A stretch of 64,000 nucleotides of DNA, from NCBI RefSeq assembly GCF_025264645.1, contig NZ_CP073696.1:3410001-3474000 (forward strand). Direction: 5' to 3'. The notes beneath the pieces were generated by a model, which was not told the origin of the DNA, did no database searches, and worked only from the letters and a program-made list of their open reading frames with translations. Source of the DNA: Edaphobacter lichenicola. Lineage in GTDB: Bacteria; Acidobacteriota; Terriglobia; Terriglobales; Acidobacteriaceae. The position numbers and the translations under genes were made by a program. This document shows positions 1 to 64,000 of the stretch, one piece after another. Positions within the stretch are counted from its first letter, which is position 1. Every line of letters starts with the position of its first letter.

Positions 1-324
1 TGCGGTGAGCACGAGACTCCGAATTTTAGGATGCTTGCTCTCTGCAAAATCGAGCGCCGCTTCGCACTTCTCTGACGAAAGCGTGTGGCAAAGGACAAGT
101 AGCGAAATCTTCTGACTGAGAAGGGTATTCTCTAACGCCGGAGCTTCAAGAGCTGTGAAAACGGTATAACCAGCCTTTTCCAAAACCATTGAGCGAGTTC
201 CAAGCAATAGTTCATCACTGCCATAGACGAGAACGCTGACGGACGTGGGTAGTGCGGGTGCCGAACTCAGAGTGAACTCCAGTCGCTCGAATTGTAGGAC
301 ACCGCCTCGCTTATCTATGCCCAA
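1..324 (-). CDS. Partial receiver-like (pseudo-receiver) protein, 3' end outside window
   Basis: An open frame runs off the left edge on the minus strand. It reads ...SVSVLVYGSDELLLGTRSM, then VLEKAGYTVFTALEA and ISLLVLCHTLSSEKC. This has the strand/helix rhythm of a response-regulator receiver domain. The position that normally carries the phosphoacceptor Asp (LLVLD) reads LLVLC, so this copy is probably not phosphorylated in the usual way. No ATG is available. An in-frame stop lies just upstream, so a TTG at about 324 is the furthest possible start, without a convincing ribosome binding site. Divergent from the Crp-like gene. Identity as a receiver fold is inference from pattern. Confidence 0.4.
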   Translation of the reverse strand, partial: MGIDKRGGVLQFERLEFTLSSAPALPTSVSVLVYGSDELLLGTRSMVLEKAGYTVFTALEAPALENTLLSQKISLLVLCHTLSSEKCEAALDFAESKHPKIRSLVLTA

Positions 325-453
325 TACCCGTCACAGCCGCTTTTAGAGCGTATGCTTGGACTATGGGCGGTGTGCAACCCGTTCCATACAATCAAACGTG
401 ACTGCTTGCCGTCTCCCAGATGGCCGTCCCTTGCGAATGAGCAAGGGGGCATC

Positions 454-1173
454 ATGCCTACCAATGACGTCAGCCGATTTCTAAGTTCACTCTCCAAGCG
501 AAGCAGTCAGGCCCTGCTCAAATACTCCATTCCTGTAGACCTTCCTTTGGGCACAGTTCTCTACGAGGCCCAGGAGACCCCGGATTATGCCTACTTCCTT
601 ACGTCTGGCATGGCATCGGTGGTGACGGCCATGTCCGATGGCGCCACCGCGGAAGTCGGAGTGATTGGACGGGAAGGGGTCATTGGCAGTCTGCAAGTGA
701 TGGGGCCTGCCCTGGCTTCGACCCGTTGTTTTATGCAAATGGCCGGCACGGGACTTCGCATTCCGCTTTCCGAGTTGCGGCGAGAGTTTGGCTCCTCAGA
801 AGAGATTCGAAGCCGCATCCTCGAATTCTTGCAAGAACAAGCCATGTGCCTGGGGCAGATCGCAGGTTGCCACCGGCTCCACGAAGCGGAGCAGCGTTTG
901 GCTCGCTGGCTCCTCATGGTTTCAGACTGCTCGCAGACGGATGAATTGAACCTGACTCAAGAATTCCTTGGAATGATGCTGGGGTCTCGCCGAACCACCG
1001 TAGGCACCGCAGTTGGCGTTCTACAAGCGAAAGGCCTGGTAGATCACCAACGAGGTCGTATCAAAATCATCGACCGGGGCCGACTCGAAGGAGTGGCCTG
1101 CGACTGCTATCAAGTTGCGAAAGAGCTCTACGCGGGCCTCTATAGTCGGGGCGCGCCCGGTAGCCAAAACTGA
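454..1173 (+). CDS. Crp/Fnr-family transcription regulator
   Basis: About 239 residues. An N-terminal cyclic-nucleotide-binding-like beta roll (about residues 20-115) is followed by a long dimer helix and a Crp-type winged helix-turn-helix (about 140-215, with LTQEFLGMMLGSRRTTVG as the recognition region). The N-terminal domain has no four-Cys FNR cluster, so oxygen sensing through an iron-sulfur cluster is unlikely; the ligand is unknown. I chose the ATG at 454 because AAGGGGG lies just upstream; the frame stays open further 5' but that part has no domain sequence. Proteins of this sub-type are common in Acidobacteriota. It precedes a cold-shock gene and a response regulator on the same strand. 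Confidence 0.85.
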   Translation: MPTNDVSRFLSSLSKRSSQALLKYSIPVDLPLGTVLYEAQETPDYAYFLTSGMASVVTAMSDGATAEVGVIGREGVIGSLQVMGPALASTRCFMQMAGTGLRIPLSELRREFGSSEEIRSRILEFLQEQAMCLGQIAGCHRLHEAEQRLARWLLMVSDCSQTDELNLTQEFLGMMLGSRRTTVGTAVGVLQAKGLVDHQRGRIKIIDRGRLEGVACDCYQVAKELYAGLYSRGAPGSQN

Positions 1174-1227
1174 CATTCGGAGAGGATCTTACCAACAAGT
1201 TCGGAGTTCGAAGAATCGAGGAACGCA

Positions 1228-1500
1228 ATGGCACACTACACAGGCACCGTGAAGTGGTTCAACAACGCGAAGGGGTATGGCTTTCTCGGTCACGATGGAG
1301 GAGCCGACGTATTCGTTCACTACAGCTCGATCCAAACCGAAGGGTACAAGACCCTGAAAGAGGGCGACGAAGTCACCTTTGACATCATTCAGGGTGACAA
1401 GGGGCCTCAAGCAGACAGGGTAGAGATGCGGCATGGGAAGACCCCGTCTTCCGGACGGACATTAAATTCCGACGGCCATTCAACTGAACTGGCTGGTTGA
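1228..1500 (+). CDS. Cold-shock domain protein (CspA family)
   Basis: A 90-residue protein whose first 67 residues are a canonical cold-shock OB fold. [14 protein letters not shown] carries the RNP1 motif and VFVHYSSI the RNP2 motif, the aromatic single-strand nucleic-acid-binding face. Family members act as RNA chaperones or antiterminators. The last about 23 residues (after VEMRHGK) are a polar tail not found in the minimal 67-70 residue CspA proteins. It sits alone between a Crp-like gene and a response regulator on the same strand; a GAGGAACGCA box precedes the ATG. Confidence 0.93.
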
Positions 1501-1515
1501 TGCAAAGGAGGGCGC

Positions 1516-2127
1516 ATGTCCACGAAATCGTTTCCGTACCGAATCCTTGTTGTTGAAGACGATCAAGCCTTGCGCGAAACAGGCGCCATGCTTCTGCGAA
1601 CGAAGGGGTATGAAGTTCTGTGCGCCGAAGATGGTTTTGAAGGCTTGGCTGCTCTGAAGCGTTCTTTACCCGACATCATCATCTCGGATCTCCGAATGCC
1701 CAATATGAACGGATTCGAGTTCCTGTCCGTTGTACGTCGCCGATTTCCTGCCATCCCCGTGGTTGTTGTCTCAGGCGAGTTTACCGGTGTCAGTGTCCCG
1801 GAAAGCGTTTTAGCGGATGCGTTCTTTCCAAAAGGAAATTACAAGCCGGAGGAGCTATTCAACAAGATTTCAGATTTGATCCAAGAGTTACCAACACGTC
1901 CTCGACTCGGGAAGCCAAGTAAAGCAGCTGTATGGGTAAAGAATGACAAGGGCACCGTCGCCGTCACTTGCTCGGAATGTCTGCGCACCTTCCCGGCGCC
2001 GGATGCGCTCGCGGGTGTGAATGAAGTGGAGTGCGACTTCTGCTCTTGCATGATTCGCTTTGAGATTATCGGGGAGCCATTCGCTTCGGACTCCGCCCAG
2101 CCCTTTGCGCGGCGATCTCTGCAATAG
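1516..2127 (+). CDS. Response regulator receiver with C-terminal Cys-pair module
   Basis: 203 residues. Residues 8-125 are a receiver domain: acidic pair in VVEDD (about 14-16), phosphoacceptor Asp58 in IIISDLRMPNMNG, a Ser switch residue in VVVVSGEF and a Lys in AFFPKGNY. No HTH or enzyme output domain follows. The C-terminal about 60 residues carry two Cys pairs, CSEC and CDFCSC, spaced about 25 apart, a pattern that could bind zinc. A strong AAAGGAGGG box lies 6-8 nt upstream of the ATG. The unusual tail suggests protein- or RNA-binding output, which is inference. Its partner kinase is not in the window. Confidence 0.88.
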   Translation: MSTKSFPYRILVVEDDQALRETGAMLLRTKGYEVLCAEDGFEGLAALKRSLPDIIISDLRMPNMNGFEFLSVVRRRFPAIPVVVVSGEFTGVSVPESVLADAFFPKGNYKPEELFNKISDLIQELPTRPRLGKPSKAAVWVKNDKGTVAVTCSECLRTFPAPDALAGVNEVECDFCSCMIRFEIIGEPFASDSAQPFARRSLQ

Positions 2128-2137
2128 GAACCTGAGA

Positions 2138-2908
2138 CTATTGAAATGATGGACTAATTTGTTCCATCCGCCAGATCGGTCCTCCTTCGTATAACGGTCC
2201 TTCTTCTCGAACAAAGGCGGGCGGAGTGCCGTCTTGGAGCCAGATGTGGTAGTCCGAGGGCTGCTTGCCGATGATCGGTGCAACGACCCCTGTCACTCCA
2301 CCCAACTCTACGTGCAGCGTGAAGTCAGTAGCTTTACGTCGGAATGCACCCACGCGAAACGTTAAGGTTCCCATCGGCTTGATGGAAAGATGAATCAGCC
2401 GGGCCTTTTTACCGGGGGCTATGTAGGCGACTTTGGTCTCGGGAGTCGTTGGGAGAATGTTGAGCAGAAGGTTCGGTGGCAGCCCGTTCGACACGTCAGC
2501 GGGTAAGTCCATGTGCTCCTTCGAGATCGTTCCGTCTTCCGCCTTGAACGTGAGATCTCCACTCGCCATGTCGATGAGAAAGTCGATGGGTTTCGGAAAC
2601 GAGGGGCCGTGCTGAATGTGGTGATCGCTAATCAAGCGAAACACACCTTGCTGTGTAAAGACAGTGACATCTTCATCCACGGAGCCGTCTTTGAAATGGA
2701 AGATCAGGCGAGACGTGACTCTCCCGCGGCTGACGACCTGAGTAGAATCGCCTGTAGCGATGGTCACACCGTCGAGCGTCTTGAGGGCCAAAAAGCCGTG
2801 GCTTGACCCCTGCCCATAACGCACTTGAATGGGTTCTCCTGACAAGGTAGCAACGTAGACACAGCTTAAGATTGATATGAGACCGAGAGCAATGGTCGTG
2901 AAACGCAT
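2138..2908 (-). CDS. Secreted protein of unknown function
   Basis: 256 residues starting with a classical signal peptide (MRFTTIALGLISILSCVYVATLSG). The rest is beta-rich with no motif I recognise; it repeatedly shows short strand-like segments such as RLIFHFKDGSVDEDV, and lacks Cys and obvious catalytic patterns. It probably acts in the periplasm or outside the cell. Convergent with the response regulator gene, whose stop lies 10 bp away. I do not assign a function. Confidence 0.75.
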   Translation of the reverse strand: MRFTTIALGLISILSCVYVATLSGEPIQVRYGQGSSHGFLALKTLDGVTIATGDSTQVVSRGRVTSRLIFHFKDGSVDEDVTVFTQQGVFRLISDHHIQHGPSFPKPIDFLIDMASGDLTFKAEDGTISKEHMDLPADVSNGLPPNLLLNILPTTPETKVAYIAPGKKARLIHLSIKPMGTLTFRVGAFRRKATDFTLHVELGGVTGVVAPIIGKQPSDYHIWLQDGTPPAFVREEGPLYEGGPIWRMEQISPSFQ

Positions 2909-3460
2909 GGAATTGTTACTCCCGGGAATTTGAGTGCGGTCTAGCGTTTGAACGAGCCGAAACGGCGCTGCAGCTGACTAAACCCTGCTCAAAACCTTTT
3001 GATGCAACTAGGCCGGTGACTATCGATCTTCTGATCGAATCTGTGCGATTTTCCAAAATCCTCTTTCTGAGGGAGGAGTTTCACTCCTCACCCCTCTCCA
3101 GCCGCTGCGCGTCTTCCGCCACCTGCCTCAGCGGGACATTCCTTCACGCAACCCATCCCCAATAGTTCTTGCATACTTACGCACTCATATCGAAGCCAAA
3201 ACTCGATAGGAACCTCTGCCCTGATCGCGCGCGATTAGGGGTTCCCGCAGTCTTCCTCAACTACAAACTTGGGAACGTGCATACAGCCACTCTCGCCACT
3301 GAAGCTATCCTGCTCTCAGATGTCATAGTCTGCTGAGGGAGGCCCGATCGACGTCGCTCCGGGTAAACGCGCTTCCCGTCAGCAATGCTTCTGGATTGAT
3401 GTTAATGGCCGATGCGTTCCTCGATGGACCAGGAACGGGCATTCTGCATGTTGAGATTTA
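2909..3460. other. Intergenic stretch without a supported gene
   Basis: 552 bp between the start of the secreted-protein gene and the end of the DUF1016 gene. No convincing coding frame is visible. The only clear structure is a 7-bp inverted repeat, GAGGAGT/ACTCCTC with a 3-nt loop, at 3073-3089. It could be a weak hairpin after the DUF1016 gene but has no T run. Confidence 0.5.
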
Positions 3461-4582
3461 TCAGTTCGTTCTACGTTCCTGAATCGCAGCTTGTGAGCGC
3501 TCTAACGCATCAGCAATCAGCTTTTCATCGGGGAGAACAGTCCTGTATTCCGCGGCAAGGACTTTGTTTGGCAGGTTATCGAGTGCGTAGTGAGCTTCCG
3601 CTACGCCTTTCTCCGTGCAAAGGATTAGACCAACGGGAGGATTCTCGCCAGGCTTCATCCAGTGTTCCTTGGCGTAATTGAGATAGAGGTGCATCTGACC
3701 GGCGTCAGCGTAGCCGAACTTGCCCACTTTTAGATCGACGATGAGCAAACACCGCAAACGCCTATGAAAGAAGATGAGATCGATTCGAAACCAATTGTCA
3801 TCTAAGCGCAGCCGACGTTGACGCCCCATGAACGCAAAATCGTCGCCCAGTTCGAGCAGGAAGTCCGCTAGATGTTGGATCAACGCTTCTTCGAGTTCTG
3901 ATTCTGAATATTCGTCTTTCAGGTTGAGAAATTCGAGTATGAAAGGATCTTTGATTGCTTCTTCCAGCGAGATCGCATCACCGGATTCCGGGACAGCAGC
4001 CTTTTCAAGCATCGCTGTCTTGTTACGGGATAGCGCAATGCGCTCGTAAAATTGGCTGCTAATCTGGCGGTCGAGCTGCCGAACCGACCATCCGGAACGC
4101 AACGCTTCGGTTTCGTAGAATTTGCGGGCCTTTTGGTTTCTCACCGAGAGCAACCGTACATAGGCGGACCACGGTAGCGGGAAGCGAGTCGCCACCGCGG
4201 TGATCTCCGATATGGTCGACGCCGCGGCAGGGAGAGGAGATTCTCCAGACGGTGTCTGGAGAAAGTTCTTTTCCGGCCATGTTCGATAAAAACCCCTCAT
4301 CTGCCAGAGATTGGCTCTGCCGAATCCGCGTCCGAAACGCCGCGTGAGGTCCTTGGCGAGTTGCTCTACCAGCTTCTCACCGTAATCCGCCCGGTTCTCT
4401 CCTCGCATCTCAGATTCAACAATGCGCCTTCCGATCTCCCAATAGGTCGCGGTCATAACCGCGTTGATGCTGCGCGCTGACGCGACGCGAGCGGCTTGCA
4501 ACAAATCGACGATGCCGTTGCGAACATAGGCGTAGTCCGCATCTGGTCTATCCAGCTTCTGCTCAGCCATATCCAGGTCCAT
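3461..4582 (-). CDS. YhcG/DUF1016-type PD-(D/E)XK nuclease family protein
   Basis: 373 residues. The N-terminal half matches the DUF1016_N pattern (TYWEIGRRIVESEM, YGEKLVEQLAKDL, RRFGRGFGRANLWQMRGFY). The C-terminal half is the PDDEXK_9-like nuclease domain: DLIFFHRRLRCLLIVDLKVGKF supplies the acidic residue and the D-x-K core, followed by QMHLYLNYAKEH. Known family members are found in defence islands and mobile regions; some E. coli relatives affect DNA processing. A second Met five codons in is an alternative start. It lies just outside the left att repeat of the island and may be cargo of an older neighbouring element. Confidence 0.88.
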   Translation of the reverse strand: MDLDMAEQKLDRPDADYAYVRNGIVDLLQAARVASARSINAVMTATYWEIGRRIVESEMRGENRADYGEKLVEQLAKDLTRRFGRGFGRANLWQMRGFYRTWPEKNFLQTPSGESPLPAAASTISEITAVATRFPLPWSAYVRLLSVRNQKARKFYETEALRSGWSVRQLDRQISSQFYERIALSRNKTAMLEKAAVPESGDAISLEEAIKDPFILEFLNLKDEYSESELEEALIQHLADFLLELGDDFAFMGRQRRLRLDDNWFRIDLIFFHRRLRCLLIVDLKVGKFGYADAGQMHLYLNYAKEHWMKPGENPPVGLILCTEKGVAEAHYALDNLPNKVLAAEYRTVLPDEKLIADALERSQAAIQERRTN

Positions 4583-4700
4583 CTCAATTCATTTTAGTGA
4601 TTGCACTCCTCTGGTTTCGCCAACCAGGGAGACGTTGCTGACTGTGCCAAACAAGAATAGTGGTGAGCTGGCCCGCCACGACCCAGCTCACCCGCCCTCA

Positions 4701-4728
4701 AAAGTTTGTGTCAAAGTTTGTGTCAAAG
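4701..4728. repeat. Tandem 12-bp repeat (arm-site-like) left of attL
   Basis: AAAGTTTGTGTC occurs twice in direct tandem (4701-4712, 4713-4724), followed by AAAG. Just downstream a 9-bp unit CCGGTTTT(G/T) repeats about three times (4742-4768). The tandem ends 84 bp before the tRNA-derived core. A different repeat pair inside the right end ends 85 bp before the second core. Placement suggests integrase arm-type sites of a neighbouring element; that is inference. Confidence 0.45.
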
Positions 4729-4808
4729 ACCGCCGATTAGGCCGGTTTTGCCGGTTTTTCCGGTTGCTAACTGCTTTACCGTCAATAGCTTAGTGTTTTG
4801 AAAGTTCC

Positions 4809-4854
4809 ATGGCATGGAAGAGGTCATCGGTTCGATCCCGATCAGGTCCACCAA
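4809..4854 (+). repeat. attL: 46-bp direct repeat, 3' part of tRNA-Ala(GGC)
   Basis: Identical to 25163-25208. From U33 on it reads as a perfect tRNA 3' portion: anticodon GGC, A37, stem GGAAG, variable loop AGGTC, T arm ATCGG/CCGAT around TTCGATC, acceptor strand CAGGTCC with U70 (which pairs with G3 in alanine tRNAs), discriminator A and encoded CCA. Typical attachment core of tyrosine-integrase islands. Upstream bases do not complete a proper tRNA 5' half, so this copy is a fragment. Confidence 0.9.
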
Positions 4855-4891
4855 TAAACCCAACAACTTAGCGGATTCGCAGAAAAAACGC

Positions 4892-4908
4892 GATACGCTT
4901 TAGATACG
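4892..4908. repeat. GATACG direct repeat pair, left internal arm-type site
   Basis: GATACG at 4892-4897 and 4903-4908, preceded by AAAACGC. The same context, AAAACGCGATACG and a second GATACG 12 bp later, recurs at 25060-25077 near the right end. The pair sits between the att core and the integrase gene, where arm-type integrase or excisionase sites are expected. Function inferred from position only. Confidence 0.5.
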
Positions 4909-4915
4909 TTGGTTC

Positions 4916-6112
4916 TCATGCTGCATCCTCCGCAGCACTTTCTACGACATTCCTGGAACGGTCCAGGAGAACATCGACCACACGGCTTTGCGCTTCGCGC
5001 TTGGCTGAAGTCAGGGCCTTCGTGTAAATGTTCATCGTTGTGGAGATGTTTGCGTGGCGCATCAATTCCTGCACCACTTTGACATCTTCCCCGTTCGCTT
5101 TGAGCAGCGTTGAGTAGGTGTGCCGAAAAGTATGGAAGCCGACCCACTTTGTGATCCCAGCCCGTTTTGCGGCAGGTTGGAGGAAGCGATCCAGAAGCGT
5201 ATCGGCCCAGGGCGGCATTTTGCCCTGAACTCGTTCGCTGGCAAAGACCCAGTCCTCCGGCTCTGCGTAGCAAGTTTCCCGCCTCCAGGCCAGCAACTCG
5301 GCAGTGGTTAGCTCGTCGATGGGAACCGGCCTGCGGGAAGTCTCAGTCTTGCACTTCCCAATAATGCCGTCCACTACCGACCGGGTAACGTCCATCTGCA
5401 ACGTCTTCCAATCGATGTCGATCCACTTCAGGCCCAGGACCTCACTAATGCGGAGGCCTGTTGTCGCCGCCACGATGCCAATGACGCGCATCTTCTGCGG
5501 CAACTCCAGCATGAGCGCACGGAACTCTGCCACTTCCAACGGTTCCGTGACACGCTGCCGCTTGGTGCTCTGGCGGACAGCAAAGATGGGATTCTCTCCA
5601 TCATTGAGCCAGCCATAGCGGATCGCGTGTTGGAAGACTTCACTCATGATGCCCTTGATCTTCGCTTTGGTCCCATTTGCTAAATCGTCGATGGAGCCAA
5701 GCCACCGCTCTACTGCTACTGCTTTGATCTCCCGAAGACGGTAATGGCCCCAACGCGGAACGATTCTCGCCTTCAGATAAACAGCGTAGGTCTGTTTCGT
5801 CTGTACGACCTTCCGCTCGGATTCCTTTTCCAGATCCAATTCAATCAACCGGTAGTGCTCAACCAATTGTTCGAAAGTTTCCGGCAATCCTTCAGGACGG
5901 GAGGTGTGGTGGTTAACGTCGAGGCGCAGTGTCGAAACAGCCTTCCATGCTGCCGTTTCCGTTGGGTACTGCTTCACTGAACCAATTACAAGAGCACGCA
6001 TTTTGGGCTTGCCTTTGGCGTCGATATCCCGCCATCGATAAACCCAGACTTCTGGCCCCTTCTTGCGCTGATGACGGCTGAAAAAGCCGTGTTGATAACG
6101 TGGTCGATTCAA
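4916..6112 (-). CDS. int: Tyrosine-type site-specific integrase
   Basis: 398 residues, full length for a tRNA-site island integrase. N-terminal arm-binding and SAM-like core-binding domains (about 1-185) precede the catalytic domain. The active-site residues are visible: Arg221 in TTGLRISEVLGLKW, a Lys in GKCKTETSRR (about 253-255), His327-x-x-Arg330 in HTFRHT, His353 in LMRHANIST and the nucleophile Tyr363 in MNIYTKA. It should recombine the 46-bp tRNA-Ala core lying about 60 bp beyond its 3' end. Its start is 12 bp from the excisionase-like gene, so the two are probably co-transcribed. Confidence 0.95.
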   Translation of the reverse strand: MNRPRYQHGFFSRHQRKKGPEVWVYRWRDIDAKGKPKMRALVIGSVKQYPTETAAWKAVSTLRLDVNHHTSRPEGLPETFEQLVEHYRLIELDLEKESERKVVQTKQTYAVYLKARIVPRWGHYRLREIKAVAVERWLGSIDDLANGTKAKIKGIMSEVFQHAIRYGWLNDGENPIFAVRQSTKRQRVTEPLEVAEFRALMLELPQKMRVIGIVAATTGLRISEVLGLKWIDIDWKTLQMDVTRSVVDGIIGKCKTETSRRPVPIDELTTAELLAWRRETCYAEPEDWVFASERVQGKMPPWADTLLDRFLQPAAKRAGITKWVGFHTFRHTYSTLLKANGEDVKVVQELMRHANISTTMNIYTKALTSAKREAQSRVVDVLLDRSRNVVESAAEDAA

Positions 6113-6124
6113 GAGACATTCCTC

Positions 6125-6358
6125 TCATTCCGACCCCGATGGCTGGTCTAATTTTACCGCTTCACACTCCAGCCATCGAGAGAGTTCCGAGAGGCGAAAT
6201 CGCCACATCTGGCGCACTCCCCGACCTACGGGATGCGCCGGCAGGTCGCCTCTTCGGGCCAGTTTGAGCACAGTCTTCCGTGACAGTGCCAGGAAGTCCG
6301 CGGCACGTTCAGGAGCGACAAACGGTTCGTGCGTCGTTGGTTTATTCATGAGTTCCAT
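6125..6358 (-). CDS. Excisionase-like small HTH DNA-binding protein
   Basis: 77 residues with a MerR/excisionase-type winged helix: ERAADFLALSRKTVLKLARRGDLPAHPVG, then RFRLSELSRWLEC. Such proteins set integration versus excision direction or act as small repressors. GAGGTGAGAA precedes the ATG. It lies 12 bp upstream of the integrase in the same direction, the usual xis-int arrangement, which is the main support for the role. Confidence 0.82.
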   Translation of the reverse strand: MELMNKPTTHEPFVAPERAADFLALSRKTVLKLARRGDLPAHPVGRGVRQMWRFRLSELSRWLECEAVKLDQPSGSE

Positions 6359-6423
6359 TTCTCACCTCATCTGGACATTTGCAACGCGAACAACACTGCT
6401 TTCGTTGGTTTTCAATCGTTCGA

Positions 6424-6939
6424 TCATTCCTCACGTCTGCCCTCGAACGGTGTAGGCTTGAAGAGCTTCGTTCGACTGAGCTGGGCGTCCTTGGCCCGGT
6501 TCTCCTCCGCGAGTCGATCCAATCTCGCCATTTCCTCTTCTCTTCGGATTTGCCATTCTGGTTTGGTATTTTGCCCGATACCCTGATTCGCTACAGGCGC
6601 GGCGGCGGGCTGTGATTGCCTTTCTACGGTCGGCGCAGGGAGGTTCTTGGTCGTTGTCCTGTTCGGGGCAGGCTTACCTGTGAGCCGATTCGCCATCGCA
6701 ACGAACTGCCGGTATGTTCCCTGATAGCCCACATCCCGCAAGATCCGCCAAACCGCTTTCCAGGGCAGACCGACTTCTGAAATGGCGTTCAACTCAACAG
6801 CAAATCTTTTCAGCCCCCTGGCCTTAAGCGGAAGGAGATCCTTTCTAGCTCGGATCCGTTCGGCCAACGCTTTCACCTCGGTCACCTCGATATTTATTGA
6901 CGAGTACATTTCAATACGAGTTTGCCATCGGATTTTCAT
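6424..6939 (-). CDS. TraK-like/accessory mobile-element protein, function unknown
   Basis: 171 residues. The N-terminal about 85 contain a small helical domain (RFAVELNAISEVGLPWKAVWRILRDVGYQGTYRQFVAMANRL), which resembles the HTH-like domain of TraK/MobC-like accessory proteins of plasmids and islands. The remainder is low-complexity (Pro/Ala/Gln linker) and a charged helix (EWQIRREEEMARLDRLAEENR). The start is uncertain: Met1 or Met11, neither with a strong ribosome binding site. Its 5' region is duplicated in decayed form at 10185-10340, on the far side of the retron/HNH genes. The TraK relation is a resemblance, not a firm call. Confidence 0.55.
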   Translation of the reverse strand: MKIRWQTRIEMYSSINIEVTEVKALAERIRARKDLLPLKARGLKRFAVELNAISEVGLPWKAVWRILRDVGYQGTYRQFVAMANRLTGKPAPNRTTTKNLPAPTVERQSQPAAAPVANQGIGQNTKPEWQIRREEEMARLDRLAEENRAKDAQLSRTKLFKPTPFEGRREE

Positions 6940-7074
6940 TCATGCAAGGCGGCGGTCCATTTATATCTTTGACCGCCCTCACCTTCCCTCACTTTTCAGG
7001 CCAAGGCAGCATTCGGCAGCACTTGCCCTTATCGTCAAGAGCGGTGAAGGTGAATGAGACTCTGTCTGCTAAGC
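6718..7074. repeat. Copy 1 of an imperfect direct duplication flanking the retron/HNH cargo
   Basis: Aligns with 10185-10435 over most of its length (shared blocks such as TGATAGCCCACATCC, CAAGGCAGCATTCGGCAGCA and GGTGAATGAGACT). This copy holds the 5' part of the intact TraK-like gene plus a 27-codon 3' fragment (6989-7072, minus) of the small gene that is complete at 10351-10578. About 106 bp present here, including the TraK-like start, are missing from copy 2. Confidence 0.8.
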
Positions 7075-7233
7075 TTTAGCTGTTAAAGACGGTGCTCGTT
7101 TGTTGGACCGTCAAGCCGACGCCGGGTCTCAATGGCTTACGGAGCTTCCACGCCATCTGGGGCGGCACTCCTCTTTTGGACATTTACTACGCGACTTCGG
7201 ACGGCGTCAAAGTGCGCGAAAGTTGGCGTGAAG

Positions 7234-8988
7234 TCAGGGAGTGGCGTGTGGGTTGACTTGCGAAGCGACATGCGCAGCGATTACGTCAGTGATGGTTTTT
7301 AAGATCGGATTAAAACCGTTGAAATCCGTTGTACCAGCATTCTTCTTGATGACCTGCTCGGCGAATATGGCCTTCCCGTAATGAATGCTCTGATCGAAAG
7401 GCTTGTGCGGCATGAATGTCTTGCCACCGACAACTGTGCCAAGAGTTTGCTGCGAGAAGAAATCCTCGATTACAGATTCGGTCTTACCAGCCGTCAGCGG
7501 AGTTGGCAGCACATAGAGATTGTGCGTTACATGAATATAAGGGGCGGTCCAGGAAGACTGCCGCTTTGTTATGTTGTTGATCACACCGGTCAAGTCTTTC
7601 TTGCCGTCGTCGTTGTCAACAAGGATGATAACGGGCTGCAACAGACCGGGTGCCTTGAACTTCTTAAGATCGCTGCTATAGCGGAGAATGAAATTCTTCA
7701 AGTCGCCAGTCCCGCCGTGTAGCTCGAGAATGCGCCCTGTGCTTGTTTCCGGGTACTTGAATATGCGAACTTTCAGAGACACGGCGTTCTTAGGAGAGAT
7801 CGATGCCAAGCCAGGGTAGCCTGCAGCAAGGTGCTTTATTGCCTCCGATATATATATATTGTCGGTCTTGCCTTCGCAGATGATCACTGGAGTCTGCGCG
7901 CTGTAGAAATATTCAAAAATCAGAAAGCGCCGATATTGGCTTTCCTTCGTCTGGATGCTTGTTTTTGGACTGCTTCCCGCGATGTTGGATTGCTGGCTGA
8001 TGCGTTTGTTGTACAGATCGACCCGGTCGATATGCCCAAGCATTCCGTGAAGCTGTGCCATCGTGCCAGGGCTTTTCTGCGTAGTACCACCCGAAGGTGC
8101 TGGACCGACGCTTTCAAGGTAGAAGGCGCCGGTGGTAAAAAGCCTATGAACCATCGCGCGGACCGCCCGGCGATATTCGCTTTTGATATTCACTTTCTTG
8201 TTTACGACCAGTCCCGTCACGTCCTGACGCGAGTTCCGGTACTGCATGCGCGTCTTCGCGGCGTTGATCGTAAAGCCGGAGTTCGCTACGAGTTTACTGA
8301 TTTCATTCGCGGCGCTCCAACTATGATTCACACCGATATTCCCGACCGCGATTGACGATGGAAATGTCGGAAGATTAGTTGAAAATGTTAGGTCGTCAGC
8401 GTACCTGGTATAAGTGCAGCCGGCTTTCTGTGCAAGTTGAAGGAGCCTGATGTCCAGAATATGGGCGATGAGGTTCGAGAGGACCGGCGAGCAGGGGCTT
8501 CCTTGCGGGAGCGCGTTGTCATTGCAAGCAATCTGCGCGAGGACGGTGGCCACCTTCGGGTGGAGGGAGAAATGCTTGTTAACGATGAAAAATCCCCGAA
8601 CTCGCCCAAAGTTGATACTGCCAAAGAAGTCGGCAAGATCAAGATTGAAAACCCAACGTCTGCCTCGGTGTCGACAAGCGTTGCTCACTATGGATCGGTC
8701 GCGCTTGAATCCGTGCGCGATTTGATCCTTCCAGCCATTCGTCGCGTTCAGTTCAGCAGTACAGTCCTGAAGGAGATCTGAAAGATTTCTTTGCAGCAAT
8801 TTGAGGTCATCCGTGGGTGCCTGGATCACTCTTGTGCCGCCGGAGGCCTTCTGCAGCACAAAAGTGCGGTATTTAGCGGCCGGAATCTTGCGGTAAAGAA
8901 TATAGGCTAGCGCTTTTGGCTTGAAATTCAGCAAGGCCGCTACATCATGCAGGGTGCTCGCGTTCTTGAGAGATTGCAGCCTGGACAT
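7234..8988 (-). CDS. Retron reverse transcriptase fused to a Toprim domain
   Basis: 584 residues. RT domain (about 35-290): retron-specific NAxxH as N103-A-C-R-H107, catalytic Asp in NLDLADFF (117-120), ALPQGSPCSPVLSN (159-172), catalytic YADD at 196-199 and the retron VTG motif at 257-259. The C-terminal part (about 365-584) is a Toprim domain: VIICEGKTD (Glu372) and VIILVDNDD (Asp458-461). Known counterpart: the Ec67 (Eco2) retron RT, of nearly the same length and also RT-Toprim, an anti-phage system. The RT would make msDNA from the RNA encoded just upstream; the Toprim half is the presumed effector nuclease. The ATG lies 15 nt after the a2 repeat of that RNA. Confidence 0.92.
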   Translation of the reverse strand: MSRLQSLKNASTLHDVAALLNFKPKALAYILYRKIPAAKYRTFVLQKASGGTRVIQAPTDDLKLLQRNLSDLLQDCTAELNATNGWKDQIAHGFKRDRSIVSNACRHRGRRWVFNLDLADFFGSINFGRVRGFFIVNKHFSLHPKVATVLAQIACNDNALPQGSPCSPVLSNLIAHILDIRLLQLAQKAGCTYTRYADDLTFSTNLPTFPSSIAVGNIGVNHSWSAANEISKLVANSGFTINAAKTRMQYRNSRQDVTGLVVNKKVNIKSEYRRAVRAMVHRLFTTGAFYLESVGPAPSGGTTQKSPGTMAQLHGMLGHIDRVDLYNKRISQQSNIAGSSPKTSIQTKESQYRRFLIFEYFYSAQTPVIICEGKTDNIYISEAIKHLAAGYPGLASISPKNAVSLKVRIFKYPETSTGRILELHGGTGDLKNFILRYSSDLKKFKAPGLLQPVIILVDNDDGKKDLTGVINNITKRQSSWTAPYIHVTHNLYVLPTPLTAGKTESVIEDFFSQQTLGTVVGGKTFMPHKPFDQSIHYGKAIFAEQVIKKNAGTTDFNGFNPILKTITDVIAAHVASQVNPHATP

Positions 8989-9003
8989 ATCGTCTTATAG
9001 GGT

Positions 9004-9130
9004 GCCTACAGACACTCTTACGCGATAGCACATGACGATCTCAATCTGATAGCCATGAGCGACTTGTCAGCAACGATTCTAACGTTGATTTCACTTGCCA
9101 CGAAACGCGGCAGAAGATCTGACTGTAGGC
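9004..9130 (-). ncRNA. Candidate retron msr-msd RNA
   Basis: The 127-nt stretch directly upstream of the RT gene, same strand. Its ends are a perfect 8-bp inverted repeat: GCCTACAG (9130-9123, a1) and CTGTAGGC (9011-9004, a2), extendable with one mismatch. After a1 comes an AGATC segment, then two hairpins suited to an msr: TGCCGCG-TTT-CGTGGCA (7 bp, one G-T pair) and CAACG-TTAGAAT-CGTTG. The following msd part (about 60 nt) has only modest self-complementarity that I can see by eye. Position, a1/a2 and hairpin order match the retron plan; boundaries and the branching G are inference. Confidence 0.72.
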
Positions 9131-9173
9131 GAAATCAGGCTAACACAGTGTTTTGAGCCACCGGACATCGAGA

Positions 9174-10115
9174 CTATCTAAAGGTGTTGTAAGCGTGGTA
9201 CTCGAAGTTCTCAGTAAGCGGCCTAAAAGACGGCATGGCTGGCTCCCGGATCGGCTGCCCATGCAGCCTGTAGTATTCCTTTCCGTTCTGAAACTCCTCG
9301 CGAATACGCGAGCTCACCAAAATTGTTCGATCTGCGGGGTCGATGGTGATATAGCCATCGTCAAAGAGCCGGTGCAGATCGCTTCTCATTAGAATGCCGT
9401 TCGAGACCTCATGACGGTGCAGAACCGAATAGGGCTTGATGTGCGCAGCATCTAGGACCGGAAGGGTGCGCTCGCCTGTGAGGGCGCACCGGCGCTCGTA
9501 CGCATCCGTAACGACTATGCGGAATGATCCCTGACCCAGCCGGGGTAAAACAATTTGCGGCTTGCCGCAACCGTGGGATTCGATGGCGGCGAGCGTGGCG
9601 GTCTCCTCTATTAGCATCGCCGCGGGCTGCAACCTAAGCCTCTCTTCGACGGCGGCCCAAAGATCGCGTCCAGCCCCGTATTCAGCGTCGTATCCCTTCC
9701 CTTGGACTGTGTTCAGCTTGAAATCTGGCGGGGAAGGAATCCACAAGTTTACCGGCCAGAAGAAGGGTTCTGCCAGCATGATACAGCCGATTGTCGGGTT
9801 TTCGGCGGGAAGGATTGGCGCCCTCCGGTAATAGGCAATCCGCTGCCGCATCTCCGTCATAGAAGCCACGCCGTTCCCGACTCCGAACGCGTCCCACGCT
9901 ATATTCACCGAGAGCTGCTGGAATTTTGTGAAGAAGCCGCCACCAACTATGAAGTTGTCAGGGGCATGCAGTTTGAAAAGCAGCAGCTCGCCGGGATTGA
10001 GTGCCTTGAACGTGGCAATGGGTGACGGTCGCCAGAAATTAACCTCATCCACGTTTGCCCGGGAGGCGTGAAGTTGGAACCAGCTCTTATCAGTGACCCC
10101 GACAAATATCCGCAT
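9174..10115 (-). CDS. HNH endonuclease with N-terminal reader-like domain (COG3440-like)
   Basis: 313 residues. The C-terminal HNH_2-type nuclease is clear: RIVVTDAYERRCALTG (Cys210), LDAAHIKPY (His225), SNGILMRSDLHRLFD (Asn239, His248). The N-terminal about 150 residues (MRIFVGVTDKSWFQL, WRPSPIATFKALNPGELLLFKLHAPDNFIVGGGFF) look like the PUA/EVE/SRA-type reader found in predicted restriction endonucleases that recognise modified DNA. A stand-alone modification-dependent restriction role is the family expectation. It lies upstream of the retron on the same strand, 43 bp before the msr-msd candidate, so it may share transcripts with it. Confidence 0.85.
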   Translation of the reverse strand: MRIFVGVTDKSWFQLHASRANVDEVNFWRPSPIATFKALNPGELLLFKLHAPDNFIVGGGFFTKFQQLSVNIAWDAFGVGNGVASMTEMRQRIAYYRRAPILPAENPTIGCIMLAEPFFWPVNLWIPSPPDFKLNTVQGKGYDAEYGAGRDLWAAVEERLRLQPAAMLIEETATLAAIESHGCGKPQIVLPRLGQGSFRIVVTDAYERRCALTGERTLPVLDAAHIKPYSVLHRHEVSNGILMRSDLHRLFDDGYITIDPADRTILVSSRIREEFQNGKEYYRLHGQPIREPAMPSFRPLTENFEYHAYNTFR

Positions 10116-10350
10116 TGTGCCCGTCGGATCACAGTTTACATTTCATAGAAGCGAACATCGGGAAGTAATTCTTTGTGGGATAGATCCCTGATAGCCCACA
10201 TCCTGGAATACCCCCCAAACCACTATCCAGAGCAGACCGACATCTGCGATGGTCTTCAATTCAACCGCAAACCTCTTCGGCCCCCTGGGCCTTGAGCGGA
10301 AGGAGCTCCTTTTTTGCTAGGAGCCGTTCGACCAGTGCCCTCACCTTCCC
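10116..10350 (-). pseudogene. Decayed 5' copy of the TraK-like gene
   Basis: 10185-10340 is clearly related to the 5' half of the gene at 6424-6939, but carries many substitutions and lacks about 106 bp including the start codon, so it cannot express that protein. The 70 bp before it, upstream of the HNH gene, hold no recognisable element. Confidence 0.65.
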
Positions 10351-10435
10351 TCACTTTGCAGCACAAGGCAGCATTCGGCAGCACTTTCCCGCATCGTCAA
10401 GAGCGGTGAGGGTGAATGAGACTTTGTCTGCCAAG
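10185..10435. repeat. Copy 2 of the duplication flanking the retron/HNH cargo
   Basis: Partner of 6718-7074, in the same orientation. It combines a broken TraK-like 5' region with the intact 3' end of the small gene at 10351-10578. The stretch encoding LADKVSFTLTALDDAGKCC keeps its reading frame in both copies, suggesting it was coding when duplicated. Confidence 0.78.
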
Positions 10436-10578
10436 GTGCGGCTTTGTTGCGGTCGAAGACCGTGCTTTCGGAAGCTCGGAGAGCGGCGGAGGACCGCTGT
10501 GGCTTGAGGCGTCTTCTCAGGTAAGTGCAGTAGTGGAACATAAAGCGCAGACGCACTTTGAGGGTTTTGCTCTTCCAT
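10351..10578 (-). CDS. Small conserved-looking protein of unknown function
   Basis: 75 residues from the ATG at 10578 (the frame can extend to 10686 with a TTG). No domain recognised. Its C-terminal 27 residues are preserved in frame, with mostly conservative changes, in duplication copy 1 (LADRVSFTFTALDDKGKCC there). That is the only evidence that it is or was a gene. It ends just before the decayed TraK-like copy, so the ancestral order was this gene then traK-like. No clear ribosome binding site. Confidence 0.35.
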   Translation of the reverse strand: MEEQNPQSASALYVPLLHLPEKTPQATAVLRRSPSFRKHGLRPQQSRTLADKVSFTLTALDDAGKCCRMLPCAAK

Positions 10579-10817
10579 CTGATTTGTTTTGTGCAAGATA
10601 TCCTGCCGCACATATGTACCTTTAAAAGGCCATTGTGCGTCACGTTCAATTGCACATTTTTCAGTGCAATCTGCCTTTTTAGTCAATTTTCGTCCCTCGC
10701 GCCAAACCTCACCTGATTTATCGCCGAATCACTCCGATGGTTTGGCGGTCGGTGCGCCGTCCGGACCAGACGCCAGAGGGCGCATGTCACGAAGGCTATG
10801 CGTTTCATTCAGATTTA
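10579..10817. other. Intergenic stretch left of the AAA/DUF4143 gene
   Basis: 239 bp of non-coding appearance between the small minus-strand gene and the hairpin at 10818. It must carry the promoter of the divergent AAA/DUF4143 gene, but I see no convincing -35/-10 pair. Confidence 0.35.
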
Positions 10818-10854
10818 CCTCGCATTTCTTCCACGCTGTGGAATAATTGCGAGG
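10818..10854 (+). promoter_or_regulatory. Hairpin overlapping the translation start of the AAA/DUF4143 gene
   Basis: CCTCGCA (10818-10824) pairs with TGCGAGG (10848-10854), and inside it TTCCAC (10829-10834) pairs with GTGGAA (10838-10843) around GCT. This gives 13 bp in two stacked helices separated by a small internal loop. The 3' arm contains the only Shine-Dalgarno-like bases (GAGG), and the ATG begins at 10856. As RNA it would mask the ribosome binding site; as DNA it could be an operator. Confidence 0.55.
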
Positions 10855-10855
10855 T

Positions 10856-12037
10856 ATGATTTATCGCATCGCGACAGCTCGGCTCACTCAACTCTTGGGG
10901 CAATTCCCCGCCGTTGCTTTGCTTGGACCGCGACAAGTTGGAAAAACTACCCTGGCACTCAGCCTCACCAACGAAGCGCAGAATTCACCGCTGTACCTCG
11001 ATCTGGAGCTTCCCTCAGACCGCGCAAAGCTCGCCGACCCGGAGCTCTACCTTTCCGACTATGAGGATCGGCTCGTGATCCTGGACGAGATCCACCGCCT
11101 TCCCGGAATCTTTCAAACTCTGCGTAGCTTGATCGACCGGAGAAAACGAAAAGGAAAGCGGACCGGCCAGTTCCTATTACTCGGATCGGCCTCCATTGAT
11201 CTTTTGCAGCAATCTGCGGAGACGCTTGCGGGCAGAATCGCTTATATGGAGCTAACTCCATTTCTGGAGAGCGAAGTAGTTGGTTCCTCCCCCAATGCTG
11301 CTCTGGCTCTTTGGGTGCGTGGCGGCTTCCCCGACAGCTTTCTCGCGGAAACCGAAGTTCAGAGCTTCGAATGGCGGGCCGCCTTCATCCAGACCTATTT
11401 GGAACGGGACGTTCCGTCGTTAGGTCCACGCGTTCCGGCTGAGACGCTTCACCGCTTTTGGCAAATGCTTGGACACAATCAAGGCCAGATGTTGAACGCG
11501 GCGCAGCTTGCGGCAGGCTTGGGAATAAGCGGCCAGACAGTCGGCAGATATCTCGACATCATGGTTGACCTCCTGCTCGTGCGTCGTTTGCAGCCATGGT
11601 CTTCAAATGTCGGCAAGCGGCTTGTCCGCTCCCCAAAGGTCTATGTGCGGGATAGCGGACTTCTGCATACTCTGCTGGGGATACGCGATCAGGAAACCTT
11701 ATTGGGGCATCCGGTGGTCGGATCGAGCTGGGAGGGAATGATCATCGAGAACATCTTGAGCGCGGTACCGGCCAACACGCAGGCTTGGTTTTACCGCACC
11801 TCAGTTGGGGCCGAGATTGACTTGGTTCTGGAGACCGCGCCAAATGAGCGATGGGCAATCGAGATGAAGCGTTCCCTAAGCGATCCGAAGCCAACCAAGG
11901 GTTTCTACATCGGTTGCGCCGACGTCAAAGCCAACCATCAAATTGTCGTTTACCCAGGCCAGGAAAGCTACAGGCACGACGCAAAAACGGAGATCATGCC
12001 TCTGCAACCCTTACTTAAGCGGTTGTCACAGCTATGA
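10856..12037 (+). CDS. AAA ATPase of the AAA_14/DUF4143 family
   Basis: About 393 residues. The N-terminal AAA_14 domain has Walker A LLGPRQVGKTTLAL (about 22-35), Walker B LVILDEIHRLP and the family's GSAS sensor segment (LLLGSASIDLL). The C-terminal DUF4143 domain ends in a PD-(D/E)XK-like core: GAEIDLVLETAPNERWAIEMKRS. Such proteins are frequent on mobile DNA and in defence clusters; the molecular role is poorly known. Start: the ATG at 10856 is preferred over a TTG nine bases upstream. It is the only plus-strand gene among the neighbouring minus-strand cargo. Confidence 0.88.
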   Translation: MIYRIATARLTQLLGQFPAVALLGPRQVGKTTLALSLTNEAQNSPLYLDLELPSDRAKLADPELYLSDYEDRLVILDEIHRLPGIFQTLRSLIDRRKRKGKRTGQFLLLGSASIDLLQQSAETLAGRIAYMELTPFLESEVVGSSPNAALALWVRGGFPDSFLAETEVQSFEWRAAFIQTYLERDVPSLGPRVPAETLHRFWQMLGHNQGQMLNAAQLAAGLGISGQTVGRYLDIMVDLLLVRRLQPWSSNVGKRLVRSPKVYVRDSGLLHTLLGIRDQETLLGHPVVGSSWEGMIIENILSAVPANTQAWFYRTSVGAEIDLVLETAPNERWAIEMKRSLSDPKPTKGFYIGCADVKANHQIVVYPGQESYRHDAKTEIMPLQPLLKRLSQL

Positions 12038-12096
12038 ACCAGCGCCGTTGAGATTTAGCTGCCTCAGCGCCCGCAGAAACATGGTGGATTCCCTTC

Positions 12097-13254
12097 TTAC
12101 AGCAGACCCATGGAAAATGCGTTCTTCAGGACCGACGGCATGAGAGCCTTGTATTCTGTCAATACTTCGCCCTGCAACTTCTCGGCTTCCCGCAAAGTGG
12201 CCATCACTGCACGCAGACGATATTGAACTGTGCGCGACGGAAGCGGCAGCCTATATGCAAGAAAATCTGTAGGATTCAACCTGCGCCTCCGCACGTTTGT
12301 ACCAGTGCTAGAACCGGACAACTCCGGCCATACCGTCGGAGAACGAAAATGCACATCAAGAACTTCCGGTAAGACTTTTTCCTCAATGACTTCAAACACA
12401 GGAAACTCTGTTGACACAACACATCCGTCGCAGGTCTGGGGTACCACCCCTAGAGCTCCTTCCCACGCCATGAGCTTTGGATACACAAAATCGCCGCTTC
12501 TGATGCGCGTCAACTTCGAGTAGGCAAATTCGTTTCCAGACTTCGCATTGCCGCGAAACACTCCTCTTCCAAAGCAATAGACGCCAGCAAATTGATAGGT
12601 TTGCTCGGGCTCCACGTCCACGTCAGGGGACCTGAGTTTCACGAGATCGCGCATAGGGACCAATTGCGCATCCTTATCGTTCCTAATAATTGATCGGCAC
12701 AGTTCACTGGCTTCACGGAAGCTCTCTTCCCGAAGCTGCTGCGCTTCGGATACCAGGCCGGATAACGATTCGATTCCCTCAACAAGCCGGCCTTGCTCCT
12801 TCAATGAAGGAAGCGGAACCTCCAGCGCGAGAAAATTCTTCTCCTTTAGTCGGTTTCTGCTGGTCGGGGTGCCGCCTGTACTCAGCCCCAAAGCTTGATT
12901 CCACCATGATTCCTGCGAGAAGTAGTAGAACAAGTATTTTGGCAAGACAGTTGAGGAGTTCACGGAAAAACAGGGGAATTCGTTCGAGACATAACAGCCG
13001 TGTGCAGCCTCATCTGCTAACGCAAACGAACCTTTCCAAGCGAAAAGCCTGTTATATACAAGGTCTCCCTTCTCCACACGAAAGAGAGTATTCGCCTGAA
13101 TCTGGCTCCCCTTCTTTTGCTCTTTGATGTACAAGCCCTTTGCATACCATCTGGCACCCAAAATGTCGTAGGTCTGAGTTGGATTCACCGCCTCAGGGCG
13201 GCTGATAATCGTCAATATCTCCCCAAGTTGCACTGGAGTTTTGCGATCACTCAT
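12097..13254 (-). CDS. hsdS: Type I restriction enzyme specificity subunit HsdS
   Basis: 385 residues organised as two similar half-molecules, each a target-recognition domain followed by a long spacer helix. Half one has ARWYAKGLYIKEQKKGSQIQ... YVSNEFPCF... LEVPLPSLKEQGRLVEGIESL. Half two has AGVYCFGRGVFRGNAKSG... VSTEFPVFEV... YRLPLPSRTVQYRLRAVMATL. It sets the DNA sequence recognised by the methylase and nuclease. The start overlaps the hsdM stop by 4 bp (ATGA), the typical translational coupling. Its recognition sequence cannot be read from the protein. Confidence 0.92.
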   Translation of the reverse strand: MSDRKTPVQLGEILTIISRPEAVNPTQTYDILGARWYAKGLYIKEQKKGSQIQANTLFRVEKGDLVYNRLFAWKGSFALADEAAHGCYVSNEFPCFSVNSSTVLPKYLFYYFSQESWWNQALGLSTGGTPTSRNRLKEKNFLALEVPLPSLKEQGRLVEGIESLSGLVSEAQQLREESFREASELCRSIIRNDKDAQLVPMRDLVKLRSPDVDVEPEQTYQFAGVYCFGRGVFRGNAKSGNEFAYSKLTRIRSGDFVYPKLMAWEGALGVVPQTCDGCVVSTEFPVFEVIEEKVLPEVLDVHFRSPTVWPELSGSSTGTNVRRRRLNPTDFLAYRLPLPSRTVQYRLRAVMATLREAEKLQGEVLTEYKALMPSVLKNAFSMGLL

Positions 13255-14801
13255 ACGGCACCTTTCTGCAACAACTGCTGAACGGCGACCATGATTTCAG
13301 CAATCCGGCGCTCTTTGCTGAGAATGCTTTGCACCACTACATCCGGGGTCAGGTGTTCAATATCCTCTTTCGAATTTGGATTCTTTACATCAAGATTGCA
13401 TCCGTTTTCGAGCAATTTGGCCGCTGAGGTCTTCCACGCGCAGAGATTTTCTTTGCGATCATTCCACCAATCCAGACAAGCCGAGAATTCCTCAAACTGC
13501 ATCGGGGCGGTCTTGGTATAGTTTTTTCTCCCGGCTGGTAGAGGCTGCTCGTAATACCAAACGTCGTGCGTCGGACCCGAACGGTCAAAGAAAAGAAGAT
13601 TTGCGGGTATGCCCGTGTAGGGAGCGAATACTCCATTTGGAAGCCGCACTATCGTGTGGAGGTTGAATTCCTTCAGCAATTCTTCCTTGATACGTGCACC
13701 TATTCCATCTCCAAAGAGCACTCCGTTTGGCACGACCATCCCGCACCTGCCGCCCTTGTTCCCCCGCACCGGACGACGGAGTTTCCGCATGATCAGCTGC
13801 AAGAAAAGCAGAGCTGTATCGGCGGTCTGTTTGTCTTCTGGAAAATTTGAAAGGATGCCCCGCTCTTCCTCTCCCCCAAAAGGAGGATTCGTCACGATCA
13901 CGTCCACACGGTCCTTATCGCCGATCTCCCTCAGAGGAAAACGCAAAGCATTGCCGGGGTCTATCTCGGGATACTCCAATCCGTGGAGTAGGAGGTTCAT
14001 TTCGCAAAGGAGATAGGGGAGTGACTTCGCTTCGATCCCGTGCAATGTACCGTGCTGAAGAAGATCGTAGTCTTGGGCACGCTTTGCCTGCGCCTTCAGG
14101 TGATCGAAAGCTTCGACCAGGAAGCCGCCCGTACCGGCCGCCGGGTCTAGAACCGTCTCACCCAATTGCGGATTTACGACCGAGACAATGAATTTAACGA
14201 CGGATCGTGGAGTATAGAACTCACCCGAATCTCCCGCCGCGTCTCGCATCTCGCGAAGCATCGTTTCGTACATATGGCCGAGCGTGTGAATCTCATCCTT
14301 TGAAGTGAAGTGGATGCCATTCACCTTGTTGATCACATCTCGTAACAAGTACCCCGTGAGCATTCGATTCACGGTTCCTTGGAAGACACGAGAGATGACG
14401 TCCCGGCGATCACCGTTGGTGCTCTCAAGTGAACGAAGGTAGGCAAATAGACCGGGACCGCGTGTACCGTCCGGGCGCACAGCTTCATCCTGATTGATAA
14501 AGGACAGTAATTCTGGTCCCGTTATTCCCTCGGCCTTGGCTGCCCAGTCACGCCAACGATACGGCGGTTCGATGCTTGGCTTATAGGGTTTTCTCGCGAG
14601 CTTTGTTTCGGCTTCCCTGACTTGCTCCATGTCATCCAGGAACTTGAGAAACATGATCCAGGTGAGCATCGGCAGGCGGTCAAGATCGCCGTTGAGACCC
14701 TTATCCTTGCGCATGATTGCCCGGCACGACTTGACGATGTTGCCAAGTTGTTGAGCCGTCGATTGCTTTACTTCTTTTTTCGTTCCTTTGGTTCCTGCCA
14801 T
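13251..14801 (-). CDS. hsdM: Type I restriction-modification DNA methyltransferase HsdM
   Basis: 516 residues. The N-terminal HsdM_N helical domain (LGNIVKSCRAIMRKDKGLNGDLDRLPMLTWIMFLKFLDDME) is followed by the N6-adenine methyltransferase domain. SAM-binding motif: LDPAAGTGGFLVEAF (preceded by GEFYTPRSVVKFIV). Catalytic motif IV: VIVTNPPFGGEEE. It methylates host sites and, with HsdR and HsdS, forms the restriction complex. Middle gene of an hsdR-hsdM-hsdS operon, 9 bp after hsdR. Confidence 0.95.
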   Translation of the reverse strand: MAGTKGTKKEVKQSTAQQLGNIVKSCRAIMRKDKGLNGDLDRLPMLTWIMFLKFLDDMEQVREAETKLARKPYKPSIEPPYRWRDWAAKAEGITGPELLSFINQDEAVRPDGTRGPGLFAYLRSLESTNGDRRDVISRVFQGTVNRMLTGYLLRDVINKVNGIHFTSKDEIHTLGHMYETMLREMRDAAGDSGEFYTPRSVVKFIVSVVNPQLGETVLDPAAGTGGFLVEAFDHLKAQAKRAQDYDLLQHGTLHGIEAKSLPYLLCEMNLLLHGLEYPEIDPGNALRFPLREIGDKDRVDVIVTNPPFGGEEERGILSNFPEDKQTADTALLFLQLIMRKLRRPVRGNKGGRCGMVVPNGVLFGDGIGARIKEELLKEFNLHTIVRLPNGVFAPYTGIPANLLFFDRSGPTHDVWYYEQPLPAGRKNYTKTAPMQFEEFSACLDWWNDRKENLCAWKTSAAKLLENGCNLDVKNPNSKEDIEHLTPDVVVQSILSKERRIAEIMVAVQQLLQKGAV

Positions 14802-14810
14802 GAATTTGCC

Positions 14811-17180
14811 TTATGCTGCATAGAGCAATTGTTGAAGTTCGCCGACGGCGGCTTGAAGTTGATCGGGACCACCAAAAAGTTGAGCGATTTCAATTACATT
14901 CCCGTGCTCCGACAAAGGCGAAACCTTAAGGATGTCTGGTATCTGGAATTGTGCTGTCCCAAACTCGACATACTTGTCTAGCAGTTCGTTAAGCACCTGA
15001 CGCGCGCCGTTGGTGAACCGATTGAAAAATGCCTGGCCGTCAAGACGGGCGGCCTCAGCCCGCTCACGTCTGCTCCGGATCGGCGCACTGTAGGCCACAT
15101 TGCAGAGAAGGTCGAAAGGGTCCGCGTCTGGTTGCTTGGCAACCTCGGCCAATTCCTCAAAGGAGATGCCGCGCTGCTCAAGGGCGGCAATAATCGCGGC
15201 GCGCTCATCGGGGGCACTCCACCTGGCACGCAGATCGGCGGCAGAAGGATACATGCTGCGGACACTATCAGCGGTGTATTCTGTGAATCGTCGAACTTCC
15301 AGCCGTCTACCGTCTTCGTCGAGCTCGTAAACGAGATGAGCGGCAATTTCCACCACCACGCCGCCATCAACGTGATATTTGCGCGGCGGCCCCTGCTCAT
15401 CATCAAAGACAGGTCCGCGTGCGGCCTCCTGCTCCTGTTCTGCTGGATCTTCGGCCTGTGGTTCATCCACGACGACCGGCTCTCCTATGGCCTCGCCTTC
15501 CGCGTTCATCTGTTCGTCAACAGTCTGCGCTGGATCACCGTCAAAGTCCCTATCGGCAAACAAGCGTGTGGCGCTGCCGGTGTAATCGAGGATATTGAAA
15601 TACAACTTGCCGTAGTCGTCCCGCACGCGAGTACCACGGCCAATGATCTGCTTGAATTCCGACATTGAGTTGATATTGCGCACGAGCACGACATTCTTGC
15701 AGGTGGGCGCATTGACGCCTGTCGTAAGCATCTGTGATGTCGTAAGAATTGTCGGTGTCTGGGTTTCCAGTTCCATGAATCGGCCCAAGTGAGCCCGCCC
15801 CGTGTCGCCTTCATCGGAGACGACGCGGGCGACATAGTCGGGAAACTGGCGGACCAAATCTGCATTGCAGTTGTTGAGCGCCCGTCGCATCTCTTCGGCG
15901 TGTTCCTGGTCTGCACAGAAAACGATGGTCTTTGCAAAGCGATCAGTTTTCTTCAGAAAATCCGACAGGTTGCGAGCGATGGCTTCCGTGCGTGCTTTCA
16001 GGGCGATCACGCGATCAAAATCCGATGTGCCGTACAAGGCATCCGGGATTTCCCGGCCATAGCGGTCAAGCTCGCCGGGAGTCGGACGCCAGCCAGCGGC
16101 ATCTACGGTCGATACGATACGATGCACTCGGTATGGCGCGAGGAATCCGTCGTCAATACCTTGCCGGAGACTGTAGGTATAGAGCGGATTCTGAAAATAG
16201 CGATACGTGTCGCGGTTGTCTTCACGTAGCGGTGTCGCGGTCATGCCGATCTGACTTGCGGGCTCAAAATATTCGAGAATCTCCCGCCAATTGCTTTCGT
16301 CGCGTGCGCTCCCCCGGTGGCATTCGTCTACGATGATCAGGTCAAAGAAATCGCGGGCATAGTCGCGGTATAACCCTGGACGGCGCTGGTCTTTCGCAAT
16401 CGCCTGATAAATGGCAAAGTACATCTCGCGGCTTTTGACCGCCTCCCCTTCAATCTTGTGCCGGGCTTCGCCGAACGGAGCGAAGGTTTTGTCCTTTGGG
16501 TCATCAACGAGCACATTGCGGTCGGCGAGGTAAAGAATTCTAGGACGGCGATGCTCGCCGGTACGATTCCATAAGGAGTTCGTCAGCTTCCAGCAGATCT
16601 GAAAGGCGACCTCTGTCTTCCCGGTCCCGGTCGCAAGCGTCAGCAGCGATCGTTTCTTGCCCTGGAGAATGGACTGCACCGCACGATTGATCGCAATCTC
16701 CTGGTAGTAGCGCGACGGCCTTCCTGCCAAGTGATAGAACGGCGTGAGCAGTCGGTTGCCGACTTCCTCGGTGATGTTCTCCGCTGTTCTGAGTCGTGCC
16801 CAAAGTTCTGATGCCGTGGGGAACGTCTCCAGTTCAGTATCGATGCCGGTCAGGAAGTCATGTTCAAGGATGCTATGGCCGTTCGTCGCATAGGCGAACT
16901 TCAGTCCCAGAATCTGGGCATATTCCTTGGCTTGCTGCAATCCGTCGCCGGAGGTCTTATAGGCCGCTTTCGCTTCCACGACGGCAATGGGGAAGTCCCG
17001 GCGATACCGCAACAGATAGTCGGCGCGCTTCTGAGGACGGCGGATCGCTCGGTTGCCAACGAGCACAATCCGGCCATCTGTAAAGCTCTTTTGCTCGCTG
17101 ATCTGGTTGTCTTCCCATCCGGCGCTGTAGAGCTTTGGCAGGACGTAAGTACGGCAGGTATCGGCTTCGTTCAGGGGCAT
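14811..17180 (-). CDS. hsdR: Type I restriction endonuclease subunit HsdR
   Basis: 789 residues, EcoEI-like size. The N-terminal nuclease domain has a PD-(D/E)XK core: Asp54 in RADYLLRYR and Glu69-x-Lys71 in VVEAK. The SF2 translocase follows: Walker A LATGTGKTE (182-190), DEAD-type box DECHRG, motif III TATPLRED, motif VI IGRGTRVRDDYG. A C-terminal domain contacts the methylase core. It cleaves unmodified incoming DNA after ATP-driven translocation. First gene of the hsdRMS operon; all motifs are intact, so the system appears functional. Confidence 0.95.
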   Translation of the reverse strand: MPLNEADTCRTYVLPKLYSAGWEDNQISEQKSFTDGRIVLVGNRAIRRPQKRADYLLRYRRDFPIAVVEAKAAYKTSGDGLQQAKEYAQILGLKFAYATNGHSILEHDFLTGIDTELETFPTASELWARLRTAENITEEVGNRLLTPFYHLAGRPSRYYQEIAINRAVQSILQGKKRSLLTLATGTGKTEVAFQICWKLTNSLWNRTGEHRRPRILYLADRNVLVDDPKDKTFAPFGEARHKIEGEAVKSREMYFAIYQAIAKDQRRPGLYRDYARDFFDLIIVDECHRGSARDESNWREILEYFEPASQIGMTATPLREDNRDTYRYFQNPLYTYSLRQGIDDGFLAPYRVHRIVSTVDAAGWRPTPGELDRYGREIPDALYGTSDFDRVIALKARTEAIARNLSDFLKKTDRFAKTIVFCADQEHAEEMRRALNNCNADLVRQFPDYVARVVSDEGDTGRAHLGRFMELETQTPTILTTSQMLTTGVNAPTCKNVVLVRNINSMSEFKQIIGRGTRVRDDYGKLYFNILDYTGSATRLFADRDFDGDPAQTVDEQMNAEGEAIGEPVVVDEPQAEDPAEQEQEAARGPVFDDEQGPPRKYHVDGGVVVEIAAHLVYELDEDGRRLEVRRFTEYTADSVRSMYPSAADLRARWSAPDERAAIIAALEQRGISFEELAEVAKQPDADPFDLLCNVAYSAPIRSRRERAEAARLDGQAFFNRFTNGARQVLNELLDKYVEFGTAQFQIPDILKVSPLSEHGNVIEIAQLFGGPDQLQAAVGELQQLLYAA

Positions 17181-17334
17181 CGTACTCCAGTGGCCGTCGC
17201 TTTCTCTGAGCTGGAACTTCTTGTAATGCGGGGCTTTCGCAGTCAGTTGGTACTGCTAACGATTGTACGGTCCTGGGATGCGCTCAACGATATCACCGCG
17301 AAACTAAGGGCAGAAACGCCTGCTGGGATCGTTC

Positions 17335-17373
17335 GGACCATGGGCCGTGTGGAAACGGGGGGCCCCACGGTCC
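17335..17373. other. GC-rich hairpin between hsdR and the RepB-like genes
   Basis: GGACC (17335-17339) and GGTCC at the 3' end close a stem whose inner part pairs TGGGCC with GGCCCC(A), about 11 bp with a small offset. It lies just past the stop of the second RepB-like gene (minus strand) but has no T run on either strand. It may be a weak terminator or a protein-binding site. The rest of 17181-17429 shows nothing further. Confidence 0.4.
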
Positions 17374-17429
17374 GTTATTGCCTATCTCGTTTTCGGCCTT
17401 TCCAGGGGGAAAGCTGCCGGGGTCTGCCG

Positions 17430-18344
17430 CTATTGACCCTTACTGGCTCTCTCCTGGGTTGGAGATGGTCTCAGATCCGAGATGATTGTCATCAAAGTTT
17501 CCAGGGGGCCGGGATGGTGCCGATCCAGGTAGTATTTAATTTTTTCCTCTTTAAATAAGCGGTCGAGATAGGCGCATGTCACCGTTAGCGTGAGGACGTC
17601 AGTGCCGTAGGTCTCTTCGATTGCCTTTAGGTTCTGAATTATGCCGTCGGTGTCTTCGCCCAGGAGCGTGTCCGCTGCGTCGGAATTGGCCTTGTTTTGG
17701 CGTGCAATTGAAGCCTGTGTCAGAAGCGCCGGAGGACTGATGGCGAGCCTGGTCTTTGCAAACGATACAGAATAGTCATTGCGGAGGACCATTAGCTCCA
17801 CTGTCGCGATCTGTCCAATCGCTTTCATCTTTCGCAGTATTGGGAACAGTTCCAGGCTTAGCTTTTTGTCACGCAACATCTCTACGACCTCTGGGCAAAT
17901 TCCTTCGAGCATTTGCGCCCGCCTCCGAATTGCCGCAACATCCACGTTCAGGGTAGCGGCGATACGCTCCTCGGCGACTCCGCTCTTGAGAGCTTCCATC
18001 AGCATGAAGTGTTGGGCTACAGGTGGGATGTGGTTAACTCGCTTGTTGTACGTGTAGCTCTCATCGTCCGTGGAAAGGATGCAGTTAACTTCCTCCGTCC
18101 CCAATATCTTGAGGGCCTCAAATCTGAGATGTCCATCCAGTAGCAGAAAGCCTTTACCTTCCTGCGGAAATACCACGAGCGGCTCGATTAGGCCGATTTC
18201 GCGGACGGAGGATAGGATTTGTTTAAAGATAGAGGAACGGAGCGCCTCTGCAGTTGCATTCCGCTGTGGAACGATCGAGCTCAGCGGCAGAGTTAGGATG
18301 TTGTTCTGAAAAGCAGAACGCAAGTTGGCGGCGGCACGTTTCAT
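17430..18344 (-). CDS. ParB-like protein with RepB C-terminal domain (second of pair)
   Basis: 304 residues. ParB N-terminal domain: LTLPLSSIVPQRNATAEALRSSIFKQILSSVREIGLIEPLVVFP, with the nucleotide-binding patch LLLDGHLRFEALKILG. An HTH-containing middle follows (RIAATLNVDVAAIRRRAQML), then a RepB-family helical tail ending in LDRLFKEEKIKYYLDRHHPG. Family members bind DNA sites in plasmid partition, but no ParA is encoded nearby. Its ATG overlaps the stop of the preceding RepB-like frame once that gene's frameshift is corrected (ATGA). Together with the serine recombinase it forms a compact three-gene operon of unknown function. Confidence 0.83.
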   Translation of the reverse strand: MKRAAANLRSAFQNNILTLPLSSIVPQRNATAEALRSSIFKQILSSVREIGLIEPLVVFPQEGKGFLLLDGHLRFEALKILGTEEVNCILSTDDESYTYNKRVNHIPPVAQHFMLMEALKSGVAEERIAATLNVDVAAIRRRAQMLEGICPEVVEMLRDKKLSLELFPILRKMKAIGQIATVELMVLRNDYSVSFAKTRLAISPPALLTQASIARQNKANSDAADTLLGEDTDGIIQNLKAIEETYGTDVLTLTVTCAYLDRLFKEEKIKYYLDRHHPGPLETLMTIISDLRPSPTQERASKGQ

Positions 18345-19209
18345 TGTTGAAGCCTCCCCGCGAGCTCGGCAGGAACGGACTGGACGCCCTCGGCCTTTAA
18401 CAAAGTTCGAAAGTGCTCATCTCCAAATAAGATTCGCGCGGCGGAAGTCAACAAAATCAGCCGATCTCTTGTTCGGTTAGCTTTCACAACCAAAGCGGTC
18501 TGCTCACGAATCTTCTGCTTGTATTCCTGGACCAGGGATTCGCCGGTGAGCTTGCGATGCGTCGGCGGGCCTTTCCTAGAAGCCTTTGTTTTTCCAACCT
18601 CTGGCTTATAACGCGGCGAGCGGCAGAGATGCGCGCTCCGCGCAGGTCACCTTTCTCGTAAGCCTCAGATAGTGCCCTGGAAATCTCATGATTGTTGCCA
18701 GTGGCGATTTCTACTGCAACGCTGAGCGGTATACGACCGGCCTCGACAGCCAAGACAAGAAATTCTTCCCCTTTATCGATGAGGTTGCAGATTCCATATA
18801 GGTACGCACGATCCAGGCCGAGCTTGCGAGCGATCTGCTCGCTTGAGTGCCCCCTCTCACGCAGAACCCGAACCTCGAACAAAATGGCATGGGTTGATGC
18901 TGGCCTTCTCGCTATGTTTTCCACCAGGCTCATCAATTGCCGATCCTGCTCAGGTGCTTCGATGACAATTGCTGGAATGAACATTTCACCAAGCTCGACA
19001 AAAGCTTCCATACGCCCTTGTCCGCATACCAGATCGTAGCGTTTTCCGTCGGAAGTTGATTGAGGTCTTTGCGCCACGGTGATAGGCCGTTTCAGACCTA
19101 CAGTTGCGATGCTTTGAACGACCAATTGCCACTTGAGCCGATTACGTGTTCGCGGATTTATGATTCGGATCTCTGATATTGGAATTGATTCAACTTGTTG
19201 CTCGTTCAC
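18341..19209 (-). pseudogene. ParB-like protein with RepB C-terminal domain (first of pair), frameshifted
   Basis: The GTG start at 19209 overlaps the recombinase stop (GTGA). The ParB domain is intact: SIPISEIRIINPRTRNR, RYDLVCGQGRMEAFVELG, HTH HSSEQIARKLGLDRAYLYGI, AYEKGDLRGARISAARRV. The open frame then leaves the family pattern and stops at 18484. A -1 shift at about 18588-18620, near an A5 run, restores a typical RepB tail (RKLTGESLVQEYKQKIREQT, FGDEHFRTLLKAEGVQS). That frame stops exactly at the ATGA overlap with the next gene. Either one base was lost or ribosomes shift here; the sequence alone cannot decide. Confidence 0.78.
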
Positions 19210-20759
19210 GCTAGATCCTCCACCGAAATTCTTTTTGCGAGGTTGATAAACAGACTGAGGGTATCGAATCGATACAGGTCGAGTGAAACTCCATTGTCTG
19301 CCGCAAGACTGAGCCGCTTCCAGAGGAGATCAATGCTCGGAAGCAGGTAGTAATCCTTAACGGTCTGATTCCCTGGATTCAATCGGGCGGCAATGGTAAT
19401 GTCCGGCATTAGGCCGGCATCGAACCTGAGTCGCCACCGTGGGGACTGGGCTTTTGTCTCCTGACATCTTGAAAGGATGAGAGACGCCGTGTATTCGGAA
19501 TTGATGGTCAGCAGGTCGGAACGGTCGTCTATGTCTACTTGCGCACCGGTCGCTCGCAGATCCGCAACAATGATCTCGACCAGATCTTGATGCCGCCGAC
19601 GCAACTCCCGATTTGCTTCAATAAAGCTGGAATCTCGCCGGTCGCTCCAACCAATCAGCTCGTAAGCTCTATGCAGACCGCCGAATCGCGACATGTACAT
19701 TGAACTTGAAGGCATATCTTCTGCTTCATCGATCAGTATCCCCGACAGTTTTCCGCACCTCTCCAACAGAGATCGCAATCGCGCGAGCAAGTCCTCGTCT
19801 GACAAGTGAATATGTCGAGCATCGATAATCCGTCGAGCTTGCAAAAAGACATCTGTGGGAACGATTGCCTTGAATGCTTCACTACGAGAGATCCACATTT
19901 CAGGCGGATTGATCAGGCGTTTCATCTTCAGCTTGTAAGAACGGCGGTTGTATACATTGGCTCCGACGTATTTAGGATTGGTGAGAATCTGATGAATCGT
20001 CGCTCTCGTCCAAGGTCTCCCCATGTCAGATAGCACACCCTTGCTGTTGAGATAAAAGGCAAGATTTTTTTCTGACTGCGCATCTTCGGTGAACCTCGAG
20101 AACAGGTCCCTCACTACCAGAACCTCGGCATCCGGCCCAGGCACCAGGACAACACGGTCCGTCTGTAAGCTCTTCCGTTCGCCTCGCGTTAATAATCCCT
20201 TTTCTCTGCCGTCACGATCAATGAGTTGGCGTCGGAGACCGTAACCAGCAGGGCCACCTTGCCTAAATCCAAGTTCGATAAGACGGCATTGCCCCGCGAA
20301 GACTTTAACCGAGAGCTCCCGACTGTACTCTCCTGCCATCGTCCGCTTGAGAGTCTTCATCAGTGCAGACGCCATGCTCCCATCATTGGCGAACTGCTCG
20401 CCGCAATAGTGAACCCGTATGCCGGCACGCTTCAAAACATATTCGTGATACGCGCTTTCGTCCGCGTCCTGGAACCGCCCCCAGCGGCTCACATCGTAGA
20501 CCAAGACGTCCGTGAAGTTGGTATTCCCTTGCTCTACATCCCTCAGAAGCTGACTTAGCCCATCCCGGCCCGCTAGGTTGAGGCCGCTTCGCCCATGGTC
20601 ATCGTATGTGGCGACGACATCCATATTGTGAGTGATGGCATATTTCGTGATGGTGTCGGACTGGTTTTGTGGAGAATACTGTTGATGTTCTGTTGACATT
20701 CGGACGTACTGAGCCGCACGACTGGTGGGTGAAGGCGAATTGTCACTTTTCGGCGGCAT
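19206..20759 (-). CDS. Large serine recombinase
   Basis: 517 residues. N-terminal resolvase domain: AAQYVRMSTEHQQYSPQNQ with the nucleophile Ser in RMST, SGLNLAGRDGLSQLLRDV, LVYDVSRWGRFQDADES. The recombinase domain follows: YGLRRQLIDRDG, and RATIHQILTNPKYVGANVYNR (a zinc-region precursor pattern). The C-terminal about 200 residues lack the usual zinc ribbon Cys pairs and are poorly recognised. It heads an operon with two RepB-like genes, overlapping the first by 4 bp. The linkage suggests the ParB-like proteins assist or control recombination; this is inference. Its own attachment sites are not obvious. Confidence 0.9.
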   Translation of the reverse strand: MPPKSDNSPSPTSRAAQYVRMSTEHQQYSPQNQSDTITKYAITHNMDVVATYDDHGRSGLNLAGRDGLSQLLRDVEQGNTNFTDVLVYDVSRWGRFQDADESAYHEYVLKRAGIRVHYCGEQFANDGSMASALMKTLKRTMAGEYSRELSVKVFAGQCRLIELGFRQGGPAGYGLRRQLIDRDGREKGLLTRGERKSLQTDRVVLVPGPDAEVLVVRDLFSRFTEDAQSEKNLAFYLNSKGVLSDMGRPWTRATIHQILTNPKYVGANVYNRRSYKLKMKRLINPPEMWISRSEAFKAIVPTDVFLQARRIIDARHIHLSDEDLLARLRSLLERCGKLSGILIDEAEDMPSSSMYMSRFGGLHRAYELIGWSDRRDSSFIEANRELRRRHQDLVEIIVADLRATGAQVDIDDRSDLLTINSEYTASLILSRCQETKAQSPRWRLRFDAGLMPDITIAARLNPGNQTVKDYYLLPSIDLLWKRLSLAADNGVSLDLYRFDTLSLFINLAKRISVEDLA

Positions 20760-21247
20760 CGGGTGATACGAAAGACCATTAACCTCTCCGACCCTATGCT
20801 TCGTTCATGAATATCAGCTACCGATTTCTGTCTGCGCGAGACAAACAATGGGAATAAGCCAGATCCGTAGCAAGAATTCACAGAGCACTCACTATCATGG
20901 ACCCCGTACCCTCCGCTCCGGTGTCCGTCAAGGCTCTCCGCTGCGCTTCGACCGCTAGCGCGGCGCTTCGCGACCTTGACCGACATCTCCGCTCCGGGTG
21001 ATGGCTAGATATGAGAAGCATGCGCTTCTCTATTCTCAAGAGAATCGGACCTTCAGAGTGATTCGGAGGGCGGTGTAACACTTTGAAAGGTTTTGGGAAG
21101 GGAGGCCCAGCGGCAAATAGATAGCTTCGGGTGGCGGCAAGGTTGGGCTCCTTTACGCTAGAATTGTGTCGTCTTTTGAAAGTTTCATTTCAATACGGCA
21201 GAACGAACCGTCCTCGTTGAGTTCTTGATCGGCTTGATCGGACGGTT
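20760..21247. promoter_or_regulatory. Divergent regulatory region with several inverted repeats
   Basis: 488 bp between the recombinase operon (minus) and the RHH gene (plus). It contains TGTCCGTCAAGG (20922-20933) with CCTTGACCGACA (20974-20985), a 12-bp inverted repeat with one mismatch. Two adjacent palindromes are GAGAAGC-ATGC-GCTTCTC (21013-21030) and ATTCTC-AA-GAGAAT (21032-21045), sharing GAGAA half sites. These are plausible operators or recombination/ParB-type sites. No coding frame is supported. Confidence 0.5.
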
Positions 21248-21709
21248 ATGTTAGCGGAAAAAGTCCACTTGGGCAGGAAGTCATACGCCTTGGCAACACA
21301 GAAAACAGGTCGAAACGTGAACCGCGAAGGACAGCGCTGGACGGAAGACCGCGCAGGGATGACCCTGCGCTTACCCATCGACCTCCGGGAAGCGGTCACC
21401 GAAGAGGCGCGGGTCGCCGGCGATCTTTCTAGGGTGGTTCTTTTCGCCCTCCGCAATGTCGACCGGAAGGACGTGACAATCACGCAGACTCGCAAAGCCG
21501 GACTTCCGTTATCCAAACCTCAGCTTTTGCATGTTGGAGCCGAGGCACGATCCGTGATCCGAGCTTGGGCCAAGGATGAGGGGGTGAGCGTGAACGCTAT
21601 TATGGTTAGCGTTCTCGAAGAGTTTTTCCGGCGTCTGAGGAAAAGCAAGGTACTCCGCGAGGAGCTGAGACTGGAACTGAGGGCCAGACGCGGCTTTCTG
21701 CCGAGCTAG
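21248..21709 (+). CDS. Protein with two ribbon-helix-helix-like segments
   Basis: 153 residues. RAGMTLRLPIDLREAVTEEARVAGDLSRVVLFALRNV looks like one ribbon-helix-helix (RHH) unit. A second follows at about 95-140 (LLHVGAEARSVIRAWAKDEGVSVNAIMVSVLEEFFRRL). The basic N-terminus and C-terminus fit DNA binding. RHH proteins usually repress their own or neighbouring promoters. The palindromes at 21013-21045, some 200 bp upstream, are candidate targets. No toxin-like partner is adjacent. Function is unassigned beyond likely DNA binding. Confidence 0.55.
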   Translation: MLAEKVHLGRKSYALATQKTGRNVNREGQRWTEDRAGMTLRLPIDLREAVTEEARVAGDLSRVVLFALRNVDRKDVTITQTRKAGLPLSKPQLLHVGAEARSVIRAWAKDEGVSVNAIMVSVLEEFFRRLRKSKVLREELRLELRARRGFLPS

Positions 21710-22037
21710 AAAATCGATTGATGTCCAATCGATTCGCCAAGAACGTTTTCCCCTGCAGAAGCGGCCGCATTCTCAATGTTTAGCTGGAAGCTTCCCTGGG
21801 CGTCGCGGAACAAGCCGCTATCCTCAGTATGAGTAGCGGAAGACGTCGGCACTAGCGGCGCCTGGAGCGAGGGAAAAGACTTCTTCCCTTCAATCACCCG
21901 AGGAAATGCCATTTTCGCAGACTCGGGGCTGGTGGATACCAGAACAGCTTTTTCTTTGATTTACGAAAAGGTGGCGTCTGGACTCTCGGCGCAAAGACTG
22001 TTGAACTTTTTGCCGTACCATTGTGTTTGGGATTGGC
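21710..22037. other. Intergenic stretch before the ABC-3C operon
   Basis: 328 bp. A minus-strand frame of 68 codons exists at 21706-21912 but has no ribosome binding site and no recognisable sequence, so I do not call it. The promoter of the ABC-3C operon should lie in the right-hand part. Confidence 0.35.
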
Positions 22038-22970
22038 ATGACGGAAAAACGGCGTTCTATGGACCCAGTACAGCAGAGTTTCTATGTCCTTCATTTCAAA
22101 GCAGCTTTCCATGAGAAGAAGGGCACAGCTTTCCAAGATTGGTTCGTGCAGATTGCGGGTCATGCCTATGGTCCTGACTTTGATGAGGTGCGCCCATACG
22201 GAAAACAAGGGGATCTGAAATGCGATGGTAGGCTTCTGAGCGCTAAAACTGTCTTTCAGAGCTATGCCCCCTACCTTATGAAGGACACGGAGCTCATTAC
22301 CAAGATTGACGAGGACTTCCAGGGCGCGGTAGAGAACTGGAAAGGTTGGATTGAAAGTTGGATATTCGTTCACAACGATGCGCGCGGACTTCCGCCAGCG
22401 GTGACCATCCAGCTCGACGGATTGAGGAAGCAAAATCCAAAAGTCCACATTGAGGTCTGGTCAGAACCGGAATTGCTGAAATTAGCGCAGCGGATGGATC
22501 TGACTTCGCATCAACTGATGTTCGGGTATGCGCCCTCTCTCGCGGTTGTGGATCGATTGGTTTTGAACGACCTCGTTCCGATTATTGAGGCGCTTTCGCG
22601 TGCGAAACCAAGTGTTATGAATCCGCCGTTGACTCCGCCGAGTTTGCTGAAGCTGGAAAGAAACGCTCTGTCCACGGACGCCGCCGTTTTGCTACAGATG
22701 GGGCGACGCAAGAGTGATTTGGTTCAGACCTTTTTCCTGCGAGGCCCGCGCCCAGATTTCGGGGAACAAATCGCTCAAGCCTTTCGAGAGCGCTACACAA
22801 TTTTGAAGGGCTTAGGTCTACCAGCGGATAGTATTTTCAAGAGCTTTCAAGACTACGCGGGCGGTAACGGTGACCCGCAGCGCCAGGGCGCAGCGCTGGC
22901 TGTTATCACATACTTTTTTGACGCCTGTGACATATTTGAAGATCCAGGCCCAATGGAAAGCGGATCATGA
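22038..22970 (+). CDS. ABC-3C system effector-like component
   Basis: About 310 residues from the ATG at 22038 (TTGGGATT upstream; GTG at 22023 and ATG at 22059 are alternatives). The N-terminal part reads FHEKKGTAFQDWFVQIAGHAYGPDFDEVRPYGKQGDLKCDGRLLSAKTVFQSYAP, a PD-(D/E)XK-like restriction-nuclease pattern (Asp in GDLKCDG, then a lysine-containing strand) often seen in the first gene of ABC-three-component loci. The C-terminal part is a helical interaction domain (ILKGLGLPADSIFKSF). It overlaps the next gene by 4 bp. The known framework: an SMC-like ATPase senses a trigger and licenses the effector. Confidence 0.68.
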   Translation: MTEKRRSMDPVQQSFYVLHFKAAFHEKKGTAFQDWFVQIAGHAYGPDFDEVRPYGKQGDLKCDGRLLSAKTVFQSYAPYLMKDTELITKIDEDFQGAVENWKGWIESWIFVHNDARGLPPAVTIQLDGLRKQNPKVHIEVWSEPELLKLAQRMDLTSHQLMFGYAPSLAVVDRLVLNDLVPIIEALSRAKPSVMNPPLTPPSLLKLERNALSTDAAVLLQMGRRKSDLVQTFFLRGPRPDFGEQIAQAFRERYTILKGLGLPADSIFKSFQDYAGGNGDPQRQGAALAVITYFFDACDIFEDPGPMESGS

Positions 22971-23212
22971 TTCTGCCTTCAAAACACGTCCAGCCGCAAC
23001 GCGCTCTCGTCGGAGTCGGAGCAGAAATCATCAGTGCTCTCACTACGCCGATGACAATGTCTCGAATGTGGGACGAGATTCGTGGACGCCGGACACTCGC
23101 TGTTCCAAACGCTCCTTTGGATTATGAGTGGTTTGTTCTCGCTTTGGATTTTCTATATTCGATAGGCGCGATCGACTACGAACGTGGAACATTGCGGAGG
23201 GTTGCGAAATGA
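22967..23212 (+). CDS. ABC-3C system middle component
   Basis: 81 residues, a small winged-helix-like protein: LVGVGAEIISALTTPMTMSRMWDEIRGRR, then LDYEWFVLALDFLYSIGAIDYERGTLRRV. This size and sequence style match the small middle component (MC6-like) that links effector and ATPase in ABC-three-component systems. It overlaps both neighbours by 4 bp (ATGA at 22967-22970 and 23209-23212), which indicates tight translational coupling. Confidence 0.72.
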   Translation: MILPSKHVQPQRALVGVGAEIISALTTPMTMSRMWDEIRGRRTLAVPNAPLDYEWFVLALDFLYSIGAIDYERGTLRRVAK

Positions 23213-24957
23213 TCCGACATCTCGGAAGCGATCTTCCCTCTTTCAAGACGCTGTCATTCCGCCCAGGTCTGAACATCCTGCTTGCGGACAAAAGCGAAGG
23301 TGCAACTGATCGGCAATCGCGCAATGGGGCGGGCAAATCAAGTTTGGTCGAACTGATCCATTTTCTGTTGGGCGCAGAGGTGCGCCCGGAAAGCCTGTTT
23401 CGGAGTTCAAAACTCGTCGATCACTCCTTCGACATTCTTTTTGATGTAAAGGACGCGCCCATTTCAGCCAGCAGATCGGGTAAACGGCCGTCGAGAATCG
23501 TCGTGGATGGAAACTTTTCTGGCTGGCCGATCACGCCGGTTGAGAAATCTAGCGGGTTTACGGAACTCACAAACGAAGCCTGGAAAGAGAATCTCGGCGC
23601 GTTATGGTTCGGCCTGCCTGTTGAGTCAGAGGAGAGTCATCCGTCATTTCGCTCTCTCTTTTCCTATTTTGCGCGGCGACAAGGGAGCGGGGGATTCATT
23701 CAACCCATTCAACACTCGGGCCAACAGCAAACTTGGGAGCAACAATTTTCTGTGGCCTACCTCCTGGGTTTGGACTGGACTCTTCCGCTACGCTTTCATG
23801 AGCTTCACGTCCGGGAGAAGGTAACAAAGGAGTTGCGTAAAGCAGCCAAATCGGGCGAACTTGGGCAGTATTTCGGACGTGCCGCCGACTTACGGACTCG
23901 ATTGACGGTGGTAGAAGCGCGCGCACAGCGCCTACGTGAGCAACTTGACTCTTTTCAAGTTGTGCCGCAGTACAAAGAGTTGGAGCGTGAGGCTAACGAC
24001 ATTACTCATGCCATCGATTCAAGGAATATCGAAAATGTATTGGATGGGGATCTTGTGCGCCAATTGCGATCCTCGCTTGAAGATGAACGGACACCAGACC
24101 TGAAGGATGTGACGAATGTGTACGCTGAGGTCGGGGTGATTATGCCGGATCTCATCAAGCGGCGTTTCGATGAGGTCGAGAACTTTCATCGCACAATTCT
24201 GGAAAATCGGCGCTCACATCTCGCGTCGGAAATTAGTTCTGCGGAAACGCGTATCGTGGAACGTGACCGATTGAATCTGGAACAGGATCGTAGACGCCAA
24301 CAAATTATGGGCACTTTGCGGTCTGGAGGTGCACTAGAGCACTACACCAATTTGCGCGAGGAGCTGGGTCGCCTGGAAGCCGAAGTGGAAGGTGTGAGGC
24401 AGCGACTCCAAACCGCCGAGACCATCGAAAGCACAAAAACAGAGATGGACATCGAACGGGCAAATTTGCTGAAAGCGTTGAGGGATGATATTCATGAGCG
24501 TGCCGCCACGGTGCGCGAAGCCATTCTGACCTTCGAGCAACTGTCAGAATCGTTATACGAACGCGCCGGAAGTTTGACGATAGCAGAAGCGGCGTCTGGT
24601 CCTTCCTTCGACGTTCATATTGATGGTCAACGGAGCAAGGGGATCACCAATATGCAGATTTTCTGTTTCGACATGACTTTGATGGAGATTTCTCATAAGC
24701 GCGGCCGGGGACCTGGATTTCTCGTTCACGACAGTCATCTATTTGACGGAGTTGATGAACGACAAGTGGCAAAGGCGCTCCAACTGGGGGCTGAGCAAGC
24801 TCAATCAGCGGGGTTCCAGTACATCGTTACGATGAATTCGGACGCATTGCCGAGAGATGGGTTCAAAGGTGATTTCAACATACGTGATTACGTGATGGAC
24901 ACGGTGCTCACCGATGCGACTGAGACGGGTGGATTATTCGGATTGCGCTTTGAGTAG
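23209..24957 (+). CDS. SMC/Rad50-like ATPase of the ABC-3C system (DUF2326 type)
   Basis: 582 residues from the ATG at 23209, which overlaps the preceding stop; the frame extends upstream but only as a shadow. N-terminal ATPase half: LSFRPGLNILLADKSEGATDRQSRNGAGKSSLVELIHFLL, with Walker A NGAGKSS. A long coiled coil follows (about 230-440, rich in Glu/Arg heptads). The C-terminal DUF2326 half has FDMTLMEISHKRGRGPGFLVHDSHLFDGVDERQVAKAL, where the Walker B is VHDSH. It ends with the GLFGLRFE tail. It likely forms the sensing engine of the three-gene defence operon. Confidence 0.85.
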   Translation: MIRHLGSDLPSFKTLSFRPGLNILLADKSEGATDRQSRNGAGKSSLVELIHFLLGAEVRPESLFRSSKLVDHSFDILFDVKDAPISASRSGKRPSRIVVDGNFSGWPITPVEKSSGFTELTNEAWKENLGALWFGLPVESEESHPSFRSLFSYFARRQGSGGFIQPIQHSGQQQTWEQQFSVAYLLGLDWTLPLRFHELHVREKVTKELRKAAKSGELGQYFGRAADLRTRLTVVEARAQRLREQLDSFQVVPQYKELEREANDITHAIDSRNIENVLDGDLVRQLRSSLEDERTPDLKDVTNVYAEVGVIMPDLIKRRFDEVENFHRTILENRRSHLASEISSAETRIVERDRLNLEQDRRRQQIMGTLRSGGALEHYTNLREELGRLEAEVEGVRQRLQTAETIESTKTEMDIERANLLKALRDDIHERAATVREAILTFEQLSESLYERAGSLTIAEAASGPSFDVHIDGQRSKGITNMQIFCFDMTLMEISHKRGRGPGFLVHDSHLFDGVDERQVAKALQLGAEQAQSAGFQYIVTMNSDALPRDGFKGDFNIRDYVMDTVLTDATETGGLFGLRFE

Positions 24958-25162
24958 GCGGATCGAATTTGGGAATTCGTCTGCGCTCAGAACCGTAGGC
25001 AAGACGCTTATATACTCCCAGAACAGCGTTATATGTTCCTCCGGCCCCTTTCAAAACGCGATACGTTTTGTGATACGTCGGATCTGGGTTTGATGCCGGC
25101 TTACAAGGACTTAGGGAGCCACCGGGGTCTTGTAAGTTGTTGAAAAGCATAATGTTGGGACT
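24958..25162. other. Right internal end of the island
   Basis: 205 bp between the ABC-3C ATPase stop and the right att core. It contains the GATACG pair at 25060-25077 within AAAACGCGATACG, matching the pair near attL. No gene is seen. Confidence 0.5.
25060..25077. repeat. GATACG direct repeat pair, right internal arm-type site
   Basis: GATACG at 25060-25065 and 25072-25077, in the same context as the pair at 4892-4908 (AAAACGC before it). It ends 85 bp from the att core, so both island ends carry the same short motif pair, as expected for integrase arm sites. Confidence 0.5.
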
Positions 25163-25208
25163 ATGGCATGGAAGAGGTCATCGGTTCGATCCCGATCAGG
25201 TCCACCAA
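25163..25208 (+). repeat. attR: second copy of the 46-bp tRNA-Ala(GGC) core
   Basis: Identical to 4809-4854. The bases upstream (island end) do not form a tRNA 5' half, as expected for the distal att site. Confidence 0.9.
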
Positions 25209-25698
25209 AATATCCATTACAAACCAATAAGTTACGAGAAGTGAGCAAATTCCTTCTCGGCGCGTTTGGTGTCATTTGGTGTCAAATTTATAAATACCTT
25301 TCTCCGCCTTGCGATGTTCTTTTGCGGGCGATTGTCGCAACTCCAAGTTAATGGAATTGGACTGCACCCTCTCGGGGATCTCCCGCATGAGTTTCACCAA
25401 TGGCGTCGGGCGTGGTTCGTTTCAAAATCCAAACGCGCGGAACGGTGTTTGCGTTAGCCTCCGGTCGTAGCACCACTGGTTCCGCGTTGAGTTTGCCGTC
25501 GATGAACTTGTTGACGCGAGTTTTATCCCGCTGTCCCCTTAGGCACAACAGTTCACCGTTCTTTGCGCTCTTCCAGCACACGAGATTGTGCAAGTGAGGA
25601 CTCGTGACAGAAAAATGGTGCACTGCATGCACAGCCAAAGTCAGCGTCGTGGTATCCGCTCGTAGCCACGGTGAGGCTGGCTTTGTGCGAAAAAGACG
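25209..25698. other. Decayed or non-coding flank right of the island
   Basis: TTTGGTGTCA occurs twice in tandem at 25265-25284, 57 bp after the att core, resembling the TGTCA-containing tandem left of attL. A minus-strand frame at 25348-25710 (120 codons) has no recognised domain or ribosome binding site; I consider it weak. The region may be the remnant of another element. Confidence 0.4.
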
Positions 25699-25723
25699 GA
25701 CGCCCCCCATTCTAGGGGGCGTC
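25699..25723. terminator. Perfect 9-bp GC-rich hairpin
   Basis: GACGCCCCC (25699-25707) and GGGGGCGTC (25715-25723) with a 7-nt loop. On the minus strand it is followed after two bases by TCTTTTTC, which gives a rho-independent terminator shape for leftward transcription. It lies just upstream of the histidine kinase gene and may insulate the two regions. Confidence 0.5.
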
Positions 25724-25803
25724 GACTAACCGTTTTGGAGCATGCTCACGCCTCTGCCTTGGATTATCATGCAGATCAAGATATTCGCAGCCGGTATGAG
25801 ATC

Positions 25804-28800
25804 ATGCGCGATGCACAGAAAGCTGTAATACGTCAGCTCGCGTTCCTTATAAATCTGTTCCCCTGCTGCGTGGTGTTTACGCTTCTGTGCGTTCCGGCAT
25901 TCCCACTCAACCCCGATCGGAAGATCTCGCAGTATGCGCATAACGCGTGGCGTATGCAGGAGGGCTTCTTTGATGGTGAACCGGAAGAGATCGCGCAAAC
26001 AACCGATGGCTATCTGTGGATCGGCACACGGGGCGGACTGCTGCGCTTCGACGGTGTGCGTTTCATCCGCTGGATTCCCTCCGATGGAACGGGGGTAGCT
26101 CACAGTGACATTTCTGGATTGCTCGGTGCACGCGACGGAAGTCTATGGTTCGGAACCGAGGACAGCTTATTTCGATGGAAGGATCAGAAGCTTAAGCGCA
26201 TCTCCGGAGTCCCCGGATTTATCAAAGAGATACGGGAAGATCGAGAAGGAACCATATGGGTCGCGCGCTCGGGAGCATTAGATACTGTTGGGACACTCTG
26301 TCGAATCGATGGCGATACGTCGCAATGCTTCAATGAATCACATGGCATTCCACTCGGTACAGAGGTTGCTGGTTCTCTAGCCCAGGATGTGGCGGGGAAT
26401 CTCTGGATGGGCAAGTCCACGCTGCTGCTGCGGCTGGGAAAGACATCGTCGGCAGTCTACAAGCCGCATGGGCTTGAATCGAATAACTCCGCGGGTATTA
26501 ATGCGCTGGCGGCTTCTCCCGATGGGTCGATGTGGGTTGGAGTGGGGGTACCGGGGCCTGGACTTGGACTGACACGATTGAAGAATGGGGTGTGGATGCC
26601 GTTTCATACTCCAGAATTAGATGGCAGCAAGCTCGAGGTGACTGACTTACTCTACGATCGCGATGGTGCCTTATGGATTGGGACTGTAGATCAAGGAATC
26701 TATCGACTCTATAACGGCAAAGTCGATCGATTTCGCAGGACCGATGGACTCTCCAGCGACTTTGTCTCCAGATTCTTCCAGGACAAAGAAGGCACCGTAT
26801 GGGTGGTCACCCCGCAAGGGGTCGATAGCTTCCACGATCTGAGCGTTGCGACCTGGTCCTCTCGCGAGGGTCTCACTGCGGATAATGTCGTCTCGGTCGC
26901 AGCCGCTCACGACGGCACGATCTGGGTCGGCAACGCGGGCGGGCTCGACGCAATCCGTCATGGTCAGGTCTCCTCGATTCGAGACGGCAGAGGCCTGCCT
27001 GGCAACCAGGTAAGGTCGATCTTCGAAGATCGCGCAAAACGACTCTGGGTTGGCGTCGATAACGATCTGTTCGTCTTTCAAAGCGGCCACTTCAGAAAAA
27101 TAACCAGGCCCGAAGGCACTCCAATCGGTCCCGTCAAAGACATCGCGGAAGATCTCCAAAATGGCCTTTGGGTCGAGTCCCGTGCCGAGAAACAGCTTGT
27201 ACACATTCGTGACTTCAAAGTGGACGAGGAGTTTCAACTGCCGGAGCTTCCTCCGATACAGGCGCTGGCAGTCGATTCTGAAGATTCGCTATGGTTGGGT
27301 CTAAGAACGGGAGACCTGGCACGCTTTGAGAACGGACACACGGAGACTATTCACTATCCGCATAGTGTGAAGTCTTATGTGCGGCAGATACTTACGAATC
27401 CGGATGGTTCCATACTGGCGGCGACCAGCTCAGGGTTGCTTGGGTGGAGGGATGGAAACGCGGTGACTCTCGGAGTGCGCAACGGTCTCCCGTGTGACGG
27501 TATCAACGGCCTGATATTGGATAACCATGGTGACCTCTGGCTTCACACAGCGTGTGGTTTGATCGAAATTCTACCGTCAGACCTGCAGCGATGGTGGATG
27601 CATCCCGAAACCAAGGTGCAGTTTAGGAGCTTCGATATTCTCGATGGCGTTCAGCCTGGGAACGCCTACTACCAACCAGCCGCAAGATCGAAGGACGGGC
27701 GCTTGTGGTTTGCGAATGGAAGCGTCCTCCAGATGATCGACCCAGATCATCTTGCCGAAAATCCAATCGTTCCGCCAGTACACGTAGAAGAGATCATTGC
27801 AAATCAAAAGCATTTCTCAACGCAGGAGGTAGTCGGACTTCCGAAGCTTACTAAGGATTTGCAGATCGACTATACGGCGTTGAGCTTCGTCTCTCCGAGG
27901 AAAGTGCAATTCCGCTATCGGTTGGATGGCTACGATAAGGATTGGCAAAACCCGGGGACAAGACGACAGGCCTTCTATACAGACATGGCCCCCGGCAGTT
28001 ATAAATTTCGCGTTATTGCCTCTAACAACGAAGGGCTGTGGAACGAAACGGGTGCATCGGTCTCGTTCTTCATCGCGCCAGCGTTCTATCAGACGTCGTG
28101 GTTTTATCTTCTCTGTCTCTTAGCTGCGGGCAGCCTCGCGTGCATATTTTATGCTATGCATTTAAAGCGAGTTACTTACCGCATACAAGAGCAACTCGCG
28201 ACCCGTTTAGAAGAACGTGAGCGGATTGCTCGCGAACTTCACGACACTCTCCTGCAAGGGTTTCAGGGTCTGATGCTGCGCTTCCAATCCGTGCTGAAAA
28301 AAATACCACCCAATGCCTCTGCCCGGCAGATGATGGAAAATGTACTCGATCGTGCGGACCAGGTGCTGCTCGAAGGCCGACAGCGCGTTCATGATCTTCG
28401 CGAGGCTGACATTACTGGTGAAGGCTTTTGGGACGACCTCACCGGCTGGGGGAAAGAACTCGCCCAGGACTATTCCACGCGGTTTAGCGTCTCGATTGTG
28501 GGTACACCACAATCTCTCGATCCCACGGTATGCAACGAGATCTACCAGATCGGCCGCGAGGCGTTGACCAACGCCTTCCGACATGCCCTCGCGAAAGAGA
28601 TCGGAATGGTGCTTCTCTATGGGCACAAAAAGGTAAGGTTGGTCGTTCGAGACGACGGCACTGGCACCGACGTCGAGACTCTTGAACGCGGACGATCCGG
28701 TCATTGGGGCTTGTCTGGGATGCGTGAGCGATCTAAAAAAATTGGCGCACAGCTGACGATTTCGAGCCACCGCGGTGCCGGTACCGAGATCGAACTCTGC

Positions 28801-28899
28801 ATCCCAGCTAGGGTCGCGTATCGCCGCCAGGATAAAAAAAGATCGTATTGGCAAGGACTCAAACACCGTCTAGCAAGGCAGCCGGAGCAAACATCATGA
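25804..28899 (+). CDS. Propeller-type sensor histidine kinase
   Basis: About 1031 residues. The N-terminal membrane anchor/signal (QLAFLINLFPCCVVFTLLCVPAF) is followed by a long periplasmic sensor of two-component-regulator propeller repeats, with the recurring pattern DGYLWIGTRGGLLRF, DGSLWFGTEDSLFRW, REGTIWVARSG, DGALWIGTVDQGIYRL. A Y_Y_Y domain follows (YRLDGYDKDWQNPG...YKFRVIASNNEGLW), then one transmembrane helix (WFYLLCLLAAGSLACIFYAM). HisKA_3 has ERERIARELHDTLLQGFQG, where the His is phosphorylated; the HATPase has DDGTG and GLSGMRER. It signals to the NarL-type regulator whose start overlaps its stop. Start codon is uncertain; the frame is open to a TTG at 25735. Confidence 0.9.
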   Translation: MRDAQKAVIRQLAFLINLFPCCVVFTLLCVPAFPLNPDRKISQYAHNAWRMQEGFFDGEPEEIAQTTDGYLWIGTRGGLLRFDGVRFIRWIPSDGTGVAHSDISGLLGARDGSLWFGTEDSLFRWKDQKLKRISGVPGFIKEIREDREGTIWVARSGALDTVGTLCRIDGDTSQCFNESHGIPLGTEVAGSLAQDVAGNLWMGKSTLLLRLGKTSSAVYKPHGLESNNSAGINALAASPDGSMWVGVGVPGPGLGLTRLKNGVWMPFHTPELDGSKLEVTDLLYDRDGALWIGTVDQGIYRLYNGKVDRFRRTDGLSSDFVSRFFQDKEGTVWVVTPQGVDSFHDLSVATWSSREGLTADNVVSVAAAHDGTIWVGNAGGLDAIRHGQVSSIRDGRGLPGNQVRSIFEDRAKRLWVGVDNDLFVFQSGHFRKITRPEGTPIGPVKDIAEDLQNGLWVESRAEKQLVHIRDFKVDEEFQLPELPPIQALAVDSEDSLWLGLRTGDLARFENGHTETIHYPHSVKSYVRQILTNPDGSILAATSSGLLGWRDGNAVTLGVRNGLPCDGINGLILDNHGDLWLHTACGLIEILPSDLQRWWMHPETKVQFRSFDILDGVQPGNAYYQPAARSKDGRLWFANGSVLQMIDPDHLAENPIVPPVHVEEIIANQKHFSTQEVVGLPKLTKDLQIDYTALSFVSPRKVQFRYRLDGYDKDWQNPGTRRQAFYTDMAPGSYKFRVIASNNEGLWNETGASVSFFIAPAFYQTSWFYLLCLLAAGSLACIFYAMHLKRVTYRIQEQLATRLEERERIARELHDTLLQGFQGLMLRFQSVLKKIPPNASARQMMENVLDRADQVLLEGRQRVHDLREADITGEGFWDDLTGWGKELAQDYSTRFSVSIVGTPQSLDPTVCNEIYQIGREALTNAFRHALAKEIGMVLLYGHKKVRLVVRDDGTGTDVETLERGRSGHWGLSGMRERSKKIGAQLTISSHRGAGTEIELCIPARVAYRRQDKKRSYWQGLKHRLARQPEQTS

Positions 28900-29519
28900 A
28901 CACAAAGATAAAAGTCCTTTGTGTGGACGATCATCCTCTCCTACGCGAGGGCATCGCATCTGTTATTCAGGACGAGCCTGACATAGTTCTGGTGGCCGAG
29001 GCTACTAGCGGTGAGGAGGCAATCGAACGCTTCCGCTTACATCGCCCCGATGTCACATTGATGGATCTTCAGATGCCAGGAATGAATGGCATCGATACGA
29101 TTACCGCCATCCGCAGCGAATTCTCCGGTGCACGCTTCATCATATTGACCACGTATCAAGGCGATGTGCAAGCTCTGCGCGCTCTCAAGGCTGGAGCCTC
29201 TGGGTATCTTCTTAAGGATATGTTGCGAAAAGATCTGCTGGATACGATTCGAACTGTCCATGCTGGGGGACGTATTATCCCCTCCGTAATTGCGGCCGGT
29301 CTTGCCGAACACATGGGGGACGACGAGCTCTCACCCCGCGAGATCGATGTGCTGCAAAAGGTCGCGGCGGGAAACTCCAACAAACGCATCGCGGACCAGC
29401 TTGCCATCTCCGATGCCACGGTAAAAGGTCACATGAAGAGCATTCTCTCAAAGCTGGGAGCGAATGATCGCACTCACGCAGTTACTATCGCACTTACGCG
29501 TGGAATCATCGACGGTTGA
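28896..29519 (+). CDS. NarL/FixJ-family response regulator
   Basis: 207 residues. The receiver domain has the acidic pair in VLCVDDHPL, the phosphoacceptor Asp in VTLMDLQMPGMNG, a Thr in IILTTYQG and a Lys in GYLLKDML. The LuxR-type HTH has LSPREIDVLQKVAAGNSNKRIADQLAISDATVKGHMKSILSKLG. The ATG at 28896 overlaps the kinase stop (ATGA), so the pair is translationally coupled and is the cognate output of the propeller kinase. Target genes are unknown. Confidence 0.94.
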   Translation: MNTKIKVLCVDDHPLLREGIASVIQDEPDIVLVAEATSGEEAIERFRLHRPDVTLMDLQMPGMNGIDTITAIRSEFSGARFIILTTYQGDVQALRALKAGASGYLLKDMLRKDLLDTIRTVHAGGRIIPSVIAAGLAEHMGDDELSPREIDVLQKVAAGNSNKRIADQLAISDATVKGHMKSILSKLGANDRTHAVTIALTRGIIDG

Positions 29520-29616
29520 TCCGGCCTCAAGACGCTCTTCGTGTCGGTGCGACTCTCGACCAGTCTGAATGGAGGTTGGCCGGGGTATAGGACGTGTGTT
29601 TTTTCTGAGCGCGGCG

Positions 29617-30054
29617 TCAAGCGTTGTGCTGAACCCATTGCCGTCGCCAAGCCGGCGCCTCGAAGGAATCTGCGAAATACTGCGTCTCGTGCACGACCTT
29701 ACCGTTACGGAACTCCATAATGCTCACCGTGTAGGATGTCCGCTCCTCGTAGGTGATTGCGTATTCCGTAATCCAGAGTTCCCCCTTGCCGAGAATCCGC
29801 TTTATTTTGAAGCCTGACGGATGGCCGGGATGATGACTTCGCAAAGCCTGCAAGTTGGCTCGGCCCAGAATGCGCTCGCCTGATTGTGGATAGTCACAGA
29901 TAGCAGCGTCGTCGTAGATGTTATGCTCTGCGTCTGCATCACCGGCGGCTGACGCCTGCCAGTGCGCATTGAGGGCTTCACGGATTGTTGCTTCCTGGCT
30001 CGTCTCTTGACTCGACTCTTGGGTTGATAACTCCGAATGCAGATTGGCTGTCAT
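29617..30054 (-). CDS. SnoaL-like/NTF2-fold protein
   Basis: 145 residues with the NTF2-like pattern: REALNAHWQASAAGDADAEHNIYDDAAICDYPQSGERILGRANLQALRSHHPG, then EFRNGKVVHETQYFADSFEAPAWRRQW. Such small alpha+beta cones bind or isomerise small molecules; the substrate is unknown. Its ATG overlaps the stop of the upstream aldo/keto reductase gene (ATGA, 30051-30054), so the two are an operon and may act on the same compound. Confidence 0.8.
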   Translation of the reverse strand: MTANLHSELSTQESSQETSQEATIREALNAHWQASAAGDADAEHNIYDDAAICDYPQSGERILGRANLQALRSHHPGHPSGFKIKRILGKGELWITEYAITYEERTSYTVSIMEFRNGKVVHETQYFADSFEAPAWRRQWVQHNA

Positions 30055-30992
30055 GCTGATTCACCTCGTGGGATAAAACCCGGAACGCCGGTTGTTACTA
30101 CCTGATTGAGCCTCTGTCTGGTCTCGATGCGGTTGATCTCATCGAACGCATCTTCCGGAAGGGAGGAGATGTTGAAGTTCTCCTTTGCGCGAGCCGCACT
30201 TTTGGGAGTGGTGAGTAACGCGGTCCCGCGTTGCACTGCCCATGCCAGCAGCACCTGCGCAGGTGTCATGCCAACTTGTGCGGCGATTTTTATAATGACG
30301 GGATCTTCGAGCGGCCCTGGTCTCGCTCCGTGACCCAACGGTGCAAAGGCCAACAAGACAACACCCTTCTCCTTACAGAACTCCAAAAGCTCCGTCTCCG
30401 GCAGATGGGGATGGGATTCTACCTGGACCACGGCTGGCTTGATTCTCGCCGATTCATAGATGGGCACGAGTGCGCCCAAGGTGATGTCAGACAGTCCGAT
30501 GGCCCGGCATTTGCCATTGTCCACAAGACTCTCCATCGCGCTCCATGTCTCGAGCAGAGTTACGCCGCGGTCATACAGGACGTTGCCGTTTTGATCCCGC
30601 GGATCATGTTCGTCGCCGGGTTGAAACGCAAATGGAGTGTGAATGAGGTAGAGGTCCAGATAGTTGATCCTGAGCCTCTCGAGACTGGCCAAGAAGGCCG
30701 CTTCGACGCGGTCGGGCCGATGATTTGAGTTCCACAACTTCGTAGTAACAAAGATGTCTTCCCGTTTGATCCCGCCGGCAATTCCTGCCTGCAACGCCTC
30801 GCCCACCTCGCGCTCGTTCCTGTATCGCTCCGCACAATCGAAGTGTCGAAATCCAGCCGCGAGCGCGTCCGCGGTAGCACGTAACGTCACGGCTGCATCC
30901 GGGATTAAAGTTCCAAATCCGAGCGCGGGCATAAGTCCGGCACCGTGGCTCAGTGGGAGTCTTGTGTCGCGAAGATCAGACGATGTACTCAT
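30051..30992 (-). CDS. Aldo/keto reductase
   Basis: 313 residues from the ATG at 30992, which has GGAGG six bases upstream; the frame runs further but without a binding site. AKR signatures: GFGTLIPD, GFRHFDCAERYRNEREVGEAL (catalytic Asp and Tyr), VTTKLWNSNHRPDRVEAAFLASLERLRINYLDLYLIHTP (catalytic Lys then His), and LTTPKSAARAKENF for NADPH binding. It reduces aldehydes or ketones with NADPH in the cytoplasm. It is coupled to an NTF2-like gene. Confidence 0.92.
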   Translation of the reverse strand: MSTSSDLRDTRLPLSHGAGLMPALGFGTLIPDAAVTLRATADALAAGFRHFDCAERYRNEREVGEALQAGIAGGIKREDIFVTTKLWNSNHRPDRVEAAFLASLERLRINYLDLYLIHTPFAFQPGDEHDPRDQNGNVLYDRGVTLLETWSAMESLVDNGKCRAIGLSDITLGALVPIYESARIKPAVVQVESHPHLPETELLEFCKEKGVVLLAFAPLGHGARPGPLEDPVIIKIAAQVGMTPAQVLLAWAVQRGTALLTTPKSAARAKENFNISSLPEDAFDEINRIETRQRLNQVVTTGVPGFIPRGESA

Positions 30993-31295
30993 GGAGCCTC
31001 CTTGGCGCGCTCCCACCGCTCGAAGAGGCAAAACTCTCTGCGGCGAGCTGAGTGGCGTGTTCTTGTATGCGTGTTCATAGCCGAATTATTTCCTGAAAGA
31101 GCACCACGATCTTCCCGCGGCCGTTGGATCATTTCGACTCATCGATAGTTTCGTCTTTCGCGATCATTATGAATGATTATTTTGGGATGGCCAAAGATCG
31201 TAATACTTTCCAGCAGATCGACCCGATCGTCGAGACACCCAAAGGAATTATGCGAGCGGCCAATAAAAGCTCGAATAATCGGGGAGCACCTTCCG
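30993..31295. other. Intergenic stretch
   Basis: 303 bp between the aldo/keto reductase start and the FUSC gene end. No gene or clear hairpin terminator is seen; the promoter for the leftward AKR operon must be here. Confidence 0.35.
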
Positions 31296-33476
31296 TCAAA
31301 TCGAGAGACCGTCTTCCGTTTTGGCGATTTTACCGCTAGGCCAGTTTCCAACCACCTCCTTCTCTTCAGCTTGCAGCTCTAAGTTCAATCGAGTTCGCCA
31401 TTCGAGATAAGACGCCAGGCTCAACAGAGATCCACACAACCGCATCTCGATGTGCTTTTGTCGATCCTTTTCGTCCCCCGACTTCTCTTCTTCAATCTGA
31501 ACTCTGGCACGGAGTTCTACGGCATGCAAATTCCACGACGAGAGTTGTTCCGCCGTCTCCCCCTCGATCGCATTCGCCAACCCACGAAGCACACTGGAAG
31601 CTTGCTCTTCCACTTCCCGAACAAGTGCATCCGGTTCCGTCGCTGCCAGGTTTCTCTGCTGTAGAAGCCCAGTCTTTACGAACAGGAAAGCGCGCAACTC
31701 TGGCGAGAGCGTCCGAATGCTGCGGTTCACAAGACTTTCGTACGGCTTTTTGGGGAAAGACTCAAAAGTGTACATATCGGCCAGATCTCGCAGTTTGTCG
31801 AAGTCACGATTAATGCTGGAACTGGTCGCAGCGAGCCGTTGATTGGCTTCCAGAGGAGTCTCCGCAGCGGTTGTCTTGAAGTCCGCCAAGTTCCGCAGCG
31901 TGCCCAATAGCAAGCTCCTGACAGAGGAACTGGAGTTCTCTGCCCAGAGATGATCGAACACAAGCCACATTGCCACAACGCCCAGGATGATGCCGAGAAT
32001 CGCGTCGCGAGAGGGCACAAGAGAGGTATTGATCGTGAACCTGTTGAGGTTAACCAGATTGTAGGCCAGCACAATTTGAAATCCGGCGTAGGCAATCCGC
32101 GGGCCGGAGGTCGCCACCCATGACCCAAGCGCAACGACCGACGCGAATAGAATGGCGTATTGCACGAGACTGTCTACTCCGGGAAGAACCAATGCCTCAG
32201 TGCCTAACCCAATGACGCCAGCTCCCAGGATGAAGCCGGCGAATCGGAGACTTTGTCGATGGCGACTGGCGCCGGTGAATCGACGCGCCGTAAGAGTACA
32301 CGTTATGATCGATGCGCCCAGACCGATCCAGCCCGTGCTCATATAGAACACATAGCAGAGTAGAGCAGAGAGAGCGCCGCGGATCGCAAATTTGTAATTC
32401 TCAGTTTTGCTAAGAGCATCAACAACAAATGCACCGATCGACATCGTTGGATTCGCTGCAGGTAACAGCTGATGAATCGGAAGGCTCTCATCAGAAAAAC
32501 TTTGAGCGATCAAGTCCACCGTACGTTCAATCTCTACCAGTATTGGACTCGCGTTGCGTGTCGCCAGTGGCAGATCGATCCAGTCCGTAAGGCTCTTGCA
32601 CAACAGACAGTAGCGAATTGAAGACAGATTGCGCGCAATCGCCAGGCAGCGCTCCTTGTCATCGATGGACAAGATGCGCGTAGATTCGGCGAGATTCGAC
32701 CCGAGCTCCACGAGTTGTCTTGTGAGAGCGATCACCGTGGCGAGCAGATCGTGAAAGCTCTGTTCGTAGTGAGAGTGCGCGAGTAGCTCCGACAAATCAT
32801 CCACACCTTTGGCGGCGGAGCGGCCGAGTTGGATCGCCAACCCCGAAGGGGGAAACTCCTCCGCTTGCGCTTGACTCAGAAGTGTCTCGATCAAGCCTAA
32901 GCGGCGATTTATTCCTTCGAGAATTGCGTCTGGCGATTGCTTTTTCGCGAAGACGGCCTCAATCAGCACAGTAACGACGCACGCAATCAGAATCGCGAGT
33001 AGCGTGTAGAGCGTACGTTCAACGCGTATTTCGGTACGAATGGGGAGGTCCCATAGCTGAATCGCGACCGCGATGAGAACGCTGGCCGTGAGAGACGGAT
33101 TTATAAAGTTCAAGCAACTGATTGCGAAAAATGCAGCGAAGAGAACTGCGATCACCCACACCACATGAAGGAATGCAGAGCCGCTCGTCAGGACTCCTCC
33201 AAGGATCACTGCCGCAGTTGCGATGGAGCACGACAGTGCGATCTGAAACGCAGATGTCCTGGTCGCCTTAGGGCTTTCGCGCGAGATCAATATCGGGAAG
33301 CCGGCGCCCAGTGCCGCACCGGGAATTCTAAAGATGAACGCCAGCAACATGACACTCGTGCATGCGAGTACGATTCTTCCCACCAATGCAGCCCGTCCTG
33401 GATACCACGCCAGTTCGGCGCGCAACATCTCGACAGGATTCCAGACTGGCGGCTTGTACTCTCCGTATAGTGTCAT
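31296..33476 (-). CDS. FUSC-family inner-membrane efflux component (MdtO-like)
   Basis: 726 residues. Two bundles of transmembrane helices (about 28-180 and 370-520) are separated by a cytoplasmic helical region, with a second cytoplasmic region at the C-terminus: the aromatic-acid exporter/FUSC layout. Membrane segments include IVLACTSVMLLAFIFRI and VVWVIAVLFAAFFAISC; the second bundle starts around YKFAIRGALSALLCYVFYM. Last gene of a leftward operon TolC-YtcA-HlyD-FUSC, the same set as E. coli mdtNOP plus ytcA. Known relatives export aromatic acids or dyes. The substrate here is unknown. Confidence 0.88.
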   Translation of the reverse strand: MTLYGEYKPPVWNPVEMLRAELAWYPGRAALVGRIVLACTSVMLLAFIFRIPGAALGAGFPILISRESPKATRTSAFQIALSCSIATAAVILGGVLTSGSAFLHVVWVIAVLFAAFFAISCLNFINPSLTASVLIAVAIQLWDLPIRTEIRVERTLYTLLAILIACVVTVLIEAVFAKKQSPDAILEGINRRLGLIETLLSQAQAEEFPPSGLAIQLGRSAAKGVDDLSELLAHSHYEQSFHDLLATVIALTRQLVELGSNLAESTRILSIDDKERCLAIARNLSSIRYCLLCKSLTDWIDLPLATRNASPILVEIERTVDLIAQSFSDESLPIHQLLPAANPTMSIGAFVVDALSKTENYKFAIRGALSALLCYVFYMSTGWIGLGASIITCTLTARRFTGASRHRQSLRFAGFILGAGVIGLGTEALVLPGVDSLVQYAILFASVVALGSWVATSGPRIAYAGFQIVLAYNLVNLNRFTINTSLVPSRDAILGIILGVVAMWLVFDHLWAENSSSSVRSLLLGTLRNLADFKTTAAETPLEANQRLAATSSSINRDFDKLRDLADMYTFESFPKKPYESLVNRSIRTLSPELRAFLFVKTGLLQQRNLAATEPDALVREVEEQASSVLRGLANAIEGETAEQLSSWNLHAVELRARVQIEEEKSGDEKDRQKHIEMRLCGSLLSLASYLEWRTRLNLELQAEEKEVVGNWPSGKIAKTEDGLSI

Positions 33477-33484
33477 GATCGACT

Positions 33485-34711
33485 TTAACTCTCACGGTGG
33501 GGAGGTCGCATTACGACGACTGCGACCTGACCAACACGAAATGTTGCTGGAGGCGGATCGATGATCTTGATGCGTACCGGGTATCGCGACGCGAGACGCA
33601 CCCAATTGAGCGTGCGCTGCACCTCCGGCAAACCTTCTGAAAGCTTTCCCACTACATCCGGATCGGGAGTCACGCCAAAGCTAGCACTTTCGACGATGCC
33701 GCGATATTTTTTAGTTCTATCGGACATAAGAAAGACGTCTACGGGCGTTCCTGGTTGAACATGTCCGATTTGCGTCTCTCTGAAGTTCGCGAGCACCCAC
33801 CAATTTCTATTGTCGATCAGGGTGAACAGCCGCTCGCCCACTTTGGCGTATTGGCCTTCGGATATCGTGAGGTTTGTAACGCGGGCATCGAATGGCGCCA
33901 GCACGCTGCATTGCTCATAGTTGTATTGAGCCAGCCGAACTGCGGAGGCACGGCTCTCACGCTGCGCAAGCAAAGGTGCCAGAACCAGAACAGAGTGGGC
34001 CGACTCTTTGACCTGGGCCTGGCTCAGTGACATCTGTGCGACGGCTTGCTGTTGTTGAGCCGAAGCAGAGAGGACACTCGCTTTCGCCAATAGCAATTGA
34101 GACTGCGCCTGTTCCACTGCCGCAGCCTTCGCTTCGGATGTGGAGCGGGCTTTATGAACATCATCCTCGGTCACGAAGCCCTTTGCCAAAAGCGGCTGGA
34201 TGCGATGAAAGTTCGCTGTAGCGTAATTTTCGTCAGCCTGTGCCTGTTTCAGTGCGGCTTCCGATCGCGCAACCGCCGCTTTCGCAATCTCGATGTCGTC
34301 GGTCGCTCTGGTCTCGTTTGCCAGTGCGCTCTGCTCACCCGCATGCGCTACATCGACTCCGTTGACCTGGGAGGAGATTCGGCGGGATTCATTTTCGATC
34401 TCACCCTCCAGTACCGCCTGTGCAGCGAGTGCGCTCTGCAAGGCATAGAGGTAAGGCCGATCATCAATTTTGTAGAGCAGGTCGCCTTTTTTGATGAGTT
34501 CGTTATCGTGAATCGGCAACTGCATGACCGGGCCTTCCACCACCGGAGCGATGCCGATGAAGTTCGCTGTGACTTCCGCGTCATCCGTACGCGGATACAA
34601 CACCACCTCGTGAATTACTAAACCAGCCGAGATAAAGGCACCTGCAACGATGCATGCGCTGATGATCGATCCTTTGCGTGTTATCGCCGACTGTGAGTTT
34701 GTTATCTGCAC
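33485..34711 (-). CDS. HlyD-family periplasmic adaptor (MdtN-like)
   Basis: 408 residues. An N-terminal membrane anchor (GSIISACIVAGAFISAGLVIHEV) is followed by a biotinyl-lipoyl half-motif (TDDAEVTANFIGIAPVVEGPVMQLPIHDNELIKKGDLLYKIDD). A long Ala/Gln-rich coiled-coil hairpin follows (about 95-255), then the second lipoyl half and beta barrel (YEQCSVLAPFDARVTNLTISEGQYAKVGE). It links the FUSC pump to the TolC-like channel. It lies 8 bp upstream of the FUSC gene and 13 bp after the YtcA-like gene. Confidence 0.92.
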   Translation of the reverse strand: MQITNSQSAITRKGSIISACIVAGAFISAGLVIHEVVLYPRTDDAEVTANFIGIAPVVEGPVMQLPIHDNELIKKGDLLYKIDDRPYLYALQSALAAQAVLEGEIENESRRISSQVNGVDVAHAGEQSALANETRATDDIEIAKAAVARSEAALKQAQADENYATANFHRIQPLLAKGFVTEDDVHKARSTSEAKAAAVEQAQSQLLLAKASVLSASAQQQQAVAQMSLSQAQVKESAHSVLVLAPLLAQRESRASAVRLAQYNYEQCSVLAPFDARVTNLTISEGQYAKVGERLFTLIDNRNWWVLANFRETQIGHVQPGTPVDVFLMSDRTKKYRGIVESASFGVTPDPDVVGKLSEGLPEVQRTLNWVRLASRYPVRIKIIDPPPATFRVGQVAVVVMRPPHRES

Positions 34712-34724
34712 GATGTTTTCCTCT

Positions 34725-35027
34725 CTACCGGAACAAGATCAGCCAGAGTGTGCAACTGAAGAGACAAAGAAGTGCCGAGTAAACAATCGGTAGTGGCCAA
34801 AGTTCGTCCGTAAGCTTTTTCCTTGTGGCGTACACGTGAGCCAAAAACGTCAATGCAATTGCAATCGCGAGGCATACAAGCCATGACGGGAAGTAGGATC
34901 CCAGGATGTTGAACTCTGGAGATCCGCCGCACCCGACCGTTGCCAGTAGAAGTGGACCGATTGCAAACCTTATCCAGCTCTGAGGTTTGTTCGTGCAACG
35001 CCAAAGAAACTGGTGACGGGGGCTCAT
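34725..35027 (-). CDS. YtcA-family small membrane lipoprotein
   Basis: 100 residues. A lipobox-like segment, LLLATVGCGG, is followed by two transmembrane helices (SWLVCLAIAIALTFLAHVYA and LPIVYSALLCLFSCTLWLIL). This is the YtcA pattern: a small protein linked with mdtNOP-type exporters. Its start overlaps the TolC gene stop by 4 bp, confirming the operon. Exact role in the pump is unknown. Confidence 0.8.
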   Translation of the reverse strand: MSPRHQFLWRCTNKPQSWIRFAIGPLLLATVGCGGSPEFNILGSYFPSWLVCLAIAIALTFLAHVYATRKKLTDELWPLPIVYSALLCLFSCTLWLILFR

Positions 35028-36502
35028 GGATTATGACCTTTCGGATGAGTTGCCAGGAGATCTCCTGTTCGGAAATCGAGGTCGGTGAAAGTCTTGAGAA
35101 CTTGAGTGCGAGCTGTGACGTCGATAGCGCGGGCCTGTGCCAAGGCATCTTCCGCCGCCAACACATCGAGGAAGTTGCGGACACCATCTTTGTACGACTC
35201 CAACACCGCGGAGTAGGACTCTTGAGCAGCAGTCAATAGAGCCGTCGCAGCCTCCCTTTGATTCAGGGCTGTTGCTGCATTTGAGTAGTCGGTCCAGACT
35301 TGATTTGTAATTTCGTCCTGACGGTCGTGAACTTCGTCTGACGCTACTTTCTCTTCTGCCTTCGCCTCCGCGATCCGATTCTCCCGGAGAAGACCGTCAA
35401 ATACCGTCCACTTCAGCTCGAGCGTGGCGTCATAGACGGGGGCCTGGGCATAGAAGCCTGGCGAGCCTTGTTGCTCTCCGAAGGCACGAAGCCAGCCTTC
35501 TGAACCTTCAAATGTGAGCGATGGGTAGTAGGCCGAGGTAGCATGCTTTACCTCAGCATGCGCGGCGCTCACGTGGGCTTCGTCAGCCTGCAGGTCGGGC
35601 CGAACCGTGAACGCCGTGTCTACGGCTTGTTGAACGGATTGGTCCAGTTTGTCTGGAATTCTCAGCTGATCCAGCGCTTCCACTTTCAGTGGTTTCAGTG
35701 GACTGGCGGTAATTGCAGTCGCCAGGTTTCCGATTTCCACTTCCTCAGCCCCAAGCGCACTCTGCAATAGGTAGTTTGCTTTTGCGGTCGCGGCCTTGGC
35801 CTCCAGCACCTCTGGCACTGTAGCAAGTCCGTTGCTACGCCGTTCCTGAGCTGCGGCCTCTGACGTTTTGGCGTCGTTGAGGGAGACCTCAGCCGCTTCC
35901 CGCAGTCCCTTCGCTTCGAGCAAACCGAAGTACGATTGACTGACTCGTTGGATAAGGACCAGATGCTCGTTGTTGAAGGAGAGGTTTGCAACAACGAGGC
36001 GCGCTTGAGCCGCCGTTATTTCTGTGCGACGCGCACCGAAGTCGACGAGAGTGTAGGCAAGATGAACAGCGGTATTAAAGTAGCCTATGTCCTGTACCGC
36101 CCAGGTCTGACTGTAGAGCTGGGCGTTGACATAGGTTCTTCCAGCCGCGAACGCAATGACTGTCGGATACAGTTCGCTCTTCGCGATCCCAACGGAAGCG
36201 GCTGCTACCTTAGCTCGATTCCACGCCGCCTGCGTCTTGGGACTGTTCGACTCGGCAATGTCGATTAATTCGCCCAGGCTGTAGACGTGCTCGTCATTTA
36301 GCGCCGCTTCATGCACAGGAACAGCAGTTGAGTGGCGCTCCAATGTCTGATGGTCGGGAAGCCAAGGCTGATTCGGCGTGATCGGAGCCTTTTGGCCCAG
36401 TGCTCCAACCGATAGATACGATGTCATCGCAACGACTACCACAAGCAGTATGGAGGCGACTGTTCCAGACGGAGCGGGTTTTGCTTGATGACGCGATCTC
36501 AT
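35024..36502 (-). CDS. TolC-family outer-membrane channel protein (MdtP-like)
   Basis: 492 residues. N-terminal signal/anchor (VASILLVVVVAMTSYLSVG), then two repeats of the outer-membrane efflux fold, each with long Ala-rich coiled-coil helices (YSLGELIDIAESNSPKTQAAWNRAKVAAASVGIAKSELYP; TAFTVRPDLQADEAHVSAAHAEVKHATSAYYPSL). It forms the trimeric exit duct for the MdtNO-like pump downstream. First gene of the operon. Its promoter should lie in 36503-36600, where TATA-rich bases (TATAGC, TATACA on the minus strand) occur. Confidence 0.9.
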   Translation of the reverse strand: MRSRHQAKPAPSGTVASILLVVVVAMTSYLSVGALGQKAPITPNQPWLPDHQTLERHSTAVPVHEAALNDEHVYSLGELIDIAESNSPKTQAAWNRAKVAAASVGIAKSELYPTVIAFAAGRTYVNAQLYSQTWAVQDIGYFNTAVHLAYTLVDFGARRTEITAAQARLVVANLSFNNEHLVLIQRVSQSYFGLLEAKGLREAAEVSLNDAKTSEAAAQERRSNGLATVPEVLEAKAATAKANYLLQSALGAEEVEIGNLATAITASPLKPLKVEALDQLRIPDKLDQSVQQAVDTAFTVRPDLQADEAHVSAAHAEVKHATSAYYPSLTFEGSEGWLRAFGEQQGSPGFYAQAPVYDATLELKWTVFDGLLRENRIAEAKAEEKVASDEVHDRQDEITNQVWTDYSNAATALNQREAATALLTAAQESYSAVLESYKDGVRNFLDVLAAEDALAQARAIDVTARTQVLKTFTDLDFRTGDLLATHPKGHNP

Positions 36503-36880
36503 ATCAAGAACTTTCCACTATTCGTTCGCCGCGAGTCTTGTATAAGGTTGCTATATTGCGCATTTCGTGGAGCAGTTAAGTCAGACCGTGCACGCAAGTC
36601 AGAAGCAAACGTGGCGGCCAATCCGTAACGTGATATTCGGGATCCGAACCGCTGCTCCTGGTCTGTGCAAGCAGATAAGGCTCGTGCCGTTGTCCCCATG
36701 ACCATACCTGGCTAAGCAGCCCGGGCCGTTCGGACCCAAGTATACAGCTGCCATTAAGCCAGAAGATGGGATTCGGTTCTATTGGACGAAGGTATTGGTC
36801 GGCATCTTGGCAGCAGACCCAAAAGCAAACTGTAAGCCCGAATCTATATAACGCAGTGGAAGATACTTTTGTTTGCATGA

Positions 36881-37269
36881 CTAGAAGCTGGTGTTGAGGC
36901 GAAGCGAGAAGCTTCGTGCCGGCCCGATGGCATTGCCGGAGAAGAGGCCGCCGAAGTCGATTACGTTGAGACGGTTGTTTAGATTGTCACCGTAGACCTG
37001 AAAACGTCAATTGACTCTTTCGCTCTTGTAGACGTCTACGCCGAGAGAGGCTTGGACGGACAACGAGGGGTCGACACGGCCACGGTCGAAGTTGAGCCAG
37101 TTGACGACGGCGGGCCCGTACTGAGCGAGAGCATCAGACTGCTCACCGTCAAACTCGAAGGGGAGACCAGAACCGAGTCGATGATCTTGAGACGAAACTC
37201 ACCCGTGTTGACTTGGGCCAGAAGAGGGATCGCGATAAAACAAAATGAAAACGTGGAAAGAATCTTCAC
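36881..37269 (-). pseudogene. Relic TonB-dependent receptor with internal deletion
   Basis: Starts with a signal peptide and the typical Acidobacteriota receptor N-terminus (MKILSTFSFCFIAIPLLAQ, then VNTGEFRLKIIDSVLVSP). After about 35 codons the frame changes and resumes as a TonB-receptor C-terminus (YGPAVVNWLNFDRGRVDPSL, SVQASLGVDVYKSERVN, stop, RFQVYGDNLNNRLNV, IGPARSFSLRLNTSF). The plug and most of the barrel, normally 900 or more residues, are missing, and an in-frame stop lies at about 37019. The gene is dead. Confidence 0.8.
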
Positions 37270-37639
37270 GGAAATTCTTGATAACAGGCAGCTGGAAAGT
37301 GAACGCCCGAACGCTTCTACCTGTCCCTTCGTGCGGCACGGTTGGATTCAGACGAAGATCTCTTGCTGGCCATGGTTGAGTTGAACTCAATCGAAAGTTC
37401 CTACGGCCGATTCAATAGGAACTCATGGGAGGAGGGAGATGGACTTTCGCGGAGAAGTTTTTAACGCAGAGTATTTACCCTTGTCAAACAACAGATTGTC
37501 ACTCATCCCCTTACATAAATGCGCGCGATGAATGATTCTCCATTTGGCTCTCAAACGTTTCAATTTGTAATTCAACTTGTGACAAATTTATTTGAGACCC
37601 TTGCGAGCAAACTCTTCGTCGAAGAATTGTCGCCGATGC
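37270..37639. other. Intergenic stretch between relic receptor and terminator
   Basis: 370 bp upstream of the relic receptor start. AT-richer than its surroundings around 37440-37570. No gene is supported. Confidence 0.35.
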
Positions 37640-37674
37640 AAAAGGGCCTCGACTTTATGAGTCGAGGCCCTTTT
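37640..37674. terminator. Strong hairpin terminator of the aminotransferase gene
   Basis: A 15-bp perfect stem: AAAAGGGCCTCGACT (37640-37654), loop TTATG, AGTCGAGGCCCTTTT (37660-37674). It lies 13 bp past the stop of the minus-strand aminotransferase and, with A/T runs on both sides, can work in either direction. Confidence 0.88.
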
Positions 37675-37686
37675 GTCTGGCTGCAA

Positions 37687-39120
37687 CTACTTTGCAGCGA
37701 GCGTGATGCACTCTTCGAGGATGTCGAGGGCGATATCGGCCTCGTACTGATTGACGATGAGCGGCGGGCAGAGGCGGATGCTGGTTTCACCGCAGCCGAG
37801 GATGAGGAGGCCGCGCTCGAAGGCGAGGTCTACGACTTTGTCACGCATTGGGCCGACAGGCGTACGGGACTGCTTGTCTTTGACGAGTTCGATGCCGATC
37901 ATCAAGCCGCGTCCGCGAACGTCGCCGACCGTTGGGTGTTTCGCGACCCATGGGCGGAGGCGCTCTAGGATTTTTTCGCCGACGGTGGCGGCATTTTGCA
38001 TGCCTTCGCGCTCGAGGATATCCATGGTGGCGAGTGCAGCGGCGATGCAGATTGGATTGCCGCCGAAGGTGCTCGCATGAGAGCCGGGGACCCAGTTCAT
38101 GATGTCGGCCTTGGCCATGCAGATGCCGAGAGGCATGCCGCTCGCGATACCTTTGGCGATGCAGACGATGTCGGGCTGGACGCCGGAGTGTTCGATCGCC
38201 CACCACTTCCCTGTTCGTGCGGCACCGGACTGGACCTCGTCGGCGATGAGTAGGATGCCGTGGCGATCGCAGATGCGGCGAATCTCCTGGAGGAAGTTAT
38301 CGGGAGCTACGACGTAGCCGCCCTCGCCCTGAATGGGCTCGAGGATGATGGCGGCGACTTCTTCGGGCGGGAGGATGGTCTTGAAGAGCTTCTCTTCGAT
38401 GTAGCGGGCGCAACCGAGGGCGAAGGCTTCTTCTTCCTGCGGGCCGCCACTACAACCGCGATAAGCGTAGGGGTAGCGGACGTGGTGGACGCCCGGGACG
38501 AAGGGAGCAAAGCGCCGCTTCTGCTGTGGCTTGGAGCCGGTGAGCGAGAGAGCGCCCATGGTGCGGCCGTGGAAGGCTCCGAAGAAGCTGATGATGTTCT
38601 GGCGGCCGGTGTGATAGCGGGCGAGCTTCATGGCGCACTCGACGGCCTCGGCGCCGGAGTTGCCGTAGTAGAACTTGTGGGGGCCGGGCATGGGCGCGAT
38701 GGCGGAGAGGCGCTCGGCGAAGGTGGTCATGTTTTCGTAGTAGAAGTCGGTGCCAGACATGTGGATGAGTTCGGCGGCCTGGTCTTGAATGGCCTTGACG
38801 ACTTCGGGGTGGCAGTGGCCGGTGGAGTTGACGGCGATGCCCGCGGCGAAGTCGATGAACTCGTTGCCGTCGACGTCGGTGACGCGGATGCCGCGGCCGG
38901 ATTTGGCCACCATGGGGTAGCTGCGGGTATAGCTTGGCGAGATGAGCCGGTCGTCGGCGGCGACGATCTTCTGAGCGTTCGGGCCGGGGAGGGCGGTCTT
39001 GAGCTTGGGGCCGAACTCGCTGTAGTGCTTCGAGCGAATGGCTTCGCCAGCGGAATGAGTAACGCCTTGAGCGGAGTTTTGCTTCAGATCTTCGAGGGTC
39101 TTTTCAGTCAGTGTTGTCAT
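37687..39120 (-). CDS. Class III PLP-dependent aminotransferase (acetylornithine/GABA type)
   Basis: 477 residues. Class III features: DVDGNEFIDFAAGIAVNSTGHCHPEVV, YGNSGAEAVECAMKLARYHTGR (phosphate and ring contacts), FFGAFHGRTMGALSLTGSK, IILEPIQGEGGYVVAP, LIADEVQSGAARTGKWWA (PLP Asp) and the Schiff-base Lys in IVCIAKGIASGMPLG. It transfers an amino group from a primary amine such as GABA, ornithine or lysine derivatives to 2-oxoglutarate. The N-terminus of about 50 extra residues and the GABA-type motifs favour a 4-aminobutyrate/L-lysine-type enzyme over ArgD; substrate unproven. Monocistronic, with a strong terminator. Confidence 0.9.
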   Translation of the reverse strand: MTTLTEKTLEDLKQNSAQGVTHSAGEAIRSKHYSEFGPKLKTALPGPNAQKIVAADDRLISPSYTRSYPMVAKSGRGIRVTDVDGNEFIDFAAGIAVNSTGHCHPEVVKAIQDQAAELIHMSGTDFYYENMTTFAERLSAIAPMPGPHKFYYGNSGAEAVECAMKLARYHTGRQNIISFFGAFHGRTMGALSLTGSKPQQKRRFAPFVPGVHHVRYPYAYRGCSGGPQEEEAFALGCARYIEEKLFKTILPPEEVAAIILEPIQGEGGYVVAPDNFLQEIRRICDRHGILLIADEVQSGAARTGKWWAIEHSGVQPDIVCIAKGIASGMPLGICMAKADIMNWVPGSHASTFGGNPICIAAALATMDILEREGMQNAATVGEKILERLRPWVAKHPTVGDVRGRGLMIGIELVKDKQSRTPVGPMRDKVVDLAFERGLLILGCGETSIRLCPPLIVNQYEADIALDILEECITLAAK

Positions 39121-39449
39121 GCGAATCTCTCCTTGGGGCAGCGGTGCGTTTGGTCTAGCCGTTCGTGTCCGGTCCGTTCCAGATAAGGTACGGGGACGCT
39201 CTGTGGTTGCAGAGAGAACGGTTTGCGCTGGTGGCGAGGACTTCGCCGGCTAGGGGTGGAGCGTTAATCGCCGGCGAAGAGACTAGGTCGCGTGAGGCTA
39301 GGCAGGACGCGAAGGTACCGACGCGGCATCTGGTGGCGCTTGGAGCGGCACACTGAGCCGGTGATTCTTTGCATCCGAATTGCGTCGACAGACTGTTTCA
39401 TCGAGCCTCTGCGTATGCCGCCGAGTATACCTTACCGTGGTAACGATAA
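39121..39449. promoter_or_regulatory. Upstream region of the aminotransferase gene with inverted repeat
   Basis: 329 bp. CTTCGCCGGC (39241-39250) and GCCGGCGAAG (39270-39279) form a perfect 10-bp inverted repeat with a 19-nt spacer, about 120-160 bp upstream of the aminotransferase start. It could be an operator or the hairpin of a leader RNA. Nothing else is evident. Confidence 0.45.
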
Positions 39450-39863
39450 TCACTCGTCTTCTACGACAGTTCCTTGATGAAACACGATCTTCCAGCCCAA
39501 AAGCGTGTATTGCCAGATGGTGGAGCGGCGGGTCTTGCGTATCTTGTCTTGAATCAGCGTGTAGGTGAGGAGGTACAGATCGGGTGCCAGAAGGCGGCAA
39601 TGGAACTCGCTCGTCTCCCATTCTTCTTTCTGGGGATGCTGATGACGCTTTTCCAGTTCGTTCAGAACATATTCCCTGGCATAGCGGCGGCCGGAGGCTC
39701 CGATTTCCCAGAAATCGGTGTGCATCATGCCCTCGAAATCTGCACGTGTGGTACCGAATTCGGGGCGATGAAAGATCGGTTCGCGCTGCTTGAGTTCTTC
39801 GAGGATGGCAAGGAGGGCTGCGTCGGTGGACAGGACTGGCTCCATCTGAGGACGCATCACCAC
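39450..39863 (-). CDS. DUF4440-domain (NTF2-fold) protein
   Basis: 137 residues with the DUF4440 pattern: LLAILEELKQREPIFHRPEFGTTRADFEGMMHTDFWEIGASGRRYAREYVLNEL, then YLLTYTLIQDKIRKTRRSTIWQYTLLGWKIVFHQGTVV. A small NTF2-like cone, probably cytoplasmic, of unknown substrate. GGGAGGTGGTGATG around the start supplies a ribosome binding site. Followed in the same direction by nothing closely coupled. Confidence 0.75.
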   Translation of the reverse strand: MVMRPQMEPVLSTDAALLAILEELKQREPIFHRPEFGTTRADFEGMMHTDFWEIGASGRRYAREYVLNELEKRHQHPQKEEWETSEFHCRLLAPDLYLLTYTLIQDKIRKTRRSTIWQYTLLGWKIVFHQGTVVEDE

Positions 39864-39902
39864 CTCCCTAAAACTGAATCAGCCACTCAATCCGCGACCG
39901 AT

Positions 39903-40586
39903 CTAGCGAATGACGCTACCGGGAACAATCGGCTGAGGAGCATCGTTGTCGAACTGCATGCTGAAGGCGAACATGAGCGTGAGCAGGTCACTGTGCGGCG
40001 TGGTGAAGTCAAAGCAGAGGACGTGACGGGTAGGCTCGACGGGGTCTGATTTTTTGCGCGGTTTGACGGGAATGTTACCGAGCACGCAAGCCTTGGCAGC
40101 ATAGGTGATCGTGGGAAGCTTATTCGTTGGTGTCACGGGCATAGGCACCGATGCGAGAACGATCGCAGCGGGGTGGCCGTCGATCGTGTATTTCGTGGCC
40201 TCCTGGGTGACAGTCGGCTCGCCGTACTGCTTGAGCTGGCGGATAATCTGCTCTCGAATGAAGGGACCTAGCTGAGTGGCGCCACGGAGAACATTGGGGC
40301 AGGTGCCGTCGATGGTTGAGAGAACGAAGGAGGAGGTCCCAGTGGGTGCGTTCGAGTTGGCAAAGAAGGTCGAGTGGGCACACTTAGGTGTCGCGTCAGT
40401 ACTCACAGCCGAAACAGAGGGGTCGGCGACGAAGCGGCCAGGATAGAAGTAGGTGACGTTCAGCAATGCGTCGTGAAAGCTCTTTGGCGCATTGGGATTT
40501 GCCGGAGCTTGCGATGAGTCAGCGGATTGCGGGAGAGCCACCGCAGAGACGAGGAGAAGGAAAAATAAGGCAGCAGAACGGAACAT
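39903..40586 (-). CDS. Secreted protein of unknown function
   Basis: 227 residues from the second of two adjacent ATGs, directly behind AAGGAG. A signal peptide (MFRSAALFFLLLVSAVALPQ) and Ala/Pro linker precede a beta-rich domain (FHDALLNVTYFYPGRFVADP...FVLSTIDGTCPNVL...YTIDGHPAAIVLASVPMP). The passage LNVTYFYPGRFV resembles LALRLFYPSDLV of the secreted protein at 43934-44695, suggesting distant paralogues. Divergent from the EamA transporter. Confidence 0.7.
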   Translation of the reverse strand: MFRSAALFFLLLVSAVALPQSADSSQAPANPNAPKSFHDALLNVTYFYPGRFVADPSVSAVSTDATPKCAHSTFFANSNAPTGTSSFVLSTIDGTCPNVLRGATQLGPFIREQIIRQLKQYGEPTVTQEATKYTIDGHPAAIVLASVPMPVTPTNKLPTITYAAKACVLGNIPVKPRKKSDPVEPTRHVLCFDFTTPHSDLLTLMFAFSMQFDNDAPQPIVPGSVIR

Positions 40587-40663
40587 CATCTCCTTATCGT
40601 AGCACCGGGACAGGCTTGCAGGCGGAGGCGCCAGCCAGCACCAGAGCCGCGATACCATAGAGA

Positions 40664-41620
40664 ATGCCTGCCGATTCCTCATCCAAGCGCATGCGAATTT
40701 TGCTGGCGTTCGCCTGCGTTTATCTCTTCTGGGGATCGACCTATCTTGCGATGCGGTTTGGCGTCGAGGTGCTGCCGCCGTTCGTACTGGGGAGTGCTCG
40801 ATTTCTTCTGGCGGGCGTGTTGATGTTGGGCGCCTCCTCTGTGCTGCGGATGAAGATGTGGCCGAATCGACAGGAGTTAGTGCGGCTCGTCATCATTGGA
40901 GTGCTCATGATCGGCTGTGGGAACACTTCGGTGCTTTGGGCAGAGCAATATATTCCGACAGGACTGGCGTCGCTGCTTGTTGCATCGATTCCGCTCTATG
41001 CCGCACTGATCGAGATGGTTCTGCCCAATGGCGAAGGGCTGGCGATGCGGGGATGGATCGGCGTTTGCGTAGGATTTGCCGGGCTCGTGTTCTTACTTTG
41101 GCCAGGTCTGCGCGAAGGGCTGCACGGAGATTCTCGACAGATCATCGCAGCGGGTGTGACGTTGTGCGGAACACTGTGCTGGACGAGTGCTTCGATCTTC
41201 TCGCGTCGGTCGGCGTTTCAACTCAACGGCTTCGCTGTAGCGGGTTGGGAGATGCTGTTTGGTGGGCTCTTCAACGTATTCCTGATGGTTGTGACAAAGG
41301 GATACCACGGTGGTCACTGGGGACTGCAGGCATGGGCCTCAACGCTCTACCTCGTGACGTTCGGCTCGATTCTGACCTACAGCGCATATATCTATCTTCT
41401 CGATAACGTTGCTGTGTCGAAGGTGGCAACCTATGCGTATGTCAATCCGGTGATTGCGGTTATCCTCGGCGCGATCATCTTGAAGGAGCACTTTGTCGTG
41501 GTCGAGTATGTTGGGATGGGCGCGATTCTGATCGCTGTGTTTCTTGTGACCGGCTCCAAGATGAAGAATGAAAGACCGACGGTGGCGGATGAGGACCTTA
41601 AGCTTGGGCAAGAGGCGTAG
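40664..41620 (+). CDS. EamA-family (drug/metabolite) transporter
   Basis: 318 residues with ten transmembrane helices in two EamA repeats: LLAFACVYLFWGSTYLAMRF at the start of repeat one and ILTYSAYIYLLDNVAVSKVATYAYVNPVIAVILGAIILKEHF in repeat two (the family-typical AxxAYVxPVxAxxLG). It resembles YedA/RhtA-like exporters of small metabolites or amino acids in the inner membrane. The substrate is unknown. The upstream frame is closed, so the ATG at 40664 is secure. Confidence 0.9.
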   Translation: MPADSSSKRMRILLAFACVYLFWGSTYLAMRFGVEVLPPFVLGSARFLLAGVLMLGASSVLRMKMWPNRQELVRLVIIGVLMIGCGNTSVLWAEQYIPTGLASLLVASIPLYAALIEMVLPNGEGLAMRGWIGVCVGFAGLVFLLWPGLREGLHGDSRQIIAAGVTLCGTLCWTSASIFSRRSAFQLNGFAVAGWEMLFGGLFNVFLMVVTKGYHGGHWGLQAWASTLYLVTFGSILTYSAYIYLLDNVAVSKVATYAYVNPVIAVILGAIILKEHFVVVEYVGMGAILIAVFLVTGSKMKNERPTVADEDLKLGQEA

Positions 41621-41652
41621 TTCGTCGCGAGCCATCTGCTAGTCTGGCGGGC

Positions 41653-42245
41653 ATGAGACGCTCTTGGCTTGCCGGAATGTGCGTATTTGCGATCGGGGCG
41701 ATGCAGGCTGCGACTCCAGCTGCGACAGATGCCGAGCGAAAGAGATCATCCGCGCACTGAAGCTGACCGTGTTGCCCAAGGAGTCCGGATACCTTGGAAT
41801 TATTGGAGTGTCGGCGCAGAAGATCAACGTCGACGGCAAGATGCTGGCCGTACAGAGCCAGAACTACTACATGCTGACGCGAGAGCGGCCGATCAACTAT
41901 CTGCATTGGCTGGCGTCGGACGATACGCACATTCTGGTTGAGGGTGGGCCGGTGGACTACTTCATCTTTCATCCGGATGGACGAGCGGAGAAGGTGACGT
42001 TGGGATTCAACTACGCTGCAGGAGAGCAGCCCGTGGTAGCTGTGCCGGGTGGGTGTTGGAAGGCACTGCGTCTGCGTGAGGGCGCGAAGTACGCATTGAT
42101 GGTGAATACGCTGTCGCCGGAGTTCACGCCTGATCGCGTCAAAATAGGGGAGAATGCGACGTGGGTCAAGCGATTTGCTGGCTCGGCGCCGTGGGCGACA
42201 CCACAGACACTGCGAGAGTTCATCGGACCGAACTGGACACCGTGA
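41653..42245 (+). pseudogene. Secreted DUF985 cupin, frameshifted after the signal peptide
   Basis: The ATG at 41653 opens a signal peptide (MRRSWLAGMCVFAIGAMQAA...TDAE), but that frame stops at about 41758. A -1 shift near 41735 leads into a complete DUF985/cupin_5 domain (AKEIIRALKLTVLPKESGYLG, YMLTRERPINYLHWLASDDTHILVEG, GEQPVVAVPGGCWKAL, SPEFTPDRVKIG). The cupin frame has no good start of its own. So the gene is split by one missing base, either a real mutation or a sequence error. Enzymatic role of DUF985 cupins is uncertain. Confidence 0.72.
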
Positions 42246-42277
42246 GGCGTAGAGTGCACCGCACGAAGTCTCAGAGG

Positions 42278-43894
42278 TTAGGACATGCCGGTGATTTCGC
42301 CTGCTGCATCGACGTCGATACCCATCGCGCGAGAGACCTTGGGGAGACCAGGCATCAGCATCATACTGCCAGAGATGACGACGAGAAAACCCGCGCCCGC
42401 GGAGAGAACGACGTCAGTGATGTGAAGCGTCCAGCCGGTTGGAGCGCCCATCACCTTCGGATCGTCCGTCAGCGAATACTGCGTCTTGGCGATGCAGACA
42501 GGGAGTTCGCCGTAGCCCCATTCCATAAATCGAGCGAGCTTTTCCTCAGCCTGTGGTGTGAGTTCCACCTTAGCCGCACCGTAGACCTTCTGCGCGACGG
42601 CCGTGATTTTTTCAAGGGGAGAACCTTGTGGTGGATAGGTGGTTGTGGGGGCAACATCTGGATTCGCGGCGATGACACTCACTACCTTTTCGGCGAGTGC
42701 GGCTGCACCCGCGCCACCTTTGCTGAACGCTTCCGACAAAGCAAAGGCTGCCCCTTGCGCCTCGCAGTATTTTTCGAGGAACTGTAGTTCTTCGTCGGTG
42801 TCTTTCGGAAAGCGGTTGATCGCTACGATCGCGGGGAGATTGAAACCGCGAACGATGGCAATGTGTTTTTTCAGATTGGCGAAGCCGGCTTCGAGATCGC
42901 CCCCACCCTGGTTACGAACAGATTGGACGGTGGTGACGAGCACGGCTGCAGATGGCTTGATGCCAGAGGACGGCATCACGATGTCCATGTACTTTTCAAA
43001 GCCGAGGTCGGAGGCAAAACCTGTCTCGTTCACGACGTAGTCTGCCAGACGAAGGCCCATCTGCTGCGAGAGAACAGAGCTGGTGCCGTGCGCGATGTTG
43101 GCGAAAGGTCCGCAATGGACGAGCGCAGGCGTACCCTCGGTCGTCTGGACGAGATTGGGCTGAATGGCCTCCGAGAGCAACGCCATCATCGGCCCCGTCG
43201 CGTTGAGATCCTTCGCAAGGACAGGGTTGCCAGAGCGCGTTGCGCCGATGACGATACGGCCGAGGCGCACACGAAGATCTTCCCGGCTTGCCGCGAGCGT
43301 CATGATGGCCATGATCTCGGAGGCTGCCGTGATAAGAAAGCCGCTGTGACGATCCGCTCCAGTACGCTTGCCGCCTGCAGAGACTACGATGTGGCGCAGA
43401 GCACGGTCGTTCATGTCGAGCGCACGAGGCCACGTGATGGCGTCGGGATCGAGATCCAGATCATTGCCATGAAAGAGATGCGAGTCGATTAGCGCGGAGA
43501 GCAGGTTGTGGGCGGAGGTAATGGCATGGAAGTCACCGTGGAAGTGGAGGTTTATCTTCTCTGCAGGCTCAACCTGAGAGCGGCCACCCCCGGCAGCTCC
43601 CCCCTTCATGCCAAAGACCGGCCCAAGCGACGGCTCGCGAGAGGTGATGATGGCCTTCTTCCCGATCTTTTCGAGACCCTGCACCAGACCGATCGAGGTG
43701 ACGGTCTTGCCCTCGCCAGAGACGGTGGGGGTAGTCGCGGTGACGAGGATGAATTTGCCGCGAGGTGGAAAGGCAGCGTCATTCAGCAGATCGAGTGTGA
43801 GCTTGGCGCCATAGCGGCCGAGACGTTCCACATACTTTTCGGGCAGGTTGAGCTTTTCGACGATGGCTTCGATGGGGAGCAGATCTTTGTTCAT
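42278..43894 (-). CDS. fhs: Formate--tetrahydrofolate ligase
   Basis: 538 residues, near the usual 550-560. Family signatures: LTLDLLNDAAFPPRGKFILVTATTPTVSGEGKTVTSIGL (P-loop-like ATP site), GPVFGMKGGAAGGGRSQVEP, DFHAITSAHNLLSALIDSHL, and GAGFLVVISGSMMLMPGLPK near the end. It activates formate with ATP to 10-formyl-THF in the cytoplasm, feeding one-carbon metabolism. A formate dehydrogenase lies 7 kb away, but the two are not in one operon. Confidence 0.96.
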   Translation of the reverse strand: MNKDLLPIEAIVEKLNLPEKYVERLGRYGAKLTLDLLNDAAFPPRGKFILVTATTPTVSGEGKTVTSIGLVQGLEKIGKKAIITSREPSLGPVFGMKGGAAGGGRSQVEPAEKINLHFHGDFHAITSAHNLLSALIDSHLFHGNDLDLDPDAITWPRALDMNDRALRHIVVSAGGKRTGADRHSGFLITAASEIMAIMTLAASREDLRVRLGRIVIGATRSGNPVLAKDLNATGPMMALLSEAIQPNLVQTTEGTPALVHCGPFANIAHGTSSVLSQQMGLRLADYVVNETGFASDLGFEKYMDIVMPSSGIKPSAAVLVTTVQSVRNQGGGDLEAGFANLKKHIAIVRGFNLPAIVAINRFPKDTDEELQFLEKYCEAQGAAFALSEAFSKGGAGAAALAEKVVSVIAANPDVAPTTTYPPQGSPLEKITAVAQKVYGAAKVELTPQAEEKLARFMEWGYGELPVCIAKTQYSLTDDPKVMGAPTGWTLHITDVVLSAGAGFLVVISGSMMLMPGLPKVSRAMGIDVDAAGEITGMS

Positions 43895-43933
43895 ATGCCT
43901 CGGCTGTGAGATGAAGAGTTTCGAATACTGCTG

Positions 43934-44695
43934 CTACGGAGCAGCGGTGCCCATGGGGTTCGGATAGAGCGGAGCGGCCTGGGCTCGGCCAAAGCGGACC
44001 GTGGTCTTGGTGATGCGGTTCAGTGTATCGATATTGTTCGAAGAAAAGTACCAGACGAGAAGGTGGTTGTTCCAGTTGGTCGAGAGACCCATCGTGTATA
44101 GCGTTTGCGGCGGCGCGGACTGCGAGCTTGTTGGGTCGGAGCTTGAGGGCTGACCTTGAGCGGCGGCCATGTGCACCTTCTGCCAGCCTACGTTGTACCA
44201 GGCAGGCTGAACGATGGACTTCATGCCGGGAACTTTGTTGACCAGTTCAGCCATGTCCGGCAGGAGTGTGGTGCTGGTGCTTACATGGTCGGAGTTTAGG
44301 CAGTCGATGTCGAGTTCGGCAAGCAGTATCGACGCAGTGATCGCAGTCGCAGCAGTAACTTGAGTGCCACCATCAGACGTTGGTTGTGGCTTGGTCGTCT
44401 GCGCCTGGCCAGACTGCGGGAGTTCGAGGACGAGCCGGGGTCGCAGACAGCGAGTCTCCTCCGCGAGTTTAGGATCCGGCGCGCCTGTGACGCCAAGGAG
44501 GGTGAGACGGTCATCGTGCAACACCTTCTCGGGGTCGGCCTTTACCAGATCGGATGGGTAGAAGAGACGTAAAGCGAGACCTTCGTTCTCCCACTCCGTG
44601 GTGTTCGGCGCGGGAGTTTGCGCAATCGACGCTAGCGGCAAAGCGGCAGCGAGAATTGCCGTTGCGAAGATGCGAGTGGGAAAAGATAATGCCAT
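43934..44695 (-). CDS. Secreted protein of unknown function
   Basis: 253 residues: signal peptide (MALSFPTRIFATAILAAALPLASIAQ), then a beta-rich domain (EWENEGLALRLFYPSDLVKADP) with Cys residues in ETRCLRP and DIDCLNSD that could pair. A Ser/Gln/Pro-rich loop lies before LYTMGLSTNWNNHLLVWYFSS. Weakly similar to the protein at 39903-40586. It sits between fhs and cysS, all on the minus strand, without overlap. Confidence 0.7.
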   Translation of the reverse strand: MALSFPTRIFATAILAAALPLASIAQTPAPNTTEWENEGLALRLFYPSDLVKADPEKVLHDDRLTLLGVTGAPDPKLAEETRCLRPRLVLELPQSGQAQTTKPQPTSDGGTQVTAATAITASILLAELDIDCLNSDHVSTSTTLLPDMAELVNKVPGMKSIVQPAWYNVGWQKVHMAAAQGQPSSSDPTSSQSAPPQTLYTMGLSTNWNNHLLVWYFSSNNIDTLNRITKTTVRFGRAQAAPLYPNPMGTAAP

Positions 44696-44716
44696 GATGT
44701 TCGCGCTCCCAGCGCG

Positions 44717-46198
44717 CTACTTTCTCTTCCAGCGGACGCCGTCTTTGGAGTCCTCAATTAGGATGCCTTTGGCGAGAAGGTCGTTGCGAATCGCGTCGGC
44801 ACGAGCGAAGTTGCGGCTCTTTTTAGCCTGCGTGCGTTCGGCGACCAGCGCGTCGATGTCAGTGTCTGAGAAAGATAAGGTGGCGACGAGCGAGGGATCG
44901 GCCTCGTCGATGCGGCCTTCAGCCTCCGCCCAGGCGAGCGCGGCGCGGGTGATCGCAGCGTCTTTATCTTCAAGAACGGCAAAGACACCATCAAAGAGCG
45001 CAAGCACCTTCAGGATCTCGGCTGCGTTGCTGGCACGGAGAGTTCCTGCGTCAGCGGCGGAGTTGGCGGCACGAACCAGGTCGAAGATAGCAGCGCGAGC
45101 CTCAGCAGTATTCAGATCATTGGCGAGCGCGGCAGTGTAGTCGTGCTCTGCCTTAGCAGTCGCTGCGGCGATGTCTGGATCGAGGCCGTCAGGGAAGCCA
45201 CCCTTCAACATGCGCTGGTGAAAGGTGCGCAGGCGATCAATGGCGTTGGTCGATTCGACCAAGCTGTCGAAGGTGAAGTTCATCTGGTGCCGGTAGGGCA
45301 CAGAGATCAGCAAAAAACGGATAGCCGAAGCCCGGTAGCCCTTGAGCAGCAGGTCGCGGAGCGTATAAAAGTTGCCCTCCGACTTGGACATCTTCTTGCC
45401 TTCGACGAGCAGGAAGCGCACGTGCATCCAGTGGCGAACAAAAGGCTTGCCCGAGGCCGATTCCGACTGGGCAATCTCGTTCTCGTGGTGCGGGAACATA
45501 AGATCTTCCCCGCCGGCGTGAAGATCGATGTCTTCGCCGAGGAACTTCGTCGCCATGGCGGAGCACTCGATGTGCCAGCCGGGACGGCCGGTGCCTAGCG
45601 CGGTGTCCCAGGATTGTTCGCCCGGTTTTACCGCCTTCCAGAGAGCAAAGTCGCGGGCTGCATCTTTTTCATACTCATCGATGTCGACGCGAGCACCGTC
45701 TTCGATGCCGTCGAAGTCTTTTTTTGAGAGCTTGCCGTACTCTGGAAAGCGAGCAATACGAAAGTACCAGCTGCCATCCTCAGCCTGGTAAGCGATGTCT
45801 TTCGCGGCGAGCTTTTCGATGAGATCAACCATATCCGGAATGCAGGCGGTAGCGTGGGAGATGTGCTCGGGGCGTTCGATGCCTAAGGCGTCGAGGTCCT
45901 CAAAGAAGGCGCGCTCGAACTTCTCCGTGTACTGGGCGATTGGGACACCAGCGGCTGCAGCATTTCGGATGATCTTGTCGTCGACATCGGTGATGTTCAT
46001 CACGTGTTCGACGGGAATTCCCTGCTGACGAACAACCCGGCGCAGAACGTCGACGTGGAGGAAGGTGCGGAAGTTGCCGATGTGGCCGTAGTCGTAGACG
46101 GTAGGGCCGCAACAATACATTCGGAGCGCAGGTCCACCGACGGGGGCGAGGGCTTCGATCTTTCCGCCCAGTGTGTTGAAGAGTTCGATCGTTGCCAC
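44717..46198 (-). CDS. cysS: Cysteinyl-tRNA synthetase
   Basis: About 493 residues from the GTG at 46198 ([17 protein letters not shown]); GGACAGAGAG precedes it. HIGH motif in [17 protein letters not shown] with the zinc-ligand Cys in YCCGPT, further zinc ligands in WHIECSAM and [17 protein letters not shown], and the KMSKS loop in [10 protein letters not shown]. The C-terminal DALR helical bundle carries an Ala-rich region. It attaches cysteine to tRNA-Cys in the cytoplasm. Confidence 0.95.
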
Positions 46199-46309
46199 GT
46201 GCTCTCTGTCCTGCCGCAGCCGGGCGCGTGGCGCGGTGCAGACTGCTCTCACTTTAGATAATCCTTGATGATTTTAGCTGATATACGGAAGTCCTTTGTC
46301 GGGCCGGGT

Positions 46310-47512
46310 TTAGGGATGGCCAAGGCGGAGTTGGGGGGTGGCGCCCAGGTCCTCCGCGGCGAAGTTCTGGGCTAGCAGCTTCGGCCACGCCGCGGCGGCG
46401 ATCATGGCGGCATTATCAGTCGACAGAGCCAGCGAAGGAAAGGCGATAGGGAGGCCGCGACGATCCGCTTCAGCCTGAAGGCGGCGGCGAAGCTCGCTGT
46501 TGGCCGCTACGCCGCCGGAGACGACGATGCTGCGAGCACCGAGAGACTCCGCGGCGGCGGCGGTTTGCTTTATCAGGTTACCTACGACGGCGTATTGAAA
46601 GGAAGCAATCAGATCCAAGGTTTGCTGGTCGCAGAGTTTGAGGACCGCTTCGTCTTTTGGCGTAATTAAGGGGTTAGCGGCCAGAGCAGCGCGGCGAACT
46701 TCAATGTCTTCGCGGAGATGATGGGTCTCGACGTAGCGTAAAACGGCGGTCTTAATGCCGCTAAAAGAGAAGTCGAAGTGCCGGCCTTCGGTGGTTGTCG
46801 GGGCTTTCTTGTTCGTGACGCCTTCGCGAGGGGCGCGGTGCTTAATCTCGCCGAAGGTGAAGGGGACGGCGCGAGGGTTGCCGTGGGGGGCTAGCGCGTC
46901 GATCCACGGACCACCGGGGTAGCCGAGACCAAGGAGCTTGGCGACCTTGTCGTACGCTTCGCCTGCGGCATCGTCGACCGTGCGACCGACGTTGCGGTAG
47001 GTCCACGTGGCGTCGGTTCCCCGCTGCTGAGCAAGATAGAGGTGCGTGTGGCCACCTGAGACTACGAGAGCGAGCAGCGGCAGTTCCATGGGAGCGTCCG
47101 AACGCTCGCGCGCCTCCATCAGGACAGCGTGGATGTGGCCTTCGAGGTGGTTGACACTGATGAGCGGCTTGTCGAGGCCAAACGTGAGAGCCTTCGCATA
47201 GGTGATGCCCACAAGCAACGCACCGGCAAGACCCGGGCCTTCGGTAACGGCGACGGCGTCGAGGTCGGCAAAGGTGACGTTGGCACGGGCCATCGCTTCC
47301 CGAACCACTGGGACGATGTTGCGCAAGTGTTCGCGGGACGCTAGTTCCGGCACCACGCCACCGTAGTTGGCGTGCAGCGACATCTGCGAAGCAACAACGT
47401 TCGAAAGCGCAGTAGTGCCAGAACGGACAACCGCAGCCGCAGTCTCGTCGCAGGAGCTTTCGATGCCCAGTATCAACCCTCGACTGGGGCCAGTTTCACT
47501 GCTTTCACGCAT
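46310..47512 (-). CDS. tsaD: tRNA N6-threonylcarbamoyladenosine biosynthesis protein TsaD
   Basis: 400 residues from the ATG at 47512; the frame extends upstream but only antisense to cca. ASKHA fold: [17 protein letters not shown] at the N-terminus, the metal-binding His pair in [53 protein letters not shown] and [13 protein letters not shown]. It transfers the threonylcarbamoyl group to A37 of ANN-decoding tRNAs together with TsaB/TsaE. Divergent from cca with 23 bp between the starts, so the two promoters must overlap the coding ends. Confidence 0.95.
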
Positions 47513-47535
47513 CTCTCTATCATAGGGGAGAGACG

Positions 47536-48939
47536 ATGAACCAATGGAAGGACAGTCCGAGGTACTCGGCAGCGCGAGAGATCGTGGTCGTCCTGCGTCG
47601 CACAGGGTATAAGGCTTACTTCGCTGGCGGGTGCGTGCGTGATCTGCTTTTGGGATTAGAAGCCAAGGACTTCGACGTAGCAACAAGCGCGACGCCCGAC
47701 ATCGTCATGGGAGTGTTTGCAAAGACCTACTCGGTGGGAGCGCACTTTGGTGTCGTGCTGGTCTGCTCGAATGGTGCGGACAGCGCAGAGATCACCACTG
47801 AAGTTGCGACGTTCCGCCATGACGGCGCATACAGCGATGGAAGGAGGCCGGATACGGTACGTTTTTCAACGGATCCGCGAGAAGACGTGCTGCGACGCGA
47901 CTTCACCATCAATGGAATGTTGCTCGATCCGGTGGTCCTGGAAGAGACCGCGGATTTCGAGGCTGCGACGCTCGACTATGTCGGTGGTCGCGATGATTTG
48001 AAGGCGAGGATTGTGCGAGCGATCGGCGACCCTTCACTGCGATTCGCGGAGGACAAGCTGCGGATGTTGCGAGCGGTGCGATTTGCAGCGCGACTCGAGT
48101 TCGAGATCGAACCCCGGACGATGACTGCAATTCAAGCGGCGGCGTCGGAGATTGGCCAGGTAAGCAGCGAGCGGATTCGCGATGAACTCACCCTGATGTT
48201 GACCGAAGGACATGCGCGCAGAGCGATGGAGTTGCTCGACACTTCGGGACTGCTGGCATATGTTTTGCCGGAAGCCCTGCGGATGAAGGGCGTGGAGCAG
48301 CCGCCACAGTTTCATCCCGAAGGCGACGTGTGGATCCATACACTCCTGCTGCTGGAAAAATTGAAGCCCGGTGTACCCTCAACGCTCGCATGGGGCGCGC
48401 TGCTGCATGACATTGGCAAGCCGGCGACGTTTCGACCGCCTGATCCCAAAAAGCCTGGCGACCGCATTCGATTTGATGGGCATGTCGAGGTTGGCGTAAG
48501 GATGGCCGAAGCAATTCTCGGGCGCCTCCGTTTTTCGAATGAAGACACGGAGCAGATCGTCGCGCTGGTGAAAAATCACATGCGGTTCGGCGATATCCTG
48601 CAGATGCGCGAGTCAACGCTGAAGCGATTCCTGCGGCTCCCAAAGTTCGACGAGCACCTCGCCCTGCACTGGATGGACTGCATGTCTGCGCATTGTGACC
48701 TGAAGCTGTATGAGTTCGCGAAAGAGAAGTATGAGGCTGCTCCAGTCGAGTCCATACGCCCGAAGTTACTGGTGACCGGAAAAGATTTAATTGCCGCGGG
48801 ATATCGTCCGGGGCCCGAGTTCAAGACGATCTTGGAAGCAGCGGAAGATGCTCAACTCGAAGGCTTCGCTACCACTACCGAAGAGGGTATGGCAATCGTG
48901 CGAAAACAATTTGGCGACCCTCCGGCTGCCTCTGCGTAA
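47536..48939 (+). CDS. cca: CCA tRNA nucleotidyltransferase / poly(A) polymerase family
   Basis: 467 residues. Nucleotidyltransferase head: [28 protein letters not shown], with the catalytic Asp pair in [43 protein letters not shown] for ATP/CTP selection. The C-terminal HD domain has [11 protein letters not shown] and a later Ala/Glu-rich helical tail. It adds or repairs the 3' CCA of tRNAs. GGGGAGAGACG lies before the ATG. Bacterial class II enzymes of this type with an HD domain are usual. Confidence 0.93.
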
Positions 48940-49003
48940 CGATAAGCCAGTGGCAATCGGCGACATTTTCGTCGGAACTTACTGACCGCGCATCTAACTT
49001 CGA

Positions 49004-50287
49004 ATGACGACTGAAGCAAACGACGTTGTAATAGTTGGCGCCGGAATGGCAGGTCTAACGGCGGCGCGGGCATTGGCGGAGGCGGGCTTGCGAGTGCTGG
49101 TGGTAGAGGCGCAAGAGCGAATCGGCGGCCGCATCTTGACCCAGCGCGTTGCAGGAGAGGCGCTTGAGCTTGGCGCGGAGTTCATTCACGGAAGGCCGCC
49201 GGAGTTGTGGGCACTGATCACTGAGGCGGGACTCGAGACCTATGAGCGAGGTGGAGCGCAGATCTGCTTTGAGGACGGCGCCTTAGCCCAATGTGGCAGC
49301 GAGATGGAAGAGGTGTTCGAACCTCTGGAAGAGCTGAAGCACTTCGATGGACCAGACATCAGCTTCGCTGAATACCTCGACCAAGAAAAAGTGCCTGAAG
49401 AAGACCGGGGCCGGATGATCGGCTACGTGGAGGGGTTCAACGCGGCAGACCATCGGGTCGTGAGCGCAGCTTCACTCGGCGCACAGCAAAAGGCCGAGGA
49501 CGCTAGCGAAGGAGACCGTATCTACCGGCTGCGAGGAGGGTACGATCAACTTCCGGCATATCTCATGCAACAGATCGTCGAGCACAACGGTAAGGTGCAG
49601 ACCGGAACGCCAGTGAAGGCCATCCGTTGGCAACCCGGACACGCAGAGATCATCACCGACGCCCGCAGCTTCCATGCTGAAAAAGCGGTTGTGACGTTGC
49701 CATTAGGCGTACTGCAAAGCGGAAGCGTGGCCATTACCCCTGAGCCAGGTTTGATGCTCAAGACAGCCAGCCGTCTGCGTATGGGCCAGGTTTGCCGTTT
49801 CACACTGCTCTTCCGGGAGCCGTTCTGGAGATCCTTACCGCCGCAACCAGGGCTAAGCGAGATGAGCTTTCTCTTCTCGTTTTCGGAGACGCCACCTGTG
49901 TGGTGGACGCCGCATCCAGAGACAAGCAACAGCATCATAGGATGGGTCGGAGGCCCACGTTCGCAGGCGCTGGCAAGCATGAACGCGGAGGAGCTTGGCG
50001 TTCATGCCTGCGCCACACTCGCCAGTATCTTCGGCCTGACGCACAATCATATTCACGGACTATTGCTGGGCTGCTACACGCATAACTGGCAAAACGATGC
50101 ATTTAGCGGCGGCGCGTACAGCTACGTAGCAACCGGTGGCCTTGACGCCTCCAGACACATGGCCGAGCCGGTGGCAAACACCCTATACTTTGCGGGGGAA
50201 CACACCGACATGACAGGGCACTGGGGAACGGTCCACGCGGCGATGCGGTCCGGGCTGCGAGCGGCTGCGCAGATTCTCGGAACCTGA
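49004..50287 (+). CDS. FAD-dependent amine oxidase (flavin monoamine oxidase family)
   Basis: 427 residues. Rossmann dinucleotide site VVIVGAGMAGLTAARALAEAGL with ERIGGRILTQR, the substrate region HRVVSAASLGAQ, and the C-terminal FAD motif LYFAGEHTDMTGHWGTVHAAMRSGLRAA. No covalent-flavin Cys (SGGC) is seen. It probably oxidises a primary or polyamine with oxygen; the substrate is unknown. Stands alone, 64 bp after cca on the same strand. Confidence 0.9.
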   Translation: MTTEANDVVIVGAGMAGLTAARALAEAGLRVLVVEAQERIGGRILTQRVAGEALELGAEFIHGRPPELWALITEAGLETYERGGAQICFEDGALAQCGSEMEEVFEPLEELKHFDGPDISFAEYLDQEKVPEEDRGRMIGYVEGFNAADHRVVSAASLGAQQKAEDASEGDRIYRLRGGYDQLPAYLMQQIVEHNGKVQTGTPVKAIRWQPGHAEIITDARSFHAEKAVVTLPLGVLQSGSVAITPEPGLMLKTASRLRMGQVCRFTLLFREPFWRSLPPQPGLSEMSFLFSFSETPPVWWTPHPETSNSIIGWVGGPRSQALASMNAEELGVHACATLASIFGLTHNHIHGLLLGCYTHNWQNDAFSGGAYSYVATGGLDASRHMAEPVANTLYFAGEHTDMTGHWGTVHAAMRSGLRAAAQILGT

Positions 50288-50520
50288 AAGTATAAAAACC
50301 GTGAGCCTTGGTTAATAATGACGACGAACACCGACGCAATCACCAAAATCGCATCTCAGAGGCGCCCTAAGGACGTTCGTGGTTGGATGCTTCTGAAGAC
50401 TCAGTCGGATGCATCTTTTTGTCACGGATTTGTCCGCGCAGGTTAGGTGTAATGTGGAAGAGATGGAGTGGTTCGACAGAGGAACCACCTGTTATTCTGC
50501 TCTGCACCTTCGAGGGTCCA

Positions 50521-53500
50521 ATGGCTATCACGAAATCGCTGCTGAATACTCCCGCCGATCACACTCCCAACACAAGATTGACGATCGATGGGTTGGAAGT
50601 TCCTGGCCATTCGGGCGAACTGCTGATCGATCTGCTGAACAGCCGAACCGCTGTCAACGCGCAAAAGCCTGTGCCACAGGTGTGCTATTTGCAGCAGATG
50701 GGCCCAATTCAGAGCTGCGATACCTGCATGGTGAAGGTTAACGGTGAACTCGTCCGCGCGTGCGCGACTAGAGTTGCTGGCGGAATGAAGGTAGAAACCA
50801 TCGGTGAGACCGTTGACATCGCGCAGCGCGAGGCCTTTGATCGCATTCTCGAAAACCACATGCTCTACTGCACGGTCTGCGACAACAACAACCAGAACTG
50901 CACGATCCACAATACGACGGCCGTGTTGGATGTAAAACATCAGTCGCGCGAGTACAAACGCAAGCCATACGAGAAGGACATGTCGAATCCGTTTTACCGG
51001 TACGACCCTGACCAGTGCATCCTATGCGGACGTTGCGTGGAGTCGTGCCAGAACGTGCAGGTAAATGAGACTCTGTCGATCGACTGGGAGAGCGACCATC
51101 CGCGTGTGCTGTGGGACGGCGGGATGCAGATCGAAGGTTCCAGCTGCGTCTCCTGCGGGCACTGCGTGACGGTCTGTCCGTGCAATGCGCTGATGGAAAA
51201 AACGATGCTGGGCGAGGCAGGCTATATGACCGACCTCCCAGCCGCTGCGTTGAACAACATGATCGATGTGGTCAAGGGAGTTGAGCCGCCGATCGGTTAC
51301 GGGCCGATTCTTTCGCTCTCCGAGATGGAGTCGGAGATGCGCACCGAGCGCACCAAGCGCACCAAGACCGTTTGCACCTACTGCGCCGTGGGATGCAGCT
51401 TTGAAGTTTGGACGAAGGAACGTCACATCTTAAAGATCGAGCCGACGCACGGACCGGCGAATGGAATTTCGACCTGCGTGAAGGGCAAGTTCGCCTGGGG
51501 GCACATCAACTCCGATGACAGGCTCGTAAAGCCGCTTCTACGTGACGGCGAGACCTTCCGTGAGATCGAGTGGTCGGAGGCACTCGACATCATTGAGCAC
51601 ACCTTCAAACGCATCAAGACGGAGCACGGGCCGGACGCGCTCGCATTTATCGCTTCGTCCAAGTGCACGAACGAAGAGAGCTACCTGATGCAGAAGCTGG
51701 CGCGTGGTGTGATCGGCACCAACAATGTCGACAACTGCGCTCGCTACTGCCAGAACCCGGCGACCATGGGACTGCAGCGAACGGTTGGGTATGGCGGCGA
51801 CTCGGGTTCAATTGCGGACATCGAAAAGGCGGGATTGGTCCTTATCGTGGGAGCTAATCCGGCAGAGAACCACCCTGTGCTTTGCACGCGGGTCAAGCGT
51901 TCCCATAAGCATCGCGGACAGCGGTTGATCGTTGCCGACATACGCAAGCACGAGATGGCGGAGCGCGCCGATATCTTCTTCCGTCCCAACCCATCGACCG
52001 ACGCCGTATGGATGTGCGCCATCTCGAAGTACATCATCGACAGCGGTCTCGCGAAGATGGACTTCATCAATCAATGGGTGAATCACTTCGACGAGTTCAA
52101 GAAGTCGCTCGAACCGTTCACGATGGAGTATGCGGAGAAGATCACTGGTGTTCCCGCAACCACGTTAGCAACGGTCGCGCATGAGATCGCGGCGGCCGAT
52201 GGCACCTGCATCCTGTTTGCGATGGGCGTTACGCAGCACTGCGGCGGCTCGGACACTGCAACCGCGCTCTCGAACCTGCTTCTGGTGACAGGCAACTACA
52301 TGCGGCCAGGCGCCGGGGCTTATCCTCTGCGCGGACACAACAACGTGCAGGGAGCCAGCGACTACGGCTCGATGCCAAACGTATTTTCCGGCTATCAGAA
52401 GGTGGACGACCCAGAGGTTCGCGCAAAATTCGAGGCCGACTGGGGCGTTACACTGCCCACCACAACCGGAAAAGACAACCACATGATGATCGAAGCGATT
52501 CTAGCGGGTACGCTCAAGGCGCTCTACATCAAGGGTGAAGACACGATCACCTCCGACTCGAACGCGAACTATGTCGGCAGTGCGCTGGAGAAGCTGGACT
52601 TCTTCATCGTGCAGGACATCAACTTCTCCGAGACCTGCAGGTATGCGGACCTGGTGCTGCCTGCGGCGGCATCGCTTGAAAAAGATGGAACCTTCACCAG
52701 CACGGAGCGCCGCATTCAGCGCATCAATAAGGCGATGGAGCCGCTGGGCGAATCAAAGGCCGATTGGGAGATCATTCAACTGATCGCCAACCGGATGGGA
52801 GGCAACTGGAACTACACGCATCCTTCCGAGGTGATGGATGAGATCGCACGGCTGACTCCGCTGTTTGCCGGCGTGAGCTACAAAAAACTCGAAGGCTTCG
52901 ACAGTCTGCAATGGCCGGTGCATGCGGACGGCACCGATACACCATTATTGTTTACCGACGGCTTCCCCTTCCCCGATAAGAAGGCCCGGTTCTTTCCGAT
53001 CGAGTACATCCCACCATCGGAGGAGACGAGTAAGATCTACGATCTGCACCTGAACAATGGCCGCCTGCTGGAGCACTTCGAGCAGGGCAGCATGACCTTT
53101 CGCACGCCTGGTATTCGCGAGATCACACCAAATAGCTGGATCGAGGTTTCACCGGAGTTGGCGGCGGAGCGCGGCGTTACCACGGGCCGCTACGTCCAAG
53201 TGACTTCACCGCACGGTAAAGCTCGCGTGCAGGTTCTGGTATCGGATCGAGTGAAGGGCAAACAGCTTTATATGACGTTGAACTCGGTTGATGAACCGGT
53301 CAATCGTCTGACCAGCAGCTTTACCGATCGCCAAACCCATACTCCTGCCTTCAAGGAGACGGCTGTCAGCATGACTGTGCTGCCGGAGCAGGGTGAAAAC
53401 CCGCTGCCACGCAGAAACTTCCGCTACGGCACCCGCACCCCACAGTCGGGACTGGAGATCGAACGCAAGTGGGCGCGCAAAGACTATCACCTGCCCGGAA

Positions 53501-53547
53501 CAGCTACCGCCGACAAACTCGTTCAGATCACCTCCACTACCGTTTAG
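50521..53547 (+). CDS. fdhF: NAD-type formate dehydrogenase alpha subunit with fused ferredoxin domains
   Basis: 1008 residues from the ATG at 50521; upstream frame is non-coding. A 2Fe-2S domain (QVCYLQQMGPIQSCDTCMVKV) and His/Cys cluster region (CTVCDNNNQNCTIH) come first. Two 4Fe-4S clusters follow (CILCGRCVESCQN, CVSCGHCVTVCPC), then the molybdopterin domain with its own 4Fe-4S (CTYCAVGCSF). The active-site Cys is in NVDNCARYCQNPATMG, where a Sec is used in some relatives. C-terminal molydop-binding domain. It oxidises formate to CO2. Electron partners FdsB/FdsG-like are not in the window; a DUF1641 protein follows. Confidence 0.93.
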   Translation: MAITKSLLNTPADHTPNTRLTIDGLEVPGHSGELLIDLLNSRTAVNAQKPVPQVCYLQQMGPIQSCDTCMVKVNGELVRACATRVAGGMKVETIGETVDIAQREAFDRILENHMLYCTVCDNNNQNCTIHNTTAVLDVKHQSREYKRKPYEKDMSNPFYRYDPDQCILCGRCVESCQNVQVNETLSIDWESDHPRVLWDGGMQIEGSSCVSCGHCVTVCPCNALMEKTMLGEAGYMTDLPAAALNNMIDVVKGVEPPIGYGPILSLSEMESEMRTERTKRTKTVCTYCAVGCSFEVWTKERHILKIEPTHGPANGISTCVKGKFAWGHINSDDRLVKPLLRDGETFREIEWSEALDIIEHTFKRIKTEHGPDALAFIASSKCTNEESYLMQKLARGVIGTNNVDNCARYCQNPATMGLQRTVGYGGDSGSIADIEKAGLVLIVGANPAENHPVLCTRVKRSHKHRGQRLIVADIRKHEMAERADIFFRPNPSTDAVWMCAISKYIIDSGLAKMDFINQWVNHFDEFKKSLEPFTMEYAEKITGVPATTLATVAHEIAAADGTCILFAMGVTQHCGGSDTATALSNLLLVTGNYMRPGAGAYPLRGHNNVQGASDYGSMPNVFSGYQKVDDPEVRAKFEADWGVTLPTTTGKDNHMMIEAILAGTLKALYIKGEDTITSDSNANYVGSALEKLDFFIVQDINFSETCRYADLVLPAAASLEKDGTFTSTERRIQRINKAMEPLGESKADWEIIQLIANRMGGNWNYTHPSEVMDEIARLTPLFAGVSYKKLEGFDSLQWPVHADGTDTPLLFTDGFPFPDKKARFFPIEYIPPSEETSKIYDLHLNNGRLLEHFEQGSMTFRTPGIREITPNSWIEVSPELAAERGVTTGRYVQVTSPHGKARVQVLVSDRVKGKQLYMTLNSVDEPVNRLTSSFTDRQTHTPAFKETAVSMTVLPEQGENPLPRRNFRYGTRTPQSGLEIERKWARKDYHLPGTATADKLVQITSTTV

Positions 53548-53573
53548 CTTCGCTACCACTTTCAGGAGTCGTC

Positions 53574-54032
53574 ATGGCCAAACCAATCGCTTTCAAACCA
53601 GTCACCGTCGACTTCAAGGCCGATCTCCTGCGCAAGCTGGAAAAGGCTCCGGGCGAACACGCCGAGGCGCTCCTGCTGGCCTACGACGTACTCGAAGCGG
53701 CGCACAAGGCCGGTGTGCTCGATCTGCTGCACGGTGCGATCGGCGCGAAAGACACCATCATCACAACCCTTTCGAAGTACGCCGCGCAGCCTGAGGGTAT
53801 CGCCGCAATACGAAATCTCCTTACCGCTGCAAAGATCCTGACTGAGCTGGACCCCGAGGTACTCGATCAGCTCTCGAAGGTCATGGCGCACGCATCCAAG
53901 GAGCATCAGCAGGAGCAAAAACCTCCAAGCCTGTTCCAGCTTGCCAAACGAGCCACGAGCGAAGACAGCCGCCGCGGCCTTTCGTTCATGACACTGGTGC
54001 TCTCTGGCCTCGGGAAGTCGCTAAAGAGCTAG
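53574..54032 (+). CDS. DUF1641-domain protein linked to formate dehydrogenase
   Basis: 152 residues of mostly helical sequence: HAEALLLAYDVLEAAHKAGVLDLLHGAIGAKDTIITTLSKYAAQPEGIAAIRNLLTAAKIL, then SSLFQLAKRATSEDSRRGLSFMTLVLSGLGKSL-like C-terminus. DUF1641 proteins are regularly encoded beside FdhF-type formate dehydrogenases and may act in their assembly or electron transfer; the mechanism is unknown. CAGGAG lies 6 nt before the ATG, 26 bp after fdhF. Confidence 0.85.
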   Translation: MAKPIAFKPVTVDFKADLLRKLEKAPGEHAEALLLAYDVLEAAHKAGVLDLLHGAIGAKDTIITTLSKYAAQPEGIAAIRNLLTAAKILTELDPEVLDQLSKVMAHASKEHQQEQKPPSLFQLAKRATSEDSRRGLSFMTLVLSGLGKSLKS

Positions 54033-54078
54033 CCGCGCGTTAGCGGGGGCTCTCCCGCAGCCTCGCAGCTATGGTCAA

Positions 54079-54936
54079 ATGAAAGATGTGACTCATTCCT
54101 TCGACATCGGCAGTACTCCCCACCAGGTCCCGGTAGGCCGGGGCAAACTCTTTCTCATTGCAGGCCCATGTGTCCTCGAGTCCGAAAGCCACGCGCGAAT
54201 GCTAGCCGACTCAATCCAGCGCATCACCTCGGACCTCGGCATTCCGTACATCTTCAAAGCCAGCTACGACAAAGCCAACCGAACCTCAATCAAGAGCTTT
54301 CGCGGCCCCGGGTTGGTTGAGGGCTGCCGTATTCTCCGTGCGATAGGCGACAGCACCGGCCTGCCGGTATTGACCGATGTGCACACTGCGGTCGACTGCG
54401 CTGCCGTTGCCGAAGCCGTCGATGTGCTGCAGATTCCTGCGTTCCTCTGTCGTCAGACGGACCTGCTCATCGCTGCGGCCGAAGCAACGCGTCAAACCGG
54501 CGGCGCAATTAACGTGAAGAAAGGCCAGTTCGTAGCGCCCTGGGACATGCGGCACGCTGTCGAGAAGATTCGCGAGAGCGGCAACGAGCGAGTCTCGCTG
54601 ACAGAACGCGGTGCCAGCTTCGGCTACAACAACCTTGTGGTCGATATCCGCTCCTTGCCGGTGATGCGCGGCTTTGCGCCGGTAGTCTTCGACGGAACGC
54701 ACTCTGTCCAAACACCCTCCGCCGGAAATGGCGTCAGTGGCGGTCAGCCCGAGTTCATCCCCGTGCTGACCCGGGCGGCCGTAGCGGCGGGTGTGGACGG
54801 AGTCTTTCTCGAAGTCCATGAAAATCCTGCACAGGCGAAATCTGATGGAGCCAACGCACTTCATCTCAACAAGCTGAAGGCAGTACTCGAGCAGCTGCTT
54901 GCTATCCATGCAGCCCTGGCTAACACGGCAACCTAA
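54079..54936 (+). CDS. kdsA: 3-deoxy-8-phosphooctulonate synthase (KDO8P synthase)
   Basis: 285 residues, normal family length. LFLIAGPCVLESESHARMLADSI, FKASYDKANRTSIKSFRGPGLVEG, VLTDVHTAVDCAAVAEAVDVLQIPAFLCRQTDLL, AINVKKGQFVAPWDMRHAVEKI, LTERGASFGYNNLVVDIRSLPVM, and FDGTHSVQTPSAGNGVSGGQ are all KdsA signatures. It joins arabinose-5-phosphate and PEP for lipopolysaccharide KDO, so the host has a Gram-negative outer membrane. Lies 46 bp after the DUF1641 gene. Confidence 0.96.
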   Translation: MKDVTHSFDIGSTPHQVPVGRGKLFLIAGPCVLESESHARMLADSIQRITSDLGIPYIFKASYDKANRTSIKSFRGPGLVEGCRILRAIGDSTGLPVLTDVHTAVDCAAVAEAVDVLQIPAFLCRQTDLLIAAAEATRQTGGAINVKKGQFVAPWDMRHAVEKIRESGNERVSLTERGASFGYNNLVVDIRSLPVMRGFAPVVFDGTHSVQTPSAGNGVSGGQPEFIPVLTRAAVAAGVDGVFLEVHENPAQAKSDGANALHLNKLKAVLEQLLAIHAALANTAT

Positions 54937-54960
54937 ACACGCTGGATCTTCCAAGTTAAA

Positions 54961-54985
54961 AAAAGCGGCCCCTCATTGAGGGGCC
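54961..54985. terminator. Hairpin terminator between convergent genes
   Basis: GGCCCCTC (54967-54974) and GAGGGGCC (54978-54985) with a 3-nt loop. On the minus strand it is followed by GC and a run of seven T, a classical rho-independent terminator for the OmpA-like gene; it can also stop kdsA transcription from the other side. Confidence 0.8.
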
Positions 54986-55097
54986 AATCTGCCTTGGTTC
55001 TCTCTGGTTAGGAGAGGTTTTTGCGAGTGCGCTCTAGGTCGCTATCTCGGCAAACTTGCGGGCGGTATTGAGTCCATACCGCCCTGAGGGGGAGGGC

Positions 55098-56021
55098 TTA
55101 CTGATTCACCTCTTGTGGTGAACTTGCGCCTGATGGGGAAGCCTTGGGAGTAGCGTTAGAAGCTGAGGTGCTACCCATGGTTGCGAGGCTGTTATGGAGC
55201 AGCGTTACACGCACCCCATTCACAATTGCCTGCTCTCCATCTGCGGGCTTGGCGGTGTCCTTGCCAAGGCCGGACTTGTAGATGCGATAAACCGGTACCT
55301 GATGCTCTGTGACGAGGTAGCGAGCTACGGAATCGGCCATTGCCTGCGATGTTTGCACTCCGCTACGGCTGTAACCCTGAACTTCGATGATGTAGCCTTT
55401 TTCGCCTGCCAATGTCGTGGCAAGAGCGTCCAGGTCAGACTTCCCGCTCGGTCCAAGCGAAGTACGACCGCTCACGAACTTTACCGATGTCTCCGACACT
55501 GTCTGGTATTGATCCAAATTCCCTACTGTGTTGCCGAGGGAATCCGTACGGCTGCTGGCATTGCTTGCCAGGGTGTTGGCCGAGTTCGCACGGTTCGCTG
55601 CATCCTGCGCATGCTGATCGGCAGTATTTGCAGCGTTCATCGCATTCTTGATACCGGCCTGCGACCGCGAATCGACGTCCTTGATGTCGTTTGCATTCTT
55701 TGACTGAAGCTGATCGAGCTCATTGACCTGATCCTTGATCGGAGCGGTCTGGCGATTTACCCACTTCTTGCGCGCAAGGGGGTTCATATGACCCCAGAAA
55801 CCTTCTTTGGATTGACCCGTCAGGGGCTTGCCGGTTGCGTAAGTCGAACTATCGGAAGGATTCATCGATCCCGAAGTTGAGGAGCCCGAAGTCGAACTGG
55901 GAGCTGCCTGATCCTGGGGCTGTGCTGCAGGTGCGCTCGTCTGAGCGAACGCTGAGACACCCAATGCACTACCTAACAGTAAAGCTGGGAGGCCGAAAGT
56001 GGTTCCGGATTTCATCATCAT
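55098..56021 (-). CDS. Secreted OmpA-like domain protein with heptad linker
   Basis: 307 residues. A signal peptide (KSGTTFGLPALLLGSALGVSAFAQ), a Ser/Thr/Pro-rich stretch and a coiled-coil-like Ala/Asn/Asp repeat (NAMNAANTADQHAQDAANRANSANTLASNAS) precede an OmpA-like peptidoglycan-binding core (VKFVSGRTSLGPSGKSDLDALATTLAGEKGYIIEVQGYSRSGV, SQAMADSVARYLVTEHQVPVYRIYKSGLG). It likely ties the outer membrane or periplasm to the wall. The start is the first of three ATGs, with AGGAGA upstream. Confidence 0.85.
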   Translation of the reverse strand: MMMKSGTTFGLPALLLGSALGVSAFAQTSAPAAQPQDQAAPSSTSGSSTSGSMNPSDSSTYATGKPLTGQSKEGFWGHMNPLARKKWVNRQTAPIKDQVNELDQLQSKNANDIKDVDSRSQAGIKNAMNAANTADQHAQDAANRANSANTLASNASSRTDSLGNTVGNLDQYQTVSETSVKFVSGRTSLGPSGKSDLDALATTLAGEKGYIIEVQGYSRSGVQTSQAMADSVARYLVTEHQVPVYRIYKSGLGKDTAKPADGEQAIVNGVRVTLLHNSLATMGSTSASNATPKASPSGASSPQEVNQ

Positions 56022-56229
56022 ATTTGCTCTCCTGTCCTGGTCGGTGCGTCTGTGTTCCAGACGTCAACATGCACTTGCTAGAGCAGGTAGGATGCCAAAC
56101 TGGATGAAATCGATAAGCTTATAAAAATAAATGATTTAGCCGACGTCGTACAACTTTAGAGTACTGGGACATTACATCCAACTCACGCAAAAAGTTCCTG
56201 AGTGGCCAGTAACTATTACCCGGCCGTCC

Positions 56230-56832
56230 TCACTTGGTCTCGACCCGAATGATGTGAATCTCTGGCATCTGAGTGTTCCAGTTCGCCGGAATCGTCTCGA
56301 AGATAAGGCGAAAGTCTCGCTCATCGCCCGGCTTCAAAGGCGAAGCGCCAACGGACTGGGTGTCGATATATGGCTCACGCGTACGGATGAGAGACAGGGG
56401 AAGCGTCTCGACCTGGGGTGGCATGGCTTCGTCGTTGCGGAAGATCACCTGCACGGTAATCCCTGAGACGGTCTGGCCTCCGGTGTTCTGGATGTGCCCG
56501 TCGATAAACGTTGATTTCCCGCCCGAAAGGCTGGTGGACTCGCTCATCGCAAGCTGTGTCAGCGAGAGATTGGCCGCATAGGCCGCCAGTGGCTGAATGG
56601 TATTCGGAGGAAGTTGTGGCTTATGGCGAGTCGCAAACAGGAGCCCAATCACGACTGCCAGCACTGCCAATCCAGCCACACCCCACACTGCGATAGGAGT
56701 TCCGCCACCTTCGGGCGGTTTATTGGTAAACATCGCAGGTTGGCTGGCGTTGTTCGTGTCGACGGCGAAAGAACTCGGAGTCTTTGCAGATGGATCAATC
56801 GATGGATCGAGTGGCCGGTGCGGTTCGCTCAT
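56230..56832 (-). CDS. Membrane-anchored beta-domain protein (DUF2393-like)
   Basis: 200 residues. A cytoplasmic Pro/Ser-rich N-terminus (about 45 residues) is followed by one transmembrane helix (AVWGVAGLAVLAVVIGLLFA) and an external FxLYD/DUF2393-like beta sandwich (GGKSTFIDGHIQNTGGQTVSGITVQVIFRNDEA, LKPGDERDFRLIFETIPANWN). Function unknown. The DUF2393 assignment rests on layout and a few strand patterns. Confidence 0.65.
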   Translation of the reverse strand: MSEPHRPLDPSIDPSAKTPSSFAVDTNNASQPAMFTNKPPEGGGTPIAVWGVAGLAVLAVVIGLLFATRHKPQLPPNTIQPLAAYAANLSLTQLAMSESTSLSGGKSTFIDGHIQNTGGQTVSGITVQVIFRNDEAMPPQVETLPLSLIRTREPYIDTQSVGASPLKPGDERDFRLIFETIPANWNTQMPEIHIIRVETK

Positions 56833-57048
56833 AAGCCGAGATTTTATACCGCTGTGCCTCTCGCTGCCGCCTGCAACCTGTCCCGAAAAGAATCAGCCGA
56901 GTGTCCTAAGAGAAACTTCGCTGGATTTTCATCACAAGTGAAGAACTTCTTGGTGCATTATCGCGTTAACTAACATCTATAGTTTGTCAGGTTGATACAG
57001 ATCAGTCTGTTACACGCACTCAAACGACGTTGAAAGGGAGGCCCCACG

Positions 57049-57189
57049 ATGAACGAACAGGATGAGACTCCGATAGACGTTCTGCCGATCTCTGATGTAG
57101 CTGAGGCGGTGATTCCAGTCGCTGCTGACCGTCTCTACCAGTTCGCTGCACTGACAGCGGGCTTCCTCCTACTTATCTCGCTGCTGTAG
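57049..57189 (+). CDS. 46-residue tail-anchored membrane miniprotein
   Basis: A short frame with an excellent ribosome binding site (AAAGGGAGG eight to nine bases before the ATG). It reads MNEQDETPIDVLPISDVAEA, then VIPVAADRLYQFAALTAGFLLLISLL. The acidic N-terminal half is likely cytoplasmic and the last about 18 residues form one hydrophobic helix. Too short for usual gene calling, but the binding site, acidic head and membrane tail make it credible. Function unknown. Confidence 0.6.
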   Translation: MNEQDETPIDVLPISDVAEAVIPVAADRLYQFAALTAGFLLLISLL

Positions 57190-57214
57190 GAACTCTCGGC
57201 GCGCGACATGCAGT

Positions 57215-57970
57215 TTATGCAAAGCTCGCACGCTTCACCTTCTGACGAAAATCTTCCCCCTGCATCTCAACCACAACGCACATCTCCTGCAATCTGGAAC
57301 GCATGCGTTCGCCGATACGATCCCCGAGCGTCTCCTCACGCATGACCGAACGAGGTCCACTTTCTGTCCCCAACGGACCAGCATTAGCATAGTTCGTCGT
57401 AATGATCGTGGTGCGGCGATCGTTGTATCGAGTGTTCAGGATGTGCGCGACCGTATCCCACACCCAATCAGTCGGTTTAGAAGCTCCAAGTTCATCCAAA
57501 ACAAGCACTTCGGCATCGAACACCGGCGCAAGAATCTCCAATTCGGTGGCCGAAACCTTACTGTTGTAGCTGTTCTGAACCTGCTTTAGAAGGTCGCGGT
57601 AGTCGAAGAAGAGCCCGGTCGCGCCTCGTTCGGCCACCAGTGCCTGAAGAATCCCTACTGCCAGGTGAGTCTTTCCCACCCCAATCGATCCAGTCAGCAG
57701 CAAGCCTGTTCCAGCCGTCTCTAACGGATACCCGTCAACGAACTTCCTTGCACGCAGATGGGCAAGCCCGAGCGACCGATTCGAAGACGGAAAGTTGGTC
57801 TCATAGCTCTCCAAAGAGCAATGCTCATAGCGTTTGGGTATGTGGGCACGCCCCAGCATCCGCTCAGCGCGGCGCTGCACCCGGCAGACACAGTCTTTAA
57901 CGAACTGCCTGCCGTCCTCCTGCATGATCCGCAGACCCGTTCCACCGCATATCGTACAAACTTCACTCAT
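57215..57970 (-). CDS. DnaC/IstB-like ATPase with N-terminal zinc finger (helicase loader-like)
   Basis: 251 residues. The N-terminal MSEVCTICGGTGLR and KDCVCRVQRR give a Cys-rich (CxxC...CxC) finger. The AAA+ domain follows with Walker A LLLTGSIGVGKTHLAVGIL, Walker B VLVLDELGA, sensor ITTNYAN and Arg finger region GDRIGERMRSRL. This is the DnaC/DnaI helicase-loader pattern. No transposase is nearby, so it is more likely the chromosomal loader than an IstB. Minus strand, alone. Confidence 0.85.
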   Translation of the reverse strand: MSEVCTICGGTGLRIMQEDGRQFVKDCVCRVQRRAERMLGRAHIPKRYEHCSLESYETNFPSSNRSLGLAHLRARKFVDGYPLETAGTGLLLTGSIGVGKTHLAVGILQALVAERGATGLFFDYRDLLKQVQNSYNSKVSATELEILAPVFDAEVLVLDELGASKPTDWVWDTVAHILNTRYNDRRTTIITTNYANAGPLGTESGPRSVMREETLGDRIGERMRSRLQEMCVVVEMQGEDFRQKVKRASFA

Positions 57971-58172
57971 GGCCGTGGTTCCAGTATGGCAGCATCTGAA
58001 TCCAATTGCCCCCTGTGCGAATCTGAGTTAAACTGAGGAAACTGCTTGAGCGCTCCTAAATAAGGCGCAAGCGGCGGCGCGACAGGCCCTTCGATGTGAC
58101 GTGAACTCTACCGTTGCAAGCGATCCGCGAGCCGGCAGGCATAATCGAGATCAGAGAAAAGGATTAGTTACC

Positions 58173-58409
58173 ATGCCAAAAGAAGGTATTCACCCGAAGT
58201 ATGACAATATCCACGTCAAGTGCGCCTGCGGGAACACGTTTGAGACCCGCTCCACGCACAAAGGCGACATCGTCGTCGAAATCTGCTCCGCCTGCCACCC
58301 GTTCTTCACCGGCAAGCAGAAGCTGATCGACACCGCAGGTCGCGTCGAGCGCTTCCGCCGCAAGTTCGCCAAGTCGGACGCCGGCAAGGCCGAGACTGCC
58401 GCAAAGTAA
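58173..58409 (+). CDS. rpmE: 50S ribosomal protein L31
   Basis: 78 residues starting at the ATG at 58173 (AAAAGGA upstream; the frame extends 5' without signals). [28 protein letters not shown], then [30 protein letters not shown] is the L31 signature. The Cys residues CAC and CSAC make this the zinc-binding (C+) form. Followed by a terminator at 58431-58462. Confidence 0.96.
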
Positions 58410-58430
58410 GCGGACGCCTAAACCACATCA

Positions 58431-58462
58431 AGGGCCTCCGCACACGCGGGGGCCTTTGTTTT
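58431..58462 (+). terminator. Rho-independent terminator after rpmE
   Basis: GGCCTCCGC (58433-58441) pairs with GCGGGGGCC (58446-58454; one T-G pair), with loop ACAC, followed by TTTGTTTTG. Confidence 0.85.
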
Positions 58463-58502
58463 GTCTAAACTAGTCACAAGTAAGGCCACGAGCACTATTG
58501 CC

Positions 58503-59786
58503 ATGAAGAAGCGTTATACCCTCGAGCAGAAGCGTTGGGACGATCCAGCCGAGCACACGATGCCCGAGCACTCCCGCGTGCCTGCCAGCTTCACCATCGG
58601 CAACGTAAAGATCGCCCCCGCGACGGTACTCGCCCCCATGGCCGGAGTCACCGACACCGTCTTCCGCCGCTTCATCAAGAACGCCAGCCAGTTCACGAGC
58701 ACGATTGAAGTGACGGCCGACGTAGACAGCACGACATCGAATCAACAGTCTGGCTGCGGCCTCATCATGACGGAGTTCACCTCCGCCGACGGCCTCTCCC
58801 GCATGCGCGAGACCAAGCGCAAGCGCTACCTCACCTACTACGACGACGAACACCCTATCTCGGCGCAACTCTTCGGCTCCAACCCTGCAACGCTGGCCGA
58901 CTCAGCCCGCATCGTGCAGGACGCCGGCTTCGATCTCGTCGATCTGAACCTCGGCTGCCCGGCTAAGCGCGTCGTCGCGTGCAACGGAGGCTCCGGCCTG
59001 TTGCGTGACCTTCCGCTGATCGAGACCATCTTCAAGACCGTCCGCGCAGCCGTCACGATTCCCTTCACCGTAAAGTTCCGCTTGGGCTGGAACGACAAAC
59101 ACATCGTCTGCGTCGAACTCGCAAAGATGGCCGAAGACTGCGGCCTCAACGCCGTGGCCCTGCACGCCCGCACCCGCGAAGACGGTTATACCGGCCAGGC
59201 CCGCTGGGAGTACATCGCCGCCGTAAAAGACACGGTCAAAATTCCAGTCATCGGAAACGGCGACATCCGCACCCCCGAAGATGCAGCCGCAATGGTCGAC
59301 ATCACTCGCTGCGACGCCGTCATGATCGGCCGCACCGCGCCGTCAAATCCGTGGATCTTCCGTCAGATCGCCCAGTACACGGCATCGAAGGAAGCAACCG
59401 GCGTCGGCACCTACGATCAGCCCACCGATCAGGACCGCTACCGCATGATCCGCACCTACTTCCAGATGCTGGTCGACGAGATCGCCATCGAAGAGCGAGC
59501 CGAAGCCGCACGCGCTGAAGCCATCACCGCCGCAGGCCAGGTCGCACGCGAGCAGCGTCACCGCGACTGCGTTGGCAAGATGAAGCAGTTCGCCAGCTGG
59601 TTCACCCACGGTGTCCCCGGCGGCGGCGCACTCCGCAAGCAGATCTTCGAATCGAAGAACGGCGACGCAGTTCTCGGAGCGATCGAAAGCTTCTTCGCAA
59701 ACCGCGAGATGTCTCTCGATAGGGAAGATGCCGTCGCCGCAGTAGACGAAACGATGCTCGCCTCAGCCGCCGCCTACTGCGACTGA
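58503..59786 (+). CDS. dusB: tRNA-dihydrouridine synthase
   Basis: 427 residues from the ATG at 58503; a TTG at 58461 is an alternative that would overlap the rpmE terminator. TIM-barrel FMN enzyme: VLAPMAGVTDTVFRRF, the active-site Cys in LNLGCPAKRVV, GGSGLLRDLPLIETI, FRLGWND, ALHARTREDGYTGQARWEYI and VIGNGDIRTPEDAAAMVDITRCDAVMIGR. The C-terminal helical domain follows. A stretch of about 40 residues rich in TST/Ser-Gln after the first strand (NASQFTSTIEVTADVDSTTSNQQ) is longer than in E. coli DusB. Assignment to the DusB subgroup is by best fit. Confidence 0.9.
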   Translation: MKKRYTLEQKRWDDPAEHTMPEHSRVPASFTIGNVKIAPATVLAPMAGVTDTVFRRFIKNASQFTSTIEVTADVDSTTSNQQSGCGLIMTEFTSADGLSRMRETKRKRYLTYYDDEHPISAQLFGSNPATLADSARIVQDAGFDLVDLNLGCPAKRVVACNGGSGLLRDLPLIETIFKTVRAAVTIPFTVKFRLGWNDKHIVCVELAKMAEDCGLNAVALHARTREDGYTGQARWEYIAAVKDTVKIPVIGNGDIRTPEDAAAMVDITRCDAVMIGRTAPSNPWIFRQIAQYTASKEATGVGTYDQPTDQDRYRMIRTYFQMLVDEIAIEERAEAARAEAITAAGQVAREQRHRDCVGKMKQFASWFTHGVPGGGALRKQIFESKNGDAVLGAIESFFANREMSLDREDAVAAVDETMLASAAAYCD

Positions 59787-59857
59787 TGGTTGGGCAAACA
59801 ACTTTTTGCATCCTCCGCTAACTGCGATTAATCTCATCCACAGAGCCGAAAAAGACA

Positions 59858-59985
59858 GGACCGGTTTGGTAAGTCCGGTCCACTCCTCACCCCGAGGGGT
59901 ACTGTCCTCCGGAATACCGGTGAGACCCACGGCGTAGTCAGTCGTGTGCGCAAAACGCACCGTCGGTCGACGCATGGGTCAGGAC
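59858..59985 (+). ncRNA. Candidate structured RNA / leader element of unknown class
   Basis: Consecutive helices are visible: GGACCGG/CCGGTCC (59858-59864, 59875-59881); CCTC/GAGG (59885-59888, 59894-59897). A compact three-way junction follows: P1 GTCCT (59904-59908) with AGGAC (59981-59985); P2 CCGG-AATA-CCGG (59909-59920); P3 GACCCA (59924-59929) with TGGGTC (59975-59980), continued by GCGT/ACGC and capped by GTGCG-CAAAA-CGCAC (59946-59960). It lies 72 bp upstream of the VOC gene start on its strand. I could not match it to the common riboswitch classes. It may be a riboswitch-like leader or an independent RNA. Confidence 0.5.
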
Positions 59986-60057
59986 AACATCGGCAGAGCA
60001 TAGCTCCTCCTGATTACGCCGCAGCCCACGCGAACTCAAAAATCAAGGAGCAACTCC

Positions 60058-60438
60058 ATGCTGAAACTCAACCACATCAACCTGAGCGTCTCCGACGTCC
60101 CTGCACTCTCTGACTACTTCGAGCGCTGCTTCAACTTCAAGATCGCCGAGCGGCGAGGCAGCAACAAATTTGCAGTGCTCGTAGGGGAGGATGACTTCGC
60201 CCTGGTCTTGATGCACGGCAAAGACGTCACGCCAACCAGCTATCCAGCCATGTTCCACGTCGGATTCATCCTCGCAGACGAGACTGCTGTGCGAGCGACC
60301 CATCAGCGAATGATCCAGGCGGGCTATGTGGCTCCAGAACCAGAGCGCATCCAGCGAGGAGGGCCGCCAACGTTTGGCTTCTACCACCCTGCGCCCGGAG
60401 GAATTCTCGTCGAGGTCAGCGCGCAGATCGCTGAATAA
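60058..60438 (+). CDS. VOC-family (glyoxalase/bleomycin-resistance fold) protein
   Basis: 126 residues, one VOC domain of two beta-alpha-beta-beta-beta units: KLNHINLSVSDVPALSDYFERCFNFKIAERRG at the start and PPTFGFYHPAPGGILVEVSAQ at the end, carrying the usual His and Glu metal-site positions. Members include glyoxalases, dioxygenases and resistance proteins; the substrate is unknown. AAGGAG precedes the ATG. A candidate structured RNA is upstream and a strong terminator downstream. Confidence 0.88.
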   Translation: MLKLNHINLSVSDVPALSDYFERCFNFKIAERRGSNKFAVLVGEDDFALVLMHGKDVTPTSYPAMFHVGFILADETAVRATHQRMIQAGYVAPEPERIQRGGPPTFGFYHPAPGGILVEVSAQIAE

Positions 60439-60443
60439 AAATC

Positions 60444-60481
60444 CGCCATTCGCTCGGCCCTCGCTGTGCGAATGGCGTTTT
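60444..60481. terminator. Bidirectional terminator after the VOC gene
   Basis: CGCCATTCGC (60444-60453) and GCGAATGGCG (60468-60477), a perfect 10-bp stem followed by TTTTA; an A run lies upstream, so it also works for the minus-strand gene ending at 60480. Confidence 0.88.
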
Positions 60482-61259
60482 ACGGCACTCGACGCAGCGT
60501 CAGATTCATCTTCGAATCGATAGGCTTTTGCTCACGATCCAGCTGCACCAACGCTGAACCCTCATCCGTCACCAGCCACGAGTCGGAGTGCTGCTCATCA
60601 TCCGGATTGAGTTGATAGACCGTCGCATCAGGATTCGTTGCATCCCCGCGAAGCACCGCCCAATCCCCGCGATCGGAGAGCACCAAATCGCCGTGTGGCG
60701 CTCCGCGATACGTCTGCGTCCGAACATAAAACGCATACGTCGTGTCGAACTTTCCCTTCGCATACAGCCTCAGCACAGTCTCCAAACCACTACAGTCCGC
60801 ACACGGCAGCGTGCCTTTGTAGACTCCGTACAAAACTGCCGTCCCGAGCTGCGGAGATCCCAGAGCAACATGCACGCGCACGGAATACGCAGACGTATCC
60901 TGCGGAGCCGCACCTGGCATCTTCACCGCAGTCTCAAAGCCAAACACCTGTGTCGTATCACCCACAGTCGCCGCATTGAATCGAAATCGCACAATCTGCA
61001 CAGGCACGCGAGCACTCTTGTCTGCAGGAAGCACCTCGTCGTTCAGCTGCGTCAGCGTTGAAGGACTTGGCAGATGCGAGACCCAGCGAAATCCGCTAAC
61101 CTGCCCGGAAGAAAGCTCTACCACCAAGGTGTCTCCCAGATTCAAAAACACATCCGTTCGGTTATCCGAGGCACCGAGCGTCACTGTCTTCGCCTGCACC
61201 ACCACAGAAAGCATCAGCAACACTGCCACCACCAAGGCCGGCCGACTTCGGAGAATCAT
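60480..61259 (-). CDS. Secreted chagasin-like (I42) / NlpE-like fusion protein
   Basis: 259 residues from the ATG at 61259 (GGAGG five bases upstream). A signal peptide (MILRSRPALVVAVLLMLSVVVQA) is followed by an inhibitor-I42-like domain (LGDTLVVELSSGQVSGFRWVSH...GFETAVKMPG). The second half is NlpE_N-like: AVLYGVYKGTLPCADCSGLETVLRLYAKGKFDTTYAFYV carries the CADC motif, then an MliC/HslJ-like tail (GDWAVLRGDATNPDATVYQLNPD). Chagasin-type domains inhibit papain-like cysteine proteases; NlpE senses surface stress. The combination in one polypeptide is unusual. Role inferred only. Confidence 0.7.
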   Translation of the reverse strand: MILRSRPALVVAVLLMLSVVVQAKTVTLGASDNRTDVFLNLGDTLVVELSSGQVSGFRWVSHLPSPSTLTQLNDEVLPADKSARVPVQIVRFRFNAATVGDTTQVFGFETAVKMPGAAPQDTSAYSVRVHVALGSPQLGTAVLYGVYKGTLPCADCSGLETVLRLYAKGKFDTTYAFYVRTQTYRGAPHGDLVLSDRGDWAVLRGDATNPDATVYQLNPDDEQHSDSWLVTDEGSALVQLDREQKPIDSKMNLTLRRVP

Positions 61260-61286
61260 AAAAACCTCCCACACCAAGACAGCAAT

Positions 61287-62879
61287 CTAATCCCTGCTTC
61301 GCTTCCTCCAAACCGCCTTCACGTTGGCGCGCCAGCGTTCATCGACCGCAACCAGCGTCCACTCCACACGAGGAGAAAGATACCGCAGTACGACCTCAGT
61401 CGCAGGATGAATGCGCAGCGCAGGTGCCACAAGGTAAAGCCGCGGAGGTTCGGTCGACAACCGCAGCCCGCCGAAGTAGCCATGTCGCTGAAACTCGCCC
61501 AGACCGGTCATGTTATCGGGGTTCTGCAGATGATGCCATCGCACTCGAACCCAATAATCAAGCCCCTGCAGCGCAAGGTGCAGATCCTCATCCGCCTTCA
61601 ACTCAATCACGGCCAACCGTCCATCGTCGGTGACGCCGAGCAGGTCCAACATCCCACGATCGGCAGCTGCAAACGCTGGCACTTGCGTGTAAACATGCTT
61701 CGAATTGAGCCGTACATCGAGCGGCTCCACATCACGCCGCAACACACTCTCAAGCCAGCGCTCAGGCTGCATCCGGTAGAGCGGATCACGCTTGTCACCA
61801 CCTCCAACGCGCCGCGCAAACAGCCTCGCCACCAGTTCGCGCAGCTCACCCTCATTCTCTTCGGTCAGCGGAGTCTCATTCGCACCAGCACCAAAGGTGA
61901 TCTCCTGCGCGCTGTTGAACGAATTGCCCGCATATCCCATCCGCACTCGCGCAAATTCGAGACCATGCAGCAGAAACGCCAGCTCCGTGCCACTGCGGAG
62001 ACGCTGCTCCACAATCTCGCGCATCCCTTCAGGCACAAGAGCCATCACACGCAGCCTCGATTCCGCGAATCGCTCCCGCGCTGCCTCCTCATTCGGAGCA
62101 TGCATCAACCGAGTCGTCAGATTTCCGTGATCAGCAGCATCTCGCTGCTCCAGTTCTTCAGACTTCTGATCCAGCTCCCACAACTCCCACTGCGCAACGT
62201 TCGCATTGAGCCACGCCATCCGCGAAAGCGTCAGCAACGCCATCCCACGAGGCACAATCAGCTTCAACCCTTGATAGACCCGTCGCCCATCCCCTGACTC
62301 TCGGCAGTGCTTCAGCCACAAGATCCCCAGCGTCAGAATGCCATCCACCGTAGCCTGCGTCTCCTCCTCATTCACGGCGATCACAGCCCAGGCCTTCTGC
62401 CCCTGCACCAATGAACCCCGCGCATACGCAGGCCCAAAGCTCTTTTCCAGATCCATCGCAGTACGAAATGCATCGGTCTTGAACTCGGGAAAGCTACGTA
62501 GAAGCACCCGATCCAGCACACGCAGATACTTCACACGCGTAGCCTCACGCGTAGACGGCGTTCGGCGATCACGATCAGTTACAAGTTCCAGCGTCTGTGG
62601 CTTTGTCTGTCCAAAGCGATGCGTACTCAGTCGCAGCACTCCATTGCGCAGCGTCGTGCCACTCACCCGCCGCACAAGATTGCGCTCTTCACCCCAGAGA
62701 TGCAGCGTGCAGCGACCATGCTCGGTCGCAAGCTTGTACTTCGCCTCGCGCATGTCGAAGAGAACCTTGCCATCTTCAAGCACGACGGCACGAGGAGATT
62801 CAGCGAGAAAGGATTCAAGTGCAGCGGAGATCTGTTCCACCGTCTGCACGGGCTCCGCGGAGGAAGCTCTTGGCGGCAT
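61287..62879 (-). CDS. Large protein of unknown function with PD-(D/E)XK-like C-terminus
   Basis: 530 residues. The first about 380 have no motif I recognise, though they hold regular helical and strand segments (LEDGKVLFDMREAKYKLATEHGRCTLHLWG; GLKLIVPRGMALLTLSRMAWLN). Near the C-terminus, ADRGMLDLLGVTDDGRLAVIELKADEDLHLALQGLDYWVRVRWH has the Asp...Glu-x-Lys arrangement and following helix of PD-(D/E)XK nucleases. DNA or RNA cleavage is therefore possible. Not linked to other defence genes; it seems part of the chromosome. Confidence 0.6.
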   Translation of the reverse strand: MPPRASSAEPVQTVEQISAALESFLAESPRAVVLEDGKVLFDMREAKYKLATEHGRCTLHLWGEERNLVRRVSGTTLRNGVLRLSTHRFGQTKPQTLELVTDRDRRTPSTREATRVKYLRVLDRVLLRSFPEFKTDAFRTAMDLEKSFGPAYARGSLVQGQKAWAVIAVNEEETQATVDGILTLGILWLKHCRESGDGRRVYQGLKLIVPRGMALLTLSRMAWLNANVAQWELWELDQKSEELEQRDAADHGNLTTRLMHAPNEEAARERFAESRLRVMALVPEGMREIVEQRLRSGTELAFLLHGLEFARVRMGYAGNSFNSAQEITFGAGANETPLTEENEGELRELVARLFARRVGGGDKRDPLYRMQPERWLESVLRRDVEPLDVRLNSKHVYTQVPAFAAADRGMLDLLGVTDDGRLAVIELKADEDLHLALQGLDYWVRVRWHHLQNPDNMTGLGEFQRHGYFGGLRLSTEPPRLYLVAPALRIHPATEVVLRYLSPRVEWTLVAVDERWRANVKAVWRKRSRD

Positions 62880-62935
62880 AGCCGAACCTTAACACATTTA
62901 CGCATGTGCCGCGGAGTGGAGAAGAGCGGCGGAAC

Positions 62936-63358
62936 CTACAAAGCAAGCTTGAAGTGGAAGTCCGAGATTCGCAGACCATGGCGGAAGTAAAATGCGTGAG
63001 CCTCGTGACGTTGTGTTCCCGAGTCGAGCATGAAGGTCGTACATCCGGCTTCCTTTGCCAGAGCGATCAACCAGGTCAGCATTGACTCGCCGTGCCCCTT
63101 GGAGCGCGCAGCTTCATCGGTCACCAGGTCATCCACATAGAGCGTCTTGCCACTCCACAAAAGCGTCTGCACACGAAAACCCGCAACCGAGACGATGGCG
63201 TCTTCTACCTCAAGAAACGCGAGCTGGTAGCCCTCGGCCTGCTGAGTCTGGATGCGCGCGACAAACTCGCTTGCAACGAGCATCGGACGCAGCTGTAGCA
63301 TCACCGGAAAGCAGCGATCGATCTCGCTCGGCATAGTAGCTATCTGAATATTCGGCAT
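62936..63358 (-). CDS. GNAT-family N-acetyltransferase
   Basis: 140 residues from the ATG at 63358. GNAT fold with motif A TLYVDDLVTDEAARSKGHGESMLTWLIALAKEAGC, the acetyl-CoA loop being RSKGHG, followed by FMLDSGTQRHEAHAFYFRHGL (motif B). It acetylates an unknown amine substrate. It lies 11 bp after the YfiT-like gene in the same direction, so the two may be co-transcribed. Confidence 0.9.
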   Translation of the reverse strand: MPNIQIATMPSEIDRCFPVMLQLRPMLVASEFVARIQTQQAEGYQLAFLEVEDAIVSVAGFRVQTLLWSGKTLYVDDLVTDEAARSKGHGESMLTWLIALAKEAGCTTFMLDSGTQRHEAHAFYFRHGLRISDFHFKLAL

Positions 63359-63369
63359 GTCGTGGTTCG

Positions 63370-63903
63370 TTACCAGTTTTCTTTGGCGCGCAGATGCGTG
63401 ATCTGCGCAACGTGATGACGCGAGTGCCACGCGTAGGTCAGTGCGGCAAGTTCAACCGACACCGGACCATCTTCCGGATGGTTGTACCCTCGCAACCACT
63501 GCTGTTCATGGAGAGACTGCAACAGCATCACCCACCGCGCATGGAGCGCTTCGATCAACTCCAGCGACCACTCGATCGGGGCCGTCATATCGTGCAACCG
63601 TGCCCAGGCGGCTTCATCATACGGCTTCACTACAGGCCAATCTTCGGTCAGCGCGAGCTTAATCCGGACCACAGCATTCATGTGGCTGTCCGCGACATGA
63701 TGCACCACCTGCCGTAGCGTCCAGCCACCGTCACGATAGGGAGTACTCAGCTGCGCGAAGCTCAATCCATCAACCGCATTGCGCAGCTGCTCGGGCAGCT
63801 CGGCCAGGGTTGCAATCGCCCCGGTGCGCTCATCCGGCGTGATGGTTGCAGGCGCTTCAAAATCGCCAATGGGATACCTCGGGTCAACATCACTCAGAGC
63901 CAT
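63370..63903 (-). CDS. DinB/YfiT-like metal-dependent transferase
   Basis: 177 residues from the ATG at 63903. DPRYPIGDFEAPATITPDERTGAIATLAELPEQLRNAVDGLSFAQLSTPYRDGGWTLRQVVHHVADSHMNAVVRIKLAL is the YfiT/BstA start, with one metal His in VVHHVADSHMN. The other two are in the C-terminal WHSRHHVAQI. This is the DinB-fold three-His site of bacillithiol or similar thiol S-transferases and hydrolases. The thiol used by this host is unknown. Followed by a GNAT gene. Confidence 0.87.
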   Translation of the reverse strand: MALSDVDPRYPIGDFEAPATITPDERTGAIATLAELPEQLRNAVDGLSFAQLSTPYRDGGWTLRQVVHHVADSHMNAVVRIKLALTEDWPVVKPYDEAAWARLHDMTAPIEWSLELIEALHARWVMLLQSLHEQQWLRGYNHPEDGPVSVELAALTYAWHSRHHVAQITHLRAKENW

Positions 63904-64000
63904 ACGCCCCCTTCCACACCTAACATGCAACTTAGCACACGGCGTTGTGTAACCTCTATGAAGATTCTGCTCAGGACCCAAAGCTTATGATGCGTTCGTT

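Follow-up and report, generated by a model that had tools for sequence, protein, structure and literature searches.

A type I-C retron of the Ec67/Eco2 family in a genomic island of Edaphobacter lichenicola

Does a reverse transcriptase (RT) gene on the chromosome of Edaphobacter lichenicola, together with the inverted repeat upstream of it, form a complete retron, and if so, of which type and on what kind of element? The gene lies in a 64,000-nt stretch of contig NZ_CP073696.1 (positions 3,410,001 to 3,474,000, forward strand), the whole of which is here called the window and numbered from its first base. An earlier note, made from the letters alone, had described the locus as a complete Ec67-like retron, a description that is borne out by NCBIfam, PADLOC, phmmer, Foldseek and a covariance model of the noncoding RNA (ncRNA). 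The locus falls into type I-C on the evidence of its protein family and fold, the RNA model and the order of its genes. Every expected part of such a retron is present, so that it looks complete, and it is a further representative of the known Ec67/Eco2 family and no separate new kind of system. That the RT-Toprim gene and its msr-msd work as a retron of this type, with a restrained Toprim RNase that is released by phage, is in our view highly probable.

The RT-Toprim protein

The open reading frame at 7234 to 8988 (minus strand) encodes the 584 residues read from it previously and was identified as an RT-Toprim fusion, a retron Ec67 family reverse transcriptase/endonuclease, by NCBIfam, PADLOC, phmmer and Foldseek. 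The Ec67 family model NF038237.1 scored 714.9 bits (cut-off 450) and covered residues 4 to 571, the best PADLOC models were those of RT-Toprim_I-C (E = 4.9e-228), and a phmmer search of PDB sequences placed Eco2/Ec67 chains closest (E = 2.8e-124, residues 2 to 570). All RT motifs named in the earlier note were recovered in the translation, namely NAxxH at 103 to 107 (NACRH), the catalytic YADD at 196 to 199 and VTG at 257 to 259. Pfam matched the RT domain of the protein only and returned no Toprim match. The proposed C-terminal Toprim domain is supported by the extent of the NF038237.1 and phmmer matches and by the active-site residues kept from Eco2.

The Toprim catalytic set (E, D, DxD, E, K) is present as E372, D376, D458, D460, E508 and K539. 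We compared the protein with the functional residues of Eco2 named in the accessible part of PMC12405507. In the alignment, F46, R184, H281, E374 and D378 of Eco2 correspond to F43, R181, H281, E372 and D376, and the Toprim residues D460/D462 and E515 to D458/D460 and E508. Eco2 S513 (metal B) is replaced by V506, in a column that varies across the family, and the basic residues K383, K418 and K557, which touch the RNA in Eco2, are not kept. The R332 loop, required for defence in Eco2 according to the same part of PMC12405507, is not conserved here, where the region is gapped. The catalytic lysine given there as K562 falls on a D at residue 562 of the Eco2 chain as numbered here. An invariant lysine is found instead at Eco2 position 546, equivalent to K539, and is K in 22 of 22 aligned rows. 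K562 may follow the numbering of the OLD nuclease compared in the Eco2 paper. The protein alignment omits L004 (start outside the contig match), L010 (type XI), L025 (a near copy of L019) and also L011, L018 and L032, whose matches come in separate pieces.

An AlphaFold2 model computed with the window sequence and six relatives reached a pLDDT of 80 and a pTM of 0.54 and is of no more than fair quality across the full length. Its top five Foldseek matches were all Eco2 chains (9lm3, 9i2f, 9s1f) with E-values down to 1.5e-46 over about the whole chain, one of them titled activated. Superposition on Eco2 gave a TM-score of about 0.5 (0.52) and an rmsd of 9.6 to near 10; the low TM-score would fit an uncertain mutual placing of the two domains in the model. 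Eco2 (Ec67 of E. coli) is the nearest solved retron in both sequence and fold, in line with the suggestion that the protein is close to the Ec67 RT. Both are single-protein RT-Toprim systems that share the motifs and the Toprim active site, whereas protein identity is 39.6% over 566 columns. Family, fold and catalytic residues of the protein are established by these comparisons. A contrasting case is the RT-protease locus L010, which resembles the window protein in its RT domain (39% over residues 5 to 330), but whose best PADLOC match is RT-Protease_XI and in which the I-C RNA model finds nothing.

The ncRNA upstream of the RT gene

The exact 8-bp inverted repeat GCCTACAG/CTGTAGGC noted earlier as a1/a2 was confirmed at 9123 to 9130 and 9004 to 9011 on the minus strand, where it bounds 127 nt and ends 15 nt before the ATG. 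As proof of an msr-msd, the bare repeat was rejected because it is too common: the 64-kb window contains 75 exact 8-bp inverted repeats at an offset of 100 to 160. A motif-anchored a1/a2 scan was also weak for this locus, as its score of 22 was reached by 46 of 848 window stretches of 450 nt and by 2 of 100 shuffles of the upstream stretch, and was exceeded in the control stretches downstream of the RT in L007 (24.5) and L015 (27). Among 27 loci scanned, the real score was reached by none of 100 shuffles in 24; it was reached by 14 of 100 in L009 and by 100 of 100 in L010, which has no a1/a2. L004 lay outside the scan since its contig starts 78 bases before the match. The motif had been chosen after viewing the upstream sequences, and the scan is therefore not independent evidence by itself. 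Given its weakness for the window, the case for the ncRNA is carried by a covariance model.

For this model, relatives were drawn from genome, plasmid and E. coli records and from a single phage record, and the DNA upstream of the RT was read. The loci fetched comprised all 7 genome contig loci, 14 of 37 plasmid, 1 of 2 phage and 2 of 538 E. coli records, along with those from the searches of the phylum and of the class of a Legionella genome described below. By the motif scan, 25 of 26 loci other than the window have an a1/a2 pair with matching inner blocks ahead of the RT gene, the exception being the type XI locus L010. This is the opposite of homologs lacking the repeat, which the earlier note had named as an outcome that would speak against a retron. 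Of the 25 loci with a1/a2, 23 entered the alignment (A1); L018 and L025 were dropped as redundant, their ncRNA being identical to those of L014 and L019. Model R1, built from these 23 homologous loci with the window excluded, matched the window at 9002 to 9132 (minus strand) with 70.7 bits (E = 2.8e-16). The match runs end to end with the model, includes the previously noted core of 9004 to 9130 and is the only one up to E = 10 within the 64 kb. The covariance search suggested for this stretch was thus positive, and the agreement seen before between retron motifs and RNA architecture holds for both sides, with the motifs present and the RNA matched by the model.

At the sequence level, we take this match as independent evidence that the stretch from 9004 to 9130 is retron RNA. 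It also contradicts a reading in which a1/a2 and the hairpins arose by chance and the RT, in the manner of a defence RT outside the retrons, needs no msr-msd to act. Such a reading could draw on the abundance of 8-bp repeats and on the 46 stretches that equal the motif-anchored score, but the a1/a2 pair recurs upstream of the RT in all but one of the other loci scanned, and we consider it extremely unlikely. In a search of 32 sources, the model gave 30 strong matches, consisting of the window, the 23 training loci, L018, L025 and second copies in L022, L024, L030 and L031. The window ranked 29 of 30 in this set, in which 23 of the others are training rows. Two further matches were weak (E = 0.17 and 0.54), and L004 and L010 gave none. 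Folding of the ncRNA stretch compared with shuffles gave a z-score of −2.17, with 9 of 200 shuffles equally good. A search of Rfam gave nothing above gathering score across the window and nothing up to E = 10 over 8900 to 9240. According to the accessible part of PMC9252829, PADLOC searches msr-msd covariance models, so the RNA family is not to be called new on present evidence.

The 23 non-redundant loci share an AGA ending a1, a short stem-loop and a C..A.GAGT block ahead of a2. A stem with closing G and a loop-side T are fixed in the alignment, and most of the msd interior is variable. When the Eco2 structure was imposed on the 23 homologs, 90.8% of cells paired compared with 32 to 45% with a slid partner, two-sided changes occurred in 20 of 22 pairs, and the covariation score was 0.70 in register versus 0.08 to 0.16 when slid. 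The a1/a2 helix was paired in 97.6% of cells with two-sided changes in 12 of 13 pairs, and the msr stem-loop helix in 80.7% with such changes in 8 of 9. The covarying ncRNA and its order relative to the RT gene are established by these data.

Predicted msDNA and proposed mode of action

The RNA of the window shows the layout of Eco2, lying upstream of the RT gene with a1, an AGAU block whose AGA ends a1, one triloop msr stem-loop, a GAGUG block and a2. The E. coli copy used for comparison (L033) lies in a prophage-like context and matches the layout and base numbers of Eco2 in the accessible part of PMC12405507. We prefer to read a1/a2 as an 11-nt pairing interrupted by a single U-U mismatch, with the a1 arm GCCTACAGTCA at 9120 to 9130 and the a2 arm TGTCTGTAGGC at 9004 to 9014 (both minus strand, as are all RNA features below) extending the exact cores at 9123 to 9130 and 9004 to 9011. 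Aligned with rG15 of Eco2, the branching guanosine, predicted to form the 2',5' link to the first msdDNA base, is probably G9119, the G of the invariant AGA. The msr stem-loop at 9096 to 9112 has 7 bp and a UUU triloop and is equivalent to the RSL of Eco2. The earlier note had described two msr-like hairpins. The first of them is this stem-loop, while the second (9071 to 9087) spans the predicted boundary between msr and msd at 9083, leaving the msr with one hairpin, as in Eco2.

The msr/msd borders were transferred from Eco2 by alignment and would place a 68-nt msd template at 9016 to 9083, compared with 67 nt in Eco2. Reverse transcription is expected to start in the conserved 3' block CGCGTAAGAGTG at 9013 to 9024, in which C..A.GAGT is invariant in 23 of 23 homologs. 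The predicted msdDNA would thus begin with TCTTACGC, end at the complement of 9083 and measure about 68 nt. Across 24 rows, the predicted 5' ends begin with TC in all 24 and with TCTTAYGC in 12, and the interior is variable. The 5' end is constant since the RNA start block is fixed, and it could matter for protein binding. The variable interior is a natural place to seek phage sensing.

Folding of the predicted msdDNA gave −3.8 kcal/mol, the third weakest of 24 rows, with a z-score of 0.50, the second highest. By the same calculation, the msd of Eco2 folds at −6.2 kcal/mol with a z-score of −0.09 and is not significantly stable either, which means that the weak msd is no sign of another class. 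The remark in the earlier note that the msd hairpin looks weak therefore stands, but this weakness does not indicate a form different from that of enteric retrons. A hairpin as a conserved feature of the msd was rejected, as z-scores based on mononucleotide shuffles range from −4.7 to about +0.9 across the 24 rows.

In Eco2, msDNA on the RT-Toprim protein restrains the Toprim RNase until the msDNA is destroyed by phage, and RNase activity, an msDNA-mediated trimer and anti-phage defence are reported, all according to the accessible part of PMC12405507. The same part gives DenB as the trigger, as deduced from escape mutants. By analogy, the ncRNA of the window at 9004 to 9130 would pair via a1/a2 and present G9119, from whose 2'-OH the RT domain would prime and copy about 68 nt of msd (9016 to 9083). 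Reverse transcription would halt ahead of the msr, yielding a branched msDNA that would remain bound to the RT-Toprim protein and keep its C-terminal Toprim RNase inactive within the complex. An infecting phage that degrades or alters the msDNA would release the Toprim domain, which would then cut RNA and bring growth of the cell to a halt, a case of abortive infection. These steps go beyond the sequence at this locus, and we infer them from Eco2, which serves as the model for the synthesis of msDNA, its branch point, the ends of the msd, the activity of the RNase, the trigger and the defence. The locus adds a base-level ncRNA annotation for a type I-C retron distant from the enteric examples and supplies a divergent RT/ncRNA pair for tests of msDNA production.

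Mobile element, neighbours and distribution

The earlier note had placed the retron in an island, which is supported by direct repeats derived from a tRNA and by an integrase. An exact 46-bp repeat was found at 4809 to 4854 and 25163 to 25208 (both plus strand) as putative left and right att borders. Its first 45 bases are the 3' end of the intact tRNA-Ala(GGC) gene at 3318933 to 3319008 of the same genome, followed by one extra base. A tyrosine integrase gene at 4916 to 6112 (minus strand; Pfam Phage_integrase, E = 3.6e-24; PHROG integrase, E = 9.4e-59) lies just inside the left repeat, and an integrase adjoining directly repeated copies of a tRNA 3' end marks a tRNA-borne mobile element. On this basis, an integrative element of about 20.4 kb at tRNA-Ala(GGC) most likely carries the retron. 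Six matches to the tRNA end were counted in this genome. Besides the intact gene, copies occur in the same orientation at 3351012, 3414809 (window 4809) and 3435163 (window 25163), amounting to at least four copies over about 116 kb (3318933 to 3435208). Several integrative elements thus seem to be stacked at one tRNA gene, and the 20.4-kb element is most likely the last listed segment of this series. The tRNA-end repeat and fragments of a similar integrase also occur, without the RT, in another genome of the genus (G788).

Other cargo of the element includes a PDC-S01 ATPase, a type I restriction system, two ParB-like proteins, a large serine recombinase and a PDC-M68/ABC-3C pair. The locus is an example of a retron most likely carried by an integrative element of the tRNA-Ala type together with other defence genes. 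Both members of the PDC-M68A/B pair (window 22023 to 24957) match ABC-3C CTD10, and the second also matches DUF2326. In its host element, of the integrase/tRNA-Ala type, the retron differs from the compared Eco2 copy.

An HNH_2 nuclease gene (9174 to 10115, minus strand; Pfam HNH_2, E = 3.2e-13) lies next to the retron on its upstream side and is treated here as a neighbour. It could be co-transcribed with the retron and act as a second effector or partner, given that it lies on the same strand, ends 43 nt before a1 and shares with the retron a pair of flanking direct repeats (6718 to 7073 and 10185 to 10435; 81 to 91% identity in aligned parts), as if both had been gained as one module. One repeat copy lies within an intact gene for a hypothetical 171-aa protein (6424 to 6939); the other is a degraded piece only. 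Against such a pairing, a tblastn search with the HNH protein at E up to 1e-3 gave no match in any of the other retron loci compared, and of 60 genomes of the genus, 3 others contain HNH homologs (80, 71 and 45% identity), none with the retron, which was found in 0 of 61 others. In genomes G798 and G249, the DNA alignment stops inside the HNH gene (window 9238 and 9265), short of the ncRNA, and otherwise covers only the distant window pieces at 15.6 to 16.6 kb and 19.9 to 20.7 kb. We consider a functional HNH-retron pair improbable, and HNH as a fixed partner of the retron is not supported. Still slightly less probable is that both form one mobile module, a two-effector type I-C variant in a tRNA-anchored defence element. 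Near the HNH homolog of G798, a gene at 11507 to 14878 of L044 encodes a protein of 1123 residues whose Cas9_a, RuvC_III and HNH_4 domains identify it as Cas9.

Of 62 genomes examined in the genus, one contains RT-Toprim and the 61 others do not. In the phylum, the RT was found in 3 of 396 genomes, one of them with a type XI protein, and the RNA model matched 2 of 396, both with an RT, leaving no orphan ncRNA in this search, which used stricter filters and scored 8 candidates per genome among the rows listed. The nearest relative by identity is an RT-Toprim of G569 (57 to 58%), recovered by searching the class to which a Legionella metagenome-assembled genome (MAG) belongs, followed by G095 of the same phylum (52%) and the Terriglobia MAG L001 (50%). 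The four nearest rows form one supported clade (95/96). These three closest relatives share the ncRNA layout, but their gene neighbourhoods differ by open reading frames and no HNH homolog adjoins them. The patchy occurrence and the class in which the nearest relative was found fit a gain of the retron by horizontal transfer. No close relative was confirmed in viral contigs, and blastn of the ncRNA against plasmids gave no match. A literature search coupling retron, msDNA and Acidobacteri returned no paper; judged by titles and abstract openings, none of those pairing retron with Acidobacteri deals with a retron of this group, and the words toprim, I-C and Acidobacteri are absent from the accessible main text of PMC12548924.

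A scan of the minus strand of 6900 to 10300 found no sigma-70-like promoter, with scores no better than those of shuffles. Could the genes look intact and yet no longer yield msDNA or defence in the present host? The missing promoter signal on the retron strand, the single a1/a2 mismatch, the second lowest ncRNA score of the 30 strong matches and the occurrence in one genome of the genus would fit a decayed or silent retron. The full-length reading frame with its catalytic residues and the end-to-end match of the ncRNA to the model oppose this, and real decay is exemplified by L011, with a stop in the RT gene region. We therefore regard a silent retron as unlikely and retain the reading as a type I-C retron. 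L011, on a Caballeronia plasmid, has an ncRNA match of 88 bits (a training row) and an RT gene in two pieces with one stop. Patescibacteria are a group with reduced genomes. A type I-C retron (2281 to 2419 and 2440 to 4116) with a full ncRNA was found in L003, a contig binned as Patescibacteria, an assignment that could be a binning error.

Follow-up and report, generated by a model that had tools for sequence, protein, structure and literature searches.

A large serine recombinase and two ParB-type proteins form an obligate, widespread three-gene unit, one copy of which lies in a 64,000-nucleotide stretch of Edaphobacter lichenicola DNA (contig NZ_CP073696.1, positions 3,410,001 to 3,474,000; henceforth the window). 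The trio is probably a type of gene-moving module that has not been described before. The explanation that we consider rather probable is that it constitutes an autonomous site-specific recombination module which spreads horizontally, with the two ParB proteins as accessory factors of the recombinase. The role of the ParB proteins, the movement of the module by its recombinase and the identity of the attachment sites are what we infer from the comparisons described below.

All three genes of the window trio are encoded on the reverse strand. The recombinase (19206–20759, 517 residues) is followed by ParB1 (18341–19209) and ParB2 (17430–18344, 304 residues, intact). As an earlier note on this DNA had reported, the genes overlap by four nucleotides each: recombinase and ParB1 have GTGA at 19206–19209 in common, and ParB2 shares ATGA at 18341–18344 with ParB1 once the frame of the latter is restored. 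ParB1 is frameshifted, with open parts at 18484–19209 and in the frame that ends at 18341. Compared with the 92% identical block of a related locus (L007), one C is missing from a run of C near 18567–18571. In L007 and in a second related locus, L008, ParB1 is whole and comprises 289 residues. The frameshift in the window may be genuine, or it may stem from an error in the assembly. Since ParB1 is frameshifted, this particular copy of the trio is probably inactive.

We assigned the first protein to the large serine recombinases because it contains the catalytic Ser/Arg motifs of the Resolvase domain together with a Recombinase domain, both of which are recognized by Pfam. The catalytic motifs YVRMST and YDVSRWGRF are intact, and MST, YDxSRWGRF and EYSR are kept among 25 relatives. 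The sequence profile and the AlphaFold model (mean pLDDT 77, pTM 0.54) match the serine integrases SPbeta SprA, Bxb1 and PhiC31. Many large serine recombinases, albeit not all, carry a zinc-ribbon domain at the C-terminus. The earlier note had seen no clear zinc ribbon in this protein, and alignment with relatives leads to the same view: no zinc-ribbon cysteines are conserved in its C-terminal part. The architecture of the recombinase argues for a function in site-specific integration or excision.

The two other proteins are indeed ParB-like with RepB tails. Pfam detects RepB (PF07506) and ParB_N (PF02195) in both, with the ParB_N match of ParB2 just under the cut-off, and hhalign relates the two proteins with a probability of 97%. 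With its profile, ParB1 matches Spo0J, Noc and KorB; with its predicted model, which is usable at domain level only (pLDDT 81, pTM 0.44), it matches Noc and CTP/CDP-bound ParB. The ParB2 profile matches Noc. A ParB N-terminal domain and a helix-turn-helix are thus supported by sequence and model for ParB1, and by sequence alone for ParB2. At the positions of the ParB nucleotide motifs, GxGRxxA and EN.ARR are kept in ParB1, and DGHLR and TYNKR in ParB2. These residues are conserved, yet they differ from the classical motifs, so that CTP binding by the two proteins is best regarded as a lead.

We scanned 84,980 species genomes, obtained at least 594 pattern matches and took the best 80 of these as loci. 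Contig ends cut seven of the 80, which were therefore left out of the trio count; the remaining 73 loci all contain the full trio in the same order. The gene order is therefore conserved, and the concern raised in the earlier note that the three families might rarely be adjacent elsewhere proved unfounded. Four nucleotides are common to the ParB1 start and the recombinase stop in 56 of the 73 loci, and one nucleotide in 15; between ParB1 and ParB2, a four-nucleotide overlap is present in 55. The same note had remarked on the absence of a ParA gene, and had held that an adjacent ParA in most homologous loci would speak against a new system. No open reading frame with a Walker motif was found within about 8 kb of the trio in any of the 80 loci; the same kind of test detected RepA on pAtC58. 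The distance matrices calculated for recombinase, ParB1 and ParB2 are closely correlated (Mantel r 0.95–0.97; permutation maximum 0.25). Strict linkage, overlapping translation and the absence of ParA together argue for a joint function.

The distribution of the trio is patchy. Among 198 Rhodobacteraceae genomes, the recombinase occurs in 25 and ParB1 in 23. Every ParB1 match in this family adjoins a recombinase, except for one fragment in a genome with a contig-broken trio, and where a recombinase lacks ParB1, the recombinase itself is a fragment. Within the phylum of the window, 6 of 297 genomes have a match. Relatives at 54–60% identity come from Acidobacteria, Proteobacteria and Verrucomicrobia, as judged from the best 80 of at least 594 matches. 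This patchy spread, combined with relatives in several phyla, points to horizontal movement of the trio family. On IMG/VR viral contigs the trio is nearly always complete wherever there is room for it, down to about 43% recombinase identity, and it often sits at contig ends. In a recombinase subclade at this identity (L274–L285), at least one tyrosine integrase gene lies directly upstream of the trio on the same strand. The trio is nearly absent from phage isolates: among 50,697 records, a single one has a match across 80% of the query. A 55% identical recombinase on a 13.5-kb plasmid record of Lactiplantibacillus plantarum (NZ_CP110863.1, 5544–7067), far outside the usual hosts, is possibly a contamination.

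Copies of the trio that resemble each other are found in unrelated surroundings, with about 3.6–5 kb in common and then abrupt divergence. The window and L008, for example, share a core block of about 3.6 kb at 17447–21047 (86% identity), which consists of the trio and about 290 bp upstream, and they diverge on either side of it. Such abrupt ends argue for a moving unit. An inverted repeat, GAGAAGC-N4-GCTTCTC, is located upstream of the recombinase at 21013–21030 and is conserved in L007 and L008; it may be an operator or a recombination site. The earlier note had suggested looking for inverted repeats shared near the recombinase. This idea holds for these three loci; across clades, the search for parS and other sites revealed no common inverted repeat or palindrome upstream of the trio. 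A divergent gene for a 153-residue protein without a Pfam family (21248–21709, forward strand) adjoins the trio in the window and in L007. In L008 it is 3.8 kb away, with other cargo in between.

The note had also proposed that comparing the boundaries of loci with and without the trio would uncover recombination sites. This comparison delivered the abrupt block ends, and direct repeats of 21 nucleotides on Agrobacterium plasmids; it yielded neither a matching pair of empty and filled sites nor an att sequence common to all clades. Sequences bearing TCGAACC were considered as a universal site and dismissed as unconvincing (85 on the plus versus 65 on the minus strand). General targeting of tRNA genes was discarded as well, since few trio loci have tRNA genes nearby. 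In Rhodobacteraceae, the upstream end of the block is often a TGGCGGAG sequence that resembles the 3′ end of tRNA-Ser; second copies of this type at the far end of the blocks occur in single cases only. In Aquibium (L141 2003 and L142 11641), direct repeats of about 90 bp that end with TGGCGGAGGG occur in two copies 29.6 kb apart. Between them lie the trio and further genes, among which are a ParE-like gene and type I restriction genes.

The block ends are most clearly defined on the pAt plasmids. pAtC58 and pAt1D1460 share 3,904 bp with 97% identity, and unrelated DNA lies on either side. Both ends of this block are imperfect direct repeats of the 21-nucleotide site CGCCTTGA-N2-GGANTCGAACC. 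On related plasmids the same site also borders AbiE, Fic, VapBC and other neighboring genes, and the sequence switches partners within the site. There are about 13 sites per plasmid, compared to none for the reversed control, and nearly all point in one orientation over long arcs. On the pAt plasmids examined (L091, L092, L112–L140) the sites are dispersed and intergenic, bordering toxin–antitoxin and metabolic genes, and they also occur on plasmids that are not known to carry the trio. The site looks like a recombination site; its sole tie to the trio recombinase is that it bounds the trio. One could imagine that the recombinase and the ParB clamps run an integron-like system in which the trio itself is one cassette and the dispersed CGCCTTGA-N2-GGANTCGAACC sites delimit exchangeable toxin–antitoxin, defense and metabolic cassettes. 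We consider this extension unlikely. When pAtC58 was compared with pAt1D1460, 2 of 16 sites coincided with breakpoints (0.11 expected), and both were the ends of the trio itself; no other site fell on a breakpoint. Of two regional searches, one found many homology ends clustering at a 21-nucleotide site, and the other found most homology ends at a gene end instead.

In the window, the trio resides within a 20.4-kb defense island that is flanked on either side by a copy of the tRNA-Ala(GGC) 3′ end, at 4809–4862 and 25163–25216 (both forward strand; 94% identical). The end at the right repeat is also kept in L007 and L008. A tyrosine integrase (4916–6112, reverse strand; Phage_integrase, E = 3.6e-24) lies beside the left repeat, followed by an HTH_17 protein that is excisionase-like by position (6125–6358, reverse strand). 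The defense cargo includes an RT-Toprim I-C reverse transcriptase (7234–8988, reverse strand), the type I restriction–modification genes hsdS, hsdM and hsdR (12097–17180, reverse strand) and the ABC-3C-like pair PDC-M68A and PDC-M68B (DUF2326; 22023–24957, forward strand). An HNH gene and an ATPase (PDC-S01) are also present. The RT-Toprim and HNH genes lie between two pairs of 83–91% direct repeats (6718–7073 and 10185–10435), which gives this segment the look of a separate unit. Three islands stand in tandem behind an intact tRNA-Ala(GGC) gene (genome positions 3318933–3319008), and the island with the trio is the third. Together with this gene they cover positions 3318933–3435216, and each ends with a copy of the 3′ 45 nucleotides of the tRNA gene. 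Islands 1 and 2 share an arm-like sequence before the repeat, which is missing from island 3. A gene for a YhcG/DUF1016 nuclease (3461–4582 of the window) is situated in the neighboring island, just left of the left repeat.

Since a tyrosine integrase and tRNA-Ala repeats already belong to the island, we rejected the trio as the integrase of this island; here it is most likely a nested passenger. The proposal of a mobile module inside the island therefore stands in part: the trio is a conserved unit without ParA that looks mobile, and in the window it is a passenger with a frameshifted ParB1. With a tyrosine integrase close by in the window and on some viral contigs, the trio could depend on others for its carriage. 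It may then be passive cargo in general, moved by the tyrosine integrases of islands or prophages, with a recombinase that acts locally by inverting or resolving island DNA. Besides the window island, this explanation is supported by viral loci, 27 of 80 of which have a tyrosine integrase within reach; in one subclade it lies 350 bp upstream. Among the genome loci (80 loci, 1.14 Mb), however, just 7 contain one, and the common block stops close to the trio and not at the island ends. We regard passive carriage as unlikely, and a module that moves by its own recombinase as the better account.

The trio lives in defense and toxin–antitoxin islands and in some prophage-like elements. At a threshold of 1e-20 and counting families instead of systems, 100 random proteins from trio flanks, mostly of Proteobacteria, gave 69 PADLOC families, and 100 control proteins from arbitrary Rhodobacteraceae stretches (related but not the same genomes) gave 2. 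Dnd, Pbe, AbiE, Dpd, type III restriction and Septu are among the families in the flanks. This enrichment could mean that the trio is itself an antiphage system, with the ParB-like proteins as sensors of foreign DNA and a recombinase that acts on this DNA or flips a defense switch. Integrases are common in defense islands anyway, and neither the recombinase (P0001) nor ParB2 (P0003), the two trio proteins scanned, matched a PADLOC model at 1e-5. The trio also occurs at the ends of prophage-like contigs, where 4 of 20 trio-bearing viral contigs contain a phage portal gene (one Pfam portal family). That serine recombinases can affect phage infection is shown by a 2025 paper on PinQ (PMC12529663), which favors this reading; a defense function nevertheless seems distinctly improbable to us. 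In 21 Rhodobacteraceae genomes, no member of the portal family was found close to the trio. With these counts we also abandoned prophage origin as a rule. Stabilization of replicons, by a multimer resolvase paired with partition proteins that lack ParA, is the least probable of these alternatives, and we give it very little credence. The RepB-type C-terminal domains and 60 plasmid records with a match that covers at least 80% of the recombinase are compatible with it, but many copies reside on large chromosomal contigs, ParA is absent, and a 517-residue protein with Resolvase and Recombinase domains has the architecture of integrases and not of small resolvases.

We return to the recombination module with ParB accessory factors. 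Results that count against it are the lack of a matching pair of empty and filled sites and of an att sequence common to all clades, the nearby tyrosine integrases, and the 21-nucleotide sites, which are also present on plasmids not known to carry the trio and coincide with breakpoints only at the trio ends. ParB-type CTP clamps are known from segregation, nucleoid occlusion and long-range repression. In the trio, the recombinase would perform strand exchange, and both of the diverged ParB/Noc-type proteins would be produced together with it from a single overlapping transcript in the absence of ParA. Their loading probably takes place at a site close to the recombinase gene, from where they could help to choose, pair or license recombination sites and control the direction of the reaction, hence serving the recombinase instead of segregating DNA. 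The action on synapsis, site choice or direction that we surmise is extrapolated from the behavior of ParB clamps in other systems. If this is true, the fixed pairing of two ParB clamps with a serine recombinase across phyla represents a new job for ParB clamps and a new mode of control for serine integrases, the direction control of which is of practical interest. The trio may also account in part for the gathering and exchange of defense genes.

Each of the trio genes already has a name of its own in public annotation. Our search of the full texts of open-access papers returned no description of the trio as such. The nearest described module is that of the Dehalococcoides ssrA islands, where CcrB-like serine recombinase modules contain a ParB-domain protein next to attL (PMC3146451). 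Both systems cluster a serine recombinase with a ParB-domain protein near an island end and are associated with variable cargo. The Dehalococcoides module comprises six genes, among them two serine recombinases (DsiB and DsiA) and one ParB-domain protein, and has one target, ssrA (PMC3146451). In contrast, the trio consists of one recombinase and two RepB-type ParB proteins with nothing else conserved and no common target found. The CcrA/CcrB system of staphylococcal cassette chromosome (SCC) elements is similar in its cassette-like carriage of cargo, and CcrB is the best NCBIfam profile for the trio recombinase; with 55 bits against a cut-off of 900, however, the protein is far from membership in the CcrA/B/C families, and it is accompanied by two ParB proteins instead of a Ccr partner. 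Phage large serine integrases (SPbeta SprA, Bxb1, PhiC31; phrog_95) resemble the recombinase in catalytic and Recombinase domains, sequence and fold, but the trio enzyme lacks the C-terminal zinc ribbon and comes with an obligate ParB pair. Likewise, RepB of RepABC systems, Noc and Spo0J share the ParB_N and RepB domains with the trio proteins, and the ParB1 model matches Noc and ParB. Unlike these relatives, the trio ParB proteins occur without RepA or ParA and without a known parS, and have a serine recombinase as their fixed partner.
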